Below, one piece after another: positions 1 through 64,000 of a DNA stretch of 64,000 nucleotides. The stretch covers positions 29,889,001-29,953,000 of the forward strand of contig OY727095.1 in the NCBI GenBank assembly GCA_963402885.1, written 5' to 3'. The notes beneath the pieces were generated by a model. That model was not told the DNA's origin, did no database searches, and worked only from the letters and a program-made list of their open reading frames with translations. Position numbers and translations under genes: made by a program. Each line of letters starts with the position of its first letter. The first letter of the stretch is position 1. The DNA is from Antedon bifida (lineage: Eukaryota; Echinodermata; Crinoidea; Comatulida; Antedonidae).

Positions 1-360
1 AATGTAAAACCAATAACCAACCGAATTAAGTCCTTTAGGAATTCTAGTGTACGGAATATCTCTGATTGGGATCTCGTTGTTTTGTGAATCCCGATAAAAA
101 TCCAGAGTTTTCGTGGACGTTCACAAAACAGGATTTTTGATCAGGATCTTTTTGTTTCAGTCCAAAATCCTGGTACAGTCTATATCAAAATCAGGACATA
201 AATCTGATATCTCGACAAGTTCCAATACGGGATAGGTAATCAGGATTTCCAAAAGATCGGGACATCGGTCGGGAACCCGATATTTTCCAACAAATTTCTG
301 GACCAAAACTTTTGGTCGAAAATATCGGGATCCCCACAAGATCCAGATGTTTATTCTATA
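1..360. other. Unassigned left edge
   Basis: No gene recognised. The stretch has several short direct and inverted repeats of TCAGGAT/GATCCTG type words and is slightly more GC-rich than its surroundings, which suggests the end of a transposable element that interrupts the DED-like fossil on its right. Short frames crossing it do not resemble the neighbouring proteins once the fossil ends near 360. Confidence 0.3.
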
Positions 361-629
361 GAGAATGTCTAACAAAATGTCTACATCAGTAGGGTTATGA
401 ATACAACCTGTCATTTCAAGTTCATTAAAGCATTCAAGCGCTGATACATCTTGTCATTCAGCAGAAGTCTTAATAGCCACAAGCATCTCTTGCCTTTATA
501 TTTATTACTTATACAAGCAAGAAATTTTACAAATTCTTCTTTGTTGTTTTTATTTCTAAAAAAGTACACACAATATCTTTTATAGTAATATTGTGAAAAT
601 TCTTTAGATATTATGCTATTGTATGACAT
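361..629 (-). pseudogene. Fossil DED-like exon 1
   Basis: Decayed copy of the DED-like exon found intact at 5.9, 16.6 and 48.4 kb. On the minus strand the segment EEFVKFLACISNKYKGK, then LLLND, and in another frame CIHNPTDVDILLDIL, match the start and middle of those exons. About 13 codons after LLLND (the part containing VLSREDVP in gene A) are deleted, the frame shifts, and similarity stops abruptly near 361 after LLDIL. The second helical block and the splice donor are missing. Presumably it once headed another array member lying to the left of the window. It is not expected to make protein. Confidence 0.75.
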
Positions 630-1260
630 TTTTACAAATTATCAATTAATGAGTCGAGCTGTACTTGATTGCTTTAAAGTAGCCCTCTACATACACTTGT
701 TTGATTTGCACTTGTGTGATACCTGGATATGTCATTGGCTTCTACAGTGTTTATTACCCTGTTAGTGCATTGGTACATAAAGTACTAATATTCATTGTAA
801 CAGCGATTTAACAATATGACTGGAAATACTACTTTATAACAATATCTCTATTAATACTGAATTGATAGAATCTGAGATGTTTGTAGAATAATCTTTGAGC
901 CAAAGTTATGTTGTCATAAGGTAAATCTTTAGCATAATACCGATATTGTGAAAACCATTTGAATATTTCTGATTCTGGTCAATTTACTGTATGCTCTCAT
1001 TGGTTGTGTTAAAAATATAAGGCCAACTTATATATACATGTTTACTTTAAAGCAGTTTTGTAATTTTTTATACTCAACTTGTTCACATGACGGTTGTACA
1101 AAAGTGTCTTCCATCCTGTTATTAAATGCGCTTCGCAAAAAGTGACAACAATAAGCCTCATCCCAGGCCTAGGCCGCACAAATCCGTGTAGATGCAGGCT
1201 TGGTGGAGTGTATTCTGGGTTAGTTAGGCTAGATCTTTGATTAGCAAACTTCAAAAGGAT
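630..1260. repeat. Duplicated upstream flank, copy 1
   Basis: Non-coding block upstream of the DED fossil. It aligns by eye with 7615-9185 upstream of gene A, sharing for example ATTTAACAATATGACTGG, GATAGAATCTGAGATGTTTG and GCAAACTTCAAAAGGATGAA. Copy 2 carries an extra insertion of about 0.9 kb. This shows that flanks were duplicated together with the genes. Confidence 0.75.
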
Positions 1261-2700
1261 GAATGATCTATGAAGATATACTTCCCTTTATAAAATGGAT
1301 CCAAATGTATTCACAGTTTAAGAAATAAATTCTGAATGTATGCCAATACATACTTTAATTGTAATCCATTTATTGGTTTCAACACACACAAACACATAAT
1401 AAGTTAGCAATGAAAAATAGTTTTACCAAACATCAAAGCAGCAAATAAAACATGTGTCTATCCGATGATATAGCATTGGCTTGGTAAAACTATGCATCAT
1501 GATGTATGAGATTCTGGCATATTAAAATTGATCTACTCAGATAAACAAGTTTAATTGTATTTTAAAAGGTAAATAGTTAAAAATATAAGAGATATAATAT
1601 AGTGAAAATGTATTAATAGGCCATAAAAATATGTTATATATTTCTATTATAAATCTCATTGTGATCTTATATATAAACACATTAGGCATAGGACATTAAT
1701 TCTAAACCGCCTGGTGATATACTGAAATTGAATTAACTAATTTAAAACGATAAAATGAGGAAATCTGTGAGAATGAGAAAAAGTCACCCCAAACGAGATT
1801 CAAACACAGAACCTTCTGCTTGATATGCAGATGTTAACCATTAGACCACTGGGGCTTTCATGGTATTGTTCAAACCCGATTGGATAGCAACTCTCTAACA
1901 TCCTCGGCATGGTATGGCGGATATACTTTTATATATATATAAACACATTAGGCATAGAACATTAAACTAAACCGCTCGGTGATATATTGGCAATTGCAAA
2001 AACCTTTTCCTTTTATTGTACTAGTGTTCAATATTTATTATGTTGGTAACATTGTGCCTTGAGTTACCATGTTGAATTTAAGTCATCTGATTTATTGTTT
2101 TATAATGAAATAAAATGTAACAAAATCAACTTAAAAGCATTCTACAAAATACAATCATATTGTAAGTCAAAATGATTAAAATAATATTTTGATAAACTTC
2201 TATTATATTATTACTATAGTGTCAACTTTTCTTATTTGATTACATAGGGGTACCATGTTAAATACAATGCACCTGATATATTATTTTATTATGAAATCAA
2301 ATTTTGCAAAATCAACTGAATATCAACAAATACAAATGATCATAAATACTGTGTAATTATAACTGAATGAATTTTGAATCAACTCGTTGACTTTTAGTTT
2401 ATGATGAACAGACAACCTCTTTACTATCTGTATTGATATACATTTACATTTAAACATTTATTTACAGTTGTAGACAATTTTGCCTTGTCTATAAACATAT
2501 AATACAGCTTTTATTTAGTAGTCCAACATGTAAAACATTAATTTCTTGCTAGACAACATAAGCAATAATATAAGTAAAAACTATAAAATGTACATTGATA
2601 AACAATGCTTGTATGCTTCAAGGCAGCTGATTTGTTTATTTTATACATTTAACTGGGATTATTTAATTATTTGGAAGCATACAATTTAATTTGATGTTGA
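1261..2700. repeat. Duplicated 3' flank of gene A
   Basis: Non-coding sequence downstream of gene A, homologous by eye to 10030-11640 and more weakly to 22410-22560 and 32650-32780. Shared words include CCATTTATTGGTTTCAACAC, CATCAAAGCAGCAAATAA and GGCATATTAAAATTGATCTA. A segment of about 205 bp with a tRNA-like sequence is present here but absent from copy 2. It is bounded by a near-duplicate of about 60 bp (1660-1725 and 1931-1995, both containing AAACACATTAGGCATA). Otherwise AT-rich with no reading frame of interest. Confidence 0.7.
1786..1855 (-). tRNA. tRNA-like sequence (pseudogene or SINE head)
   Basis: On the minus strand, 70 nt fit a tRNA outline. The acceptor strands GCCCCAG and TTGGGGT pair with two G-T wobbles. 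A D-arm/box A region contains TGGTCTAATGG. A 5-bp anticodon stem TCTGC/GCAGA closes the loop ATATCAA, giving an apparent ATC anticodon. The box B-like TTTGAATC lies in a T stem that pairs poorly. The bad T arm and unusual A34 argue for a tRNA pseudogene or tRNA-derived insertion rather than a working tRNA. Confidence 0.5.
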
Positions 2701-2724
2701 ATAGTTTGCATGTTTTGTAGTTAT

Positions 2725-4716
2725 TTAATAATTAAATATTTTCACATTGTTTGGTTCATGGTTTGCCACTGCTACTCTTCGTGGCCTTTTAGAGATTACA
2801 GCAATCCCACATGGAACATCCAACCCATCAACTCTGTTATCTATTCTTTTAATGAATTTACCATTTTGATCAAATAGTTGTATTTTATGATTGCTGGATA
2901 CTATTATGTTCCCATCCATATCAATGGTTATACCCTGAGGACTAAAGACTTTACCACCTCTTTGACCAGAGCTTACAAGGATATTTATCAGCTTATCATT
3001 AGCATCAAACATTTGTATTAAGTCATTTTCAAAATCAGCAACAATCAAATACCCCTCCTTTGTTACTGCAACATCTGACGGCTGTTTCATCTGACCTGCT
3101 TTACTACCTTTAGGACCAATCTGACCCAATGTTCTGCCATCATCAATATTGAATTTAAACACACAGTGACATTTACGATCTGCTACATATAAGATCCTGG
3201 TTGTTTGGTTTACTGTTATTCCTTCTGGATATTGTAAAACTCCTTTACCAAAGGTTTTGATTTCATGATATTGATTATCACACATTACAACACATTTTTC
3301 TGTTGTGTCACTATACACCATGTGACCATTGCCTATTTGATGCATGCAATTGACACTTACATTTTGTGGTATTTGTATTTTAGAAACAAAGCCACCTGAT
3401 TGATCAAACTTTATTAAATCTTTACTGTAGCTTGACACTAACATACATCCATCAGTACCTAATACTACATCTGTTACATTATCTTCTTTATCATGTTCTT
3501 TATACTCTGATATGATGTTTGTGGTATGTACAAGTCCAAGTGGTTCCACCTTGATACTCACTGGTGAACCTATGACATGTGACAAATCTCCATCAAGGAT
3601 ATCCATGTACCAATCTCCTTCCAAATCACATCTTCCTGTTATTGTGTACCCTCTCTTTCTGTGTGTTACTTTAGTCTGAGATTTTTCACCTGATGAGTTG
3701 GTTAGTGTGGCTGTTAATTGTCCAACATCACTCTCTGCTAGACTTGATACTCTCACACTAAATGGCTGTCCTTTTGTGACTGAAATGTTCCAATCTTCTT
3801 TATTAACCTTGACAATCATAAGTTTACCAAAACTTTCATACTTCATCAACTCACTCAGCCTTCGAGACGGAACAAACTTTGGTGTAATACTTGTTTCAGT
3901 AAATGATTTATCTGCTAAAACATTTTTCCCAACATCAGTGATAGTTGTCATGTATGATGTAACAGTTTCTGTTTCTTGTGGTTTATTCATCATTTTATTG
4001 ATAGATTCCATCAATGAGCTCACTTGTGTCAGCTTTGATTCAATACTTTTAATATGAATATCAATAACTTCTTTTTGTTTTTCATAAGTCTGTGTAAGAT
4101 TTTCCATCATAACCTTCGATTCCTCATTCACCTTTCTGATAATTTCATTCTTATGAGTTTCAATCGATGTTCTGCTTAACTCAAAATTAGATTCAAGCTC
4201 TTCTCTTTCTTTACTAATAACATCTAATCTTTCATTTAGCTTTTCTTTAACGTCTTCAGCTATCTTTATAGTTTTATTAACAGTTTGATTAATTTCATTC
4301 AGAGCTTTTTCTATTGGTATCATCTTATGATTGCTTCTATCAATATGACTATGTTTGCAATCTTCACATACCATAAGTTTACAAGTAAGGCAGTAATAGT
4401 CCAATTTCTTGTCAGTATGAACTGAACATTTTTGTGAACTTCTTCCATCTACATTTGCATCTGATGTGCAATTCAGTGCAGACAAATCAATATGTTGCTT
4501 GATACATTGCTCACACTGATGCCTTTCACACTCAATACAATGGTATTGTGGTTGATTATCATTTAAGTGGGTGTCTGGTATTTCAGATCTAATTTTACAA
4601 ACATGTTGATCTTTATAACTTTCCATTTTGTTTCTATCATTTTGTAGATTACCACGTGTTGCATTTGTATTTGTGAATCTTTGTTGACATTCCAAATCTC
4701 TGTCAAATACTGTTTT
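2725..4716 (-). CDS. Gene A exon 3: TRIM-NHL exon with eroded RING
   Basis: Last coding exon of gene A; predicted protein about 895 aa, this exon being residues 233-895. The acceptor is TTTTACAG before AAAACAGTATTTG; the frame joins the linker exon in phase 0. Order: remnant of the RING (DLECQQRFTN, then the zinc ligands are gone), B-box 1 (about 292-310, CIECERHQCEQC), B-box 2 (about 329-360, C..H..CLTC..CEDC), coiled coil (about 360-480), filamin-type Ig fold (about 538-628) and NHL propeller (about 640-895, with repeated ILYVADR and IIVSS blocks). TRIM2/3/71-type proteins use the RING for ubiquitin transfer and NHL for RNA or protein binding. This copy should lack E3 activity of its own but could still oligomerise. 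The open frame upstream of the acceptor (to 4818) is intron, not protein. Confidence 0.85.
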   Translation of the reverse strand, partial: KTVFDRDLECQQRFTNTNATRGNLQNDRNKMESYKDQHVCKIRSEIPDTHLNDNQPQYHCIECERHQCEQCIKQHIDLSALNCTSDANVDGRSSQKCSVHTDKKLDYYCLTCKLMVCEDCKHSHIDRSNHKMIPIEKALNEINQTVNKTIKIAEDVKEKLNERLDVISKEREELESNFELSRTSIETHKNEIIRKVNEESKVMMENLTQTYEKQKEVIDIHIKSIESKLTQVSSLMESINKMMNKPQETETVTSYMTTITDVGKNVLADKSFTETSITPKFVPSRRLSELMKYESFGKLMIVKVNKEDWNISVTKGQPFSVRVSSLAESDVGQLTATLTNSSGEKSQTKVTHRKRGYTITGRCDLEGDWYMDILDGDLSHVIGSPVSIKVEPLGLVHTTNIISEYKEHDKEDNVTDVVLGTDGCMLVSSYSKDLIKFDQSGGFVSKIQIPQNVSVNCMHQIGNGHMVYSDTTEKCVVMCDNQYHEIKTFGKGVLQYPEGITVNQTTRILYVADRKCHCVFKFNIDDGRTLGQIGPKGSKAGQMKQPSDVAVTKEGYLIVADFENDLIQMFDANDKLINILVSSGQRGGKVFSPQGITIDMDGNIIVSSNHKIQLFDQNGKFIKRIDNRVDGLDVPCGIAVISKRPRRVAVANHEPNNVKIFNY

Positions 4717-4865
4717 CTGTAAAATATAACACAATTTATTTAATTTGTTCAGTGTATGTGCTTCTTCTAAGACATCTATTTTAAATTCTAATACATCTAT
4801 TTTTATTATTATTAACATTTATTATCTAAAGATTTATCATCTCTCTTATAGTCTTTGGTATTTAC

Positions 4866-4933
4866 CTTTCTGTCAGCGTTGAGTACTAGTGGTGCAGTAG
4901 TAGGCCTACTTTTAACTTGTCTGTCAGTTTGGG
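4866..4933 (-). CDS. Gene A exon 2: linker exon
   Basis: A 68-nt exon too short to be found by length. Minus strand: acceptor TTTCTTTAG, donor AAAG/GTAAATA. One nucleotide left over from exon 1 plus 68 nt gives 23 complete codons (start AQTDRQVKSRP, end LNADRK), and the frame enters exon 3 at phase 0. Matching exons at 15749 (gene B), 47813 (unit D) and 59501 (gene E) share the same borders and a (T/Q)TDRQ-like or QPT-like start, which is strong support that it is real. It is a flexible polar tether between the DED-like part and the RING/B-box part. Confidence 0.8.
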
Positions 4934-5948
4934 CTAAAGAAATGATAAGTGAAACTATGAATATTTACTAAAATAAATGGACAGCAGAACACTTTATTAA
5001 GTTATAATATAATAATAATGATAATTTTGGTGGCACTCTTTGTTTCGTTAAAAGTCCTGATTTTAAACTAATTCTTACTTGTAAAGATTAATTGCGTTGT
5101 TATTATTATTTATATATAGATTGCAAATAAAAATAAAACTTCCATTACATGTTAGGCCTATAAATGTAAAACTTCCGTCAAAATATTTTTACAATGCAAT
5201 TCTGAACAGACCTACTGCACTTTGTTTACTTCAAAATAGATTCTTTCTGTTTTTTTAAAGCAAATTTGCTATGTAAATAAATTGGCTTATGAAGACTTGT
5301 GTAAATATTAGTTGGATACTTACCACATGGTGTTAAAATGCGTATCAAAACAAATATGATAAAATAATTAAACTTTTCAATTTTGTAATGAGTAATAGGA
5401 ATAATAAAAAGATAAACTGGTTATTACCTTTTTTTTTTAACTGTTGTTTTTTACTATTTTGCATAGGTCTGTGTGTGCATTGTGCATGGGAAACTACAAA
5501 ATGCTTAAAATAAACCTTTACCATTATGTGCTCACTAAACCATCTAGTAAATATACACAGATGGTTTTTAAAAATCGTGGCAATGGGATTATTTAACACG
5601 CAACAAACTATAATCATCAAAAAACTACCAAAAAAAATAAGTGTCTAATAATAATTTACAGCAATGTTAAATTCTGTTTGGATAACTCAATGTGATACTG
5701 TATATGCAAATCACGGATATTATAATATTGTTTTTTGTGTCATCCAATAAATGGCATTACAACACTATCAACGCCATGTTTAGGACTTTATCATGTGATG
5801 AAGTTTCATTGTAAACTAAATAAGCACTCTATAATGGTTTACATTAACAAATTAAAATTATATAGATTGTACTGCAACATACAATATTCAAAGATCTATT
5901 TATTGCTTGCAGTTAATTGTTTATAACTACTTACTTATAAATACTTAC

Positions 5949-6576
5949 CATCACTCATAATCCTGGTCTTTTCCACTTTTCCAGTTGTTTTTCTAGTAAG
6001 ATCGCTAACTTTTCTCTTCACTTTCCTAATTTCTGTAGGCCTACCCAAAAACATGTCACTTGCTTTTTTATCAAGAAGCTTTGCAAAACGTTCCATTGAC
6101 TGCTCTTTATCCAGCAATTGTTTATCCACCTCCAGAAAGAATACAAAATCCCAAACTGTGGCAAACTTGTGATGACCAAGGTTGTAATGAGCAAGCATGC
6201 TTGATACTTTCGTTGTATTTTGTCGTAATGCTGTATAAAGTCTTTTGCGATATTCTGATATGGGTTTGCCCTTGGTGAAGTTGTACTCTTCATTGTTTGG
6301 ATGCTTCACTTTAAACTCTTCTATTAAATTTATCATTTTCTGCATTTCAGTTACTTTAGCAATGTCTAACAGAATTTCTACATCAGTAGGGTTATAATGA
6401 ATATAACCTCTGCTTTCAAGTTCATTAAACCATTCAAGTGCTGGGACATCTTCTCTACTTAAAACTTGGCCAGAGCAGTGGTCATTCAGCAGAAGTCTTA
6501 GCCACAAACGTTTCTCACCTTCATATTTATCACTTAAGCATGCAAGAAATTTTACAAATTCTTGTTTTGTTGTCAT
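5949..6576 (-). CDS. Gene A exon 1: DED-like domain
   Basis: First coding exon of gene A, 209 codons plus one nucleotide. Residues about 5-95 have the length and hydrophobic pattern of a death effector domain: FVKFLACLSDKY, LWLRLLLND, VPALEWFNELESRG, VEILLDIAKV, INLIEEFK. Residues about 108-180 form a second conserved helical block (YRKRLYTALRQNTTK, VWDFVFFLE, ERFAKLLDKK). The canonical RxDLL motif of classic DEDs is not preserved. Start: an ATG 18 nt further upstream is in frame but lies in the intron, because a TTTTTAG acceptor sits 2 nt before the ATG at 6576, as in the paralogues. The donor GATG/GTAAGTAT ends the exon in phase 1, and reading through it gives a stop within a few codons. 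DEDs mediate homotypic assembly in apoptosis and innate signalling; that role here is inferred. Confidence 0.8.
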
Positions 6577-6995
6577 TTCTAAAAACGTACACACATAATC
6601 GTTTATAGCTACAATAATACTTAGATTGAGTATTACCTATTATGGTATTGTTCATGACATTTTTACAAGTCATCAATTATTGGTGCATTATGAGAATATT
6701 AATATTTTAAATATATTTATACAGGTACAGTAATTAATAAGTAGGCCTACATTTTTAAATCAATATGATCTCTACCAGTTCAAAATTCAAATTGCATTAT
6801 TTTTATATGTTGATTTCTTTTAATGTGTTTAATTTTGTTTACATCAATCTTCTACAACATATTATTAGTCTATTATTTTTTAATTATTTTAAAGCAAGTT
6901 ACTTCATTCTAAAGTTTTTATTTACAGCTTAAACACTACAAGTACAACTACAGCAACAAGACAAATTCTATTATTAAAATAGGCTTACCACTTAC

Positions 6996-7230
6996 TTTAT
7001 CTTTTTGTTGGATTAAACTGAAATTTATATTAATAGAAGATGCGATGGATTTAGTTCTTCCTATAAATCTATCAACAATAAATCACAGTATTTAGCATTA
7101 TGAGTGGTACAATAAATAAAATAAATATAGGACATGGAATTTCAACTCCCCGCAAAATAGAATATTACTCATCTATAAATATAAGTATCATTAACAATGG
7201 TTTCTGTGCCATAAAACTTGAATACAATGC
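6996..7230 (-). other. Gene A probable non-coding leader exon
   Basis: Upstream of the exon 1 acceptor, a segment on the minus strand resembles segments at the same relative place in gene B (18462-18690) and unit D (49455-49650); all three include a CTTGAATA-type word near the distal end. A donor GTAAGTG lies at the proximal edge, with a second GTAAGCC 7 nt further on. No long frame links it to exon 1, so it is best read as 5' UTR. The promoter side is not resolved. Confidence 0.4.
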
Positions 7231-7614
7231 ATTGTCTTGATAATAATAGATATAAATGTTGTGAACTCTGGGTTTTAATAGAGCTTGTCACGCAAACTTT
7301 CTTTATAAAGTATGAAAAGCCATAGTAATATATAGAAACAAAATGTAATATGCTCATTCCTTTTTTGAAATCAATCTGTAATTTCTATGTTCTCTTTTAG
7401 GATTCAGGACAATATCCCAATTTTCTTATCTGAGCTATATTACTAGCTAACTAATTGTTTTTCTTTCAATTGTTGTAATATTTTTTTTTATTTTATGTCT
7501 ATACAGTACTAATTTATCAATGTACCAATGTGTGCTTCAGCATAAAAGAGCATTATTTTAGCCTTATATACCAAGATTTATTTAAATATTTGTTCTATTT
7601 TATGCAAACAAATA

Positions 7615-9185
7615 TAATATTCATTTACTGAGATATTGTGTGGTACCTGGATATGTATGATTGTCATGGTTTGTACAGTGTTTATTACCCTTGTCAGTGC
7701 ATGGGTACAGGTACACTACAGTACCAACTCATTGTAACAGTGCATTTCTGGGAACATTTCTGCAATTTCTTAACCATTCTCAAATATGTAAATAAATGAT
7801 TGTAATACTTACTTTGCAATGTTTTTTCTCCATAAATGAACCTACTTTATTTCTTCTTTCACAGATTTAACAATATGACTGGAAATATTACTTCATTTAT
7901 AAAATAGATGCAATCACTGAATTGATAGAATCTGAGATGTTTGCCAAATAATCTTTGAGCCAAATGTGTCATAAGGTAAATCTTCAGCATAATACCAACA
8001 CATTTCTGATAGTGGTCAGTTTGCTGTCTGCTCTCCTTGGTTGGGTACTTATATATTTATATAGTACTAGATGGACGTTCTCGAATACACAGTAATTTCA
8101 GCTTAAAAACTGGCGATTTCAAATGTACATACCGCAGGACTATAATACATTGTCGTTTACAGAAACGAATAAATAGACACGATGATTTATGCAGTCAACT
8201 AAAATTAGCACCCTGGGAATTTCTTCCGACAGAGAAATCAAATTTTTGATTTTTGGACTCATTTAAACAAACCAAATTTATGTTTTGTATGTAACATTAA
8301 GGTTGAGGGAAGGTACAAAGAGGAGCCATTTTTAAATATATTCTTTATCCACTCAGCAAAAAAATATTTTTTTCATGTACTGTCATAGTCGATTGAAATA
8401 GTAAAGTACATGTGACGATACACCACTACGACGTTTATATTTTTTGAAATTATTAATTAATACAAACGTTGAGAAGCAACTGTATTAATAGTTTATTTGT
8501 ATATTATGTGTTTATAATCTAACAGTACCAACACTCACAGTAAGAAATTTGCGATTCAAATGGCGACCAAAAGTGGTTATTATTGCAATACTATATCTTA
8601 AGATTTTAAGTTTATTCTCTAAGGGCCCATAAATTTACCTACTTGTGTTAAACCAAATAATTCGGAATGTTCCATTCATCACAAATCAATACATTTGTAT
8701 AAACGTATATTAAATTTATCAAAATAGTTTTTTTTAAAGAAAATGGGCCTCTCTTCAACATTATGATGCTGTATTTGAGCTGTTCAATCGGTTTTCAGCC
8801 ATTAAAAACAATTATCGTAGGAGGAGATAGGAAAATGCGAAGCATCCTCGTATTATTGTGTGCGGGTATTTTTCAAGAGGGACATCTATTAGACAGTGTA
8901 TACCACGACGAAAAACTTAATTTATTTACCATGGATTAAAGAATAGAAATTATTCTTTACTCCATGTAGATACATAGTTTACTGTAAAGCAGTTTTGTAA
9001 AACTTATTCACATGATGGTTGTTGTCATCCCTCCTGTTATTAAATGTGTTTCACACGTCTACATCGGTAGCTTTATCCTAGGCCTAGGCCGCTCAGACCC
9101 CATTTGATGCTGGCTTGGCTGTTCTGTGTTATCCAGGCTAGGTCTTTTGCCAGGTTAGCAAACTTCAAAAGGATGAACTATAAAA
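7615..9185. repeat. Duplicated upstream flank, copy 2, with insertion
   Basis: Homologous to 630-1260. Between about 8057 and 8965 it holds an insertion missing from copy 1. The insertion begins near a TATATAGTACTAG stretch and ends before TACATAGTTTACTG. I see no coding frame or clear terminal repeats in it, and it is probably an unclassified non-autonomous transposon. Confidence 0.65.
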
Positions 9186-9249
9186 ACCAAAATCAAAGTC
9201 CTAATAAGAACTTTTCTAAATGAATTCAAATGAATTCACAGTTTAAGAA

Positions 9250-10025
9250 ATATATATCTATAATATAATAGCGCAAGAAGCCAGAATTTGTTCCTCTATC
9301 TTCTCCTAAACCGCACGTCTGATACCAGTGCCGTTTTAATTCCCTTTTATCCATTAGTCTATGTTAGAACGGAAAATTTGTACGAAAAATGTGTTTTTGC
9401 AACTGCCGAATGTTGCGTTCGGCAATCCTCAGCCGTTTCCCCACTAGCAAAATCGATCAAGCATGCTATATACAATAACAATTAAAGAGTACCACGCATG
9501 CAATTGACGACCATGCTGTACTGAATTATTTGAACATAAATCCCGAACTGGATTGAGGTATAGTAATCTAATGCCCCCATTATTTATTAAAAAATACATA
9601 AAAAAATATAATACGTCAAGTGTGAACAGGGAAACAAACTTTCTGTCTTAAGAATTAACTTAACTTAAGAATACAGTAAACCTATTCATTTAATAAGTTT
9701 CAGTTTCTTTTCCATTGTAGGAGGCGCTCGAGTCTGGGATGCCGACAAGGGCGTATCCCCATACTTCGGTTTGGGTTTACTTTTTTTCCCTCAGTTTCTA
9801 CTGTATGATCAGCGCTTAGAGGGGTTTCACAACATACAACGCTTTTTAAATCCATGATATAATATAAATAATCTGCGTATTTGTTAGACTCACACAATCA
9901 CGTGCCATATACACATATCCATTTCTAGAACATGTATGCATTTATTTGTATATGTATGAATTTATCATGGTGCCCATCCATTTCTCTTATTTTGTTTTGC
10001 ATTTACAGTATACTTAACACCACAG
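9250..10025. mobile_element. Unclassified insertion in duplicated flank
   Basis: About 770 bp present between two stretches that are nearly contiguous in the paralogous flank at 1320-1370. Base composition is more GC-rich than its neighbours. The short frames on either strand do not resemble a known transposase. Termini were not resolved. It is called mobile only because of the presence/absence difference between duplicated flanks. Confidence 0.4.
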
Positions 10026-10029
10026 GCGC

Positions 10030-11640
10030 CAAACATTAATTACTGTAATTGTATTCCATTTATTGGTTTCAACACACAGAAACAATTATAATAAATTAGC
10101 ATCGAAAAATAGTTGCAACCAAACATCAAAGCAGCAAATAATAAAAATGTGTATCCGATGATATAGCATTAAGATAGAGAGACTTGGCTTGGTAAAACTA
10201 TGCATCAGATTCTGGCATATTAAAATTGATCTACTAATATAAACAATTTTAATTGTATTTTAAAAGGTAAATAGTTAAAAATACATGAAACATAATATAA
10301 TGAAAATGTATTAATAGGACATAGAAATATGTGATCTTAAATACAAGGTTAGATGATCCGTTTTTACATTGCATTTATTACTTGAAACTATATTATAATA
10401 TAGGTCACTTTCATGTTTCCTTTTTTATTTATGCCTAGCTCCAATTGTAGTAGCATGCTAGTTAACAGTACGATGACATCTTCTATCAAAATTATATGAA
10501 CAGTAAAATATATAAATCATTATATCAAAGATAAACAAAAATAGTATATGTATCAACAATTGCTAAAACCTTTTCCTATACTAGTTTACCTCCGCCAAGG
10601 AGGTATGTAGTTGATCGTGTGTGTCTGTTTGTTTGTCTGTTTGTTAGCAAGACTATTACTCAAAAATTTATTGCAAGATCTTTACCAAAATGAAGGACCA
10701 CTTCATTAATTTTTGGAGGCAATCTGGACCACTTTTTAGTATTATTTTTAGACCTGTTAGTGTTAAAAGATAGGATACAATTTTCAAAATCCGGCAAGCA
10801 GTCTTAAAGTAAGAAGTAAACTGAAGTTGCATTTTCTCGAGAACTACTTGTCCAAAAACTTCATTTTTTTACAAGAGACAAGAGTAATTTGTGATTTGTA
10901 ATTTTAAAAAATAATTTGATTTAATGTACAGGTTTTTGATACGAGTAGTTTAAAAAAAACCAGTAGACGTTAGAGTGCCGTTCTAGTGTTCAATAGTTAT
11001 TTACTTTGATTACATTGTACCTAGAGGTACCATGTTGAATTTTATAATGAAATAAAATGTAACAAAATCAACTTAAAACCGTTCTACAAATATATATATC
11101 ATATTGAAATGTCAGTCAAAATAACATGTATTTTGGCAATTGCTAAACTTCTAATATTATACTATAAATTACTATTACTAGTGTCAACTTTTGTTTAATT
11201 TGATTAAATTGTACCTAGAGGTAACAGGTTTAATACAATACACCTGATATAAATCAACAAATGATCATAATAGTTAACTGTGTAATTTACTGAATGAATT
11301 TTGAATCAACTCATTGACAGAGAATATCCTTCAATCCGTATTGATATACATTTATGACATTTAAACATATATTTACAGTTGTAGATGATTTTACATTGTC
11401 TATAACATGTAAAATATCTGAAATACATTTCTTGCTAGACAACAAAAAGTAAAAACTATAAAATGTACATTAATATTTGAAATGTACTATTTAAAACTTT
11501 AAAACAATGCTTGTACATTATGCTTCAAGTCAGCTGATTTGTTTATTTTCTACTTCTTATTAACCTTTAACTGGAATTATTTAATTTCTTGTTGTTTTCA
11601 TGTTTTTCAGATATTCAATAATTAAATAAATACAATCTAT
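10030..11640. repeat. Duplicated 3' flank, copy 2, ending in a TRIM gene 3' fossil
   Basis: Homologous to the 3' flank of gene A (1360-2740). The similarity runs on to 11600-11635, where ATTCAATAATTAAATA corresponds to the last codons (KIFNY and stop) of the TRIM-NHL exons, then stops. The true 3' end of gene B is 1.7 kb further on. A previous array member was therefore deleted here down to its last few codons, or the flank was copied with that small piece. Confidence 0.6.
10581..10985. mobile_element. Short interspersed element, CCTCCGCCAAGGAGG type
   Basis: About 400 bp absent from the matching position in copy 1 (near 2020). It opens with the palindromic CCTCCGCCAAGGAGG, followed by runs of GTCTGTTTGTTTG, a form I know from dispersed non-autonomous elements in marine invertebrates. 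No coding capacity. The exact end is uncertain. Confidence 0.5.
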
Positions 11641-12004
11641 AGGCCACCAAATGTGGTAACAATACAAAAAAGGTTCTCAAATCTTAACATTGTTCGAATT
11701 ACAACAATTATGAAGGTTGATAATTAATTATTTAAAACATACTGTAAATAGCATAAGAAAATTATAATTTAAATAATAAGTACGAGATTAGTAACAACCT
11801 TAAAAAGAAAATCATTATATGTAAATTAACTTCTTTAAACAACATTTGTCTATACTATAAAATTTAATTATCAATAAGATTTCATTGTACTGGTATTAAA
11901 CTTCCAACATTTCAAAATAATTAAGAATTCAAACTTTTATTAAAGAGTGTATTTTACACAAATACACATATAATATAAATAACATTACAAAGTTAAGGTT
12001 ATCT

Positions 12005-12781
12005 AACTTTTTATATATAACCTATCGTATGCAGATGACATGGTGCTTATATCACCTTCTGCATCATGTTTGCAACATTTAATTAAAATGTCTGAATGCT
12101 TTGCGGCCAAAAATTATATTGTTTACAATGCTAAGAAATCATCGTGTATGTTAATCTGTCCTAAGTCAGGGAGGATTCAATTGAAACCTATTATTGCCAT
12201 TAATGGAAAAAGTTTAGAATATGTTGACTCAACCACATATCTTGGTCATCTTATCTCCTTGGATTTATGTGATGAGTTCGATATAAAGCGGCAATACAGA
12301 TCTTTGTGTATCCGAGCCAACTCCTTGGTCAGAAAATTTAGTATGTGTTCTATCAATGTAAAATATGTTTTATTTAGAACATTTACATTGTGTAAATATG
12401 TATTGTGCTACATTATGGTGCAACTATAATCAGGGTACCTTGCGATCTCGCCAGGTATGCTACAATAATGGTTTAAGAATGTTGCTACAAAGGCCTCGAC
12501 ATTGCAGTGCCAGCCTTATGTTTACGGAATGTAGAATTCCTTTTTTTTATGAATTGTTAAGAAAATCAATATATGGCCTGATGGGTAGACTAAATGCAAG
12601 CGAAAATGTTTAGCCTCAACGATTATAAGCAACGTCTTAGTTAAGTCGAAGATGCTCTCCAGGTGGAATGCCATCCTGAGATGAGTAGTAGTAATTAGTC
12701 TTGTTTATTTTATTTCATTTATATGTAATTTTTACTTTCTATGGACCAGAGATTCTGAAATAAAAGATTGAATGAATGAAT
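12005..12781 (+). mobile_element. 5'-truncated LINE: reverse transcriptase C-terminal part
   Basis: The plus strand starts in the reverse transcriptase catalytic region (SYADDMVLIS at about 12022-12052), continues through NAKKSSCMLICPKSG and YLGHLISLD, and after a frameshift near 12400 through GLRMLLQRPRHCSAS. A 3' tail of GAATGAATGAA follows AATAAAAGATT. This is the typical 3' end of a target-primed, 5'-truncated non-LTR retrotransposon with a short tandem tail. It is inactive: no endonuclease, only part of the RT, and frame broken. Confidence 0.85.
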
Positions 12782-12942
12782 ATATACCATGTTAAAAGCA
12801 ATACTTATCTGTTTACTTTTGAATATAGACTTCATAATAAAACATAACTGAATTGAAATTTGTATATTAAAAATAAAAAGTTAAAAATTGAAATATTATT
12901 CATTTAACAAAATTTTACAAAGAGATGTCATGTGATTATTTT

Positions 12943-12973
<31 letters not shown>

Positions 12974-13328
12974 AAGAAAATTAATATAATATTTAATTAA
13001 ACATATAGTTAATATATGCTATTACTTATAAGCAATAAACAACAGAACATTTTGCACACTTGTTTTAACGAAGAAATATCGTGATTATTTCTTAGTTTAA
13101 ATGATTATGTAAAATATACGACAGTATGTGTAATTAAACAAAAGTTAATATACCAATATATATTAAAAAGCAACAAACAATTACCTAATATTTTTATAGT
13201 CAATTAAAAACATCAGATAAAAAAATTAAAAAGTTTATTAAAACAGTAAAATGGATCAGGTGATTGTTTTTGTTGGATCCATAAATTTGAGGTTTACTAT
13301 TGGTTTGCTTTAATGTTTTATAGTTATT
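12782..13328. other. AT-rich 3' flank of gene B
   Basis: Nothing coding seen. It contains an ATT microsatellite at about 12938-12970 and AT-rich sequence up to the gene B stop codon. Confidence 0.5.
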
Positions 13329-15482
13329 TCAATAATTAAATATTTTTACATTATTTGCTCTGTGGTTGCCAACTGCAACTCTTCGTGGTCTTTCAGAGAT
13401 TACAGCAATCCCTACTGGACAATCCAACCCATCATCTTTGTTATCTATTCGTTTAATGAATTTACCATTTTTATCAAATATTTGTAGTTTATTAAAACTG
13501 GATACTAGTATATTCCCATCCATATCTATAGTTATACCTTGAGGAGCATAGACTTTGCCATCTTCTTTACCATAGCCTACAACATTTTGTATCAGCATAC
13601 CATTAGCATTAAACTTTTGTATTCTGCTATTTTCAAATTCAACAACAATCACCTGACCCTCCTTTGTTAAAGCAACATCAAGTGGTTCTTTCATTTGACC
13701 TTTAAAACCTATCTTACCCAGATGACCACCATCATCAATATTGAATTTAAAAACACAGTGACATTCACGGTCTGCAACATATAGGATCCTAGTTTTTTGG
13801 TTTACTGTTAAGCCAGCTGGATATTTTAATACTCCTTTACCAAATGTTCGGTATTCATGATATTGATAATCACACATTACAACACATTTTTCTGATTTGT
13901 CGCTATACACCATGTGACCATTGCCTATTTGTTGCATTTGATTGACTTTGACATGTTGTGGTATTTGTATTTTAGAAACAAAGCCACCTGATTGATCAAA
14001 CTTTATTAAATCTTTACTGTAGCTTGACACTAGCATACACCCATCAGTATCTAATACTACATCTGCCACTTTTGCTGTTTTATTATGTTCTTTATACTCT
14101 GATATGTTATCTATAGTATGTACAAGTCCAAGAGGTTCCACTTTGATACTCACTGGTGAACCTATGACATGTGACATAGCTCCACCAATGATATCCATGT
14201 GCCAATATCCTTCCATTTTGCATCTACCTGTTATTATGTACCCTCTCTTTATGAGTGCTACTTCAGTGGCTGATTTCTCACCTAATGAGTTACTTATTGT
14301 GGCTGTTAATTGACCAATATCACTCTCTGCTATACTTGATACTCTCACACTAAATGGCTGTCCTTTTGTGACTGAAATGTTCTTGTCTTTTTTATTAACC
14401 TTGTATACACCACCAACAGTGATAAGTTTACCAACACCTTCATGATTCATTAACTCAACCAGCTTTGTAGATGGAATAAACTTGGGCGTCATTGTTGTTT
14501 TAGTAAATGATTTATCCAAATCTGCTGTTGCCTCAATTCCAATGACATTGATATTCATCTGATATGATGCAAGATTTTCTGTTTCTGTTGGTTTGTTCAT
14601 CATTTTATTGATTGAGTCCATCAATGAGTTTGCTTGTGTCAACTTTGATTCAATACTTTTAACTTGACTATTAAAAACTTTGTTTTGTTCTTCATAAATC
14701 TCTGTAAGATTTTCCATCAGTACCTTGGTTTCTTCCTTCACCTTTCGGATCACTGTACTCTCGTGAATTTCAATTGCTGTTCTGCTTAACTTCAAACTAG
14801 ATTTAAACTCTTTTCTTTTTTTGGTGATATCATCTAATCTTTTCTTTAATTTTCTCTCAATGCCTTCAACTTTTTCCATAGTTTCAGTAACATTTCGATT
14901 AATGTCATTCAGAGCTGTCTCCATTGAGATCACTTCATGTTTACTTTTATAGCAACTGAGAATATGTTTGCAATCCTCACATGCAGTAAGTTTGCAAGTA
15001 CAGCAGTAATACTCTTGTTTTTTATCAGGATGATGTAAACAGGTTGGTGAATCTTTGCTTTTTTCTTTTTCATTTGTATCCAGTGTATATAGTGAATGGT
15101 TCTTAAATGCAGGCACATCCTTATGCTGTTGGATGCACTGACCACACAGATACATTTCACAATTAGAGCAATGGTATAGTGGTTTATTTTTACAACTTGA
15201 ACATGTTTCTGGCTTTTCAGATTCAATCTTGCAAACAAATTGAACTATATAGCTTATCGTGTCATTACACTTTAGACTTTTCAAATCATCTATTTTAAAA
15301 TTGTACGAATGACGGCATTTTGGACATCTTATTTTGCCGCGCCTTATCATTAAATTTTGCAGGCAGTTAAGACAATAAGTATGAAGACACTTAAGCACTT
15401 TTGGATTTGTGAATCTTTGTAAGCAGATTAAACATTCCAGATCTCTTTTGTCAACAAACTTCAACACTGTTTTATCAGTTAT
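13329..15482 (-). CDS. Gene B exon 3: RING, B-boxes, coiled coil, filamin, NHL
   Basis: Last exon of gene B (predicted about 943 aa; residues 227-943). The acceptor is TTTTACAG before ATAACTGATAAAAC, entered in phase 0 from the linker exon. RING at about 243-282 is a complete C3HC4 (CLIC, KCLHTYCLNC, CPKC). B-box 1 at about 319-355 (CSSC..CSNC..CGQC..H), B-box 2 at about 373-415, coiled coil about 415-540, filamin Ig about 585-690 (ending SPVSIKVEPLG) and NHL propeller about 700-943. There is no ATG at the start of this exon: its first codon is ATA, and the nearest alternative start-like codon is GTG, so the protein must start in exon 1. This makes gene B the clearest DED-like/TRIM-NHL fusion. 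Expected role: cytoplasmic E3 ubiquitin ligase that oligomerises through the coiled coil and selects targets with NHL; the target is unknown. Confidence 0.88.
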   Translation of the reverse strand: MTDKTVLKFVDKRDLECLICLQRFTNPKVLKCLHTYCLNCLQNLMIRRGKIRCPKCRHSYNFKIDDLKSLKCNDTISYIVQFVCKIESEKPETCSSCKNKPLYHCSNCEMYLCGQCIQQHKDVPAFKNHSLYTLDTNEKEKSKDSPTCLHHPDKKQEYYCCTCKLTACEDCKHILSCYKSKHEVISMETALNDINRNVTETMEKVEGIERKLKKRLDDITKKRKEFKSSLKLSRTAIEIHESTVIRKVKEETKVLMENLTEIYEEQNKVFNSQVKSIESKLTQANSLMDSINKMMNKPTETENLASYQMNINVIGIEATADLDKSFTKTTMTPKFIPSTKLVELMNHEGVGKLITVGGVYKVNKKDKNISVTKGQPFSVRVSSIAESDIGQLTATISNSLGEKSATEVALIKRGYIITGRCKMEGYWHMDIIGGAMSHVIGSPVSIKVEPLGLVHTIDNISEYKEHNKTAKVADVVLDTDGCMLVSSYSKDLIKFDQSGGFVSKIQIPQHVKVNQMQQIGNGHMVYSDKSEKCVVMCDYQYHEYRTFGKGVLKYPAGLTVNQKTRILYVADRECHCVFKFNIDDGGHLGKIGFKGQMKEPLDVALTKEGQVIVVEFENSRIQKFNANGMLIQNVVGYGKEDGKVYAPQGITIDMDGNILVSSFNKLQIFDKNGKFIKRIDNKDDGLDCPVGIAVISERPRRVAVGNHRANNVKIFNY

Positions 15483-15748
15483 CTGTAAAATATAATATAT
15501 ATTTATATATAACTAACCATTTTTGTAAGGATTACCTGGATTTACAGTAGAAGAACATTAGAAAAAATATAATATTTATAATAATAATATATATTTATAT
15601 TTTGGTATAGGCCTACAAAATACCAATACTGTAGTGCTTCTCAATAAGATTTTCTTTGCATTAGTTAGTTATAAGGTATTTTGAGATCTGTGTAAGCATT
15701 TAATATAGTATATATTGTGTATAATTGTTGATAGTATTTGAGATTTAC

Positions 15749-15807
15749 CTTTGTGTTTGGGTCAAGTGAAGTAGTAGTAGTTGCAGTAGGTTGTCTGTCA
15801 GTATGGG
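15749..15807 (-). CDS. Gene B exon 2: Thr-rich linker exon
   Basis: A 59-nt exon, minus strand, acceptor CTCTTCAG, donor ACAAAG/GTAAAT. With the one nucleotide carried from exon 1 it makes exactly 20 codons, beginning THTDRQPTAT and ending DPNTK, and hands over at phase 0. Same borders and phase as the linker exons of genes A and E. Rich in Thr; probably a flexible spacer that could be phosphorylated. Confidence 0.8.
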
Positions 15808-16429
15808 CTGAAGAGCGAACAAAATTTACTTTCAATATTATAATCAAAAGCACTGTTTCATACAGACTGTTTAATGATGTGTAACTACATGTACAATTAA
15901 ATATATTCACTACAGTTCCGGCTGCCACGCACAGTATATTTTTAATAATATATAATGCTGGATATTGAAGAAATAGTACATTTTGTTTGTTATTTACCCT
16001 AGAAATAAAAGTACATTGCACCTAAAGTTTACAACACAATTTGTGAAGAACCTTTCACAGAATGTGTAAATGAATACCTAGCAGGTTATATTGTTGGTGA
16101 CAAAGCAAATACCCTTTTAAGTGACAATAGAAGGCCTTACTTTAGTGGTTTTCCTAAATGTCAGTTTTTTGACTGGCCTTGAAAATTAATTTTATCAATT
16201 AATAATTAGATTTAATCAGTTATAGGGCTAATTTAGCCCTAATATTGTTCAAAGTTTATGTTATTATAATTATTTAATTTCTTCCTGATGATATATACAG
16301 TAAGCTAAAGGTATAATTTGTATATGTCTAATTACCTAAAAGGTATTAAGATTTTGGTTACAAAATATATCTCTTCATAATGTTAAATTATGGTTTAGCT
16401 TTGTTTGAAGATTTAATGACTTAAAATTT

Positions 16430-16545
16430 AAGTTTAAGGCGCGTAGTGCTGAGGGAAATATATTCCCTTGAGCAAAATATCATTCCCTCGGGGGATGTCA
16501 AATCTTATATTTCACCTCTAAGCAGGCAATATCTGTATAATTAAA
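16430..16545. mobile_element. Solo end of the 17-20 kb inverted-arm element
   Basis: In intron 1 just past the exon 1 donor of gene B. It matches the inner ends of the arms at 17269-18167 and 19371-20316: TGACATCCC, the GGGAATGATATT word and TCTAAGCAGGCAATATCTG. It ends in a small hairpin of GGGAATATATTTCCC type. A truncated third copy of that element. Confidence 0.6.
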
Positions 16546-16564
16546 GCTTGAATAAGTAACTTAC

Positions 16565-17183
16565 TCTCAATTGTAATCCTGGTCTTTTCTCCTTCTGTAG
16601 ATGCTTTATCAGCAATGAGTTTGTGCTTCTTGTTCCTTTGTTTTATTTCCAACAAAATGTTGCCAGCGTTTTTATCAAGAAGCTTTGCAAAACGTTCCAT
16701 TGATTCATTTTCATTCACCAGATATTTATTGCTTTCCAGAAAGAATACAAAATCCCAAACATTGTTAAACCTGTGGTGACCTAGGTTGTAGTTGGCAAGC
16801 ATGCTTGATACCTTTGTTGTGTTTTGTTGTAAAGCTGCAAAAAGTCTTTTGCGATATTCTGTGATTGGTTTTCCCTTGGTAAAGTTGAACTCTTCATTGT
16901 TGTTTGGATGCTTCACTTTAAACTGTTCTATTAAATCTATTGCTTTCTTCTGTTCAGTTACTTTAGCAATGTCTAACAGAATTTCTATATCAGTAGGATT
17001 GTAATTAATACAACCTTTTGTTTCAAGTTCATTAAACCATTCAAGTGCTGGAACATCATCTCTACTTAATACCATTCCAGAGCAGTGGTCATTCAGCAGA
17101 AGTCTTAGCCACAAACGGTTCTCACCTTTATATCTATCACTTACACGTTCAAGCAATGTTTTAAATTCTTGTTTTGTTGCCAT
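16565..17183 (-). CDS. Gene B exon 1: DED-like domain
   Basis: First coding exon, 206 codons plus one nucleotide. The ATG at 17183 lies 1 nt after a TTTTCTAG acceptor, the same arrangement as in gene A and unit D, which fixes the start. DED-like region about 3-93 (FKTLLERVSDRY, LWLRLLLND, ALEWFNELETKG, IEILLDIAKV, AIDLIEQFK), then second block about 107-175 (YRKRLFAALQQNTTK, VWDFVFFLE, MERFAKLLDKN). The donor ATTGAGA/GTAAGTT leaves phase 1, matching the linker exon; reading through it adds 15 residues of intron and then a stop. Death-fold domains recruit partners by self-association. Here it would place a ubiquitin ligase on such an assembly, which is inference. Confidence 0.8.
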
Positions 17184-17268
17184 TCTAGAAAAGTATATTC
17201 AAAGTTTGAATGTCTAAAATTAAATATCTACAATATAATAAATGATACATACATACAATATTCACAAA

Positions 17269-18167
17269 TATTACATAGCCTATGTAAATACGCGAGCGTG
17301 ATTGGTTGAAACTGCATCACATGACTACCGCTGCAAGGATCGTAAATCGTATATATCCTCGAGAACGATGATATTGACTGAGTAATTTTTGCGTAATTAT
17401 CGTGTCCCTGTCATTAATCATATAAATTCTCGAGTACGATGATATTGACTGTGTAATTTTCGTGTGGCAACACTTGCGTTTGCCGATAAATAAACAAAAG
17501 TCATCTACTGGGTCTTGAACTTGCTATTAAATTGTCACTCCATCACAAGACAACGCTTTATGCGCTGCGCCACGCAACTTGCTTGAAGAAATTAATCATC
17601 TAAACTATTTAAACTATGCATACATAGCGCCCTCATTTATTTTTAGTCCTCCCTAGATGTGATAAAACACTGTTTGTGATTGGTTAATACTCACAGTAGT
17701 AACCGGTACGCGTGTGACGCACTGAACATCCAGTGATGATTCGGCTCGAAGAAGACGAATTATTATTTATTCGGCCTACCTGATAATATTATTATTATTA
17801 ATGTAGGCTTATTGATGGAAATTCTTCTGTTATTATTTAAACGACCTAGGCTAGTGAATATTTTATTGCCAAGGAATCATTAATTAGTAATTATCTGTAT
17901 ATTATTCTTCGAAAGGTAAGGTGTCTGGGCAGCTTGTTTACATACAATACAAAAAGGAGGCCTAGCATAGCTACCCGACCCAGCAGATATTCTACTTGTT
18001 GTTGGCTATGTAATATAACAGATATCGCCTTTTATATCGGTAAAATATAAGATTAGACATCACCTTGGGAATGATATTAAGATCTTATTCCCTCGATCAT
18101 AATATCATTCCCTCAGGGATGTCAAATCTTATATTTAACCTCTAAGCAGTCAATATCTGTATATTAT
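17269..18167. repeat. Left arm of large inverted repeat
   Basis: About 900 nt, the reverse complement of 19371-20316 with modest divergence. It begins ATTACATAGCCTATG and ends at GCAGTCAATATCTG. It contains a tRNA-like stretch (reverse strand), matched in the right arm near 20007. The two arms bracket the leader exon of gene B. They may be two separate insertions of one element in opposite orientation rather than a single fold-back. Confidence 0.75.
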
Positions 18168-18461
18168 CAATCATTGTTGCACTATTGGATTTTATATATT
18201 TAATATATTTACAGTAATTATCTATCTAAGTATTGTTTACATAAATAAGTCACCCTTGGTTGACTACCTTCACCCATACTATCAACATTTGTAGTTGATT
18301 GATATTGAAGTTTTACATTGATTAGTTTATTTTGAATTTTAAAAGAATGTCCTTTCTTTGAACAAGTAATATTATTTACAGAATCTTCCTTCTATTTCAG
18401 CATTATTATAGCAACAAGAAAATATCTTTTTAGTATTGTTAACTTAAGCATTACAACTTAC

Positions 18462-18690
18462 CTTATGTTTGTGTTTGTTTCAACTGAAATTAAACCATAG
18501 AAAAATAGAATTGTAAGACAACCAACCAGTATTTTTTATTACATACTGTACCTTTTGGTGCATACAGTAATGTAGTAATGGGAGGTTACAACAATGACGT
18601 GGTATGTTTACTCGCAAAACCAAAAAGTAGTCACTATAGTATAAACAAAATGATTTCTCAGCCATGAAGCTTGAATACAACCTTTGTGTT
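18462..18690 (-). other. Gene B probable non-coding leader exon
   Basis: A minus-strand segment ending in a strong donor AACATAAG/GTAAGTTG. It is similar to the corresponding segments upstream of genes A and D (CTTGAATAC, then a variable core, then the donor). A short ATG frame inside it is not conserved and stops. Probably 5' UTR; transcription would start near 18.7 kb, within the spacer between two inverted repeat arms. Confidence 0.45.
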
Positions 18691-18814
18691 GATATCTAAG
18701 CTTGAACCATAGATTAATAATGAAACTTTTTAAGTATAGTAAATTAACAAAAATATTATTGCAAAGTAAGAAAAGTGTTGTATATAATTATACAAATTAA
18801 TAATGAATGTTTGA

Positions 18815-18932
18815 GTGGAATGGTACAAATAATTTCATGAGGTGAAAGATGAAATTTTATTTTGATAAGGCGACAGCTGAGTGGAAATAGAATTTCATAT
18901 TTCACCTCATGAAATTATTTGTACCATTCCAC
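18815..18932. mobile_element. Hairpin MITE
   Basis: Perfect 33-bp inverted arms (18815-18847 and 18900-18932, starting GTGGAATGGTACAAAT) around a 52-nt loop, flanked by AATAATGAATGTT-type words. Similar hairpins occur at 59947-60090 and, weakly, 63570-63690, so this is a dispersed MITE family. Confidence 0.7.
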
Positions 18933-19139
18933 AAATATATAAACATGCATTATTTGTTTTATATATCTAGGAAGGCCTAATTTATTAATTAAGGCCTCTA
19001 GCCTATTAACCGCATATTTTATTTGTTTTTTTAGTCTGCATTATCATGAAATTCAGTAATTTCATCGTCACTCAACAAGAGCAACCGGACAGAACCATTG
19101 TTGTTAAGGCAGGTTAAGGCACGTCATGTGTTCCACTCT

Positions 19140-19310
19140 TCCTGCTGACTGTAAAATCACGAAAACTAAGACCCCCTCAGACCTAAGATCACGAAACCTA
19201 AGACCCAAGACCTTAGATTGCCAATAGTTCCCTTTCGCACCTGCCTTGTATTTTAACTTAATTAATTTATCCTGAATACCACACCTTAGAATTACTACTT
19301 TTATGAAGAA
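19140..19310. repeat. Segment with inverted counterparts at 20.8 and 21.5 kb
   Basis: The reverse complement of this stretch recurs in two pieces. One is at about 20815-20930 (TTCTAAGGTGTGGTATTCAG, then ACAAGGCAGGTG); the other, at about 21515-21590, is the GATCTTAGG/GGGGTCTTA words. This indicates an older inverted element into which the 19.37-20.32 kb arm was inserted. Confidence 0.6.
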
Positions 19311-19370
19311 GAATCAATAAAATAATAAATACATTTTACAGACGTTTTTCATGCAAATTTTGCATAGGCC

Positions 19371-20316
19371 TATTATACAGATATTGCCTGCTTAGAGGTG
19401 AAATATAAGATTTGACATCCCCGAGGGAATGATATTATGTTCGAGGGAATATATATATCCCGAAGCGGCAGCTGAGGGATATATATAATTCCCAGAGAAC
19501 ATAATATCATCCCGAGGGGATGTCAAATCTTATATTTTACCGATATAAAAGGCGATATCTGTTATATTATATAGCCAAGAACAAGTCTGCTGGGTTGGGT
19601 GAAGCTAGGCTAGCCTAGGCCTCCTATAGTATTTGTATTGTATGTAAACAAGCCTGCCTAGACACCTTACCTTGCGAAGAATAATATACAGATAATTACT
19701 AATTAATGATTCCTTGGCAATAAAATATTCACTTAGGGCTAGGTCGTTTAAATTAACAAAAGAATTTCCATCAATAAGCCTATTATTAATAATATTATAA
19801 TCAGGTAGGCCGAATAAACAATTCGTCTTCTTCTCTTCGAGGAGCCGAATCACCGGATGTTCAGCGCGTACTAGTTACTAGGTTACTACCGTGAGTATTG
19901 ACCAATCACAAACGGTGTTTCATCACATTTAGGGAGGACTAATAACAAATGAGGGCGCTATATATGCATAGTTTAAATAGTTTAGATGATTAATTTCTTC
20001 AAGCAACTTCCGTGGCGCAGTGGTTGAAGCGTTGTCTTGCGATGGAGTGACAATTCCACCCGAGTTCAAGATCCAGTAGATGACTTTTGTTTATTTATCG
20101 GCAAACGCGAGTGTTGCCACACGAAAATTACACAGTCAATATCATCGAACTCGAGAATGTATATGTTTAATGACAGGGGACACGATAATTACGCGAAAAT
20201 TACTCAGTCAATATCATCGTTCTCGAGGATATATACGATTTACGATCCTCGCAGCGGTAGTCATGTGATACAGTTTCAACCAATCAGGTTCACGTATTTA
20301 CATAGGCTATGTAATA
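19371..20316. repeat. Right arm of large inverted repeat, with tRNA-like core
   Basis: Reverse complement of 17269-18167. At 20007-20076 on the plus strand it has a tRNA-like box A (GTGGCGCAGTGGTTGAAG) and box B (GAGTTCAAGATCC), which suggests that the element carries or derives from a tRNA-type SINE. Near the inner end there is a nested hairpin of GAGGGAATATATATATCCC type. Confidence 0.7.
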
Positions 20317-21705
20317 TACTCTAATACTGTATGTTCAATATTTTTGTTTCTATGGAACGCCAAAAGAGCAACATTAATAGAGGGTTAAAAACTATGTGGA
20401 ATCCATCTATTGATTTTTTTGGTGAAAATCATGTTCGATTTTAATATAAAATGTTACTGTTGATACCTTACATGGTATTGTTAAATTTAAGAATAAAATC
20501 GACAAATTCATATATCCCCCTCAGGTCGCCCTTATGACTTGGCCTAGGGTATAGTGATGCTGATTTTAAGATCGATTAATATTCTTTAAAAACAGAAAAG
20601 TATCAGCAGAAACAGGTACAGCTTTTTAATTGACAAATTGACAAAATATTGGAATTAAACGTGCATTTCACCAATAAATGCATTAAAAGTAGACGCATTC
20701 GATCCTCTATTACTGTTGCTCTTTTGGCACTTCATAGAAACGAAAATATTGAACATATATGCGAAATTTGTGATACCAAGTATTTATTTGTTCCTTTTTA
20801 TGTGAATCTCCTTCATAAAAGTACTTATTACTTATATTATTACTTACTAATTCTAAGGTGTGGTATTCAGGATAAAGTTAGTTGAATTAATTTGGAGTCA
20901 AAATACAATACAAGGCAGGTGTGAAAAGGAAACACCCCTGAAACCAATGCAATAAAGTAAATATACCATATACCGTTTGTTTGTTGTGAAACAAATGTAT
21001 ATATTTACTCAACGGGCAAATATTGTGAGTTTATTTTTGTTTGTAATAAGTATTTAATTAAATTTATGGTAAAAAGCATTAATAAATGAAACCTATTATG
21101 TTTAAAGATGTATTGTCCCCCAAAATCATGAAAAATAAAGATTTTTAAAATCGGACTTTGAATAGGCCATTTTGCAGTTTTAATGAAGTTGTTCACTTCC
21201 ATAAGAAAAAAAACAGGGGAAAAAAATTATTTCACCTATAAAAAGACAAAATAAACAGTTAAATTACCCAAAAACTCATTGTCTTCCAGACAATTTGACC
21301 ATTTTTTGCTTTAAATTACATTTTTCTCAGGTAAATAAAATTTTTTCAGACCCAATTTTTTGTGAGAGTGAATAACTATTATGTGACATTAAAATAACAT
21401 ATTCAACCAAAAAATTAAAAAAAATATTTTTTTAGGGGGAAAATATATCTTTAAAATTATGTATAGATTAACAGTTTTTAAGCTGTCGTATATCTTAGAA
21501 TTTGTAATCATAGGTTTTACGGGGTCTTACGTTTCGTGATCTTAGGTCTTAGGGGGTCTTTGGTTTCGTGATCTTAGGTTTTGTGACACTCATGGCAATA
21601 CCATGCGGGCGAGAGCAAAGTATTGTTCTTCCACTGACAAAAATAGTAATACACCGCACTTGGGCAGTTTTTTTTTATCAAGTATCTACATCTAATATTG
21701 TTGTT
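20317..21705. other. Non-coding, with pieces of an older inverted element
   Basis: No gene seen. Contains the two pieces that pair with 19140-19310 and repeated words GTTTCGTGATCTTAGG near 21530-21580. The rest is AT-rich with short meaningless frames. Confidence 0.4.
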
Positions 21706-22016
21706 GTGAGGGCGTGTGGCGCAGGGTGTATGACGTTGGACTACTGATCGTAAGACCGAGGTTTGAATCAAACTCTCGCCGCATTGCTTGTATCCTCAGG
21801 CAAGATACTTTACTTACGTTTGTCTCTGTCCACCCAGGTGTATAAATGGGTACCCGGTTAGATCAAGACACAACTTTGTGCTGATTACTAGCATTATGGG
21901 AGTATGTTTCCATACGTGTTTGATCAAAAAAATTGACCGGGGTAATAATGTTCAGCGCATTGAGAGCTTGCTTATATGCGCTATATAAGAATGAACTATT
22001 ATTATTATTATTAATA
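21706..22016 (+). mobile_element. tRNA-derived SINE
   Basis: The head is a tRNA-like promoter (box A GTGGCGCAGGGTGTATGACG; box B GAGGTTTGAATCAAAC). A body follows that contains GGCAAGATACTTTAC and CCCAGGTGTATAAATGGGTA, the conserved central words of widespread metazoan SINEs. The LINE-like tail is GCGCTATATAAGAA, followed by an ATT repeat that primes on the partner LINE. Nearly full length, plus orientation. Confidence 0.85.
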
Positions 22017-23877
22017 TTCATTCTAATAATGGTTTTGTATTGCATTTTTTTTTCTTTCTTTTATTTTGTTTGCTTTTTTTGTCTAAATGTTTTTATTGAT
22101 TAAAAAAAAAACACAAAGTAAATATGACCACTGCTGCACTCATTAAATTAAACAGCTGTTTAAATCTTAATTTTGACAAATCTGTAATTGAGCTTTATAA
22201 AAATCATAGAAAATCTTGACTGAACGTGGTATACGTAAAGTTGTAATTGTAGTCAATAGTTTTCTTCAAACTCATTTCTGTTCCTAATCATAATTCTCTA
22301 TAGTTCATTTATATATATTATTATATTTTAATATCCCAAAAGGAATTTTGTTTTTAATGGTGGCACTACTAGTTGTATTAAATAAATACTGAAACATGTT
22401 ATACATGACCATTACATTTTATTCCATTTATTGGTGATTACACAAAATAACAAATTAGTATATTGACAAATAATTGCAAGCAAAAACACAACATAGTGTA
22501 TTGAGATAGAGAGACTGATATTGTTGATTAAATATCCGTGGCACATAATAATACAGCTAATTATAAACAAAATATAATTTTGCAGATATTAGTATTGATG
22601 TAAGTTTTTATGTCTATGTAGTTGAAAATCTAAAAGATGTATTGTATGTACATAAATAAAAAAAAAATATAGGCAATACAAAAATGTTACAGTTTAACAC
22701 TTGCTATATTCCACATATAAAATAAAAGATCATCTCTTTTTTCCGTTTTTACTCGGGGTACCTGAGTCTAGGACTCTCTCATCTTCTCCTCCATCCGACA
22801 CTATTGAGTAAAAAGTGCGATTTATAAAGTACTACTCCTCCCTTATTCGTTGTAGTATTGATATAGATAGATAGGTATAGATATTTCTTTGACTTTAATA
22901 CATAACTGTATTATTAATTGTATTCATAGTATGATATATTAAATTGCTTTTCTTTTTTTACCAGCTTTTCCTGTAACATCAGTGTTAATTGTGAGTCCAC
23001 ACCATCTTCTATCAAGATTACTAAATATGAACAGTAAGCAAAATGATTATAATCATTGTTTGAGATGAATTTGATTATTATACAACTACTATATGTATAA
23101 AGTATAGTCAATTATTATATGTCTTCTTTGTATTTGATCATTATATTTACTTTAAACAACTGATTGATAAAGTATATTCTAATAAGTGTTCTTATTTTGA
23201 TGTTATTCCAACATTACAAAACAATTACTAATTAAAACTTTTATAAAAGTATATTTTACAAGAAAATTAGATAAAATTATTTATTAAGTTTTATATTTAT
23301 AAGTATATTAACAAAAATTCTAAATTTGTACATTTAAACAATTTTAAAAAATTTATCTGTATAATTTACTGTATTAAAATACAGTAAATTATACAGATTA
23401 CTTTTTTTTAGGAATTAAATTAAAAGTGAAAATACTTGTCATTTTTGTACACTTGCTTTTAACAAAGGAAGATCATGGGCGTTTCTTTCTTAAATGTTAA
23501 AAAATGATTGTGTAAAATACATTGTACATTATTTTTATTAAACTAAAAAAGAGTTAATTCCAATATTAAAAACAGCACATAAGATTTTATTAATTAAAAC
23601 TCCATCTGTACAATTATTCCCATGCTCAACACCAGGGCAAGAACTGATTTCCCTGATTGAATGGTTATTTTATTCATAATATTGCTTTCCCAAGTCAATT
23701 GTTAGTTTGTTCACAAACTGCAAAACAAACCCCCTTTTTCTTTAAGGCTACATCGGACTTTGGTTCAAGAGGTATGTGACTGTTGCCTGTTTTAATTTAT
23801 TAAACATAGATTATAAATTATTTTGATGTATAAATTGCAGGTTGAGTATTGATTTGTTTTCATGTTTTACAGTTATT
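22017..23877. other. 3' flank of gene C, AT-rich
   Basis: No gene. The stretch 22410-22560 keeps the TTTATTCCATTTATTGGTG and AACAAATTAGTATATTGACA words seen downstream of the other TRIM-NHL genes. At 23355-23398 there is a perfect hairpin with 21-bp arms (start ATCTGTATAATTTACTG) and a 2-nt loop, the shortest clear inverted element of the window. Confidence 0.5.
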
Positions 23878-26073
23878 TTAATAATTGAATATTTTAACAT
23901 TTTGTGCTCCATGGTTTACCACTGCAACTCTTCGGGGTCTTTTGGAGATTACAGCAATCCCTACTGGATAATCCAACCCATCATCTTCCTTATCTATTCG
24001 TTTAATAAATTTACCATTTTGATCAAATAGTTGTAGTTTATTCATACTAGATACTATTATATTGTCATCCATATCTATGGTTAACCCATAAGGAGTCCAT
24101 ACTTTACCATCTTCTTTACCAGAGCCTACAAGGATCTTTCTCAGCTTGCCATTAACATCAAATATTTGTAATCTGTTATTTGCCTTATCAGCAACAATCA
24201 AATGACCATCTTTAGTTACAGCAACATCTTCTGGTTCTTTCATTTGACCTGCTTTACTTCCTTCAGAACCTATCTTGCCCAGTAGACTACCATCATCAAT
24301 ATTGAATTTAAACACACAGTGACATCCACGATCTGCTACATATAAGATCCGGGTTTCTTGGTTTACTATTAATCCCAGTGGAAGTTTTAATACTCCTTTA
24401 CCAAAGGTTTGGATTGCCTGATATTGATTATCACACATTACAACATAGATATTTACTCTATCAGTATACACCATGTGACCATTTCCTATATGATGCATGT
24501 AAGGAGCACTCACATTTTGTGGCAATTGTAATCTAGAAACAAAACAACCTGATTGATCAAATTTTAGTAACTCTCTACTGTAGCCTGACACTAACATACA
24601 TCCATCAGTACCTAATACTACATTAGTCAGACTATTTTTATTTTTATCATGTTCTTTATACTCTGATATATTATCTATGGTATGTACAAGTCCAAGAGGT
24701 TGCACCTTGATACTCACTGGTGAACCTATGACATGTGACATAACTCCATCAGTGATATCCATCTGCCAATCTCCTTCCAGGTTGCATCTACCTGTTATTG
24801 TGTACTTTTCCTTTCTGTTTACTTGTAAAGTGGCTGATTTCGCACCTAATTTGTGGGTTAGGGTAACTTTTAATTGACCAACATCACTCTCTGCTAGACT
24901 AGATACTTTCACACTAAATGGCTGTCCTTTTGTGACTGAAATGTTCTCATCTTTTTTATTAACCTTAACATTAATAAGTTTATTAACCTGGTGAACACCA
25001 CCAACAGTTATAAGTTTACCAACACCTTCGTGATTTATCAACTCTGCCAACTTTGAAGATGGAATGAACTTTGGTGTAATTCTTGTTTTAGCAAATGATT
25101 TATCCAATTCATCTGCTGCAACTTCATTCCCAACTGCAGTGATAGTTGTCTGATATAATGCAAGATTTTCTGTTTCTGTTGGTTTATTCATCATTTTATT
25201 GATTGAGCCCATCAATGAGTTTACTTGTGTCAGCTTTGATTCAATATTTTCAACATGAATATTAATAACTTTACTTTGTTCTTCATAAATCTGTGTAAGA
25301 TTTTCCATCATTACCTTAGATTCCTCCTGTACTTTTCTGATAATTGTACACTCATGAATTTCAATCGCTGTCCTGCTTAACTTCAAACTAGATTCTAACT
25401 CTGTTCTATTTTTAGTGATAACATCTAATCTTTCCTTTAGTTTTTCTCTAACATTTTCAGCTATATCCATAGTTTCAGTAACAGTTAAATTAATGTCATT
25501 CAGAGCTGTCTGCATTTGAATCACCTCATGTTTATTTCTGTAACAACAAACAATATGTTTGCAATCTTCACATGCAGTTAGGTTACAAGTTAGGCAGTAA
25601 TCCTCCAGTTTTTTATCAACATGATTTTTGCATTTTAGTGAATCTTGACTATCTTCCTCTATGTTAGTGTCCAGTGTGTACAGAGAATGGTTCTTCAGTG
25701 CAGGAAACTTCTTATGCTGTTGGATGCATTGCCCACACAAATACATCTGACATTCAGAACAATGGTGTTTCGGTTGATTATTACAACTTGAACAGATTTC
25801 TGGTTGTTCAGATTCAATCTTGTCAACACATTCAACTAGATTACTTAGTGTTTCATTTGACTTCATGCTTTTCAACTCATCAATTTTTATACCATGCATC
25901 TGACGGCATTTTGGACATTGTATCTTGCCATGTTTTTTCATCAAATCTTGCAGACATCTTAGACAGTAAGTATGATCGCACTCAAGTTCCTTTGGATCTG
26001 TGAATCTTTGTAGACAGATTGGACATTCCAGATCTCTTTTGTCAAAAACCTTCAATACTGTTTTAGCAGACAT
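23878..26073 (-). CDS. Gene C: TRIM-NHL protein, RING intact
   Basis: An open exon of 732 codons including stop, giving 731 aa from the ATG at 26073. This ATG directly follows a TTTTACAG acceptor, so upstream frame (to 26175) is intron. RING about 17-60 (CPIC..ECDHTYCLRC..CPKC), B-box 1 about 96-135 (CSSCNNQPKHHC), B-box 2 about 150-195 (C..H..CLTC..CEDC), coiled coil about 195-320, filamin-like fold about 370-470 with a small insertion (KLITVGGVHQVNKLINV), NHL about 480-731 (ILYVADRGCHCVFKF, LIVADKANN, NIIVSSM). Unlike A and B, no DED-like or linker exon was found in the next 5 kb upstream. Either this copy is TRIM-only, starting at the ATG in this exon, or its 5' exons were lost or displaced. 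RING and zinc ligands are complete, so it should be an active E3. Confidence 0.87.
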   Translation of the reverse strand: MSAKTVLKVFDKRDLECPICLQRFTDPKELECDHTYCLRCLQDLMKKHGKIQCPKCRQMHGIKIDELKSMKSNETLSNLVECVDKIESEQPEICSSCNNQPKHHCSECQMYLCGQCIQQHKKFPALKNHSLYTLDTNIEEDSQDSLKCKNHVDKKLEDYCLTCNLTACEDCKHIVCCYRNKHEVIQMQTALNDINLTVTETMDIAENVREKLKERLDVITKNRTELESSLKLSRTAIEIHECTIIRKVQEESKVMMENLTQIYEEQSKVINIHVENIESKLTQVNSLMGSINKMMNKPTETENLALYQTTITAVGNEVAADELDKSFAKTRITPKFIPSSKLAELINHEGVGKLITVGGVHQVNKLINVKVNKKDENISVTKGQPFSVKVSSLAESDVGQLKVTLTHKLGAKSATLQVNRKEKYTITGRCNLEGDWQMDITDGVMSHVIGSPVSIKVQPLGLVHTIDNISEYKEHDKNKNSLTNVVLGTDGCMLVSGYSRELLKFDQSGCFVSRLQLPQNVSAPYMHHIGNGHMVYTDRVNIYVVMCDNQYQAIQTFGKGVLKLPLGLIVNQETRILYVADRGCHCVFKFNIDDGSLLGKIGSEGSKAGQMKEPEDVAVTKDGHLIVADKANNRLQIFDVNGKLRKILVGSGKEDGKVWTPYGLTIDMDDNIIVSSMNKLQLFDQNGKFIKRIDKEDDGLDYPVGIAVISKRPRRVAVVNHGAQNVKIFNY

Positions 26074-28577
26074 CTGTAAAACAGAATACAGTATTTTTTT
26101 AAATTTTATTTTTAGAGGAAAATATGTTTTTTTCCAAAAAGAAAGGAGCATTACCAGATAACCCACATATAACATACCCCTAATGGTGAAAAAATAAAAT
26201 TTTAAAAAGTTTTAAAATATAGGTGAATAAATGAGTTATTTTGAGGTTCTACCTTGTTTTGGCAACAACAACATTCTTTAAAGAGTATCTGCACCTCTCA
26301 TTTTAATTCAATTATATTTTACATATGTTTATATTTTTTAAAATTATATATTTTCTTTCTAGAATTAAGAAAAGGTTAACACATTGCTTTTACATTTTAA
26401 AAATAAGATACTAAATAATTTTTTCTGATGGTAACAACGTAATCATTTTAACAATATTTGAAAGCAGAAAAATACAAGCACAGAATTAGGAAATTTCTCA
26501 AATGATCGAAAACAAAACTGTACTGGGTTTGGTTTACTAGCATTCCTGCTCCCAAAAGTCATCCAAGAGTGCTCCCAGGACATGACACTTCTGCTTTAGT
26601 TGATAGAAGTTTTATTAGAGATTGAGCATACGATGTTTAACTATAGTATGAAAAGTTTGATGTAATGTTTTTGTATACTGTATGTCTATTAAATTAGTTT
26701 GATATGCAAAGGATTAGCTAATTGATTAGAAAATTGTATATACATTTAAATATCGTCTTATTATAAATATCAATAGAAAACAATGATATTTGTTAGTTAT
26801 AAATAAATTGATATTATAAGCGTATATATGTAAGAAAGAAAAAGAGAGATTAGAGAGCAGTTATTCTTGTATGTACAATATCGTAAGTTTAAACTTTATA
26901 AATCTCGATCTTGTCAAAGTCAAAGCGCCTATAGCCTGATACGTTTTTATATTCAATGAAAAAAAAAAGACTGTATATAGTAATTTACTTACATTGGAAA
27001 TTACTTCTTTAAAGTTGACTGTAAATATTCTTATACTTGATGATCCTGTGATGTTATGTCTTTGTTTGTACACAACAATATAATATATAAATGAACGAAG
27101 ACATTAGTTTGGTTTGGTAGATGTTTATTGTAGCTCAGCAATATAGCAAGTGGTTATGAAACATTAGTTATCATTACTAATACGTCTGGTATGTGGTTGT
27201 CATGGCTATGAGGATAGCTAACCTAGATACCAGTAAGGTGTGTGGACCTGTTGAACCTGTAAGTTCAGTCACTTGTAATGTAATATCATTACAGATCCCA
27301 TGCTGTCTGATGTTATTCAAATCTATCTTCTTTCTTTTAACCAGTTTTATTTCAATAAAGACTGACAATTCATGCGTACCCCTATTGCATAAATGTAAGT
27401 TAACTGCAATGTACACATATCTTTGTAATGTTCAATGTAACTACATTTTTATTCAGGAAATCAAGGGTAGTGAATCATTAAAGGACTTCCTTTAATATTA
27501 AACTAACCGTAAAAGAAAGTCATTTGTGCCTGTTTTTATTATTTTATACATTTTAACTTTTTATTAAATTTTAACTTTTTATTAAATTTTAACCTTTTAT
27601 TAAATTTTAACTTTTTATTAAATTTTAACTTGTTATTAAATTTTAACTTGTTATTAAATTTTAACTTGTTATTATATTAAATTAAACATTTTATAATTCT
27701 GAAGAGTTGTTGTGTGTTGTAATTTGTAGTTGTTATTGTAAGCTGATGTAATCCATCTCCTTCTTTTGCTAATTACCCCATGAGGGATGAATAAGGGTTA
27801 GTGTTACTCAAAAGCTCAAACATTTCATATGTTGACTCAAATTTATATACACTTGATGTACACTATAAATAATTTTATTTATTTATTTAAATTAATTTTA
27901 TAACATTATAATTCTGATCTTTTTTTTCTATACTCAGATGTTGCAGTTACCTAAATTTGTGAATAAAATACATTCCACAATTGTTCAGGAAATATGCTAT
28001 GCCTTTGAATATAACGATCACTGAATAAACTAAGTTTGTAATTGGGAAAATCCAGGGTGCTAATAATAAGGGCTGCATTTATGTGTGCTAATTTCACAAT
28101 AGTTATTAATAGATATAGTCCATTGATTATATAGATTTAAAATTGTATTTGTACAAGTAAAAGCTATGAAAAAGAACAATGAGATCTTTTCTTGTTTAAT
28201 ATACAACTCTATTTGAATACATGTTTAATTCTTAGTGTGTTGTAGCCTATATCTAAAAACTACAGAGAGAAGTCATGTTATATAATGAGTTCCTTGTCCA
28301 TCCATCCAATTTGAGGGCTCTCTGCTCAAAATATAAAATATGATGCTTTAACCACTTGCAAACAATATCATAATTGTTTTCCACCAATTAAAAAAAAACA
28401 AAAACAAAACAGAAAAAACATAACAATTTTTGAAAATCATATACGAAATTTTATTCTGAAATAGAATATTGAATTTAATATAATCGGGTTAATTGTTTGT
28501 ATGAAATAAATAATCTTTAAGTATAAAAATTAATTAATTAAATTTGTTTTATTTGCCTCAAAATGTAATAGTAATTT
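26074..28577. other. Region upstream of gene C
   Basis: I find no DED-like exon, linker exon or leader exon here by comparison with genes A, B, D and E. There is one short minisatellite (listed separately). Short frames on both strands around 27177-27495 overlap each other and have no recognisable similarity. Confidence 0.4.
27551..27675. repeat. 18-bp minisatellite
   Basis: About seven copies of an 18-bp unit (TTTTAACTTTTTATTAAA, with TTGTT variants in the later copies). Confidence 0.85.
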
Positions 28578-29178
28578 GATTTTCCAACCAAGTAATAGGG
28601 CTTGCTTGATCTTCTCTCATGGTACAGTTTTTTTTATTGCCTCACATGGTAATGATAATTGTCTGGTTGATTTTCCAACAAGGTTCTAGGCTTGCTTGAT
28701 CTTCTCTCATGGTATGTTTGTTCGATTGCCTCACATGGAAATGATAATTGTCTGGTTCATTTTCCAAGGTTCTAGGGCTTGCTTGATCTTCTCTCATGGT
28801 ATGTTTGTTCGATTGCCTCACATGGTAATGATAATTGTCTGGTTCATTTTCCAAGGTTCTAGGGCTTGCTTGATCTTCTCTCATGGTATGTTTGTCGATT
28901 GCCTCACATGGTAATAATAATTGTCTGGTTGATTTTCCAACAAGGTTCTAGGGCTTGCTTGATCTTCTCTCATGGTATGTTTGTTCGATTGCCTCACATG
29001 GTAATGATAATTGTCTGGTTGATTTTCCAAGGTTCTAGGCCTTGCTTGAGCTTCTCTCATGGTATGTTTGTTCGATTGCCTCACATGGTAATGATAATTG
29101 TCTGGTTCATTTTCCAACAAGGTTCTAGGGCTTGCTTGATCTTCTCTCATGGTATGTTTGTTCGATTGCCTCAAATAA
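28578..29178. repeat. Minisatellite of about 87-91 bp units
   Basis: About seven head-to-tail units, each with GGTTCTAGGGCTTGCTTGAT, CTTCTCTCATGGTATG, GATTGCCTCACATGG and AATGATAATTGTCTGG. Several units are multiples of 3, so repeated reading frames stay open on both strands (minus: MREDQASPRTLENE repeats; plus: SHGMFVRLPHMVMI repeats). I read it as a non-coding tandem repeat. It is not a CRISPR array: the units are contiguous, with no unique spacers. Confidence 0.9.
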
Positions 29179-29689
29179 TAATTGAAAATTGTTTATTGAT
29201 TTCATTGATTTTGTTTACAAGATCATTAGTGCTTGCACGATTTTCTCACATGTAATATGGTAGTTTTCTTGCATGGAATCAATGGCAACTTGCTCTTTGA
29301 TCTCATTTCACATTTTGTCATATTCTTCTTGTTTTAATCTACATGAAAATAAATTGTATTAAAATAAGTTGAAAAGATATACCAATGGAGGAAGTTTCAC
29401 GGTTTTTATAACCAGAAATTAGTTTCTTTTAATAAACGTGCTAAAGCTATGTAAAAAGAGATTTGTAAAATGTTTTGCATATAAACTTTACATATTTATA
29501 TTCACATAAGAATATAGCTTTTACAATTTGTTACATTTTATCTACACTACTACAGCATTGGAAAAACAGTTTGTTTAAAAACAACCTTACCTTATTTACT
29601 TTCATCTTTATCCAACACCTTAAAACTTAAACAAAAATATATAGTTATTCTCATATTTGAAAAATAAATTTTTTAATTGGTTATCCGCA

Positions 29690-30310
29690 CTTGTTATTGT
29701 CAGGATCTTTTTTTTTTTTTTTTCTATGTTATTCTTTCTTTCTTTCCCAGAATTTTGTGTCACATGTATCTTAAATTCTTATCAACATTATCGTATAACT
29801 TTTCAGAAGATTGACCTCTAGCTGTAGAAGTGCAGGACATTTCGTATTTTTACTTTAGAGTCGCGCAGCGTAAGTTACACGCGATTTTATAAATTTCGCG
29901 TATTTAACATAGACTAAAAACATTTTGTAATGACACTTGGTGAACATTTAAGTCATATCAAGGGCAAACTTTCTATGGATTGAAAATGGCATGTTTCACC
30001 GAAAGTTATGTGCGCACACGCATTTAAAATTTCAAAATGCGAAAAATCACCTTTTAATCAACTTTCTACGCGTTTCATGTCATTTTGAGCACGTGCAATT
30101 ATTTTACGTGCGCGTTCGCATGCAGCGCAAAAATATAATTTTTTCGCATGATTTATGTTTTTCCAGTCTTTTCTAGTAATTTTACGAACTTTTAAACAAT
30201 TTTGACATAAAATTACGTCATACGAGCACGTGGAATTGGATAATTTGCGTGCGTTTTTGATGGAAAAGTTAAAAAATTCGTCAAAATTATTCTAAACCAT
30301 AGTTTATATA
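29690..30310 (-). mobile_element. Inverted copy of the TGACGTCA-rich repeat
   Basis: Reverse-complement relative of the repeats at 55.56-58.60 kb. It starts with CCGCACTTGTTATTGTCAGG and a T tract (the terminal TTATCCGC motif family) and runs through GCGCAGCGTAAGTTAC and ATTACGTCATACGAGCACGT. Only the distal half of the element is present. No coding capacity. Confidence 0.65.
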
Positions 30311-31264
30311 TAGTTTTTGCATAATTAATTTGAACATCATCCTTTGGTTTTTTGATCCAAAAAATGCTAATGATATCAAAAAACCTCCAAAAACATTATG
30401 CAGGATAAAGTTAAAATTAATTAGGCCAACAGTAACTAGGCACCAAATAATTTCTTTCTAATAACTTTAGTTTTCTGAACAAAAATTTCATTAGATTAGT
30501 AAATAATTATGTTTTTTTTCTACTGTATATATACAATTGTATTTAAAAAAATGCACTACACTGATACTATAATTTAAAATATATTTTATTGTTATATTTG
30601 TTTTTTATTGTGAACAAATACATACAGGTGAATATATAATTTAATAATTACTAAATAGTTTAAGCAAAGTCATAATTATTAGTTCTAATTATTGTTGACA
30701 GACTTTCCCTTCCCATCTCTCCATAATTGCAGACCTCCCAGTAATGGCGGTAGTCTCCCGAGATTTCTTCTTGCACTCCCACTTTCCCGCTAAAATACAT
30801 TTTCCCAATTTGGATAAACATAAAAAGTATCCTGATAAAGTATAACAACTTATACTGTAATACCTGAAGGCTCTAGATAGTGATAAGAAAACATATACTT
30901 TATATCGGTCTATAAGATGTTTATAATAAATTCTTGCATTGACAAAGTGAAATGTTGAATTGGTGCCCCATTTTCCAACTTTAACATGCCCATGTTTACT
31001 ATTATAGATGCCAATATCTTTCTGTTTTTTAGTAGCACTATGATTTGATGTAATTTTCAAGATGTTATGGTGCCCTCTATTGTTTGTATATGCTTTAAAA
31101 TAACTTCCTAAATATTTCATTTTTCCAAGTTAAGAGGTTTGTAATTGTCTTTCTGTTATCAACAACGAATTCTTTGGGAATTACCATTATCATCATCTAA
31201 ATAAATTCTTAATAATTCTGAATCTTTCAATAACTAAAAGAATAATATAAAATTTTATTTTTAT
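30311..31264. other. Non-coding, possible degenerate DNA transposon
   Basis: A minus-strand frame of 143 codons (30689-31120) is open, but I recognise no family and its composition is like that of its neighbours. The segment TCTCCCGAGATTTC and GGAGGTCTGC words suggest a decayed transposon end. No gene supported. Confidence 0.3.
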
Positions 31265-32640
31265 ACCACTAGTCATTTCATTTCATTTTTTCATTTCATA
31301 ACATTTATTTACAAACTGTGAAAAAAAAGGTAAGGAAAAGTACAATGCAAATAATATAATGATAATAGGTCATAGAATGAAGGCAGATGGCCGGAAAGAT
31401 GAATATAAACATCTTGAGTTGGGCCCGGAAAGATGAATATAAACATCTTGAGTTGGGTGAGCCTTAATAAATAAATAAATAAATAAGAAAAATAATAAAA
31501 AAATAAATAAATGAATAAAAATAAATTTAAAAAAAAGGAGGAAGTATGGAAAAGATAGTTACAGGTCAAGACATGACAGGCTAATAATAAGAGAAGATAT
31601 GATTTTTTATTTTAAATACATTTTGGGAGGCAGATTTTAAAATGGAGAGGTAAATTATTCCATAATTTGGGTCCGCAGTATCTAATATTGTGTTAGAATG
31701 AGTTGGTTTTATGGATAGGTACAGAAATATTGTTATGAGATCGTGTGTGGTGGTGATGAAAAGACGAAGTGAAGGTAAAAGGATAGCAGAGATGGTTTGG
31801 CAGGATATGGTTAATGAAGGAGAAGACAAAATTACTTTGTTGGATGAGATTAATGTCATTGAGTTTCATAAGGCGAAGATTCAAGAATAAATTTGATGTG
31901 TGGGACAGTGGTCGTGCTCCAGATATGATCCTGATAGCCTTCTTTTGGAGAGTATGAATCTTGTTAAGGTTGGTAGGGTATGTGTTGCACCAGACAATGT
32001 TACAGTAACTCAGATAGGGAAGTATCAGGGAGCAATAAAAAATCCGTAAAATATTTGGGTAAATAAGATGATAACCTATAAAATAATACCAAGGCTTTTG
32101 GATATTTTATTTTCAACATCATTTATGTGTGAGACCGCTGTCTAGGTGGACACCAAGAAGTTTACCAGATTCGACATTGTCCAGGGTGATTTTATAAAGA
32201 GTACGGGACAATGTTTTTTAACTTCTGAGGGGTCCCAAACAGGATGAAGTTACACTTATTGTGATTAATAGAGAGTTTGTTGGCGGCAAAGTATTGAGAT
32301 AACATAGTTAAATGGGTGATGGTAGTATTAAATAATGTTTGCATATTGGGGTTAGAGTAAACGGCGGTTGTGTCGTCGGCGTACAGAAAGTTAAGTAAGG
32401 GGAAGAAAGGTAGATTTTGTTAGAATATAAAATAAATAGAAGGGGACCATTAGTAAAGAGCCCTGGAGGACTCCACATGGAGCATAATTGAAATTGGAGA
32501 TAGAATTGTGGAATTTGGTACACTGGACACAATTCGAAAGCGATTTTGAAAAGATCTAAAGCAGGTCCACGGATTCCATAATGTGATAATTTGAATAAAA
32601 GTATATTGTGATAAATAGTGTCGAATAGTCGTCTTCAATA
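31265..32640 (-). mobile_element. Degenerate LINE, RT to 3' end
   Basis: The minus strand begins at 32640 within the RT fingers/palm (LFDTIYHNILLFKLSHYGIRG), then the catalytic region FLYADDTTAVYSN (near 32350-32395) and the thumb (FILFGTPQ near 32230, shared with the LINE piece at 45.1 kb). The 3' UTR has a 33-bp duplication (31391-31456), and the 3' tail of ATGAAATGAAA type lies near 31275-31300. Many frameshifts; 5'-truncated and dead. It sits just downstream of the TRIM fossil and unit D. Confidence 0.75.
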
Positions 32641-32914
32641 AATAAAAATTTCAAGTTTATAACATTTATTCAAAAAAGCAACAAATTAGTACAGTATATT
32701 GACAAATAATAGCAAGCAAACATCAGTACAGCAAATATATAATAAACTGTGTTAACTCATATTACATTAAGGTAGTAAGTCAAAGTTTGATAGTATAATC
32801 TAAACTGTATTACCTCGCATGTCAAATGAATATCCATGGCTTATTATAAACTAAGCTAATTCAATTTTTGAATCCAATATTCATATTATTTTTAAAAGTT
32901 TATATTTCCTATAT
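32641..32914. repeat. Array 3' flank remnant
   Basis: AT-rich; it keeps ACATTTATTC, CAACAAATTAGTACAGTATA and TTGACAAATAATAGCAAGC words found downstream of gene C (22430-22490). A decayed copy of the shared 3' flank. Confidence 0.5.
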
Positions 32915-33190
32915 CTAATCTTTCCTGTAGTTTTCCTTAATGCCTTCACCTATCTTCATAGTTTGCAAGCCTCTGCAGTAAGTTTATATATTAGGCAGTA
33001 ATAAGTTTTTTTAAAGGTTATTTGGAATATTTTGTGAATCTTTCCTTTAATCTAAGTTTGTATCTAGTGTGTAAATTAAATGGTTTTCAGTGTAAGAAAC
33101 TTCTTATTCACTGCCACCCAGTTTTAAAGCTTGACATTTCTACAATGGTTAGTTTACTGTTGGCTTTGTGACTTCTTAGCTGCATTTGTG
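32915..33190 (-). pseudogene. Fossil of a TRIM exon (coiled coil to B-box part)
   Basis: The stretch ATCTAATCTTTCCTGTAGTT, AGTAAGTTTATATATTAGGC and GTATCTAGTGTGTAAATTAA matches, with gaps, the coiled-coil start, B-box 2 and the inter-B-box part of the gene C exon (25430-25710). Frames are broken and internal parts are deleted. It is separate from unit D, whose 3' end is at 33350, so it marks one more lost array member. Confidence 0.6.
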
Positions 33191-33349
33191 TTCAACATTT
33201 ATGCCTCATTCTGTACATTTTCTGTGTTTTTAAGCATCAAGAAAACTACATTTTATGTTCTTCGTGTTGTGGTCATAACAATATAATGAATTATTTTTAA
33301 TATTTGGATGCATACATTTGAGGTTATTTTTGTTCAACTTTTTGTTGAT

Positions 33350-34370
33350 TTAATAATTGAATATTTTTACATTGTTTGATCTATGGTTTGCTACTGCAAC
33401 TCTTCGTGGTCTGTTAGAGATTACAGAATCCCTACTGGAGTATGCAACCCAACATCTTTTTTATCTATTCTTTTAATAAATTTACCAATTTGGTCAAATA
33501 GTTGTAGTTTATGATTACTGGATACTATTATATTTCCATCCATATCTATAGTTATACCACAAGGACCCCTGACTCTACCATCTTCTTTACCATAGGCTAC
33601 AAGAATCTTTATCAGCTTATCATTAGCATCAAACATTTGTATTCTGTTATTCTCACAATCAGCGACAAACACATGACCCTCTCTTGTTAAAGCAACATCT
33701 AATGGTAACTTCATTTGACCTGCTTTACTACCTTCAGAACCTATCTTACCCAATAGACTACCATCATCAATATTGAATTTAAACACACAGTGACATTCAC
33801 GATCTGCTACATATAAGATCCTGCTTTTTTGGTTTACTGTTAAGCCATTTGGATATTTTAATACTCCTTTACCAAAAGTTCGGATTTCATGATATTGATT
33901 GTCACACATTACAACACATTTTTTTGATGTGTCAGTGTACACCATGTGACGACCATTGCCTATTTGATGCATGCGATTGACTCTAACATTTTGTGGTATT
34001 TGTATCTTAGAAACAAAACAACCTGATTGATCGAACTTTATTAAATCTTTACTGTAGCTTGTTACTAACATACACCCATCAGTATCGGATCGGACATCTA
34101 TCACATTGTCTGTTTTATAATTTTTTTTGTACTCTGATATATTGTCTATAGTATGTACAAGTCCAATAGGTTCCACCTTGATACTCACTGGTGAACCTAT
34201 GACATGTGTCATAGCTTCATCAATGATATCCATGTACCAGTCTCCTTCCAAGTTACATCTACCTGTTATTGTGTATTCTTCCTTTCTGTGTACTACTTCA
34301 GTGGCTGATTTCTCACCTAATGAGTTACTTAATGTGGCTGTTAATTGACCAACATCACTCTCTTCTAGAC
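33350..34370 (-). pseudogene. Unit D exon 3, C-terminal half (filamin, NHL)
   Basis: On the minus strand the frame enters at ESDVGQLTATLSNSLGEK (middle of the filamin fold) and runs through NHL repeats (ILYVADRECHCVFKF, VFVADCENN, NIIVSSN). A single-base deletion near 33430 (GGGATTCTG where paralogues have GGGATTGCTG) truncates the frame at PVGIL, although the downstream KIFNY-stop end is still visible at 33350. The 5' side is cut at about 34370 by the LINE. The likely other half is at 46328-47085; about 135 residues between them are missing. The in-frame amino-terminal extension read through the LINE junction is not part of the gene. Confidence 0.85.
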
Positions 34371-35416
34371 AAAACAATGACGTGCTCAGAGTAAGACGTG
34401 CATAGTGAGCGCTCCTCATTTGACTACAATTTACACGGCGTGTATGCATCATGGCCACCAAACCCAAGACTCGCTCTCGCCCAGCCGATATTGAAAGTGC
34501 TTGTTCCAACCCTGTGGACTTTAACAATTTTGTACATGCTTCTCTAAAATCATTATTAGATGGGCAGGCCAAAATTAAAGAGGATTTGAACCAAGCTATT
34601 GGATTTAACTCGGACAGAATCGCAGCACTCGAGGAAAACGATATTATCAAGGCTAACAAGATTGGTCAACTCGAACAAACGGTTGATAAATTGTCATCTG
34701 CGGTTGCGAAGCTGGAACTAGAGGCCAATAAATCTGAATGCTTCAGCCGACGTAACAACGTTCGAATTGTGGGACTTAAAGAAGAATCAGGTGAGGATTG
34801 TGTTGTCTTGGCCAAGAACATTCTAATAGATAACTTTGAATTTAGTGAAATACCAACGATAGAGCGTGCACATCGAGTCGGTCCTGTACTGCCGGTGAGG
34901 CCCCGACACAATTATAATTAAACTACTTAGTTATAACTCTAAAGTTCAAGTCATGAAACAGAAGAATATTGCCTTACAAGATAAACAGTTCTACGTGATA
35001 GATGATCTGACCTTAGTGGATTATAAAGAAAAGAAGAAATGGAAATTTCAAGTTAAAGCTTTATACGACAATGGAACTAAACTTAAATTCTCTGCTGGTA
35101 AATGGCGAACTTCTACTGGGATTCCCTATATATTCAAGTAACTTTTACGGTGTTTTGAGGAACTGAGATATGACTGGTTTCTTTTTCTCAGCCTTCTTTC
35201 ATTTTGTAATGTCAGTATATCTAACCTGGCTTTGCTTGTTTAAATTCCAAGCATGTCCGCTATGTACCATTATGCAAATTATACCTTTGCATACCCGGTT
35301 GCATATCTAATGTATTATTCTCCGTTTTATACACGAGGAGTGCAACGCTTACGCTACCTATGTATTAGTAATACGGCAGCACTAAACAGAATTGTTTTAA
35401 GTTTAATTATTGTTAT
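34371..35416 (+). mobile_element. LINE, 5' part with ORF1
   Basis: Plus strand. The ORF1-type protein starts at ATG 34451 (MATKPKTRSRPADIESA), with a coiled coil (IKANKIGQLEQTVDKL) and the nucleic-acid-binding region (RRNNVRIVGLKEES, IERAHRVGP) typical of LINE-1-type ORF1. A frameshift near 34915 breaks it; the second part continues to the stop at 35141 (QFYVIDDLTLVDY, SAGKWRTSTG). The element continues after the Ty3 insertion at 42818. A related, more decayed copy lies at 58603-59475 and provides the uninterrupted order. Confidence 0.8.
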
Positions 35417-35980
35417 TGTAAAAGGCTCTGGCCTCCCTAAACTTGTGTGGGATTGCGGTTGACACGTGCAACAATAATACCAGGTAACTCGTCTGAACAA
35501 ACATTTATTGGCATAAAAACAGGCAAGCAAAACAGCCTCTGTAATACAGATATCAAAGATAAATAGTTCAATGCAATATTTTCATAAATTAGGCTAGTCA
35601 TTACTGTAGGCCTCCTAGGATATAATGTAGGCCTAGGCTAGTTAACTTGTACAGTAGTTTTAGCAATGTTCAACCTCACAAAATATTAATCCTATCAGGC
35701 CTATAATGTAAACCAACTATAAGAAACAAAAATAAAATATAAGTCATAACAAACTCTCACTAACCAGTTTATGGCAGTTTAATTAATTAATTACAAATTC
35801 TTAGCATTTATTGTATTTGCTTTAGCCAGGAGAACACTACTCTCCCTGCCAGTCACCCAGGCCAAAGAGAGAGATGTCTCCTTGGATACAGCTCTCTAGG
35901 CTTGGGTGTCCAGCAGGGTTCCCATCCCCCATGGACTATTCCATTATCACAAAATCAAACAAAATCACTGAACCATAACA
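35417..35980 (-). repeat. Ty3/gypsy 3' LTR
   Basis: 564 bp, TG...CA ends (plus-strand view TGTAAAAGG ... CCATAACA). By eye identical to the LTR at 42254-42817. The short purine stretch beside it (ACGGGGAACA on the minus strand) is the likely polypurine tract. The outer flank is TTAT, the target-site duplication. Confidence 0.95.
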
Positions 35981-36826
35981 TGTTCCCCGTGATGACTATA
36001 CTTGGCCCCCAAGTATTGTAATCTGACACACTGTCGCAAGATAAAGTATACTAATTATTAGATACCCGATTGTTGGTTGAAATAGCATTGGGATGCCACC
36101 CCCCGTTAAGACATTCTGCAATGGACTCCTAACCATCATGTCATGCCAACTGTTAAAGTGAAGATACTAAATACGGAGCCAGTACGGTCCCTCCCAATAG
36201 CAGAAGTATGAGGAATTTCCAATGCGAGTCCACCCATCATGGCCCTTGTTACCATGACACTCACCCGATCAGTAAAGTTCTGATCGCACCTCATGACCAC
36301 TGCTAAAGGTTCACCCATAAGACTGCTTTCCAACGCAACTAACAGCTCAAGGAGCATGACCAATCCAATAGGTGCCACCATACGGCTTCATACCCCAAAA
36401 ACTATAACTACAACAACTCATAGGTTACCCTATAACCATTACTCTGTGACAGATCGATTCATTATATAATACAAGCTTCAGAGATTGTGGTACTTTAAAC
36501 CATTATTATCAGCTTTTCAATCATCTATAAATACATCTCATGTTACATGATACAAGAACCTGTGTGTACCTAATTATTTTCAAAATACCATATTATGACA
36601 CCATAACATGCTGTACTCTTAAACTTAATACCTATTAACAATTAGGTAAACAATAGTAACATAATTATAACAATAACTCCTATGCGGTAATATTGATGAA
36701 CACCAAACACTTTATCATCATAGATTATTTAGCTTAAAATGGTTTAACAATTACAGAAAAGTAGCACAAACCAATAGAAGGTGTGCATACATAAAATTCA
36801 AGTTCATAAAATAATTAAGTCAACAC
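35981..36826. other. Ty3 3' untranslated region
   Basis: Between the pol stop and the 3' LTR. An 81-codon minus-strand frame (36136-36381) has no signal peptide, membrane anchor or glycoprotein features. Regarded as non-coding. Confidence 0.5.
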
Positions 36827-39800
36827 TTAATGGCGAGAAACTGTAGACTTTGGCCATTTCTCAGGGTTACTATGAAAACCTCTAGTTGATCTTGATGATC
36901 GTCTGAGTTGAGGTTCTACTGGTTGGTGTCTTGCATCCTGCTGTGGTAAGTCATGATGTGTAAATACCCAGGTTGGCATATCATCTTCTTCATCTGAGTC
37001 ACTTCCTACAATGTCTTCAGTTGTTGCTTCCCTTGGATCAACAATTAAGAGTTTTCTATTTACAGTACGTGTCGGGCCACCCAGAAGAGGCCGAATATTG
37101 TAAACGTCTCCAGCGTCGTTAACCCAAACTATGATGTAGGCATCATGATGAAACTTGTCTTCTAACTTGTGTCTGCCTTCAAAAGCACACCTTTTCAACA
37201 GTACACGATCTCCAACGCTCAGTTGTGGACTCATCTTATGTATATTCTGCTTCAGTGTAGAGTTTTCTAGTTTCCGTTCAATGCTATCTTTTGCCACTTG
37301 ATGGGCTTGTTGTATAGCATCAGCTTGTTGTTCGATAAAGTCATCTTCCCAGTTTTCCCGTGAATTGTTGAGAAGTTGGTCTAATGGCGTAAACGGTTCA
37401 CGTCCATATAGTAGGCGAAATGGTGAAACACCAGTAACACTGTGGGGTGTTGAATTATACAAGAACACTAAATGTCCAAGCAGCTCTGGCCATTTTCGTC
37501 GTTGTTTATGATCAATAGATCTTATCATTCCACAAAGGGTACGGTTAAATCTCTCTGTTTGGCCATTGCCCTGCGGGTGGTATGGCGTGGTCCTGGATTT
37601 GTGAATGTTGTAGAGTTTGCAAAGTTCCTTAATGACTAGGCCTTCGAAGTTTCTCCCCTGGTCGGAGTGAAGCCGCTGTGGTGCACCATAATAATTGAAC
37701 CACTTCTCTTGAAGGACTTTCGCTACTACTATGGCTGACTGATTTCGGCAGGGTATAGCTTGTGCAACCTTAGTAAACGCATCTGTTAGAACCAAGACAT
37801 CCTCGTAACCACCTTTGCCCTTATCAAGTTTGAGAAAATCAATAGCTAACAACTCAAATGGACGGAATGCGATTAGATGGCGTCTAGGCATGCGAATCAT
37901 GGGACAAATTGTCTTGGATGTTGTGCAAGTGAAACATTTCTTAATATGTTGTCGGACATCATCTTGAAGTCCAGGCCAGAAACATCTTGTCTTTAAAATG
38001 CCAATAGTCCTATTAGCACCTTGATGACCCCATCCATCGTGTGCCATCTCTAGCATTTTGTTGCGAAGACTATGTGGAATGAGTAGTTGTCGACAGTCAC
38101 CTGTGTTACATTTAACTTCTCGGTATAGTACTCCTTTCCACTCCTTTAAATGTGTTATCTGTTTTAACCATCCTCTTAGTCCAACAGAGTTATCAGTAAT
38201 TGGTTGCCCAGGTTTCCAGTTGATTTGCCAATACTCCCAAACCTTTGCCAATATTGCATCGCTTCTCTGGAGGTTAGCTAATTGTTGGTGAGTGTAGGAC
38301 GGAAACAAACTATGTGTTTCATCTTGAGGGTGAATTTCTTTAGTAGTTTGATTTGCATTTCGGATGTTGATGGGTACTAAACTACAGGCTGTCACTTCTT
38401 TTACCATTACTGTAACATCACATACTTCAGCATCTGGACATCTGCTTAGTGCGTCTGCACACTGATTGCTCTTCCCAGGTTTGTACTTAATGTCGATATT
38501 GAAAGGTGCGAGCTGAGCCACCCAACGATGTTCCGTTGCTCCTAACTTGGCTGTCCTTAAATGAACTAATGGGTTATGATCTGTAAAGACAGTGCATTTT
38601 GATCCTCTAATGTATGATCCAAACTTTTCTGTTACAGCCCATTTCAGAGCGAGAAGTTCTACTTTGAAGCTTGAGAGATCTGCATAATTCTTTTCAGCTC
38701 CACGAAGGCTGCGGCTGGCATATGATATGGGGTGAAGTTTTCCATCTTCGTCTGCTTGCATTAAGCATGCTCCTAGACCATTGAAAGAAGCGTCCACTTC
38801 TATAACAAACTCCTTACCGAATATGGGGTAGGCCAAGACAGGTGCTGTTGATAGTGCTTTCTTCAGTGTCTGGAATGCTGTTTCGGCTTGTCCACTCCAT
38901 TCAAACGATAGCTTCTTCCCCGCATTTCTGGTTTTCTTTCCGGTCAATCCATGTAATGGAGCAGCAACTTTCGAGAAGCCAGATATGAATCGTCTATAGT
39001 AAGATGCAAGTCCCAAGAATGAACTCACTTGCGATGAATCTTTGGGAGTAGGCCACCGCATAACTTTCTCTACCTTACTTGGGTCTACCGATATTCCATT
39101 TTTGTTGACGATATGACCTAGATGAGTTACTTCAGTCTGGAACAACTTGCATTTTCCACCTTTTAACTTCAAACCACACTTCTGTAGTCTCCTGAATACT
39201 TCAGCTAACCGGTCCAAATGTTCTTCAAAAGTGTTTGAAAATACAAGGATGTCATCCAAATACAATATCAATTTTTCGAGGTTTAGATCACCAAATATAT
39301 TTTCCATAATTCGCTGGAATGTTCCTGGACTATTACACAATCCTTGAGGCATGCGATTGAATTCGAATAACCCCCAAGGAACTCGAATAGCTGTTAATGG
39401 GACGGAGTCTGGGTGCATCGAAACTTGAAAATATCCATGAGAGAGATCCATAGGTGAGAAATATTTGGCTCCACCTAAAGCTTCAAGAGTCTCGTCAATC
39501 CGAGGTAACGGGAACGAATCCTTGATTGTGATTGCATTGAGTTGTCGATAATCCACACACAGTCGCAGTGCTCCTGAGCTTTTCCGTACAAGTACTACTG
39601 GGCTAGCATACGGACTAGAGGACTTCTGTATAATTCCTTTATCGAGCATGCCTTGTAGCAGCTGTTTGACTTCGGCCATTTGTGATGGTGGTATTCTACG
39701 ATAGGGCATACGGATTTGCTTGTCAGTGGAGACTTTGATTTCATGAGGAATTAAATCACAATATCCAAGATCGAACTCGCCAGTTGAGAAAACCTCTTTA

Positions 39801-40816
39801 TGATCTACAAGCAATCTTGCAACTTGGTCAATTTCATCAGGATCGATGTTATTGAGACTTACTCCAAATGGTAGTTCCAAGATTGTGCCATCTCTACACA
39901 CATGTCTCTCACAGGTATTTATTTGCGTTAGTGGAATGGGTGAGCTGTTAATTACTTGACTCTCATCAGTATAAACTTCTCTAACATCTATTTGTAGAAC
40001 ATCATCTGTCTGGAATGTAACTACATGAGCTTGTTGAACTAGCTCTACTGCTGCTGCTACCATGGTTTTGGGTTTTAAGATTAGTTCTTCGTCAGTTGAA
40101 TTCGAAACAAGCAGACTCACTTGTGAAACTCCGGATACACAACCTTCAATTACCTCCAGACCTTCTCTATCACTGGATGATTTAATTAACCATAGACTCT
40201 TAACATCATTATCAAGCCTACATGTGGCATCAAAACAGCATTCTAGTCTTTTTACTGATCGTGGGGGAACGACTTCTAACAAATCTTTGGTTAGTACACC
40301 ACGTTTCCCACATGTTACTTTGGACTCTGCTGTTTCATTAGACATCTTCAGGCTATTAATCACCATGCTTAGGTTTTCATCTGGTGTATCAATGAATAAT
40401 CGTAGGGCATTACATCCTAGTATCAAAGGAAAATCTTGCTTACGTCCACATTTAGGTGAATTGCTTTCTACCACCAGAAACCCAACGACGACCGTCTTAT
40501 TTCCTATGGTAACAGGTATCTGTACATAACCTTCAACTGCTATTTTGGTTCCTGTAACTCCAACAATCTTAATAGCGGAATCTAGGTTTTCCATTGGACC
40601 AATACGAGGCTTCAGTATTGAATTGTATACATCAGTTGGGATTATTGAGGCTTCGGCTCCTGTATCAAGAATGCAGCCGATCCGTGCACCAGCAATATCC
40701 AACATCATTTTCGGGCTCGGCGCCAGTAGTCCCAACCTAGTCGATTCAGTTTGATCCTCACTTTTCACCCTACTCTCATGTGCAACAATAGGCAGTTTAT
40801 CACTCCCTCCTACCAC
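36827..40816 (-). CDS. pol: Ty3 pol polyprotein
   Basis: About 1330 codons. Aspartic protease near residue 45-130 (GCILDTGAEASIIP). Reverse transcriptase about 370-560 (LCVDYRQLNAIT, MDLSHGYFQV, catalytic LILYLDDILVFS). RNase H about 650-780 (VIEVDASFNGLGACL, FTDHNPLVHL). Integrase from about 900: the HHCC zinc region (HDGWGHQG, CFTC), the DDE core (LLAIDFLKL, HSDQGRNFEG, YHPQGNGQTERFNR), then a C-terminal region ending in VYNIRPLLGG-type sequence. It overlaps the gag end by 7 nt in the -1 frame and its first codon in the frame is GTG, so it is probably made by -1 frameshifting as a gag-pol fusion. All catalytic residues visible are in place. Confidence 0.95.
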   Translation of the reverse strand: MVGGSDKLPIVAHESRVKSEDQTESTRLGLLAPSPKMMLDIAGARIGCILDTGAEASIIPTDVYNSILKPRIGPMENLDSAIKIVGVTGTKIAVEGYVQIPVTIGNKTVVVGFLVVESNSPKCGRKQDFPLILGCNALRLFIDTPDENLSMVINSLKMSNETAESKVTCGKRGVLTKDLLEVVPPRSVKRLECCFDATCRLDNDVKSLWLIKSSSDREGLEVIEGCVSGVSQVSLLVSNSTDEELILKPKTMVAAAVELVQQAHVVTFQTDDVLQIDVREVYTDESQVINSSPIPLTQINTCERHVCRDGTILELPFGVSLNNIDPDEIDQVARLLVDHKEVFSTGEFDLGYCDLIPHEIKVSTDKQIRMPYRRIPPSQMAEVKQLLQGMLDKGIIQKSSSPYASPVVLVRKSSGALRLCVDYRQLNAITIKDSFPLPRIDETLEALGGAKYFSPMDLSHGYFQVSMHPDSVPLTAIRVPWGLFEFNRMPQGLCNSPGTFQRIMENIFGDLNLEKLILYLDDILVFSNTFEEHLDRLAEVFRRLQKCGLKLKGGKCKLFQTEVTHLGHIVNKNGISVDPSKVEKVMRWPTPKDSSQVSSFLGLASYYRRFISGFSKVAAPLHGLTGKKTRNAGKKLSFEWSGQAETAFQTLKKALSTAPVLAYPIFGKEFVIEVDASFNGLGACLMQADEDGKLHPISYASRSLRGAEKNYADLSSFKVELLALKWAVTEKFGSYIRGSKCTVFTDHNPLVHLRTAKLGATEHRWVAQLAPFNIDIKYKPGKSNQCADALSRCPDAEVCDVTVMVKEVTACSLVPINIRNANQTTKEIHPQDETHSLFPSYTHQQLANLQRSDAILAKVWEYWQINWKPGQPITDNSVGLRGWLKQITHLKEWKGVLYREVKCNTGDCRQLLIPHSLRNKMLEMAHDGWGHQGANRTIGILKTRCFWPGLQDDVRQHIKKCFTCTTSKTICPMIRMPRRHLIAFRPFELLAIDFLKLDKGKGGYEDVLVLTDAFTKVAQAIPCRNQSAIVVAKVLQEKWFNYYGAPQRLHSDQGRNFEGLVIKELCKLYNIHKSRTTPYHPQGNGQTERFNRTLCGMIRSIDHKQRRKWPELLGHLVFLYNSTPHSVTGVSPFRLLYGREPFTPLDQLLNNSRENWEDDFIEQQADAIQQAHQVAKDSIERKLENSTLKQNIHKMSPQLSVGDRVLLKRCAFEGRHKLEDKFHHDAYIIVWVNDAGDVYNIRPLLGGPTRTVNRKLLIVDPREATTEDIVGSDSDEEDDMPTWVFTHHDLPQQDARHQPVEPQLRRSSRSTRGFHSNPEKWPKSTVSRH

Positions 40817-42132
40817 CTTGCCTCTGATGGCGGAGGGCAGAAGTTTTCCGGGTGCTGTACTCCTGCCGACTGCTGCATAGCTGGTTGTGTGGTTCGCTGT
40901 TGCTGCATGGTTTTCTGAGATGAATAGTTCATCTGCGGCTGGTAAGTTGCCTGTGGCTGACCAGTTAGTGGTGGTTGGTATGTTGGTCTAGGTTGATTGA
41001 CTACCTGTGGCTGGTAAGTTGTCTGTGGATGACTAGTTATTGGTGGTTGGTAATTTGGTCCGGGTTGATTGACTGCCTGTGGCTGGTGCATCTGTTGAGG
41101 TGTAGGTCGAATTTGGTAGGCTCCTTGAAGTTGGGGAACTGGTGCTTGGTGGTAAGCTGGTTGAGATTTGAAGCTTGGCTGTGGTTGGTAGGATCTTTGT
41201 GAATAGGTGTCCTGTGACCAATTTGTGTTATGGCACTGGCGTTTATAATGACCTTTCTGCCCACACTCGTAGCACTTAGCATCTTTAATTGACCTGCTTT
41301 TAGTACTTGTACTCCATGGCCTATCCATTTTCTCGATCACCAACCTTAATTTGGCCATTTCATCTTTCAGGGTGTTGACCTCTTTGGATAACTCATGACT
41401 CCCGGTTGATTGGTTGTTTTGGTCACGATGAAAAGTATTCGCCACTTGGTCAGCATGCACCTCGTATACACCATGGGACCTTCTAGAGATTGGTTCCTGA
41501 TCTTGGAAAAAATCAAGTGCACTTCTACGCATTTCCATAAACGTCCTGCCCCTGCAATCAATTTCTATTCGCCGCAACTCCCGCTGCACCCATTTTTCGC
41601 GGACACCTCTAACCAGTCTTTCTTTCAGAGTATTATCTTTTAGTCTTGCCATTGCAGTTCTTTCACCAGCATCTGTCGTTGCTGTTTCCATTTTTCCATA
41701 CAGTCTCATTAGTGCTAAACTAAACTCTGCCAGGCTTTCTCCATCTTGTTGTACACGATTATGTAGAGTCTCACTCAACGAGGCATTTGTCTCAAGTGGA
41801 CCAAAACGTTCTTTCAACACATTGATTATTCGCTCATGGTTGCTTCGCACATCAACCCCATAACACATCAGTTCTTCTTTAGCACTTCCACCTAAATGGT
41901 CCAACAAGGCTTGAGCTTTCTTGGCATCTGCCAGTCCATACTGATTTGCGTAGGCTGAGAAATCTTCCAGCCACTCAGTCAACGAAGGTTCGTTGGTTGC
42001 CTTGGAACCTCTAAACTTGGTCAACTTGATTCCAGGATGAACATGATGGACGTTGATGCCTTGAAGTGCAGTTGCTATTGTTTGTAAAATCTCCTGTGTA
42101 GAAGGACCTTCTCCGTTTTCCATAGCCATCAT
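40810..42132 (-). CDS. gag: Ty3 gag polyprotein
   Basis: 440 aa. The N-terminal two thirds is capsid-like (LTEWLEDFSAYANQYG, LLDHLGGSAKEEL, RVQQDGESLAEFSLAL), followed by one CCHC zinc knuckle (CYECGQKGHYKRQC) near residue 288 that binds RNA, then a Gln/Pro-rich tail of degenerate repeats (about QPQATYQPQ). Starts at MMAMENGEG shortly after the 5' LTR leader. The single zinc knuckle and length are usual for Ty3/gypsy gag. Confidence 0.93.
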   Translation of the reverse strand: MMAMENGEGPSTQEILQTIATALQGINVHHVHPGIKLTKFRGSKATNEPSLTEWLEDFSAYANQYGLADAKKAQALLDHLGGSAKEELMCYGVDVRSNHERIINVLKERFGPLETNASLSETLHNRVQQDGESLAEFSLALMRLYGKMETATTDAGERTAMARLKDNTLKERLVRGVREKWVQRELRRIEIDCRGRTFMEMRRSALDFFQDQEPISRRSHGVYEVHADQVANTFHRDQNNQSTGSHELSKEVNTLKDEMAKLRLVIEKMDRPWSTSTKSRSIKDAKCYECGQKGHYKRQCHNTNWSQDTYSQRSYQPQPSFKSQPAYHQAPVPQLQGAYQIRPTPQQMHQPQAVNQPGPNYQPPITSHPQTTYQPQVVNQPRPTYQPPLTGQPQATYQPQMNYSSQKTMQQQRTTQPAMQQSAGVQHPENFCPPPSEARW

Positions 42133-42235
42133 AAATAGTATATAATATGATTATGTAAAAAGTATAGGTCTTCCATAAACTGAGGCTGCTTCCTTGAATA
42201 ACGTACTTTTTACCTTTATCTTGTCTTGTGTTCAA

Positions 42236-42252
42236 TCCCACTTCTGACACCA
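42236..42252 (-). promoter_or_regulatory. Ty3 primer-binding site
   Basis: One base after the 5' LTR the minus strand reads TGGTGTCAGAAGTGGGA, complementary (with about one mismatch) to the 3' end of tRNA-Leu (CCCACTCCTGACACCA type). It defines the 5' LTR and the minus orientation. Confidence 0.75.
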
Positions 42253-42253
42253 C

Positions 42254-42817
42254 TGTAAAAGGCTCTGGCCTCCCTAAACTTGTGTGGGATTGCGGTTGAC
42301 ACGTGCAACAATAATACCAGGTAACTCGTCTGAACAAACATTTATTGGCATAAAAACAGGCAAGCAAAACAGCCTCTGTAATACAGATATCAAAGATAAA
42401 TAGTTCAATGCAATATTTTCATAAATTAGGCTAGTCATTACTGTAGGCCTCCTAGGATATAATGTAGGCCTAGGCTAGTTAACTTGTACAGTAGTTTTAG
42501 CAATGTTCAACCTCACAAAATATTAATCCTATCAGGCCTATAATGTAAACCAACTATAAGAAACAAAAATAAAATATAAGTCATAACAAACTCTCACTAA
42601 CCAGTTTATGGCAGTTTAATTAATTAATTACAAATTCTTAGCATTTATTGTATTTGCTTTAGCCAGGAGAACACTACTCTCCCTGCCAGTCACCCAGGCC
42701 AAAGAGAGAGATGTCTCCTTGGATACAGCTCTCTAGGCTTGGGTGTCCAGCAGGGTTCCCATCCCCCATGGACTATTCCATTATCACAAAATCAAACAAA
42801 ATCACTGAACCATAACA
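42254..42817 (-). repeat. Ty3/gypsy 5' LTR
   Basis: 564 bp; starts TGTTATGG and ends TTTTACA on the minus strand. By eye the same as 35417-35980. Contains the element's promoter by position; a TATA box was not assigned. Confidence 0.95.
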
Positions 42818-43638
42818 TTATACTTAGTTTTTTATTTTATTATATTATTGTTAACTTTTACCTAATGTTTAAATTATTTTTGATACCTATAATTAATGTG
42901 CCAATCCAACCCTACAACTGATGTAAAATTTAACCATTTTGTGGCATACGAGAACTTGAATATTAACGAAAATGTTGATCCACACTCTCAATTTTATGAT
43001 AGCTTAATTGAATCTAATTATTTTGATCCAGAAACATTCTCAGAGAATTTCTCTAAGCATAACAATGATAAAAATATTTTGTCTACTATCCATTTTAATA
43101 CACATAGTCTCTTGGGTAAGATGGATTCTTTAAAACGTTTTCTTCTTACTCTTGAATTTGACTTTGATGTTATTGCTATTACTGAATCTTGGCTACAGTA
43201 TAACAATAATCCCCTAACAGATATGCCAGGTTATAATATTTTTTCTAGAAATAGGAAATCTAAGGCGGGTGGTGGTGTAGCCCTGTACGTACGAAACAAT
43301 GTATCAGTTACTGTCCGTAATGATTTAACAACAGATGAATCAATATGTGAATCGATATTTATTGAAATAGAACAGATACATGGGAAAAATATTATTGTGG
43401 GATCAATCTATCGTCTTTGAATATCAATGCATTCAATGATATCCTAGATAATCTACTTCATACTCTTTCAACTGAAAATAAGCTGGTATATCTGTTGGGT
43501 GATTTCAATATAGATATTTTGCAATATACTTATGAAACCACAACTAACAATTTTGTAAACACTCTTTTTAGCAACTTCTATTTACCGCTAATACTTATAG
43601 ACCTACTAGGATAACATCAAATACTGCTACTCTTATTG
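42818..43638 (+). mobile_element. LINE continued: start of ORF2 endonuclease
   Basis: Resumes the LINE after the Ty3 element. The frame at 42896-43420 is an apurinic-type endonuclease: HFNTHSLLGKMDSL, the catalytic-acid region VIAITESWL, GGGVALYVRN. A frameshift at about 43417 is followed by LVYLLGDFNIDIL (the GDFN motif), then RPTRITSNTAT. It is cut at 43638 by the fold-back element; the reverse transcriptase is missing. Confidence 0.85.
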
Positions 43639-43640
43639 TA

Positions 43641-46325
43641 GATGAGTGGAAATAGATGAAAAATAGGCGTTGAGTCAAACAAATTGCAACAGTTTGTTTT
43701 TTTGCTGAAACATGCTCAACTATATGTAGATATTATCATATCCAAAATCTACCCTGATCTGCCCATTATAAATTACCTAATTTGCATAAAATCAAAATGG
43801 CTGCCATTTGACAACTTTCATCCCAATTATCTCTTAAACCATAAAGAAATTGGTATAAGAATGTATTAAACACGAATATAAACATGACCCCAAAGATTCA
43901 GAATAATGTATTTGATTTGTCTTTGGGGTCAAGGTCAAAGGTCATTCCAGTAGGTCATCTAAAATATGCTAATATCTCTTAATCCAATAGGTATTTTGAA
44001 TAAGAATGCACAAGTACAAATATAAACATGACCCTTAAGATTCAGAATAGCACATTTGATTTTTCATCTTACCCTGGGGTCACTGGGTCAAAGGTCACAA
44101 TATAAAAACATTCAAATTATCCTTTAAATCAATTTGCATAGTAGTCTTACAACTACTAAAAACATAGCAAATACAGTACAGACATTGCAGCAGATTGATG
44201 TCTGCACACTGCGCCCACACCCCTCCCACCCTTAAACATTTTAAAAAGCTTGAATATTATAACTACTAAATTTACATAAGATCAGTAGGTCATTTACTTT
44301 ATACCATACAGTATATCTTATTCTGATAATACATTACTTTTACATTTAGGCTTACCTACTTTAGTAGGCCTACGAAGCTTACATTTCTGAAACATTGGTC
44401 ACAAACATTTCTAAATAATTCTTGGGTGGGACTCGATCGTCAATGGACTTAGATGTTTTTGCCATACTCTGGACCAATTTTCTTAAAGTATACTTTAGTA
44501 AGTATCACAATGAATTACCGTCTTACTGTATTCATTACATTCTGGAATAAAAGTATTGATAAATACTGTTACTTAATCCTAATATATACTGATACTTTAA
44601 ATTCAATTCAAAGCAACATTTATTTTCTCCTTTCATATACAAAATTGATTTCAATGAACAATATATATTTAAACAAAATTTCGAAAGAAGAAGCTATTAG
44701 TCCAGACAGATAAGACTTTGAGAAGATGAAGCTTAGAAAAAAGATGAGATGAATGAGACAGGGGTGGGGCGCCAGATATAACCCTGATGGCCTTTTTTTT
44801 AAAGAGTTTGAAGTTTTTTAATATTGGAAGGATAAGAGTTGCACCAGACAATATTGCAATATACAGGATAAGTGAGCAGTAAAGAATACGAAGAATGTTA
44901 GGGGGTAAAAAAGAAGAAAGTCTAGTGATGATGCCTAGACTTTTGGAAATTTTATTCGTAACAAAATTGATGTGATTTTTCCATGAAAGTCGACTGTCTA
45001 GATGAACTCCTAAAAATGTAGCAGATTGGACTGACAGAATATCATGATTGTTAATAGAAATGTTATAGTTTGCAGTATCAATGTTTTTAATTTTCTGAGG
45101 GGTCCCAAACAGGATGAAGTTACATTTTTTGTGGTTAAGAGAAAGTTTGTTAGCTGAAAAGTATTGAGACATGAGGGTCAGATTGGTATTAATAGTAACA
45201 GTAACACTTTAAAATGTTTACACTAAAGGTATTTAAATAATATATGAATACAAATTGCACTTTTATTTCTATTAAATACATTCTTGTTCAAAATACCTGA
45301 TGTTTTGAGAGATAATTAGCATATTTTATATGGCATACAGTAATTAGATGACATTTGACCCCATATACAAATCCATTGCATTTATTCTGAATATTTAGGG
45401 TCATATTTATTTTAAATACATTCTTGTTAATAATACCTGATGTTTTGAGAGTTATTTTCAAATTTTATATAGTGTAATTAGATAACCTTTTAAACCTTGA
45501 ACCCTAATACAACTCAATTACATTATTCTAAACCTTTAGGGTCATGTTTATATTTGTACTATAGTTATACATTCTTATTCAAAATATTTAATGGATAGAT
45601 TGTAGAGATAATTAGCATATTTTAGAGGCCATACTGGAATGACCTTTGACCTTATCCCTAAAGACAAATCAAATACATTATTTTGAATCTTTAGGGTCAC
45701 ATTTATATTTGTACTTGTAAAATCATTGACCTAGTAATCTCTGGGTGGGAGGGGTGTGGGCGCAGTGTGCAGACATCAATCTGCTGCAATGTCTGTACTG
45801 TATATGCTATGTTTTTAGTAGTAGTAAGACTACTATGCAAATTGATTTAAAGGATAATTTGAATGCTTTTATATTGTGACCTTTGACCCAATGACCCCAG
45901 GGTAAGATGAAAAATCAAATGTGCTATTCTGAATCTTAAGGGTCATGTTTATATTTGTACTTGTACATTCTTATTCAAAATACCTAATGGATTAAGAGAT
46001 AATTAGCATATTTTAGATGTCATACTGGAATGACCTTTGACCTTGACCCCCAAAGTCAATTCAAATATATTATTCTGAATCTTTGGGGTCATGTTTATAT
46101 TTGTGTTCAATACATTCTTATACCAAATTCTTTATGGTTTAAGAGATAATTGGGATCAAAGTTGTAAAATGGCAGCCATTTTGATTTTATGCAAATTAGG
46201 TAATTTATAGTGGGCAGATCAGGGTAGATTTTGGATATGATAATATCTACATATAGTTGAGCATGTTTCAGCAAAAAAACAAACTGTTGCAATTTGTTTG
46301 ACTGAAAAGTCTATTTCCACTCATC
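43641..46325. mobile_element. Fold-back DNA element with long inverted arms
   Basis: Arms of about 590 bp (43641-44231 and 45743-46325), near-perfect reverse complements, beginning GATGAGTGGAAATAG and ending in a GTGGGAGGGG-type end. Both outer ends are bordered by TA, as in Tc1/mariner-type insertion. The arms hold 130-bp-scale tandem repeats with AGGTCAAAGGTCA-type words. The 1.5-kb spacer has no transposase; it carries a captured LINE fragment and more of the same repeats (about 45240-45740). Non-autonomous. Confidence 0.85.
44460..45190 (-). mobile_element. LINE RT thumb fragment inside the fold-back element
   Basis: Minus-strand frame 44669-45172: YFSANKLSLNHKKCNFILFG, ATFLGVHLDSRLSWKNHI, LRILYCSLI, KKKAIRVISGAPPLSH. 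This is the C-terminal RT/connection region of a CR1-like LINE, the same family as 31265-32640. One open frame of 167 codons survives. It probably inserted between the arms before or during spread of the fold-back element. Confidence 0.8.
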
Positions 46326-46327
46326 TA

Positions 46328-47085
46328 TCATTACCTTAGTTTCTTCCTTCACCTTTCTGATTATTGTACTCTCATGGATTTCAATTGCTGTTCTGCTTAA
46401 CTTCAAATTTGATTCAAACTCTGATCTGTCTAGTGATAACATCTAATTTTTCCTTTAGTTTTTCCTTAATGCCTTCAGCTATCTCCATAGATTCAGTAAC
46501 AGTTTGATTAATGTCAGCCAAAGCCGTCTGCATTAAATTCACCTCATGTTTATTTTTATAACAACTGAGAATATGTTTGAAATCTTCGCATGCAGAAAGT
46601 TTACATGTAAGGCAGTAATACTCTAATATTTTATCAGGATGTTGTTGACATTTTCCTTAATTTTTGCTTTGTTCATTTTTATCTAGCATGTATAGTGAAT
46701 GTTTTTTTAGTACAGGAAACTTCTTATGCTGCTGAATGGATTGTCCACACAGATACATTGCACACTCGGAGCAATTATATTTTGGTTGATTACTACAACT
46801 TGAGCAGGTTTCACGTTTTTCAGATTCAATCTTTTCAACATAATCAACCAGATAACTTATCATTTCATTGCACTTCAAATTGGTTAAATCGTAAGTTTTT
46901 ATATCATAGATCTGATGACACAATGTCTAAAATGTCATTGTATCTTGTCGTGTATTGTCTTGCAGGCATTTAAAGCAGTAAGTATGAAAACACTTCAATG
47001 TCCTTGGATCTTTGAATCTTTGTAGACATATTGAACATTCCAGACCTCTTTTGTCAACACACTTTAATACCGTTTTTGCAGACAT
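46328..47085 (-). pseudogene. Unit D exon 3, N-terminal half (RING, B-boxes, coiled coil)
   Basis: Acceptor TTTTACAG then ATGTCTGCAAAAACG at 47085. The RING starts well (CSICLQRF, KCFHTYCFKC), but a frameshift leads to a stop near 46925, before the last zinc pair. B-box 1 (CSSCSNQPKYNC) is readable in the 46657-46923 frame; B-box 2 and the coiled coil continue with more frame breaks to 46328, where the fold-back element starts. The sequence corresponds to the first third of the gene B and C exons. Dead as a protein-coding exon. Confidence 0.85.
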
Positions 47086-47812
47086 CTGTAAAACATAATA
47101 CATTTTCTGGGGGTTCTCAATTTGATTTTATTTACTTTATTTATAAAGGTAGTTTTAAGCAGTACAATCTGTATAACAGCTTATAAACTCTTAATCATTG
47201 CTGTGGTTTTATGAATATTTCATATAGACCAGTACTCGATCAACAATTTATTAACTATTTATTGTAAAAAAGTCTAAGTCAAAGATATAATAATCAGAAT
47301 ACTATTATCAACAATGTGTGTGTGTGTTTTGTATTCCAGTAGAGATTAATATAGAAAAATGTGTAGAAGGAGACTAATGGATTTTTTAAAGTACTGTATA
47401 TATTGTGTTGACCGAAATAAGTCTTGATTTTTAAAAACCAATTCTTTAGGTTTTCCAAAGCTGTAAAAGGTTGGCTATAAAGTATATACAGGGGAATTAA
47501 TGCTTTCCTAATTATATTAAGTTACCGATGCATGTGAATAAAACTGAATTGCTTAGCTAAAATTGATCTCAATATACCCTGAAAGGCGAAAGGTGTATTA
47601 ATTTACAGTATTGTAAAGTTTAACTGTCAGTGTCATGTGATCAGAATCCCTTTGTTTATCTATCGCCAAAGAAATATTTAAATGGTAATTCAGTTTATGG
47701 CGAATTCAAAGTTAACTGGAGTACAATGTAGTTCAAACAATTCAATACCTTTCTGGGATGAACGCTTGACAGCATACAATGAACATATTTTGACATTTAC
47801 TTTGATATTTAC

Positions 47813-47876
47813 CTTTCTTTCTTCTTCACTTGGTACTATTGTTGCAGTATTACTCACTGTAGCTTGTCAGTTTGTT
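47813..47876 (-). pseudogene. Unit D linker exon, frameshifted
   Basis: Minus strand, acceptor TTCTCTAG, donor AAAG/GTAAAT, as in genes A, B and E. It begins QTDK like gene A but is 64 nt long, so with one carried nucleotide the frame is not kept; in the DED frame it meets TGA after about seven codons. The second half reads TVSNTATIVPSEEERK in another frame. Confidence 0.65.
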
Positions 47877-48425
47877 CTAGAGAAGTAAAGCTAATGTTAA
47901 TTTAAAAAGTAATCAGAAACTTTATTACAAAGACTGTTTAATGATGTGTAATCCAATCTTACTTAATTCTGTAAATATATATTATGAAAGTGTTGATAAT
48001 CTATAAATAAATTATATTTATAATAATAATAATTACTAATGATAAATCACAATTTAACCTATTACAAGTTCACTCTATCTAAGTGTACAGAATAATTAGT
48101 AGATATGAATCTTTATGGTAATTTCTCTGAACACGGCACAGCAAAGACATTTTAATCAATAAAAACTAAGGATCCCTTTTTTGCCCTCCCATAAAAATGT
48201 ATTTTGTCAAAGAACGGTTGAGATTACAAACTCAGTTTTCCATTTTAGGTCTTATCTGCCTTGATATTAATATTTAGATATAGATATCTACATCATAATG
48301 TGTATAGCCTATTCCAGCCTTTGTTTTAAAACATTTATTTACTTATTGAAAAATTCTGTGTCCTATTATTTATACTAAATAATAATAATAGGTTGTTCAC
48401 ATAGCTTGATATCAATATATTTTAC

Positions 48426-49011
48426 CATCACTCATAATATCTCCATGCCTCCATTCCACATTCTCTTTTTCTATCCCCCAAAAAATGTCACTAGCTTTAT
48501 TGTCGAGAAGTTTTGCAAAATGTTTCATTGACTTCTTTTCTTTTACCAGAAGTTTATTCCTCTCCAAGACCGCAACAGAATCCCAAATATTGTTAAACTT
48601 GAGATGACCTAGGCTATTGTAAGCAAGCATTGTCGGTACATTTGTTGTGTTTTCTCTTAAAGCTTTAAAAAGTCTTTTGCGATATTCTGTGATTGGTTTT
48701 CCCTTGGTGAAGTTGTACTGTTCATTGTTGTTTGGATGCTTCACTTTAAACTGTTCTATTAAATCTATCGCTTCCTTCTCCTCAGTTACTTTAGCGATGT
48801 CTAACAGAATTTTCACATCAGTAGGGTTATAATTAATACAACCTGTCCTTTCAAGTTCATTAAACCATTCAAGTGCTGGGACATCTTTTCTACATAATAC
48901 CTCTCCAGAGAAGTGTTCATTTGCCAGAGGTCTTAGCCACAAACGTTTCTCACCTTTATATCTATCGCTTAAACATGCAAGGAATTCTTCAAACTCTTCT
49001 TTTGTTGCCAT
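48426..49011 (-). CDS. Unit D exon 1: DED-like domain, still open
   Basis: 195 codons plus one nucleotide, start at ATG 49011, 3 nt after a TTTTCTAG acceptor. DED-like part FEEFLACLSDRY, LWLRPLANE, VPALEWFNELERTG, VKILLDIAKV, AIDLIEQFK; second block YRKRLFKALRENTTN, IWDSVAVLE, KHFAKLLDNK. The donor is GATG/GTAAAAT, weaker than the GTAAGT of genes A and B. Because the linker and exon 3 of this unit are broken, the locus could make at most a short DED-only protein, also if intron 1 is retained (stop three codons on). Such DED-only proteins could act as decoys, but nothing shows that this one is expressed. Confidence 0.65.
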
Positions 49012-49454
49012 TTTCTAGAAAAGTATATAAAATCAAGTTTATGGTTTCAATTATGTTATTCAAAATTAGAGAGTATTAGTAATATTTTATAATAAATATG
49101 ATATCGTTACACGCAATATTTACAATTTATTATATCAAGGTGTTTTTTTTAAAATATGTGACCCTTGTCCCCTCTATCCAGGTTATCAAATTTTTTCTTT
49201 TGTATTTTATGTATTAAAGTTTTTTCTTATCATATTTTTATCTAACACTGTAAATTATATACAAATATTCTTACTAGTCTTACTTTCCAACATATAATTT
49301 TACCAGCAAACACCCAAACCTCACTATATTTGTCAGCGTTATTAGTCTTTCTTGTGTAGAATAGTACTTATAGCCTAAACACCTATCCCCCAATATAATT
49401 ACAAGTAACAAGAAAAAAGTCTTGTTATAATAAATAATATAATTGTTAACTTAC

Positions 49455-49650
49455 CCTATTTTCGTGTTAGTCGCAATAGACAAGCAGTTATTCTTAAGCT
49501 TTAGGCAATAAAATGAACAGTATTTTAGTAATGAAAGAATATTTATGATGTTGAATTTTGTTCCAAAAACCCCAAAATAGTATCACTATCACGAACAAAG
49601 CATGTCTTAGCCATTAAACTTGAATAGAGACTTTTGTGTGAAAGAATGAA
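49455..49650 (-). other. Unit D probable leader exon
   Basis: Similar place and edge words as the leader exons of genes A and B (CTTGAATA near the distal end; donor AATAGG/GTAAGTTAAC). 5' UTR by analogy. Confidence 0.35.
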
Positions 49651-52313
49651 TATAACCAGCCATGAACACTAATATAACAAAAATGAATATGATGTCAAGT
49701 AATAGATTTACAATTAAGTATTTTGAAAGTAAACACGAAATACTGTTAAAAAGCAATGTGTACACTTGAGCTTAAAACACAGCACTCAGAAAAGTACCCG
49801 AATCTTGACAAAAAGGGGTTCAAGTCCTGTTGGAGAGGCTATTTACCGTTTGTATGGTACATTTTACAAAAGGATCATTTTTTCAAAATACTGTGCAAAA
49901 TTCATTCTTTCATTTAAATTTGGATGGTGGGAATTAAATAAAAAAATAACTTCCCTTTCATATTTGTTGTGTATTTAAGTTATTCTTACCAGCTTGGGCT
50001 ACATGCTTAGAATGCCATACTTTTCTCATGGTCAAAAACTGTCCAACCAAATTTGAGTTTCGTATGATCTTATATTGTTTTGGTTGAATAGATTAAGTAG
50101 TGAATTTTATTTGTAATTTTCAATTAAGCTTCAATTATACTTTACAAGTTTTTATCATTTTGATGTTTAATTCTATTTCATACACATTTTATAAATATTG
50201 TATATTAAGTATGAACCTATCAACTTTAATCAATTAAAAATATAATAATTAACTACTCTCCTGGAATCTGTACATTTGATGTGGAACCTTTCATAAACGA
50301 CGTGGACACTTGTATGTTTCTGTATAATGATTTACCTTCACCTGAAAAGTAGTGTTACTATGAAAACAATTTCTATACAAAATACTAAAACAGATAATAC
50401 TGAACATTAATTAAGAGGCCCTCTCTCCTTACAATGGCAGGTAATAAATGGCAATGGCACGTTTTTAAACTTAAAAGTTTAGCTGGCCCTCTTGGCCACC
50501 AAACATCTCATAAGAACTCATCTGAAAGCAGAAAGCATCCAGTTATCTATGAAAAAGGATCATTTTTTTATGGAAAAGTTTCATTGAAAGCCATTCATTT
50601 ATAAAGCTGTAACATTTTAGGCATTATGTTTATCGTATGATGAAAATTGTATCTAGAGTATTATTATCACTTAGATTGTTGTGTGTTTTTTATTTTTTCT
50701 GAATATTTATATTAGTGTATTATACTATTTTTTTTACTGTTTGTGCAATTATTCAATCTAATCTTGTGAATTTTAAATCTCTATTGAATCAAAACAAAAT
50801 GCAAGATATACCATAAGGCAAAATTTTGCCAAGTATAGTATTTACTTTGTTTGTATGTATGTTTGTTAGCATGAGAAAGTTATCATTCTGAACAGAACAT
50901 GCCTGAACATGAAAATTGATATATTGGTCATGTCATAAAAGCTTATCTTCCGTACGATATATTAAATAGCACGCATTCTGTCTTCTTTTAACATGGACAT
51001 ATTCTTTGAGAAAGGTCATTGTTGGAATGACGGAGTTTGTAGTAAAAATTATTTTTAAAAAATTTTTAAAACCCAGCAGGATTTGAACCATGTAAAGTTA
51101 ATACCTAAAACAAAAAAATGTATCATTCAACATGCTCCCTATCAGTGGATATATTTTGCCAAGTACTTCATTGGCGGCGCACGGTTCGGTATGCACGATT
51201 TGCATTTTGCAGGTGCTTCTTCTTCTTTAGAGTATTTGCAGCTCGATATAGGTAGAAGACATTATGATTTAGACCAATTAGGTGGTTGTGGTTATTGACA
51301 AGAAATTGTGTATTCGATCAAGGTGGTTGGTGGTTGTCTAGATTTATTTCAAGAACAAGTGATGCTTTACAATTGTAAGTTAATTATAATAAACTGTAAT
51401 AATGGAACTGTTAAAGTTAAGACATGTTCACTAGTAATACGTATGCGATATGATAAGTTAATTGTTGTAATTACACGTTTTGCATTACATTACATTTTAA
51501 TACAGCTTACTACACGTGGTAACGAGAAATTGTGTTTCATATAATACTCTGTTAGATAGATATATAATTCAATGCTATTTATTCAATGCTAATCTTCATG
51601 ATATTGTGTATTTCTATGTAGATATGGCGATGTGTATTACATTTACAAATGTACGTGCAATAGCTGCTGTTAATTGATCCAGGTATTGATTCCTACACTA
51701 ATTGAATACTTTAAGTAGTTTAACGATAGTTTCAATGTCTGTTTCCTGTTTAATAACGTTGACAGTTTAGTTTCACTGTAGTGTCCCGTTTAATAACGAT
51801 TTTCTGAATGTTTTATACAGTTGAAATATGTATACGATGTCATTTAATAGTTAATAATGTTTTTATCTCTTGTGTGAAAATCGGGTATTAATAGCCTTAT
51901 TATATTTGCAGGGCTTCCGTTTTGCTTCTGCTTCCGTTCCGTTGTGATAACGTTTTGCATGTTTACGGTGACTTCTTGTACTGCTGTTTGCATGGTTATG
52001 ATCGTGATTAAAATACGAGAAAGAAAGTACTGTGAACAGTGTTTTGTGTAGTCCTGACTCATTTACATCCATCACTGGGGTTCAGGCTTATTACCTGGGT
52101 GCCGAAGGCAGAAAATACGCTAAATCGATTTCGGCAAGTCCCCAAACCATAACAATGATGATACAAAGAGAAGACCAATTCACTACCTAAGTAGATCACG
52201 TTGAATATCTTCTCGTAAAAGGTCTCAAGCCTAGCCTTGCTGAAAACAGCAGTACGTACGAACATCGCTATAGGCCTAGCTGAATTCATTGAAAAGTTGC
52301 GGTTCTTCTATTT
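49651..52313. other. AT-rich intergenic sequence
   Basis: I see no gene, RNA or clear transposon. Short frames are random. The segment 51660-51800 has a repeated TCCTGTTTAATAACG / TCCCGTTTAATAACG word. The stretch 52080-52290 is slightly GC-richer and unassigned. Confidence 0.4.
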
Positions 52314-52389
52314 TGATTTCATCATTTATCACACAATACAACACATTAAATAATCACTATACACCATGTGACCATTGTCTATTTGATGC

Positions 52390-52424
<35 letters not shown>

Positions 52425-53345
52425 CTTTATTTAATCACGGTAACACTTGTTCACCTCAATGGTGTTTTTCGACAAGGCCGTAAGACATTATACACTATTT
52501 AGCAATTAAACAATTAACAACAAGAGTTTATCTTGACAATGAAAATGAAAATGAAACTTAATACTAAAGATATTAATTAAATTATTAATAAGGATGTAAC
52601 CAAAAACTGAAAATCTTAATTTACACATCTACATTAATATTAAATTACAGTATTAAACAAATTAGAATTTTAAAATTCACCAAGATTAACATTAAGAAAG
52701 TAATTACTTACAAATAAATGCTCTAACATATTAACCTTATTGAATTGAAAATCTTAAATACATTTTTGACATCATATAATTTGAATTATAGTATACTTAA
52801 ATATAATGGTAATCATACATTTTTTAATTTTAATTTAAAATTAAAAGATGGTTTTACATTTTTTATGTCATCACTTAGTTCATTCCATAATTTAGCACCT
52901 CTATAAGACAGGCTCCGTTTTTTATAGTCCGTTCTAGGTTTAGGTAGCATTAGTTGATCTTGAGATCTCATAATGATGAAATGAAATCTGTTTATTAGGT
53001 AAGTTGGTGCTAAATTATTGGTAATTTTGAACATAGTGATGGCTTCATTTATATACAAACGTTTCTCAAGATTATCAAAGTTAAGGCTGTGCAAGGTTTC
53101 ACTACTAGAATCACTTCTACTTTTCTTTCTTTTATTATTTTGGCAGCTCTGTTTTGCATAACTTGAAGTTTGTGACTTTGTAGTTGGTTTGAGCATCCCC
53201 AGACAACATGGCAGTATTCAAAATAGGGAACGATTGACTTGTACATTTTCTGGTATTTGTATTCTAGAAACAAAGCATCCGGATTGATTCAACTATTAAA
53301 TCTTTACTGTAGCTTGAAACATACATCCATCAGTATCTATTATAC
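52314..53345 (-). pseudogene. NHL fossil, split by a LINE
   Basis: Two pieces of the NHL part of a TRIM exon. 52314-52391 matches the segment with ACTATACACCATGTGACCAT; about 53235-53345 matches GGTATTTGTATTCTAGAAAC and TTAAATCTTTACTGTAGCTT. They are adjacent in intact genes (for example 13880-14060). The 0.85 kb between them is a LINE fragment. It lies on the same strand as gene E and just downstream of it, so it is most simply the lost C-terminal part of gene E. Confidence 0.75.
52385..53235 (-). mobile_element. LINE 3' fragment with ATT-type tail
   Basis: Minus strand: MYKSIVPYFEYCHVVWGCSN, LQVMQNRAAKII, then in the 52813-53196 frame LEKRLYINEAITMFKITNNL, YRGAKLWNELSDDIK. This is the C-terminal region of a CR1/L2-like reverse transcriptase protein. 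The 3' end is a run of ATT/AAT repeats at about 52390-52421. 5'-truncated. Confidence 0.8.
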
Positions 53346-54086
53346 CGTAAAACCTTGAAAAGAAGCCCATGTGCAGCTTTTTTAGGACTCTTGAGCGGGC
53401 TTCCTTCCAAGATGGGCTTCTTTTCGGGATTACTTTTGCAAACTAAAGATTGGGGCCTTTCGAAATGAATGTTGTAAATTAATATACAATATAATTTGTA
53501 AGACTTTCCCAGCCAATTGTACATATTTTCTAATGGAACAGACAAGATGCAATCAAAACACAACTGGAAAACGATAAACTGTAAAATAAATGTATGATAT
53601 AAACACGATACATTATTAGTTATCTGTCATTAAATCACCCAACTAAATTTAACAGTATGATTTATATATAATTTACACAGTGCTACGCAACACAATTGAT
53701 TTACATACACAATATTATTTTTAAAACAGTTGCGTATTAAAGATGGAATTTATTCTGGCTAGTTAAGCCTCCACTGATTGTGAGGGCGTTTGTTGTATGG
53801 GAGAATGTATCTGGTGGGTGAAAATCTGTAATAATACCATCTATGGTCTAGTGATATGACACTCCTCGCCCTGTAAGCGAGAGTTCGCAGGTTCTAATCC
53901 CGCCAGAGACATTTTTTCATACAACTACAAATACGGAACTTTCACCAATGAGCTATGCTCGGCGCAATTATGAGTTGCGAATATGAGCACTGTTTCAATA
54001 ATTTAACAGTATGCTTTATATATAACTTTTAACCATGTGTTTGTATTCCTATTTCTTTGACTTGCAAGTCTATTTTGAAAAGAAGC
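53346..54086. other. Sequence between gene E stop and NHL fossil
   Basis: Contains AAAAGAAGCCCATG / TGGGCTTCTTTTC inverted words (about 53355-53425, and again GAAAAGAAGCC near 54075), which suggest a small DNA transposon placed exactly where the gene E exon departs from its paralogues. A tRNA-like sequence is listed separately. Confidence 0.4.
53839..53910 (+). tRNA. tRNA-like sequence (Thr-TGT-like, degenerate)
   Basis: 72 nt with D-arm/box A (TGGTCTAGTGATATGAC), a perfect 5-bp anticodon stem CTCGC/GCGAG around the loop CCTGTAA (anticodon TGT) and box B GGTTCTAATCC. The acceptor strands ATCTATG and CAGAGAC pair at only about five of seven positions, and the T stem has a mismatch. A tRNA pseudogene or SINE head is more likely than a working gene. 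Confidence 0.5.
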
Positions 54087-55487
54087 CTAAATTGTAACAT
54101 TTTCAACCCCTGGATGGAGGTGCTTCTTTTTGAGACGGACTGAAGCTTCCGAGTCAGTTTTATAAGTGTCACAAATTAAGGGACATGAACTAGTTCTGTG
54201 AGATGAACTAATTCTGTGAGATAAACTAGTTCTGAAAGGATAAAGATAGGAATCTGAATCTGAATCTGATGAAGTAACATCTACTACTACTCTTCTACTC
54301 TTTACTAGACTTGGTATTTGGTACCGGGGAGTTAAAACTCTCTGTTGGTACATACTTGATGTATGTTCTTTTGTGTCTGAAATGTTCTTAATATCTTCTT
54401 TATTAACCTTGTGTACATCACCACCACTGATAAGTTTACCAATACCTTCAATATTCATCAACTCAACCAACTTTGGAGATGGAATAAACTTTGGTGTTTT
54501 TCTTGTTTTAGTAAATGATTTGTCCAATTCATCTGCTATAACCTCATCCCTAACAGTAGTCATAGTTGTCTGGTATATTGCAAGCATTTCTGTTTCTTTT
54601 GATTTATTGATTGAGTCCATCAATGAGTTTACTTGTGTCAGCTTTGATTGAATATGGTCAAGTTGACTACCAATAACTTTTCTTTGTTCTTTATAAATCT
54701 TTGTAAGATTTTCCATCATTATCTGGGTTTCATCCTTCACCTTTTTGAAAATTGTTTTCTCATGAATTTCAATCGCTCTTCTGCTAAATTCCAAACTAGA
54801 TTCAAGCTCTACTTTATCATTATTGATAACATATAATCTTTGACTGAGTTTTTCTTTAATGCTTTCAGCTATCTTCATAGTTTCAGTAACAGTTTGATTT
54901 ATGTCTTTGAAAGCTATCTGGGTTGAAATTATTTCATGTTTTTGTTCATGGCAATTACTGAGAATATGTTTGCAATCCTCACATGCAGTAAGTTTACATG
55001 TTCGACAATACTCCTTTAGTTTTTGCTGTGGGTGATTTGGACAGTTTTGTGAATCTTTACATTGTTCCTCTTCATTTGTGTCTAGTGTGTACAGTGGATG
55101 GTTCTTCAGTGCAGGAAACTTCTTATGCTGTTGGTTGCATTGCCCACACAAATACATTTCAAACTCAGAGCAATGGTATTTTGGTTGATTTTTACAACCT
55201 GAACAGATTTTTGGTTTTTCATATTCAATCTTTTCAACATAATCAACTAGATAACTTATTGTTTCATTGCACTTCAGATGTTTCAAATCATCATCGTTTA
55301 GACTGCACTGCTGTCGGCAATTCGGACAATGTATTTCTCCATTTGTTTTTAGCAAACCTTGCAAGCATCTAAGACAGTAAGTATGAAGGCACTCAAGTGT
55401 CCTTGGCTTTCTGAATCCTTCTAGACATATTGAACATTTCAGGTCTTCAAACGTCAATACTGTTTTAACAGTTTTTTCTTTTAACAT
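54087..55487 (-). CDS. Gene E last exon: RING, B-boxes, coiled coil, new tail
   Basis: 466 codons from the ATG at 55487, immediately after a TTTTACAG acceptor. RING about 18-60 (CSICLEGF, ECLHTYCLRC, CPNC), B-box 1 about 97-135, B-box 2 about 150-195, coiled coil about 195-320. Homology to genes B and C holds to about residue 370 (KVNKEDIKNISDTKEHTSS) and then ends within the filamin fold. The last 80-90 residues are unrelated: a Ser/Asp run (TSSDSDSDSY), Ser/His/Arg repeats (SHRISSSHRTSS) and a basic end (RLKKKHLHPG). It has therefore lost filamin and NHL. RING ligands are complete, so E3 activity is likely, with altered targeting. Joined to the linker exon at 59501 in phase 0. Confidence 0.85.
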   Translation of the reverse strand: MLKEKTVKTVLTFEDLKCSICLEGFRKPRTLECLHTYCLRCLQGLLKTNGEIHCPNCRQQCSLNDDDLKHLKCNETISYLVDYVEKIEYEKPKICSGCKNQPKYHCSEFEMYLCGQCNQQHKKFPALKNHPLYTLDTNEEEQCKDSQNCPNHPQQKLKEYCRTCKLTACEDCKHILSNCHEQKHEIISTQIAFKDINQTVTETMKIAESIKEKLSQRLYVINNDKVELESSLEFSRRAIEIHEKTIFKKVKDETQIMMENLTKIYKEQRKVIGSQLDHIQSKLTQVNSLMDSINKSKETEMLAIYQTTMTTVRDEVIADELDKSFTKTRKTPKFIPSPKLVELMNIEGIGKLISGGDVHKVNKEDIKNISDTKEHTSSMYQQRVLTPRYQIPSLVKSRRVVVDVTSSDSDSDSYLYPFRTSLSHRISSSHRTSSCPLICDTYKTDSEASVRLKKKHLHPGVENVTI

Positions 55488-55557
55488 CTGTAAAACAAAA
55501 TACAATCATTTTGATTATTTTTTGTTGTTATCATCATGCATATGGATTTAAAGACAA

Positions 55558-56630
55558 CTAGATTTGAACTCGTCACTACGGACGAGTTAGGTTATCCGCA
55601 GCGCAAACGCCACGTGCACGTCATACGTTAGAATATTGCGCAAAGTATAACGATTATGCAATTAAAAAATTTTAGTGCGCTCTCTATTTTACATCACGTC
55701 TAAGTATATACGGTATACACTATACTGTATACGTACTACATACAGTGCAGAATAGTTGAAAATAAGTGACCAAAGTTATTGACACTTTTGAACATGATGA
55801 CGTCATCACAATTTTAAAAATGGTGAATCATGCGAAAGATGATGATGATTGACCTAGACAATACAAAAAATGGATGGAAATGGGATACGGATAAGTGAAG
55901 ATGCGCTCAATTTAATATGATGAGCTATGACAAAAGATACAAAAATCCTATATTTCATATTCGAGTGGCCATACGATGACGTCACAACGTCCGGTTAGCC
56001 ATATTCATGCATGATTCGATATCTACAACTCATCTACTTCCAGAATATGTAATTAAAAAAAAAGTCCACAACGTAGTTTAGAATCCATGACTGTTTTAAA
56101 AAAGGCATAATTTTCACAAATTCACTATTTCATCAAAAACGCGCGCAAATTTTTCAATTCTATGTGCTCGTATGACGTGATTTTAAGTCGAAATTAGTTG
56201 AAAGTTGGTAAAATTACTAGAAAAGGTTGAAAAAACAAAAATCTTGAAAAAAAAGATGTTTTTGCGCTATGTGCGCACGCGCGCGTAAAAATTGCGATTT
56301 TTTGCATTTTGAAATTTTAAACGCGCGTGCGCACGTAACTTTCTATGTAACATGCCACTTTTAATCCATAGAAAGTTTGCGCATGTTATGACTTAAATTT
56401 TCACCAAGTTTCAATACAAAATGACTTTTAGTTTTTAATCTATCATCAATCAATCAATTCATAAAATCGTGCGTAACTTACGCTGCGCGACTCGAAAATC
56501 GAAAAAAGTTTCTTGCACATCTACAGCTACAGGTCAATCTTATGACAAAGTTATACAATCTTATGTTGGCCAGAATAAGAGATACGCTGCGAACAAAATT
56601 CGTGGAAAGAAAGAAGAATATAGAAAAAAA
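55558..56630 (+). mobile_element. TGACGTCA-rich repeat, copy 1
   Basis: About 1.07 kb, begins ACTAGATTTGAACTCGTCAC, then ATCCGCAGCGCAAACGCCAC. Contains perfect TGACGTCA palindromes at 55798-55805 and 55977-55984, and ACGCGCGC-type runs. Non-coding; lies in an intron of gene E. Copies 2 and 3 follow in tandem. Confidence 0.75.
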
Positions 56631-56633
56631 AAC

Positions 56634-57875
56634 TAGACATGAAACTCGTCACTTTGACGAGTTAGTTATCCGCATGACAAACGCCACGTGCACGTCATAC
56701 ATTGGAATATTGCACACAGATAAAGATTAAGGCATTATGACCTGAACTGAAGAATATGATTATGTTATTATTGCTGAATTCTGTTATTTTGTGTCATATA
56801 GTATACACAGTACAATCTGTATACATATCACATACATGATTTCGTATCTACAATCCCATAGCTTCCAGAAAACATTTTAATCGTGATTATCACATTTTAT
56901 TCTTACGAGCTATAACAGATTAAAATTTACTGTAAAGATGAAATTAATGACCCACGTAATTAAAATTTTTAGGCATGATGACGTCACAAAAATTAAAATA
57001 TTTTTATCTCATGCGAAAGATAGTTGATTGACCTAGACAATATTAAAATCCCGGAGAAAATGGAATACGGATAAGCGTGATGCGCTCCATTGAATGTGAT
57101 GAGCAATAACGAAAGACAAAAAAATCCTATATTTTACATTCGTGTGGCCATATGATGACGTCACAACATCCGTGAGGTAAAATATCTACAACATATCTGC
57201 TTACATATTAAGTTAAAAAAATTAGGGGTAATCGTTGATCCCGAGAAGCTGTAAAAGATTCAAAATAGGCATAATTTTGACAACATTTTGTAACTTTTTC
57301 AACTAAAACGCGCGCAAATGGTATAAATCAACGTGTTCGTATGACGTAATTTTAATTTGAAATGATGTCAATATTTTTTTTAATGACTAGGAAAGGATGG
57401 AAAATCACAATTCAAGAGAAAAAAACATGATTTTCATGCTCTATGCGCACTGTACGCGTAATATTTTTGACATGCTTAAAATGACATGAAACGCGTAGAA
57501 AGTTAATTAGAAATTATTTTTACGCATTTTGAAATTTTAAATGCACGTGCGCGCGTAACTTTGTGTAACACACGCAATTTTTTTTCATCAGAAAGTTAGC
57601 GCATGATATAAATTAAACTTTCACAAAGTGTCAATTAAAAATCACTTTTAGTTTTTAATCTATGATCAATCATAAAAAATCATAAAATCGCGTGTAAGTC
57701 ATGTTACGCAACTCTGACATCTTTCAAAAATAGGAGGTGACCAACTTCAGGTAAATGTCCACATGTTGTCAAAGTTATGAAATGTTATGTTTACACATTT
57801 TAGAGAAACGCGCTGCACAAAAATAGCAAGAAAGAAAGAAGAATAATACAGAAAAAAAAAAAAATATTGATCCCA
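56634..57875 (+). mobile_element. TGACGTCA-rich repeat, copy 2
   Basis: Same family and orientation as copy 1 (starts ACTAGACATGAAACTCGTCA). TGACGTCA at 56979-56986 and 57156-57163. Slightly longer at the distal end; no coding frame. Confidence 0.7.
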
Positions 57876-58065
57876 TACAATAACAAGGACTTATCCGCCA
57901 AGTGCGGATAACTAAAAAGAAAAAAAAAAAAAAGGATCCTGACAATAACAAGGGGTTATCCGCCAAGTGCGGATAACCAAAAAAAGAAAAAAAAGATCCT
58001 GACAATAACAAGGGGTTATCCGCCAAGTGCACTTGCGCCAAGTGCGGATAACCAAAAAAAAAAAA
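57876..58065 (+). repeat. Small tandem repeat at transposon end
   Basis: About three units of roughly 60 bp, each with CTGACAATAACAAGG, GGTTATCCGCCAAG, TGCGGATAACC and an A-rich tract. TTATCCGC/GCGGATAA form a small palindrome that also starts each TGACGTCA-rich repeat. Confidence 0.75.
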
Positions 58066-58602
58066 ACTAGATTTGAACTCGTCACTACGGACGAGTTAGG
58101 TTATCCGCAGCGCAAACGCCACGTGCACGTCATACGTTAGAATATTCCGCTCAGAAAAATGATTATGCCATTGAAAAAATGTTAGTGTGCTCTCTATTTT
58201 GTGTGACGTCTAAGTATATATACACTATATACTGTATACATACTACATACAGTGCAGAATAGGTGAAAATAAGTGACCAAAGTTATTGACGCTTTTGCAC
58301 ATGATGACGTCATAACAATTTTGAAAACGGTAAATCATGCGAAAGATAATTGATTGACCTAGACAATATAAAAAAAATGTGGGAAATGGAATACGGATAA
58401 GTGGAGATGCGCTCTATTAAATGTGATGAGCTATGATGAAAGAGACAAAAATCCTATATTTTATATTCGAGTGGCCATAATGTCCGGTTAGCCATATTGA
58501 TGCATGATCCGATATCAACAAATCATCTACTTCCAGAATATGTAATAAAAAAGAAACTTCACTATGTAGTTTAGAAACTATGACTGTTTAAAAAAAGGCA
58601 TA
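58066..58602 (+). mobile_element. TGACGTCA-rich repeat, copy 3 (truncated)
   Basis: Starts ACTAGATTTGAACTCGTCAC as copy 1; TGACGTCA at 58305-58312. Cut at 58602 after AAAAAAAGGCATAA, where a LINE fragment begins. Confidence 0.7.
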
Positions 58603-59475
58603 AGGAGGATTTGAACCAAGTCATTGGATTGAACTCCGACAAAATTGCAGCGCTCGATGAAAACGATATTATCAAGACTAACAAGATTGGTCAACTTGAA
58701 CATACGGTTGATAAATTTTCATCTGCTGTTGCGAAATTGGAACTGGTGGCTAACAAATCTGAATGCTTCAGCCGATGTAACAACGTTCGAATTTTACTTA
58801 GACTTAATGAAAAATCTGGTGAGGATTGTATTGTGTTAGCCGAGAACATTCTTAAAGATAGCTTTTAATTTAATGAAATACCAATAATAGAGCGTGCTCA
58901 TCGAGTTGATTGTATACTACCAGTGAAACCCTGACACATTGTAATTAAACTACTTAGTTATAACTCTGAAGTTCAAGTCATGAAACAGAAGAATATTGCC
59001 TTGCTAGATAAACAGTTTTATGTGATAGATGATCTGACCTTAGTGGATTATAAAGAAAAGAAGAAATGGAAATCTCAAGTAAAAGCTTTAAACGACAATG
59101 GAACTAAACTGAAATTCTCTGCTGGTAAATGGCGAACCTCTACTGGAGCCCCTTAATTTTCATGCTGTTATGAAAAACTGAAGTAAATTAATATGACTTA
59201 TTAGCTCTTGGCTCTGCTTGTATAAATTCCAAGCATGTCCACTACGCACCATTATACAAATTATCTTTGCTTACCCCGTTTGCATACCTAATGTATTATT
59301 CTCCGTTTTATACACGAGGAGTGCAACGCTTACGCTACCTATGTATTAGTAATATGGCAGCACTAAATAGAATTGTTTTAAGTTTAATTAATGTTTTATT
59401 TAGTTTTTTATTTTACTATATTATTGTTAACTTAACGATCTAATGTTTATTATCTTTGATACCCATAATTAATGT
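58603..59475 (+). mobile_element. Decayed LINE copy (ORF1 and ORF1-ORF2 spacer)
   Basis: Close relative of 34571-35416 plus 42818-42895. It shows IKTNKIGQLEHTVDKF and QFYVIDDLTLVDY with frameshifts and a TGA/TAA-broken ORF1. It is uninterrupted where the other copy holds the Ty3 element, so it gives the empty-site sequence (TTAATGTTTTATTTAG near 59384). Truncated at both ends. Confidence 0.8.
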
Positions 59476-59500
59476 ACATACACATTTTTTTTATATTTAC

Positions 59501-59562
59501 CTGGTTGTCAATGTCAGGGCTATCTGGTACTTCTGCTGTAACAGTACTCATTGTAGGTTGTT
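59501..59562 (-). CDS. Gene E linker exon
   Basis: 62 nt, minus strand, acceptor CTTTTTAG, donor ACCAG/GTAAAT. Enters in phase 1 and leaves in phase 0, like the linker exons of genes A and B: 21 codons with the carried nucleotide, starting EQPTMSTVTAEVP and ending DIDNQ. The phase fits the exon at 60694 upstream and the ATG exon at 55487 downstream, across 4 kb of transposon-filled intron. Confidence 0.7.
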
Positions 59563-59946
59563 CTAAAAAGATAAAACAAAGGTTTGTCAAAATCTTACAT
59601 GAGGTGTACCCCAATATAGTATAATAAATCAGTAATTGACAATTTTGGTGATGCAATGACGAAAGTAAATACTTTATTATAACACACCTAAATACATTCT
59701 TGTCATTTGATTGTATGGTTGGATCACAAGATATAAAACTGAGCTTGATTTAGCACACTTTAAGTGTGCCCTGTTATGTAATTTGAGTACTGCAATTTTG
59801 TTTTGCACAGTCATTTTCGTTATGAGTGAGCAACCAAACACACAAGGCTGTTGTTGACTGATTACGCTCAATCAACCTGTAGTGTGCGGCATAATTGTTG
59901 TACACGTCTAAAATTGGAGCTGCCTCTTCGAATGGTTTAGACCTAA

Positions 59947-60090
59947 ACAAATAATGAATGTTTTATACTCATGAAATGGTACATTCATTTGGAGAAAGAT
60001 GAACATTTGTTATATTTTCACTCGGTTTTCATCATCTTTCATCTTGTGAAAATATTTATACCATTTCATAACATTCATTATTTGTATACG
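59947..60090. mobile_element. Hairpin MITE
   Basis: Inverted ends CAAATAATGAATGTT / AACATTCATTATTTG, with the inner stretch ATGAAATGGTA / TACCATTTCAT and a smaller inner stem. Same family as 18815-18932. Confidence 0.7.
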
Positions 60091-60693
60091 AATATTTTTT
60101 ACTGTGCCCTGATGTAAACGCAGTAAATATTTGTTTTAAATACCGTACCATGAATAATAACTATAGACCGGCGATTAACCAATCAGATGCAGTGAATTGA
60201 AGGTGCCGGTATTATTAAATATAGCTATAATTTAAGCACTGCCTTTAGGCAGTTATATTCAAGAGAACAGAATCATCACCAAACAGTTACCATGTGGTTT
60301 ATTACAGCTCAAAAATGGGTATTTGGAAACTCAGACTGGGCATGCTTAAAAGCCGTAAAGCACGTCTGGGAGAAGAGAGTCTATAAGATGTATGCAGCAG
60401 TTAATCTGGCTGTCAACATAGAGGCATTTATCAATATTGAATAATGGTCAAATCCTTCCTCTATGGTAGTTTTGGCAAATGGTGTACGTATCAGGGAAGC
60501 TTCCCTGGTGTGTATAGATGAGGAATAGTTTGATTAGTGAGTATGTTTATCAGTGGCTGTTAGTGCATTGTCTCTTTATATCATAATTAACCTTAGAACA
60601 CACATTTAAGACAAGAAATGACTTGGTTTAATCACCTCCATGGTTTAATGGAGTCAGTACTCCTACATTTAATTGTAAAATAACACTTCTTAC

Positions 60694-61089
60694 CAAATTC
60701 TTCTAGTTTTTTCAGTGCATTTCTGTAATCCCTTTGATGAATTGTAATATCAACCACTTGTTTCTGGTGGTGGTCTCTTACTAATATTGGTCCTAAATCT
60801 TGATGCAGCTTTTCAGTAGAATACATTTCCAATAATTCTTCCAGTGTCTCAGAGTCATGTAACATTAGATACAATACTATACTTCCAGTTTCTACTTTCT
60901 CAAATGTAATATGCATTGTTGAAAAATAATCATTAAGACTCTTCATTGTTTCAGAAGCTTTAGTAACATCTGTTGAACTCCACCCTCTCTGTTGTTCCAT
61001 TAATCTGAAGAGGAGGTTCAGTGCAGGCGTGTTCTCACTGTCACTGACTGATTTTTCAACAAGAGTTAGGCCTACTACTATTTCCACAC
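60694..61089 (-). CDS. Gene E exon: N-terminal module copy 2
   Basis: 396 nt, 132 codons, phase 1 at both ends (acceptor TTATTTAAG, donor AATTTG/GTAAGAAG). Mixed alpha/beta pattern: VEIVVGLTLVEK, LNLLFRLMEQQ, a strand-rich middle (HITFEKVETGSIVLYLML), then helices (SETLEELLEMYSTEKLHQDL) and a C-terminal YRNALKKLEEFG. The C-terminal GSIVLYL...LEELLEMY...L pattern resembles a module I have seen in uncharacterised invertebrate proteins, but I cannot name the family. The exon at 63167 shares the LLFRL and EYKAALKELK/YRNALKKLEE ends, so they are paralogous modules. Spliced to the linker exon this would replace the DED-like domain in front of RING/B-box. Confidence 0.7.
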
Positions 61090-61124
61090 CTTAAATAAAA
61101 AAAAATGTGAATAATTGTTATTAA

Positions 61125-61756
61125 AGACACCTTCCCTACGTTTTTTAGATCTATTTTAAGATCACAAACTATATTTAATGTAAAAATAATCCTATATGGT
61201 CCTATTGCGATAACTTTTTTCGTCTTTAAATGGTTACAAATGTGAAAAATAAGTCGTTTCTAATAATTATAGCGGCCCGCTATAAATCCCAAAATGCATT
61301 GCGCACGGATTGATATTTCTGTTTTTCTTCTGTAATTCACCCACTTTCCGATCGATCGTGAGGCCAAAACAAATGGAAGACTCCTAACTTTTCAGCGAAA
61401 ATACCGGGTTTTCCCCAATTTGTATCAACGGAGTCTGGCAAAAATAGAAAGACAATTAATGCAGCAACTATACAACGTTAGGCTAGGTATATAGCTAGCG
61501 TAAGATGTTCGTATGTTACCGATGTTTACCTGCTAATAAGCCTACAAAACTAAGCCTAGCTAGGCTAGGCCTAAAGACAGTCCACGAGAGGTCAGTCGCT
61601 GCGAGCTACTTAGGTAGTGCATTGTTTCTCACTTTTTATCATAATTTACCATAAAACGTACATTTAAGACAAGGAATGACCTGGTTTAATGTTTTTAAAG
61701 TAATATATAATATGTATTATTTTTACAAAACGTCACAAATTGTAGGGAAGGTGTCT
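61125..61756. mobile_element. piggyBac-like TTAA MITE, copy 1
   Basis: 632 bp between TTAA (61121-61124) and TTAA (61757-61760). Terminal inverted repeats are AGACACCTTCCCTACG and, at the other end, GTAGGGAAGGTGTCT. No coding frame. TTAA duplication is the piggyBac signature; non-autonomous. Confidence 0.8.
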
Positions 61757-61760
61757 TTAA

Positions 61761-62388
61761 AGCCCCCTTCCCTACGTTTTTTAGATCTAATTTAAGATCA
61801 CAAACTATATTTAATGTAAAAATAATACTATATGGTCCTATTGCGATAACTTTTTTCGTCTTTAAACAGTTAAAAATGTGAAAAATAAGTCGATTCTAAT
61901 AATTATATTCGGCCCGCTATAAATCCCAAAATGCATTGCGCGCGAATTGATTATTTTTGTTTTTCACCTGTAATTCGCCCACTTTTCGATCGATCGTGAG
62001 GCCAAAACAAATGGAAGACTCCTAACTTTTCAGCGAAAATACCGGGTTTTCCCCAATTTGTATCAACGGAGTCTGGCAAAAATAGAAAGACAATTAATGC
62101 AGCAACTATACAACGTCAGGCTAGGTATATAGCTAGGGTACGATGTTCGTACGTTACCGATGTTTACCAGCTAGGCCTACAAAACTAAGCCTCGCTAGGC
62201 TAGGCCTAAGACCGTCCACGAGAGGTCGATCGCCGCGAGCTATTAGGTAGTGCATTGTTTCTCACTTTTTATCATAATTTACCATAAAACGTACATTTAA
62301 GACAAGGAATGACATGGTTTAATGTTTTTAAAGTGATATATATGTATTATTTTCCAAAAAACGTCCAAAATTGCAGGGAAAGGGGTCT
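61761..62388. mobile_element. piggyBac-like TTAA MITE, copy 2
   Basis: 628 bp, same sequence and orientation as copy 1 (roughly nine tenths identical by eye), starting AGCCCCCTTCCCTACG and ending GCAGGGAAAGGGGTCT, followed by TTAA (62389-62392). It shares the central TTAA with copy 1. Confidence 0.8.
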
Positions 62389-62924
62389 TTAAGGTTCACC
62401 AAGCTTCTTAAGATATGCTTAAATTTTTAGAATACGAACCTCTGATTTGTAGAAATTGTACTCTTTCACTAAAAATTAGGTGATACCTGTACTACGATTA
62501 AAATGTTCAAAATAGTGCCAATCCAATTGCCCACTTTGTAGGCCTAAGTAAAAATTGGCAGTTGGATGTGGGATTTAAAATATTGACCACTTATATCCCA
62601 ACCATAGAAATATTTTAAAATTGACTGGAAATTGCACTTTTCATAAGCCAAAAAGAAAATAGAATATTGTAGTACGATTTAAGCCATATTTGAAACCTTT
62701 TTGTAGGGGTTTGCACACATTTTCCTCATTGACATAATACCCTCTCTCCAAATACAAGTCTGGCTATGCCCAACAAGCAATTAAAATTGTCTAGTGGTGT
62801 ACAGATTTTTTTTTTCAATAACATAATTTAATAGAAAGATAAGAGAGAAAAGGGATTGCCAACCAGGCTTCTAAAAATGATTCTTTTATTAAAAGGAACA
62901 TTTTATAATAACAGATATTTATAC

Positions 62925-62963
62925 CATCATATGTTTCTTGTCCACTGTTTGGTGAATAGTCAT
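62925..62963 (-). CDS. Gene E mini-exon (acidic/Tyr linker)
   Basis: 39 nt, minus strand, acceptor CCTTACAG, donor GATG/GTATAAAT, phase 1 to phase 1. Encodes DDYSPNSGQETYDG including border codons. The length keeps the frame between the two modules, and the borders are good, but an exon this small is easy to see by chance. It could be alternatively used because leaving it out also keeps the frame. Confidence 0.5.
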
Positions 62964-63166
62964 CTGTAAGGTAAATTTATTGAAGAAATTAATTAACAAT
63001 TTTTCAAGTAATTACATATACTTTTTTTTATTAATTATTTTCTTATAAATGTGGTAAATGCCTTGTCTTATCTGTAAAAGGTTAACAAAAAGTGACAGTA
63101 TCCTGTTTTTATTGGTATATTTTTAATTTGTCTACATATTAGTCAATTTTCTCAATTAGATTGTAC

Positions 63167-63511
63167 CTTTATCCTTTAGTTCCTTTAAAGCAGCTTTGTA
63201 TTCCTCAAATTCAATGCAGGTTTTCCAGTCTTGAACGAACTTCTTTCTATTTTGGGGTTTTAAAATGTCAGCTAACCCATTGATTAATTCATCTTCTGCA
63301 TGCATGTCCATTAATTTTTTTAATGCTATTCGATTTTTTGTACACAGACGAAAAAGTAATGATGCCTTTGGATTGTTGATTCCCAATCCTTTGATTTCGA
63401 TCGATGGCAATATACTTTGGTTCAACTCTTTCTCTTGCTTAACAGCATCTTCACATTCATTTAGGAAGTTGAGATTAGATGTTGAATTGACAGTGATAGC
63501 AAGTTTTACAT
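63167..63511 (-). CDS. Gene E exon: N-terminal module copy 1
   Basis: 345 nt, 115 codons, phase 1 at both ends (acceptor TCTTTTAAAG, donor AAAG/GTACAAT). Starts DVKLAITVNSTSN, continues ALLFRL-like ASLLFRLCTKNRIALKKLM, ELINGLADILK and ends EYKAALKELKDKG, the same ending type as the exon at 60694 but shorter in the middle. As the exon is entered in phase 1 with no in-frame ATG near its acceptor, the gene must have at least one more exon upstream of 64000 or in the last 490 bases that I could not identify. Function unknown. Confidence 0.65.
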
Positions 63512-63569
63512 CTTTAAAAGAAAGTATAATTTTAGTTTAACTAAACACCTAAAAAATTTGACTAATATT

Positions 63570-63690
63570 ATACAAATATTGAATGTTTATGAGTGCATTG
63601 GTACAATAATTTCAAGAAATATTTGTAGCATTCCAAGAATACAAAACATTATTATAATTATTCATTATTTGTTTTATAACACACAAACTT
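63570..63690. mobile_element. Degenerate hairpin MITE
   Basis: Left words GAATGTTTATGAG and GGTACAATAATTTCAAG, right words TTATTCATTATTTGTTTTAT. Same family as the hairpins at 18.8 and 59.9 kb, with decayed arms. Confidence 0.4.
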
Positions 63691-64000
63691 TTAAAAAGAG
63701 ACCAGAGGAAGGCCTAAACAGTTAGAGAGGTTAGCAATCCAATTGGATGCGAAGTAAAACAATTATAGACGATGTGACACTATAAATTGATTTTAGAATG
63801 TGAATTCAACAGCCTAGCTTTGCGTCACACGTTTGCTAGTAACTGTGTAACATAACAAGAATATTGCACTCTAATGTAAGAGTTCAAAAATGTATGTCTA
63901 TTGAATATTGACCCACAATCCTCCAGTTAAATGACAAAAATATGGGTTATATACAATAAACATAAGATATATCAGTCTACAAAATAAAATTAAAAATAAC

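Follow-up and report, generated by a model that had tools for sequence, protein, structure and literature searches.

Gene B, on the minus strand of a contig of the crinoid Antedon bifida (OY727095.1), very probably encodes a tandem-DED TRIM-NHL protein from three exons: a DED exon, a short linker exon, and a TRIM exon (Table 1). The window analyzed here is the whole stretch of 64,000 nucleotides between positions 29,889,001 and 29,953,000 of that contig. Exon 1 has a length of 1 mod 3 and ends at the donor A/GTAAGTT (the slash marks the exon border), exon 2 lies between the acceptor TTCAG and the donor AAAG/GTAAATC, and exon 3 follows the acceptor TTTTACAG, begins with the codon ATA, and ends with the stop codon TGA. 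Splicing in phases 1 and then 0 yields an uninterrupted protein of 943 aa. The coordinates, GT-AG borders, and phases given in a preliminary description of this DNA proved exact, and all 943 codons are open. When exon 1 was subjected to mononucleotide shuffling, none of 2000 shuffled sequences kept an open frame. We infer from the sequence that gene B is expressed and spliced, and that its product assembles, has ligase activity, and acts on targets.

Table 1. Features of gene B and of the other members of the array in the window
Feature	Position	Strand	Description
Gene B exon 1	17183-16565	minus	tandem DED, 619 nt, 206 complete codons + 1 nt, phase 1
Gene B exon 2	15807-15749	minus	59-nt linker exon THTDRQPTATTTTSLDPNTK, GT-AG borders
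Gene B exon 3	15482-13329	minus	RING-B-box-coil-(filamin-like)-NHL, 717 aa, single coding exon
Gene A exon 1	5949-6576	minus	tandem DED, 628 nt, phase 1
Gene A exon 2	4866-4933	minus	68-nt linker exon, 2 mod 3
Gene A exon 3	2725-4716	minus	TRIM-NHL, B-box and NHL kept, RING lost
Gene C	23881-26073	minus	TRIM-NHL, ATG at exon border
Gene D exon 1	48426-49011	minus	tandem DED, 586 nt, phase 1; decayed copy
Gene D exon 2	47813-47876	minus	64 nt, in-frame stop
Gene D TRIM, N-terminal part	46326-47085	minus	cut off by retroelement
Gene D TRIM, C-terminal part	34389-33353
Unit E	54351-55487	minus	RING-B-box-coil part of TRIM exon, border ATG; NHL part fragmented
TRADD-N-like exon 1	63174-63533	minus	upstream of unit E; homologous to P0003 173-289
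TRADD-N-like exon 2	60686-61090	minus	homologous to P0003 290-426
Tandem-DED exon remnant	157-548	minus	window edge

The neighboring gene A has the same three-exon plan and phases, and its homologous exon 2 and identical phases indicate that the layout of gene B is not a chance feature of one locus. The spliced model of gene A (895 aa) is collinear end to end with P0008 (896 aa), a protein predicted from Antedon mediterranea, with identities of 84, 87, and 83% in exons 1, 2, and 3, respectively, and the loss of the RING is common to both. A second predicted fusion of DED and TRIM from the same species, P0003 (1392 aa), has all eight RING ligands. The join is hence predicted in two species, in the second as protein predictions. 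Protein searches (E thresholds of 0.001, 1e-20, and 0.01, with shared five-residue words required) found relatives in A. mediterranea only, which, given the requirement for shared words, says little about other echinoderms.

These comparisons bear on the very improbable alternative that exons 1 and 3 belong to two neighboring genes, the fit of the phases being a coincidence or an annotation artefact. Gene C and the proteins P0004, P0005, P0006, P0009, and P0010 align with their residue 1 at the exon 3 border, and the existence of such TRIM-only proteins means that the TRIM exon is able to be a gene alone. The presence of ATTAAA in both introns of gene B, and of AATAAA in both introns of gene A, would also suit separate genes. 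On the other hand, the introns of gene B contain no AATAAA, two of which lie within 429 nt after its stop codon; gene A agrees with P0008 over the whole length; and the linker exon is conserved together with its splice sites in several paralogues. The linker stretch is homologous in genes A and D and in the genomic copies L012 and L015, and more weakly in L017. Between genes A and B, the introns displayed no meaningful similarity except at the exon 3 acceptor (27 matching nt), whereas the linker exon with its splice sites matched at 71% over 93 nt (E ~1e-8). Furthermore, exon 3 of gene B has no ATG at its border, and a start at its first in-frame Met (codon 45, within the RING) would cut this domain. 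The lack of an ATG of its own in exon 3, noted in the preliminary description, is correct for gene B but does not serve as a rule: an ATG is located exactly at the exon 3 border in paralogues C, D, E, and L012, and D and L012 nevertheless combine it with both DED and linker exons. Loss of the border ATG in every linked copy was dropped as a proposal, since D and L012 retain the ATG. Where a linked copy has the border ATG in frame, as some do, a product of the TRIM part alone could be made.

Exon 1 is supported as a caspase-8-type tandem DED, as read from the profile of its family. The scores of single genes against Pfam were too weak to settle the matter (for exon 1 of gene B alone, DED gave an E value of 0.18 and ranked behind L27_1 with 0.016, both below the cut-off), and an alignment of 44 family members was therefore built. 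Pfam DED was matched by 36 of the 44 chosen members (best E 1.3e-9), compared with six of the ten members in an earlier set (best E 0.0023). In a PDB search, the 44-member profile matched the caspase-8 prodomain with an E value of 2.2e-6, and the alignment covered profile positions 3–147 of 169 in one chain, crossing the junction between DED1 and DED2. The previous DED-like assignment is thus supported by the family profile, with the comparison with the caspase-8 prodomain indicating a tandem pair rather than a single DED. FADD and PEA-15 matched the profile at E values of 0.07–0.4 only. No death domain was found in gene B with Pfam, and an NCBIfam search gave nothing meaningful. Designed pentatricopeptide repeats, which the ten-member alignment matched in the PDB with E values down to 2.6e-9, were rejected as sums of weak repeat matches; in the three alignments inspected, every single stretch had an E value of 11 or worse.

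The assignment of exon 3 as a TRIM2/3/71-type RING-B-box-NHL protein, a predicted E3 ligase, is supported by Pfam and by PDB sequence matches, which bore out the RING, B-box, and NHL of the layout proposed earlier. The RING was matched by PF13445 (E 3.8e-9) and PF00097 (E 6.4e-7), both above the cut-offs, and all eight C3HC4 ligands are present in the alignment. PF00643 matched the B-box in two stretches with an E value of 3.9e-4 and a score of 21 bits (cut-off 24.1), and the RING-B-box chain of TRIM2 (8ams) aligns over residues 5–124. The NHL propeller was matched by PF01436 (E 4.7e-15). Among the PDB sequence matches of the exon, TRIM71 was the best (E 5.7e-36), and TRIM2 and TRIM3 had E values of ~1e-24; these three TRIM-NHL proteins belong to class VII. 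The filamin domain had no Pfam match at E values up to 1 and is a resemblance at the motif level only.

We consider it improbable that gene B, as one of the duplicates in an unstable array, is of recent origin, silent, or decaying. What speaks for this reading is that three TRIM-linked sisters, D, L012, and L015, are broken and that the protein searches gave gene B no close orthologue: its best matches in A. mediterranea have identities of ~67–68% (DED) and 73% (TRIM), compared with ~83% for gene A and 96% for gene C (to the unfused P0010). Against decay stand the 943 open codons and the full set of RING ligands, as well as Ka/Ks ratios below 1 for pairs including gene B. The ratios between paralogues were 0.39–0.53 for exon 1 (three pairs, two involving pseudogene D) and 0.45–0.65 for exon 3 (three pairs), with bootstrap upper limits of 0.56–0.87. 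No DED exon was matched between gene C and the TRIM remnant of gene D. Of the two TRADD-N-like exons, the one at 63.5 kb had no Pfam match and is named by homology and position only; Pfam TRADD-like_N was detected in one of three homologues of the one at 61 kb (E 0.0025) but not in the window copy, and this family had no match in the PDB. A TRADD-N identity of the two exons is therefore only weakly suggested.

Close copies of exon 1 precede genes of several kinds. Fourteen copies in the genome, including gene B, are at least 63% identical, and the features downstream of them are TRIM (six), canonical DED (three), a NACHT ORF (three, at two loci), a caspase (one), and a DED pair (one). A phase-1 donor is located at the corresponding place in 12 of the 14 (11 found by script and gene B by inspection). 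Among these 14, Peptidase_C14 follows the cassette in L018 only, where the caspase domain contains SSHGKG and QACRS, which we take to be its catalytic motifs; one TRIM-linked copy, L017/L021, has TRIM residues 197–717 only. We infer, from order and strand only, that the NACHT, caspase, and canonical-DED exons are on one transcript with the cassette. Neighborhoods were counted for 80 of 150 listed DED exons and 30 of 42 TRADD-N-like exons. TRIM exons lay within 15 kb downstream of five and upstream of three of the 80 DED exons, and position alone is thus insufficient to support linkage of DED and TRIM. For 20 of the 80, a TRADD-N-like exon followed on the same strand at a distance of up to 6 kb; one had such an exon upstream, and none had one on the opposite strand. 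In each of two trees, the TRIM-linked label needs three changes, of which the starred branches force only one, a result compatible with a single joining of TRIM as well as with several. The positions of the close copies before sensor-like, protease-like, and other genes suggest a mix-and-match toolkit for cell death or immunity.

Several known systems share parts of this architecture. Caspase-8 and c-FLIP possess two DEDs in tandem, alignable with the family profile across the junction, but gene B has a ligase in place of the caspase or pseudo-caspase domain. TRIM2, TRIM3, and TRIM71 share the RING, B-box, coil region, and NHL propeller, whereas the TRIM coding part of gene B is a single exon within a crinoid expansion; to our knowledge, no TRIM-NHL protein has an N-terminal tandem DED. 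FADD, DEDD/DEDD2, and PEA-15, which have a DED in common with gene B, are short one-DED adaptors without a ligase, and in comparison with the FADD type (DED and death domain only) gene B has TRIM-NHL instead of the death domain. The earlier view that no standard family joins DED and TRIM is, as worded, not supported by the literature: the passages of an eLife 2021 study (PMC8195603) on DEDD2-clade TRADD-N proteins, which usually bear a DED, report fusions to TRIM ligases and polyubiquitin. They also describe lineage-specific expansions of this clade in invertebrates including echinoderms, linked to retrotransposons. The DED, the expansion in echinoderms, and the variable effectors including TRIM are shared with the array described here, and P0003 and P0013 (DED-pair-like and TRADD-N-like regions with ubiquitin) fit that description (PMC8195603). 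Unlike these proteins, genes A and B join the tandem DED straight to TRIM-NHL via a linker exon of 59–68 nt, and TRADD-N had no Pfam match in gene B. The two genes are thereby set apart from what the text of PMC8195603 describes; its figures and source tables may include DED-TRIM proteins without TRADD-N. Searches for DED/TRIM joins and crinoid DED/TRIM genes gave, among the titles of the matches listed, no DED-TRIM-NHL protein outside this theme. These comparisons suggest that the DEDD2-clade TRADD-N expansions, as PMC8195603 describes them in its text, are the closest published theme, one in which the DED is paired with TRADD-N.

The explanation that we find best as a whole, and hold to be slightly on the probable side, is that gene B encodes a tandem-DED ligase entering DED filaments of cassette-sharing proteins. 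Its DED pair would enter filaments nucleated by other proteins with the same cassette, the proposed nucleators being NACHT sensors, the caspase, and canonical-DED adaptors. Clustering in the filament would bring the RINGs together, and the ligase might then ubiquitinate either components of the filament or targets that the NHL propeller holds, with the result that the signal would be amplified, redirected, or ended. That such a DED-recruited ligase acts in cell death or immunity has, in our judgment, an even chance. Gene A, with a DED pair and NHL but no RING, might be an inactive partner resembling c-FLIP beside caspase-8; a regulatory role for it is possible but less likely than not.

It is also conceivable, if rather doubtful, that the DED pair is a self-assembly device only, and that gene B is a restriction-type TRIM clustering on an NHL-recognized target (a pathogen protein or RNA) with no caspase link. 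Such a reading agrees with the dependence of TRIM proteins on higher-order assembly and with the capacity of NHL propellers for binding RNA or protein, and the intact TRIM exon of gene C without the cassette implies that the ligase is functional by itself. Nevertheless, in this genome a caspase and NACHT ORFs are also preceded by the cassette, an indication that partners are shared. An extended form of the filament explanation, which we regard as possible but unlikely, is a plug-in crinoid cell-death platform. The phase-1 tandem-DED exon would have spread before NACHT, caspase, canonical DED, ubiquitin (P0013), and TRIM-NHL, all feeding one filament, and the neighbors B, with its RING, and A, without a RING in either species, might set the outcome as an active/inactive pair through ubiquitination, much as caspase-8 and c-FLIP do through proteolysis.

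In known DED signaling, ligases are recruited in trans. Gene B combines a DED assembly module and a ubiquitin ligase within one predicted polypeptide, and may provide a natural system for asking whether the assembly of filaments is enough to activate a TRIM ligase. The exchangeable tandem-DED exon would offer a way to ask whether an animal rewires its sensor, protease, and ligase outputs, and the array shows at the exon level how the reported architectural variety of TRADD-N/DED proteins could arise.

The preliminary description of gene B, with an ATG exon, a 59-nt linker and a 2.15-kb exon of compatible phases, proved exact; predicted splicing of the three yields 943 codons open throughout (acceptor ends TTCAG and TACAG; Table). 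None of 2000 mononucleotide shuffles of exon 1 kept the frame open. In exon 3 no in-frame methionine comes before codon 45, by which point six of the eight ligands of the RING have already passed; a TRIM-only protein from gene B would therefore not contain a whole RING. AATAAA is absent from both introns and occurs twice within 429 nt 3' of the stop; since the gene B introns contain ATTAAA (five in intron 1, one in intron 2) and those of the neighbouring gene A contain AATAAA (two and three), this pattern is weak evidence.

Table. Coordinates of the features discussed (window, or the named stretch elsewhere in the genome)
Feature	Position	Strand	Remark
Gene A exon 1	6576-5949	minus	plan as in gene B
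Gene A exon 2	4933-4866	minus	68 nt, 2 mod 3 like gene B exon 2
Gene A exon 3	4716-2725	minus	TRIM-NHL, RING lost
Gene B exon 1	17183-16565	minus	619 nt, donor GTAAGTT
Gene B exon 2 (linker)	15807-15749	minus	59 nt, donor GTAAATC
Gene B exon 3	15482-13329	minus	2154 nt, first codon ATA
Tandem repeat	28602-29204		unit 87 bp
LTR retroelement candidate	34400-46300		inside gene D TRIM exon
Retroelement ORFs	42150-40810, 40987-36827	minus	gag-pol-like, named by eye
Retroelement repeats	35417 and 42254		300 nt, identical
TRADD-N-like exon pair	63533-63174, 61090-60686	minus	upstream of TRIM unit E
DED-pair exon	L019 743-222		just past window edge; upstream of unit E
Long NACHT ORFs	L009 5136-9896, L014 5571-8768		behind tandem-DED exons
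Caspase-linked locus	L018 217-3751		tandem-DED exon, then two caspase pieces, same strand

The TRIM exon repeats across the window as an array (spacings of about 10.6, 10.6 and 9.5 kb), and gene A repeats the three-exon plan. Exon 2 of genes A and B, including the splice sites, is alignable over 93 nt (71%, E ~1e-8), and meaningful similarity between their introns was confined to 27 matching nucleotides at the acceptor of exon 3. In a protein database search, P0008 (896 aa) and P0003 (1392 aa), both predicted in Antedon mediterranea, covered the fused query over its full length. The gene A model (895 aa) agrees with P0008 end to end, with 176 of 209 aligned residues identical in exon 1, 20 of 23 in exon 2 and 551 of 663 in exon 3. 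Judged from sequence, the join is supported by the linker exon, by the compatible phases and by a second species, represented by predicted proteins, and it is unlikely that exons 1 and 3 are two separate genes. Position counts (a subset of 80 of 150 DED, 66 of 75 TRIM and 30 of 42 TRADD-N-like rows) placed TRIM exons within 15 kb of the 80 DED exons downstream in five cases, upstream in three and on the opposite strand in none, a count that is not significant on its own. The best A. mediterranea matches of gene B reach about 67-68% in the DED part and 73% in TRIM, and the unfused neighbour gene C has 96% identity to the predicted protein P0010; the absence of a close match like those of A or C counts against gene B being old or conserved. 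The P0008 and P0010 matches place the host among crinoids, near Antedon.

Single exon 1 sequences match Pfam DED poorly: E was 0.18 for gene B and 0.073 for gene A, gene D had no match at E ≤1, and 6 of a first set of 10 units matched (best E 0.0023). A search of the window's own genome (315.6 Mb, 27 contigs) gave at least 150 matches, a lower bound because 150 of 465 first-look candidates were scored; a few are partial or contain stops. In an alignment of 44 members (two window units, two close copies and 40 genome matches chosen for spread), Pfam DED was found in 36 (E ≤1, best 1.3e-9), and the next-best family in six. Against solved structures, the 44-member profile found caspase-8 prodomains (best E 2.2e-6), and all nine distinct sequences at E ≤0.001 were caspase-8. 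The alignment spans DED1 and the DED1-DED2 junction and, for one chain, extends as far as position 147 of the 169 in the profile. FADD, PEA-15 and c-FLIP scored E 0.07-0.4, amid unrelated matches of similar size. The family Pfam matches and the caspase-8 alignment led us to assign exon 1 as a tandem DED by profile. The DED reading of exon 1 proposed earlier is supported by profile at the family level, and as a tandem; gene B by itself gives only the Pfam value cited.

The TRIM-NHL identity of exon 3, also claimed earlier, is supported: Pfam found RING and NHL over the cut-offs and B-box slightly under, and among solved structures the closest matches are to TRIM71 (E 5.7e-36) and to TRIM3 and TRIM2 (~1e-24), with TRIM2 RING-B-box chains aligning to residues 5-124. 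No filamin part was detected by Pfam. The eight RING ligands are complete in gene B and P0003, the latter without the second B-box stretch. In gene A and in P0008 alike the RING has been lost and B-box and NHL remain; gene D has also lost RING ligands. For exon 1, Ka/Ks of paralogue pairs from A, B and D was 0.39-0.53, with pseudogene D in two of the three pairs; for exon 3, pairs from A, B and C gave 0.45-0.65. Bootstrap upper limits were 0.56 to 0.87. These values indicate constraint, though relaxed, on both exons, and it is quite improbable that gene B, with its open frame, is a decaying copy.

The same cassette, that is, the tandem-DED first exon, also precedes other effectors. Among the genome matches listed, 14 copies have at least 63% identity, three of them (A, B and D) in the window; elsewhere in the genome the view downstream covered 10 kb or less per stretch. 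Downstream lie TRIM in six, canonical DED in three, a NACHT ORF in three, and a caspase and a DED pair (L011) in one each. The TRIM-linked copies are intact in genes A and B. Gene D has a stop in exon 2 and a retroelement in exon 3; its near-copy L015 has TRIM in pieces with stops, L012 keeps the linker exon with broken exon 3 frames, and L017/L021 has a weak linker match and only TRIM residues 197-717, about 9.5 kb off. TRIM sequence (37%) also follows a more divergent cassette (L023, 54%). A phase-1 donor lies at the corresponding place in 11 of the 14 cassettes by script, and in gene B by inspection; the script found none for L010, where its start was misplaced, or L013. The canonical-DED copies (L010, L013 and L016) are of the type of the predicted A. 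mediterranea protein P0001, whose C-terminal DED is slightly under the Pfam cut-off (E 1.8e-7). The NACHT copies occupy two loci, L009 with two tandem cassettes and L014 with one (E 6e-18 and 5.6e-17), of which only L014 has an LRR match above cut-off; both are candidate DED-type NLRs. At least 103 NACHT matches (scored among 229 candidates) occur in the genome, many on contig C7 at 31.9-36 Mb. At L018, the second caspase piece matches at E 3.4e-12 and the first, under cut-off, at 0.0012; SSHGKG and QACRS are present, making it a candidate crinoid caspase-8-like gene.

The nearest published theme to gene B is the DEDD2 clade of TRADD-N proteins, described as joining DED and TRADD-N to a changing set of effectors, TRIM ligases and polyubiquitin among them, with lineage-specific expansions (18-23 copies in echinoderms) tied to retrotransposons (PMC8195603). 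TRADD-N-like exons lie within 6 kb of the 80 DED exons downstream on the same strand in 20 cases, upstream in one and on the opposite strand in none. The L019 DED pair, the TRADD-N-like pair and unit E are possibly one DED-TRADD-N-TRIM gene. Unit E with these exons, P0003 and P0013 resemble the clade members as described, with a weakly supported TRADD-N assignment. P0013 (A. mediterranea, predicted, 849 aa) starts with a related cassette, contains two DED-pair-like regions, assigned through homology and not Pfam, and TRADD-N-like regions, and ends in ubiquitin (Pfam E 2.5e-24). In contrast to the clade as described, genes A and B show no TRADD-N, and the tandem DED runs straight into TRIM-NHL; literature searches, judged by their top-ranked titles, showed no such protein.

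A segmental duplication of about 50 kb spacing includes gene D exon 1 (29937457 and 29987016 on contig C8) and a 99% identical TRADD-N-like exon (29952174 and 30002038). The TRIM exon of L015, about 50 kb from gene D, has no comparable gap, so the retroelement insertion seems younger than the duplication.

The sequence shows the gene structure and its domains, predicted proteins with the join in a second species, and further effectors behind the cassette; the following mechanism is proposed. DED pairs of different genes would assemble with one another, RINGs would be drawn together by the filament as well as by the coil of TRIM, and ubiquitin would go onto filament members or cargo of the NHL propeller. 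That the gene B ligase uses its DEDs for self-assembly only is a less favoured but real alternative to co-assembly among genes sharing the cassette. The RING-less gene A, kept in two species, may by analogy act as a c-FLIP-like brake beside gene B.
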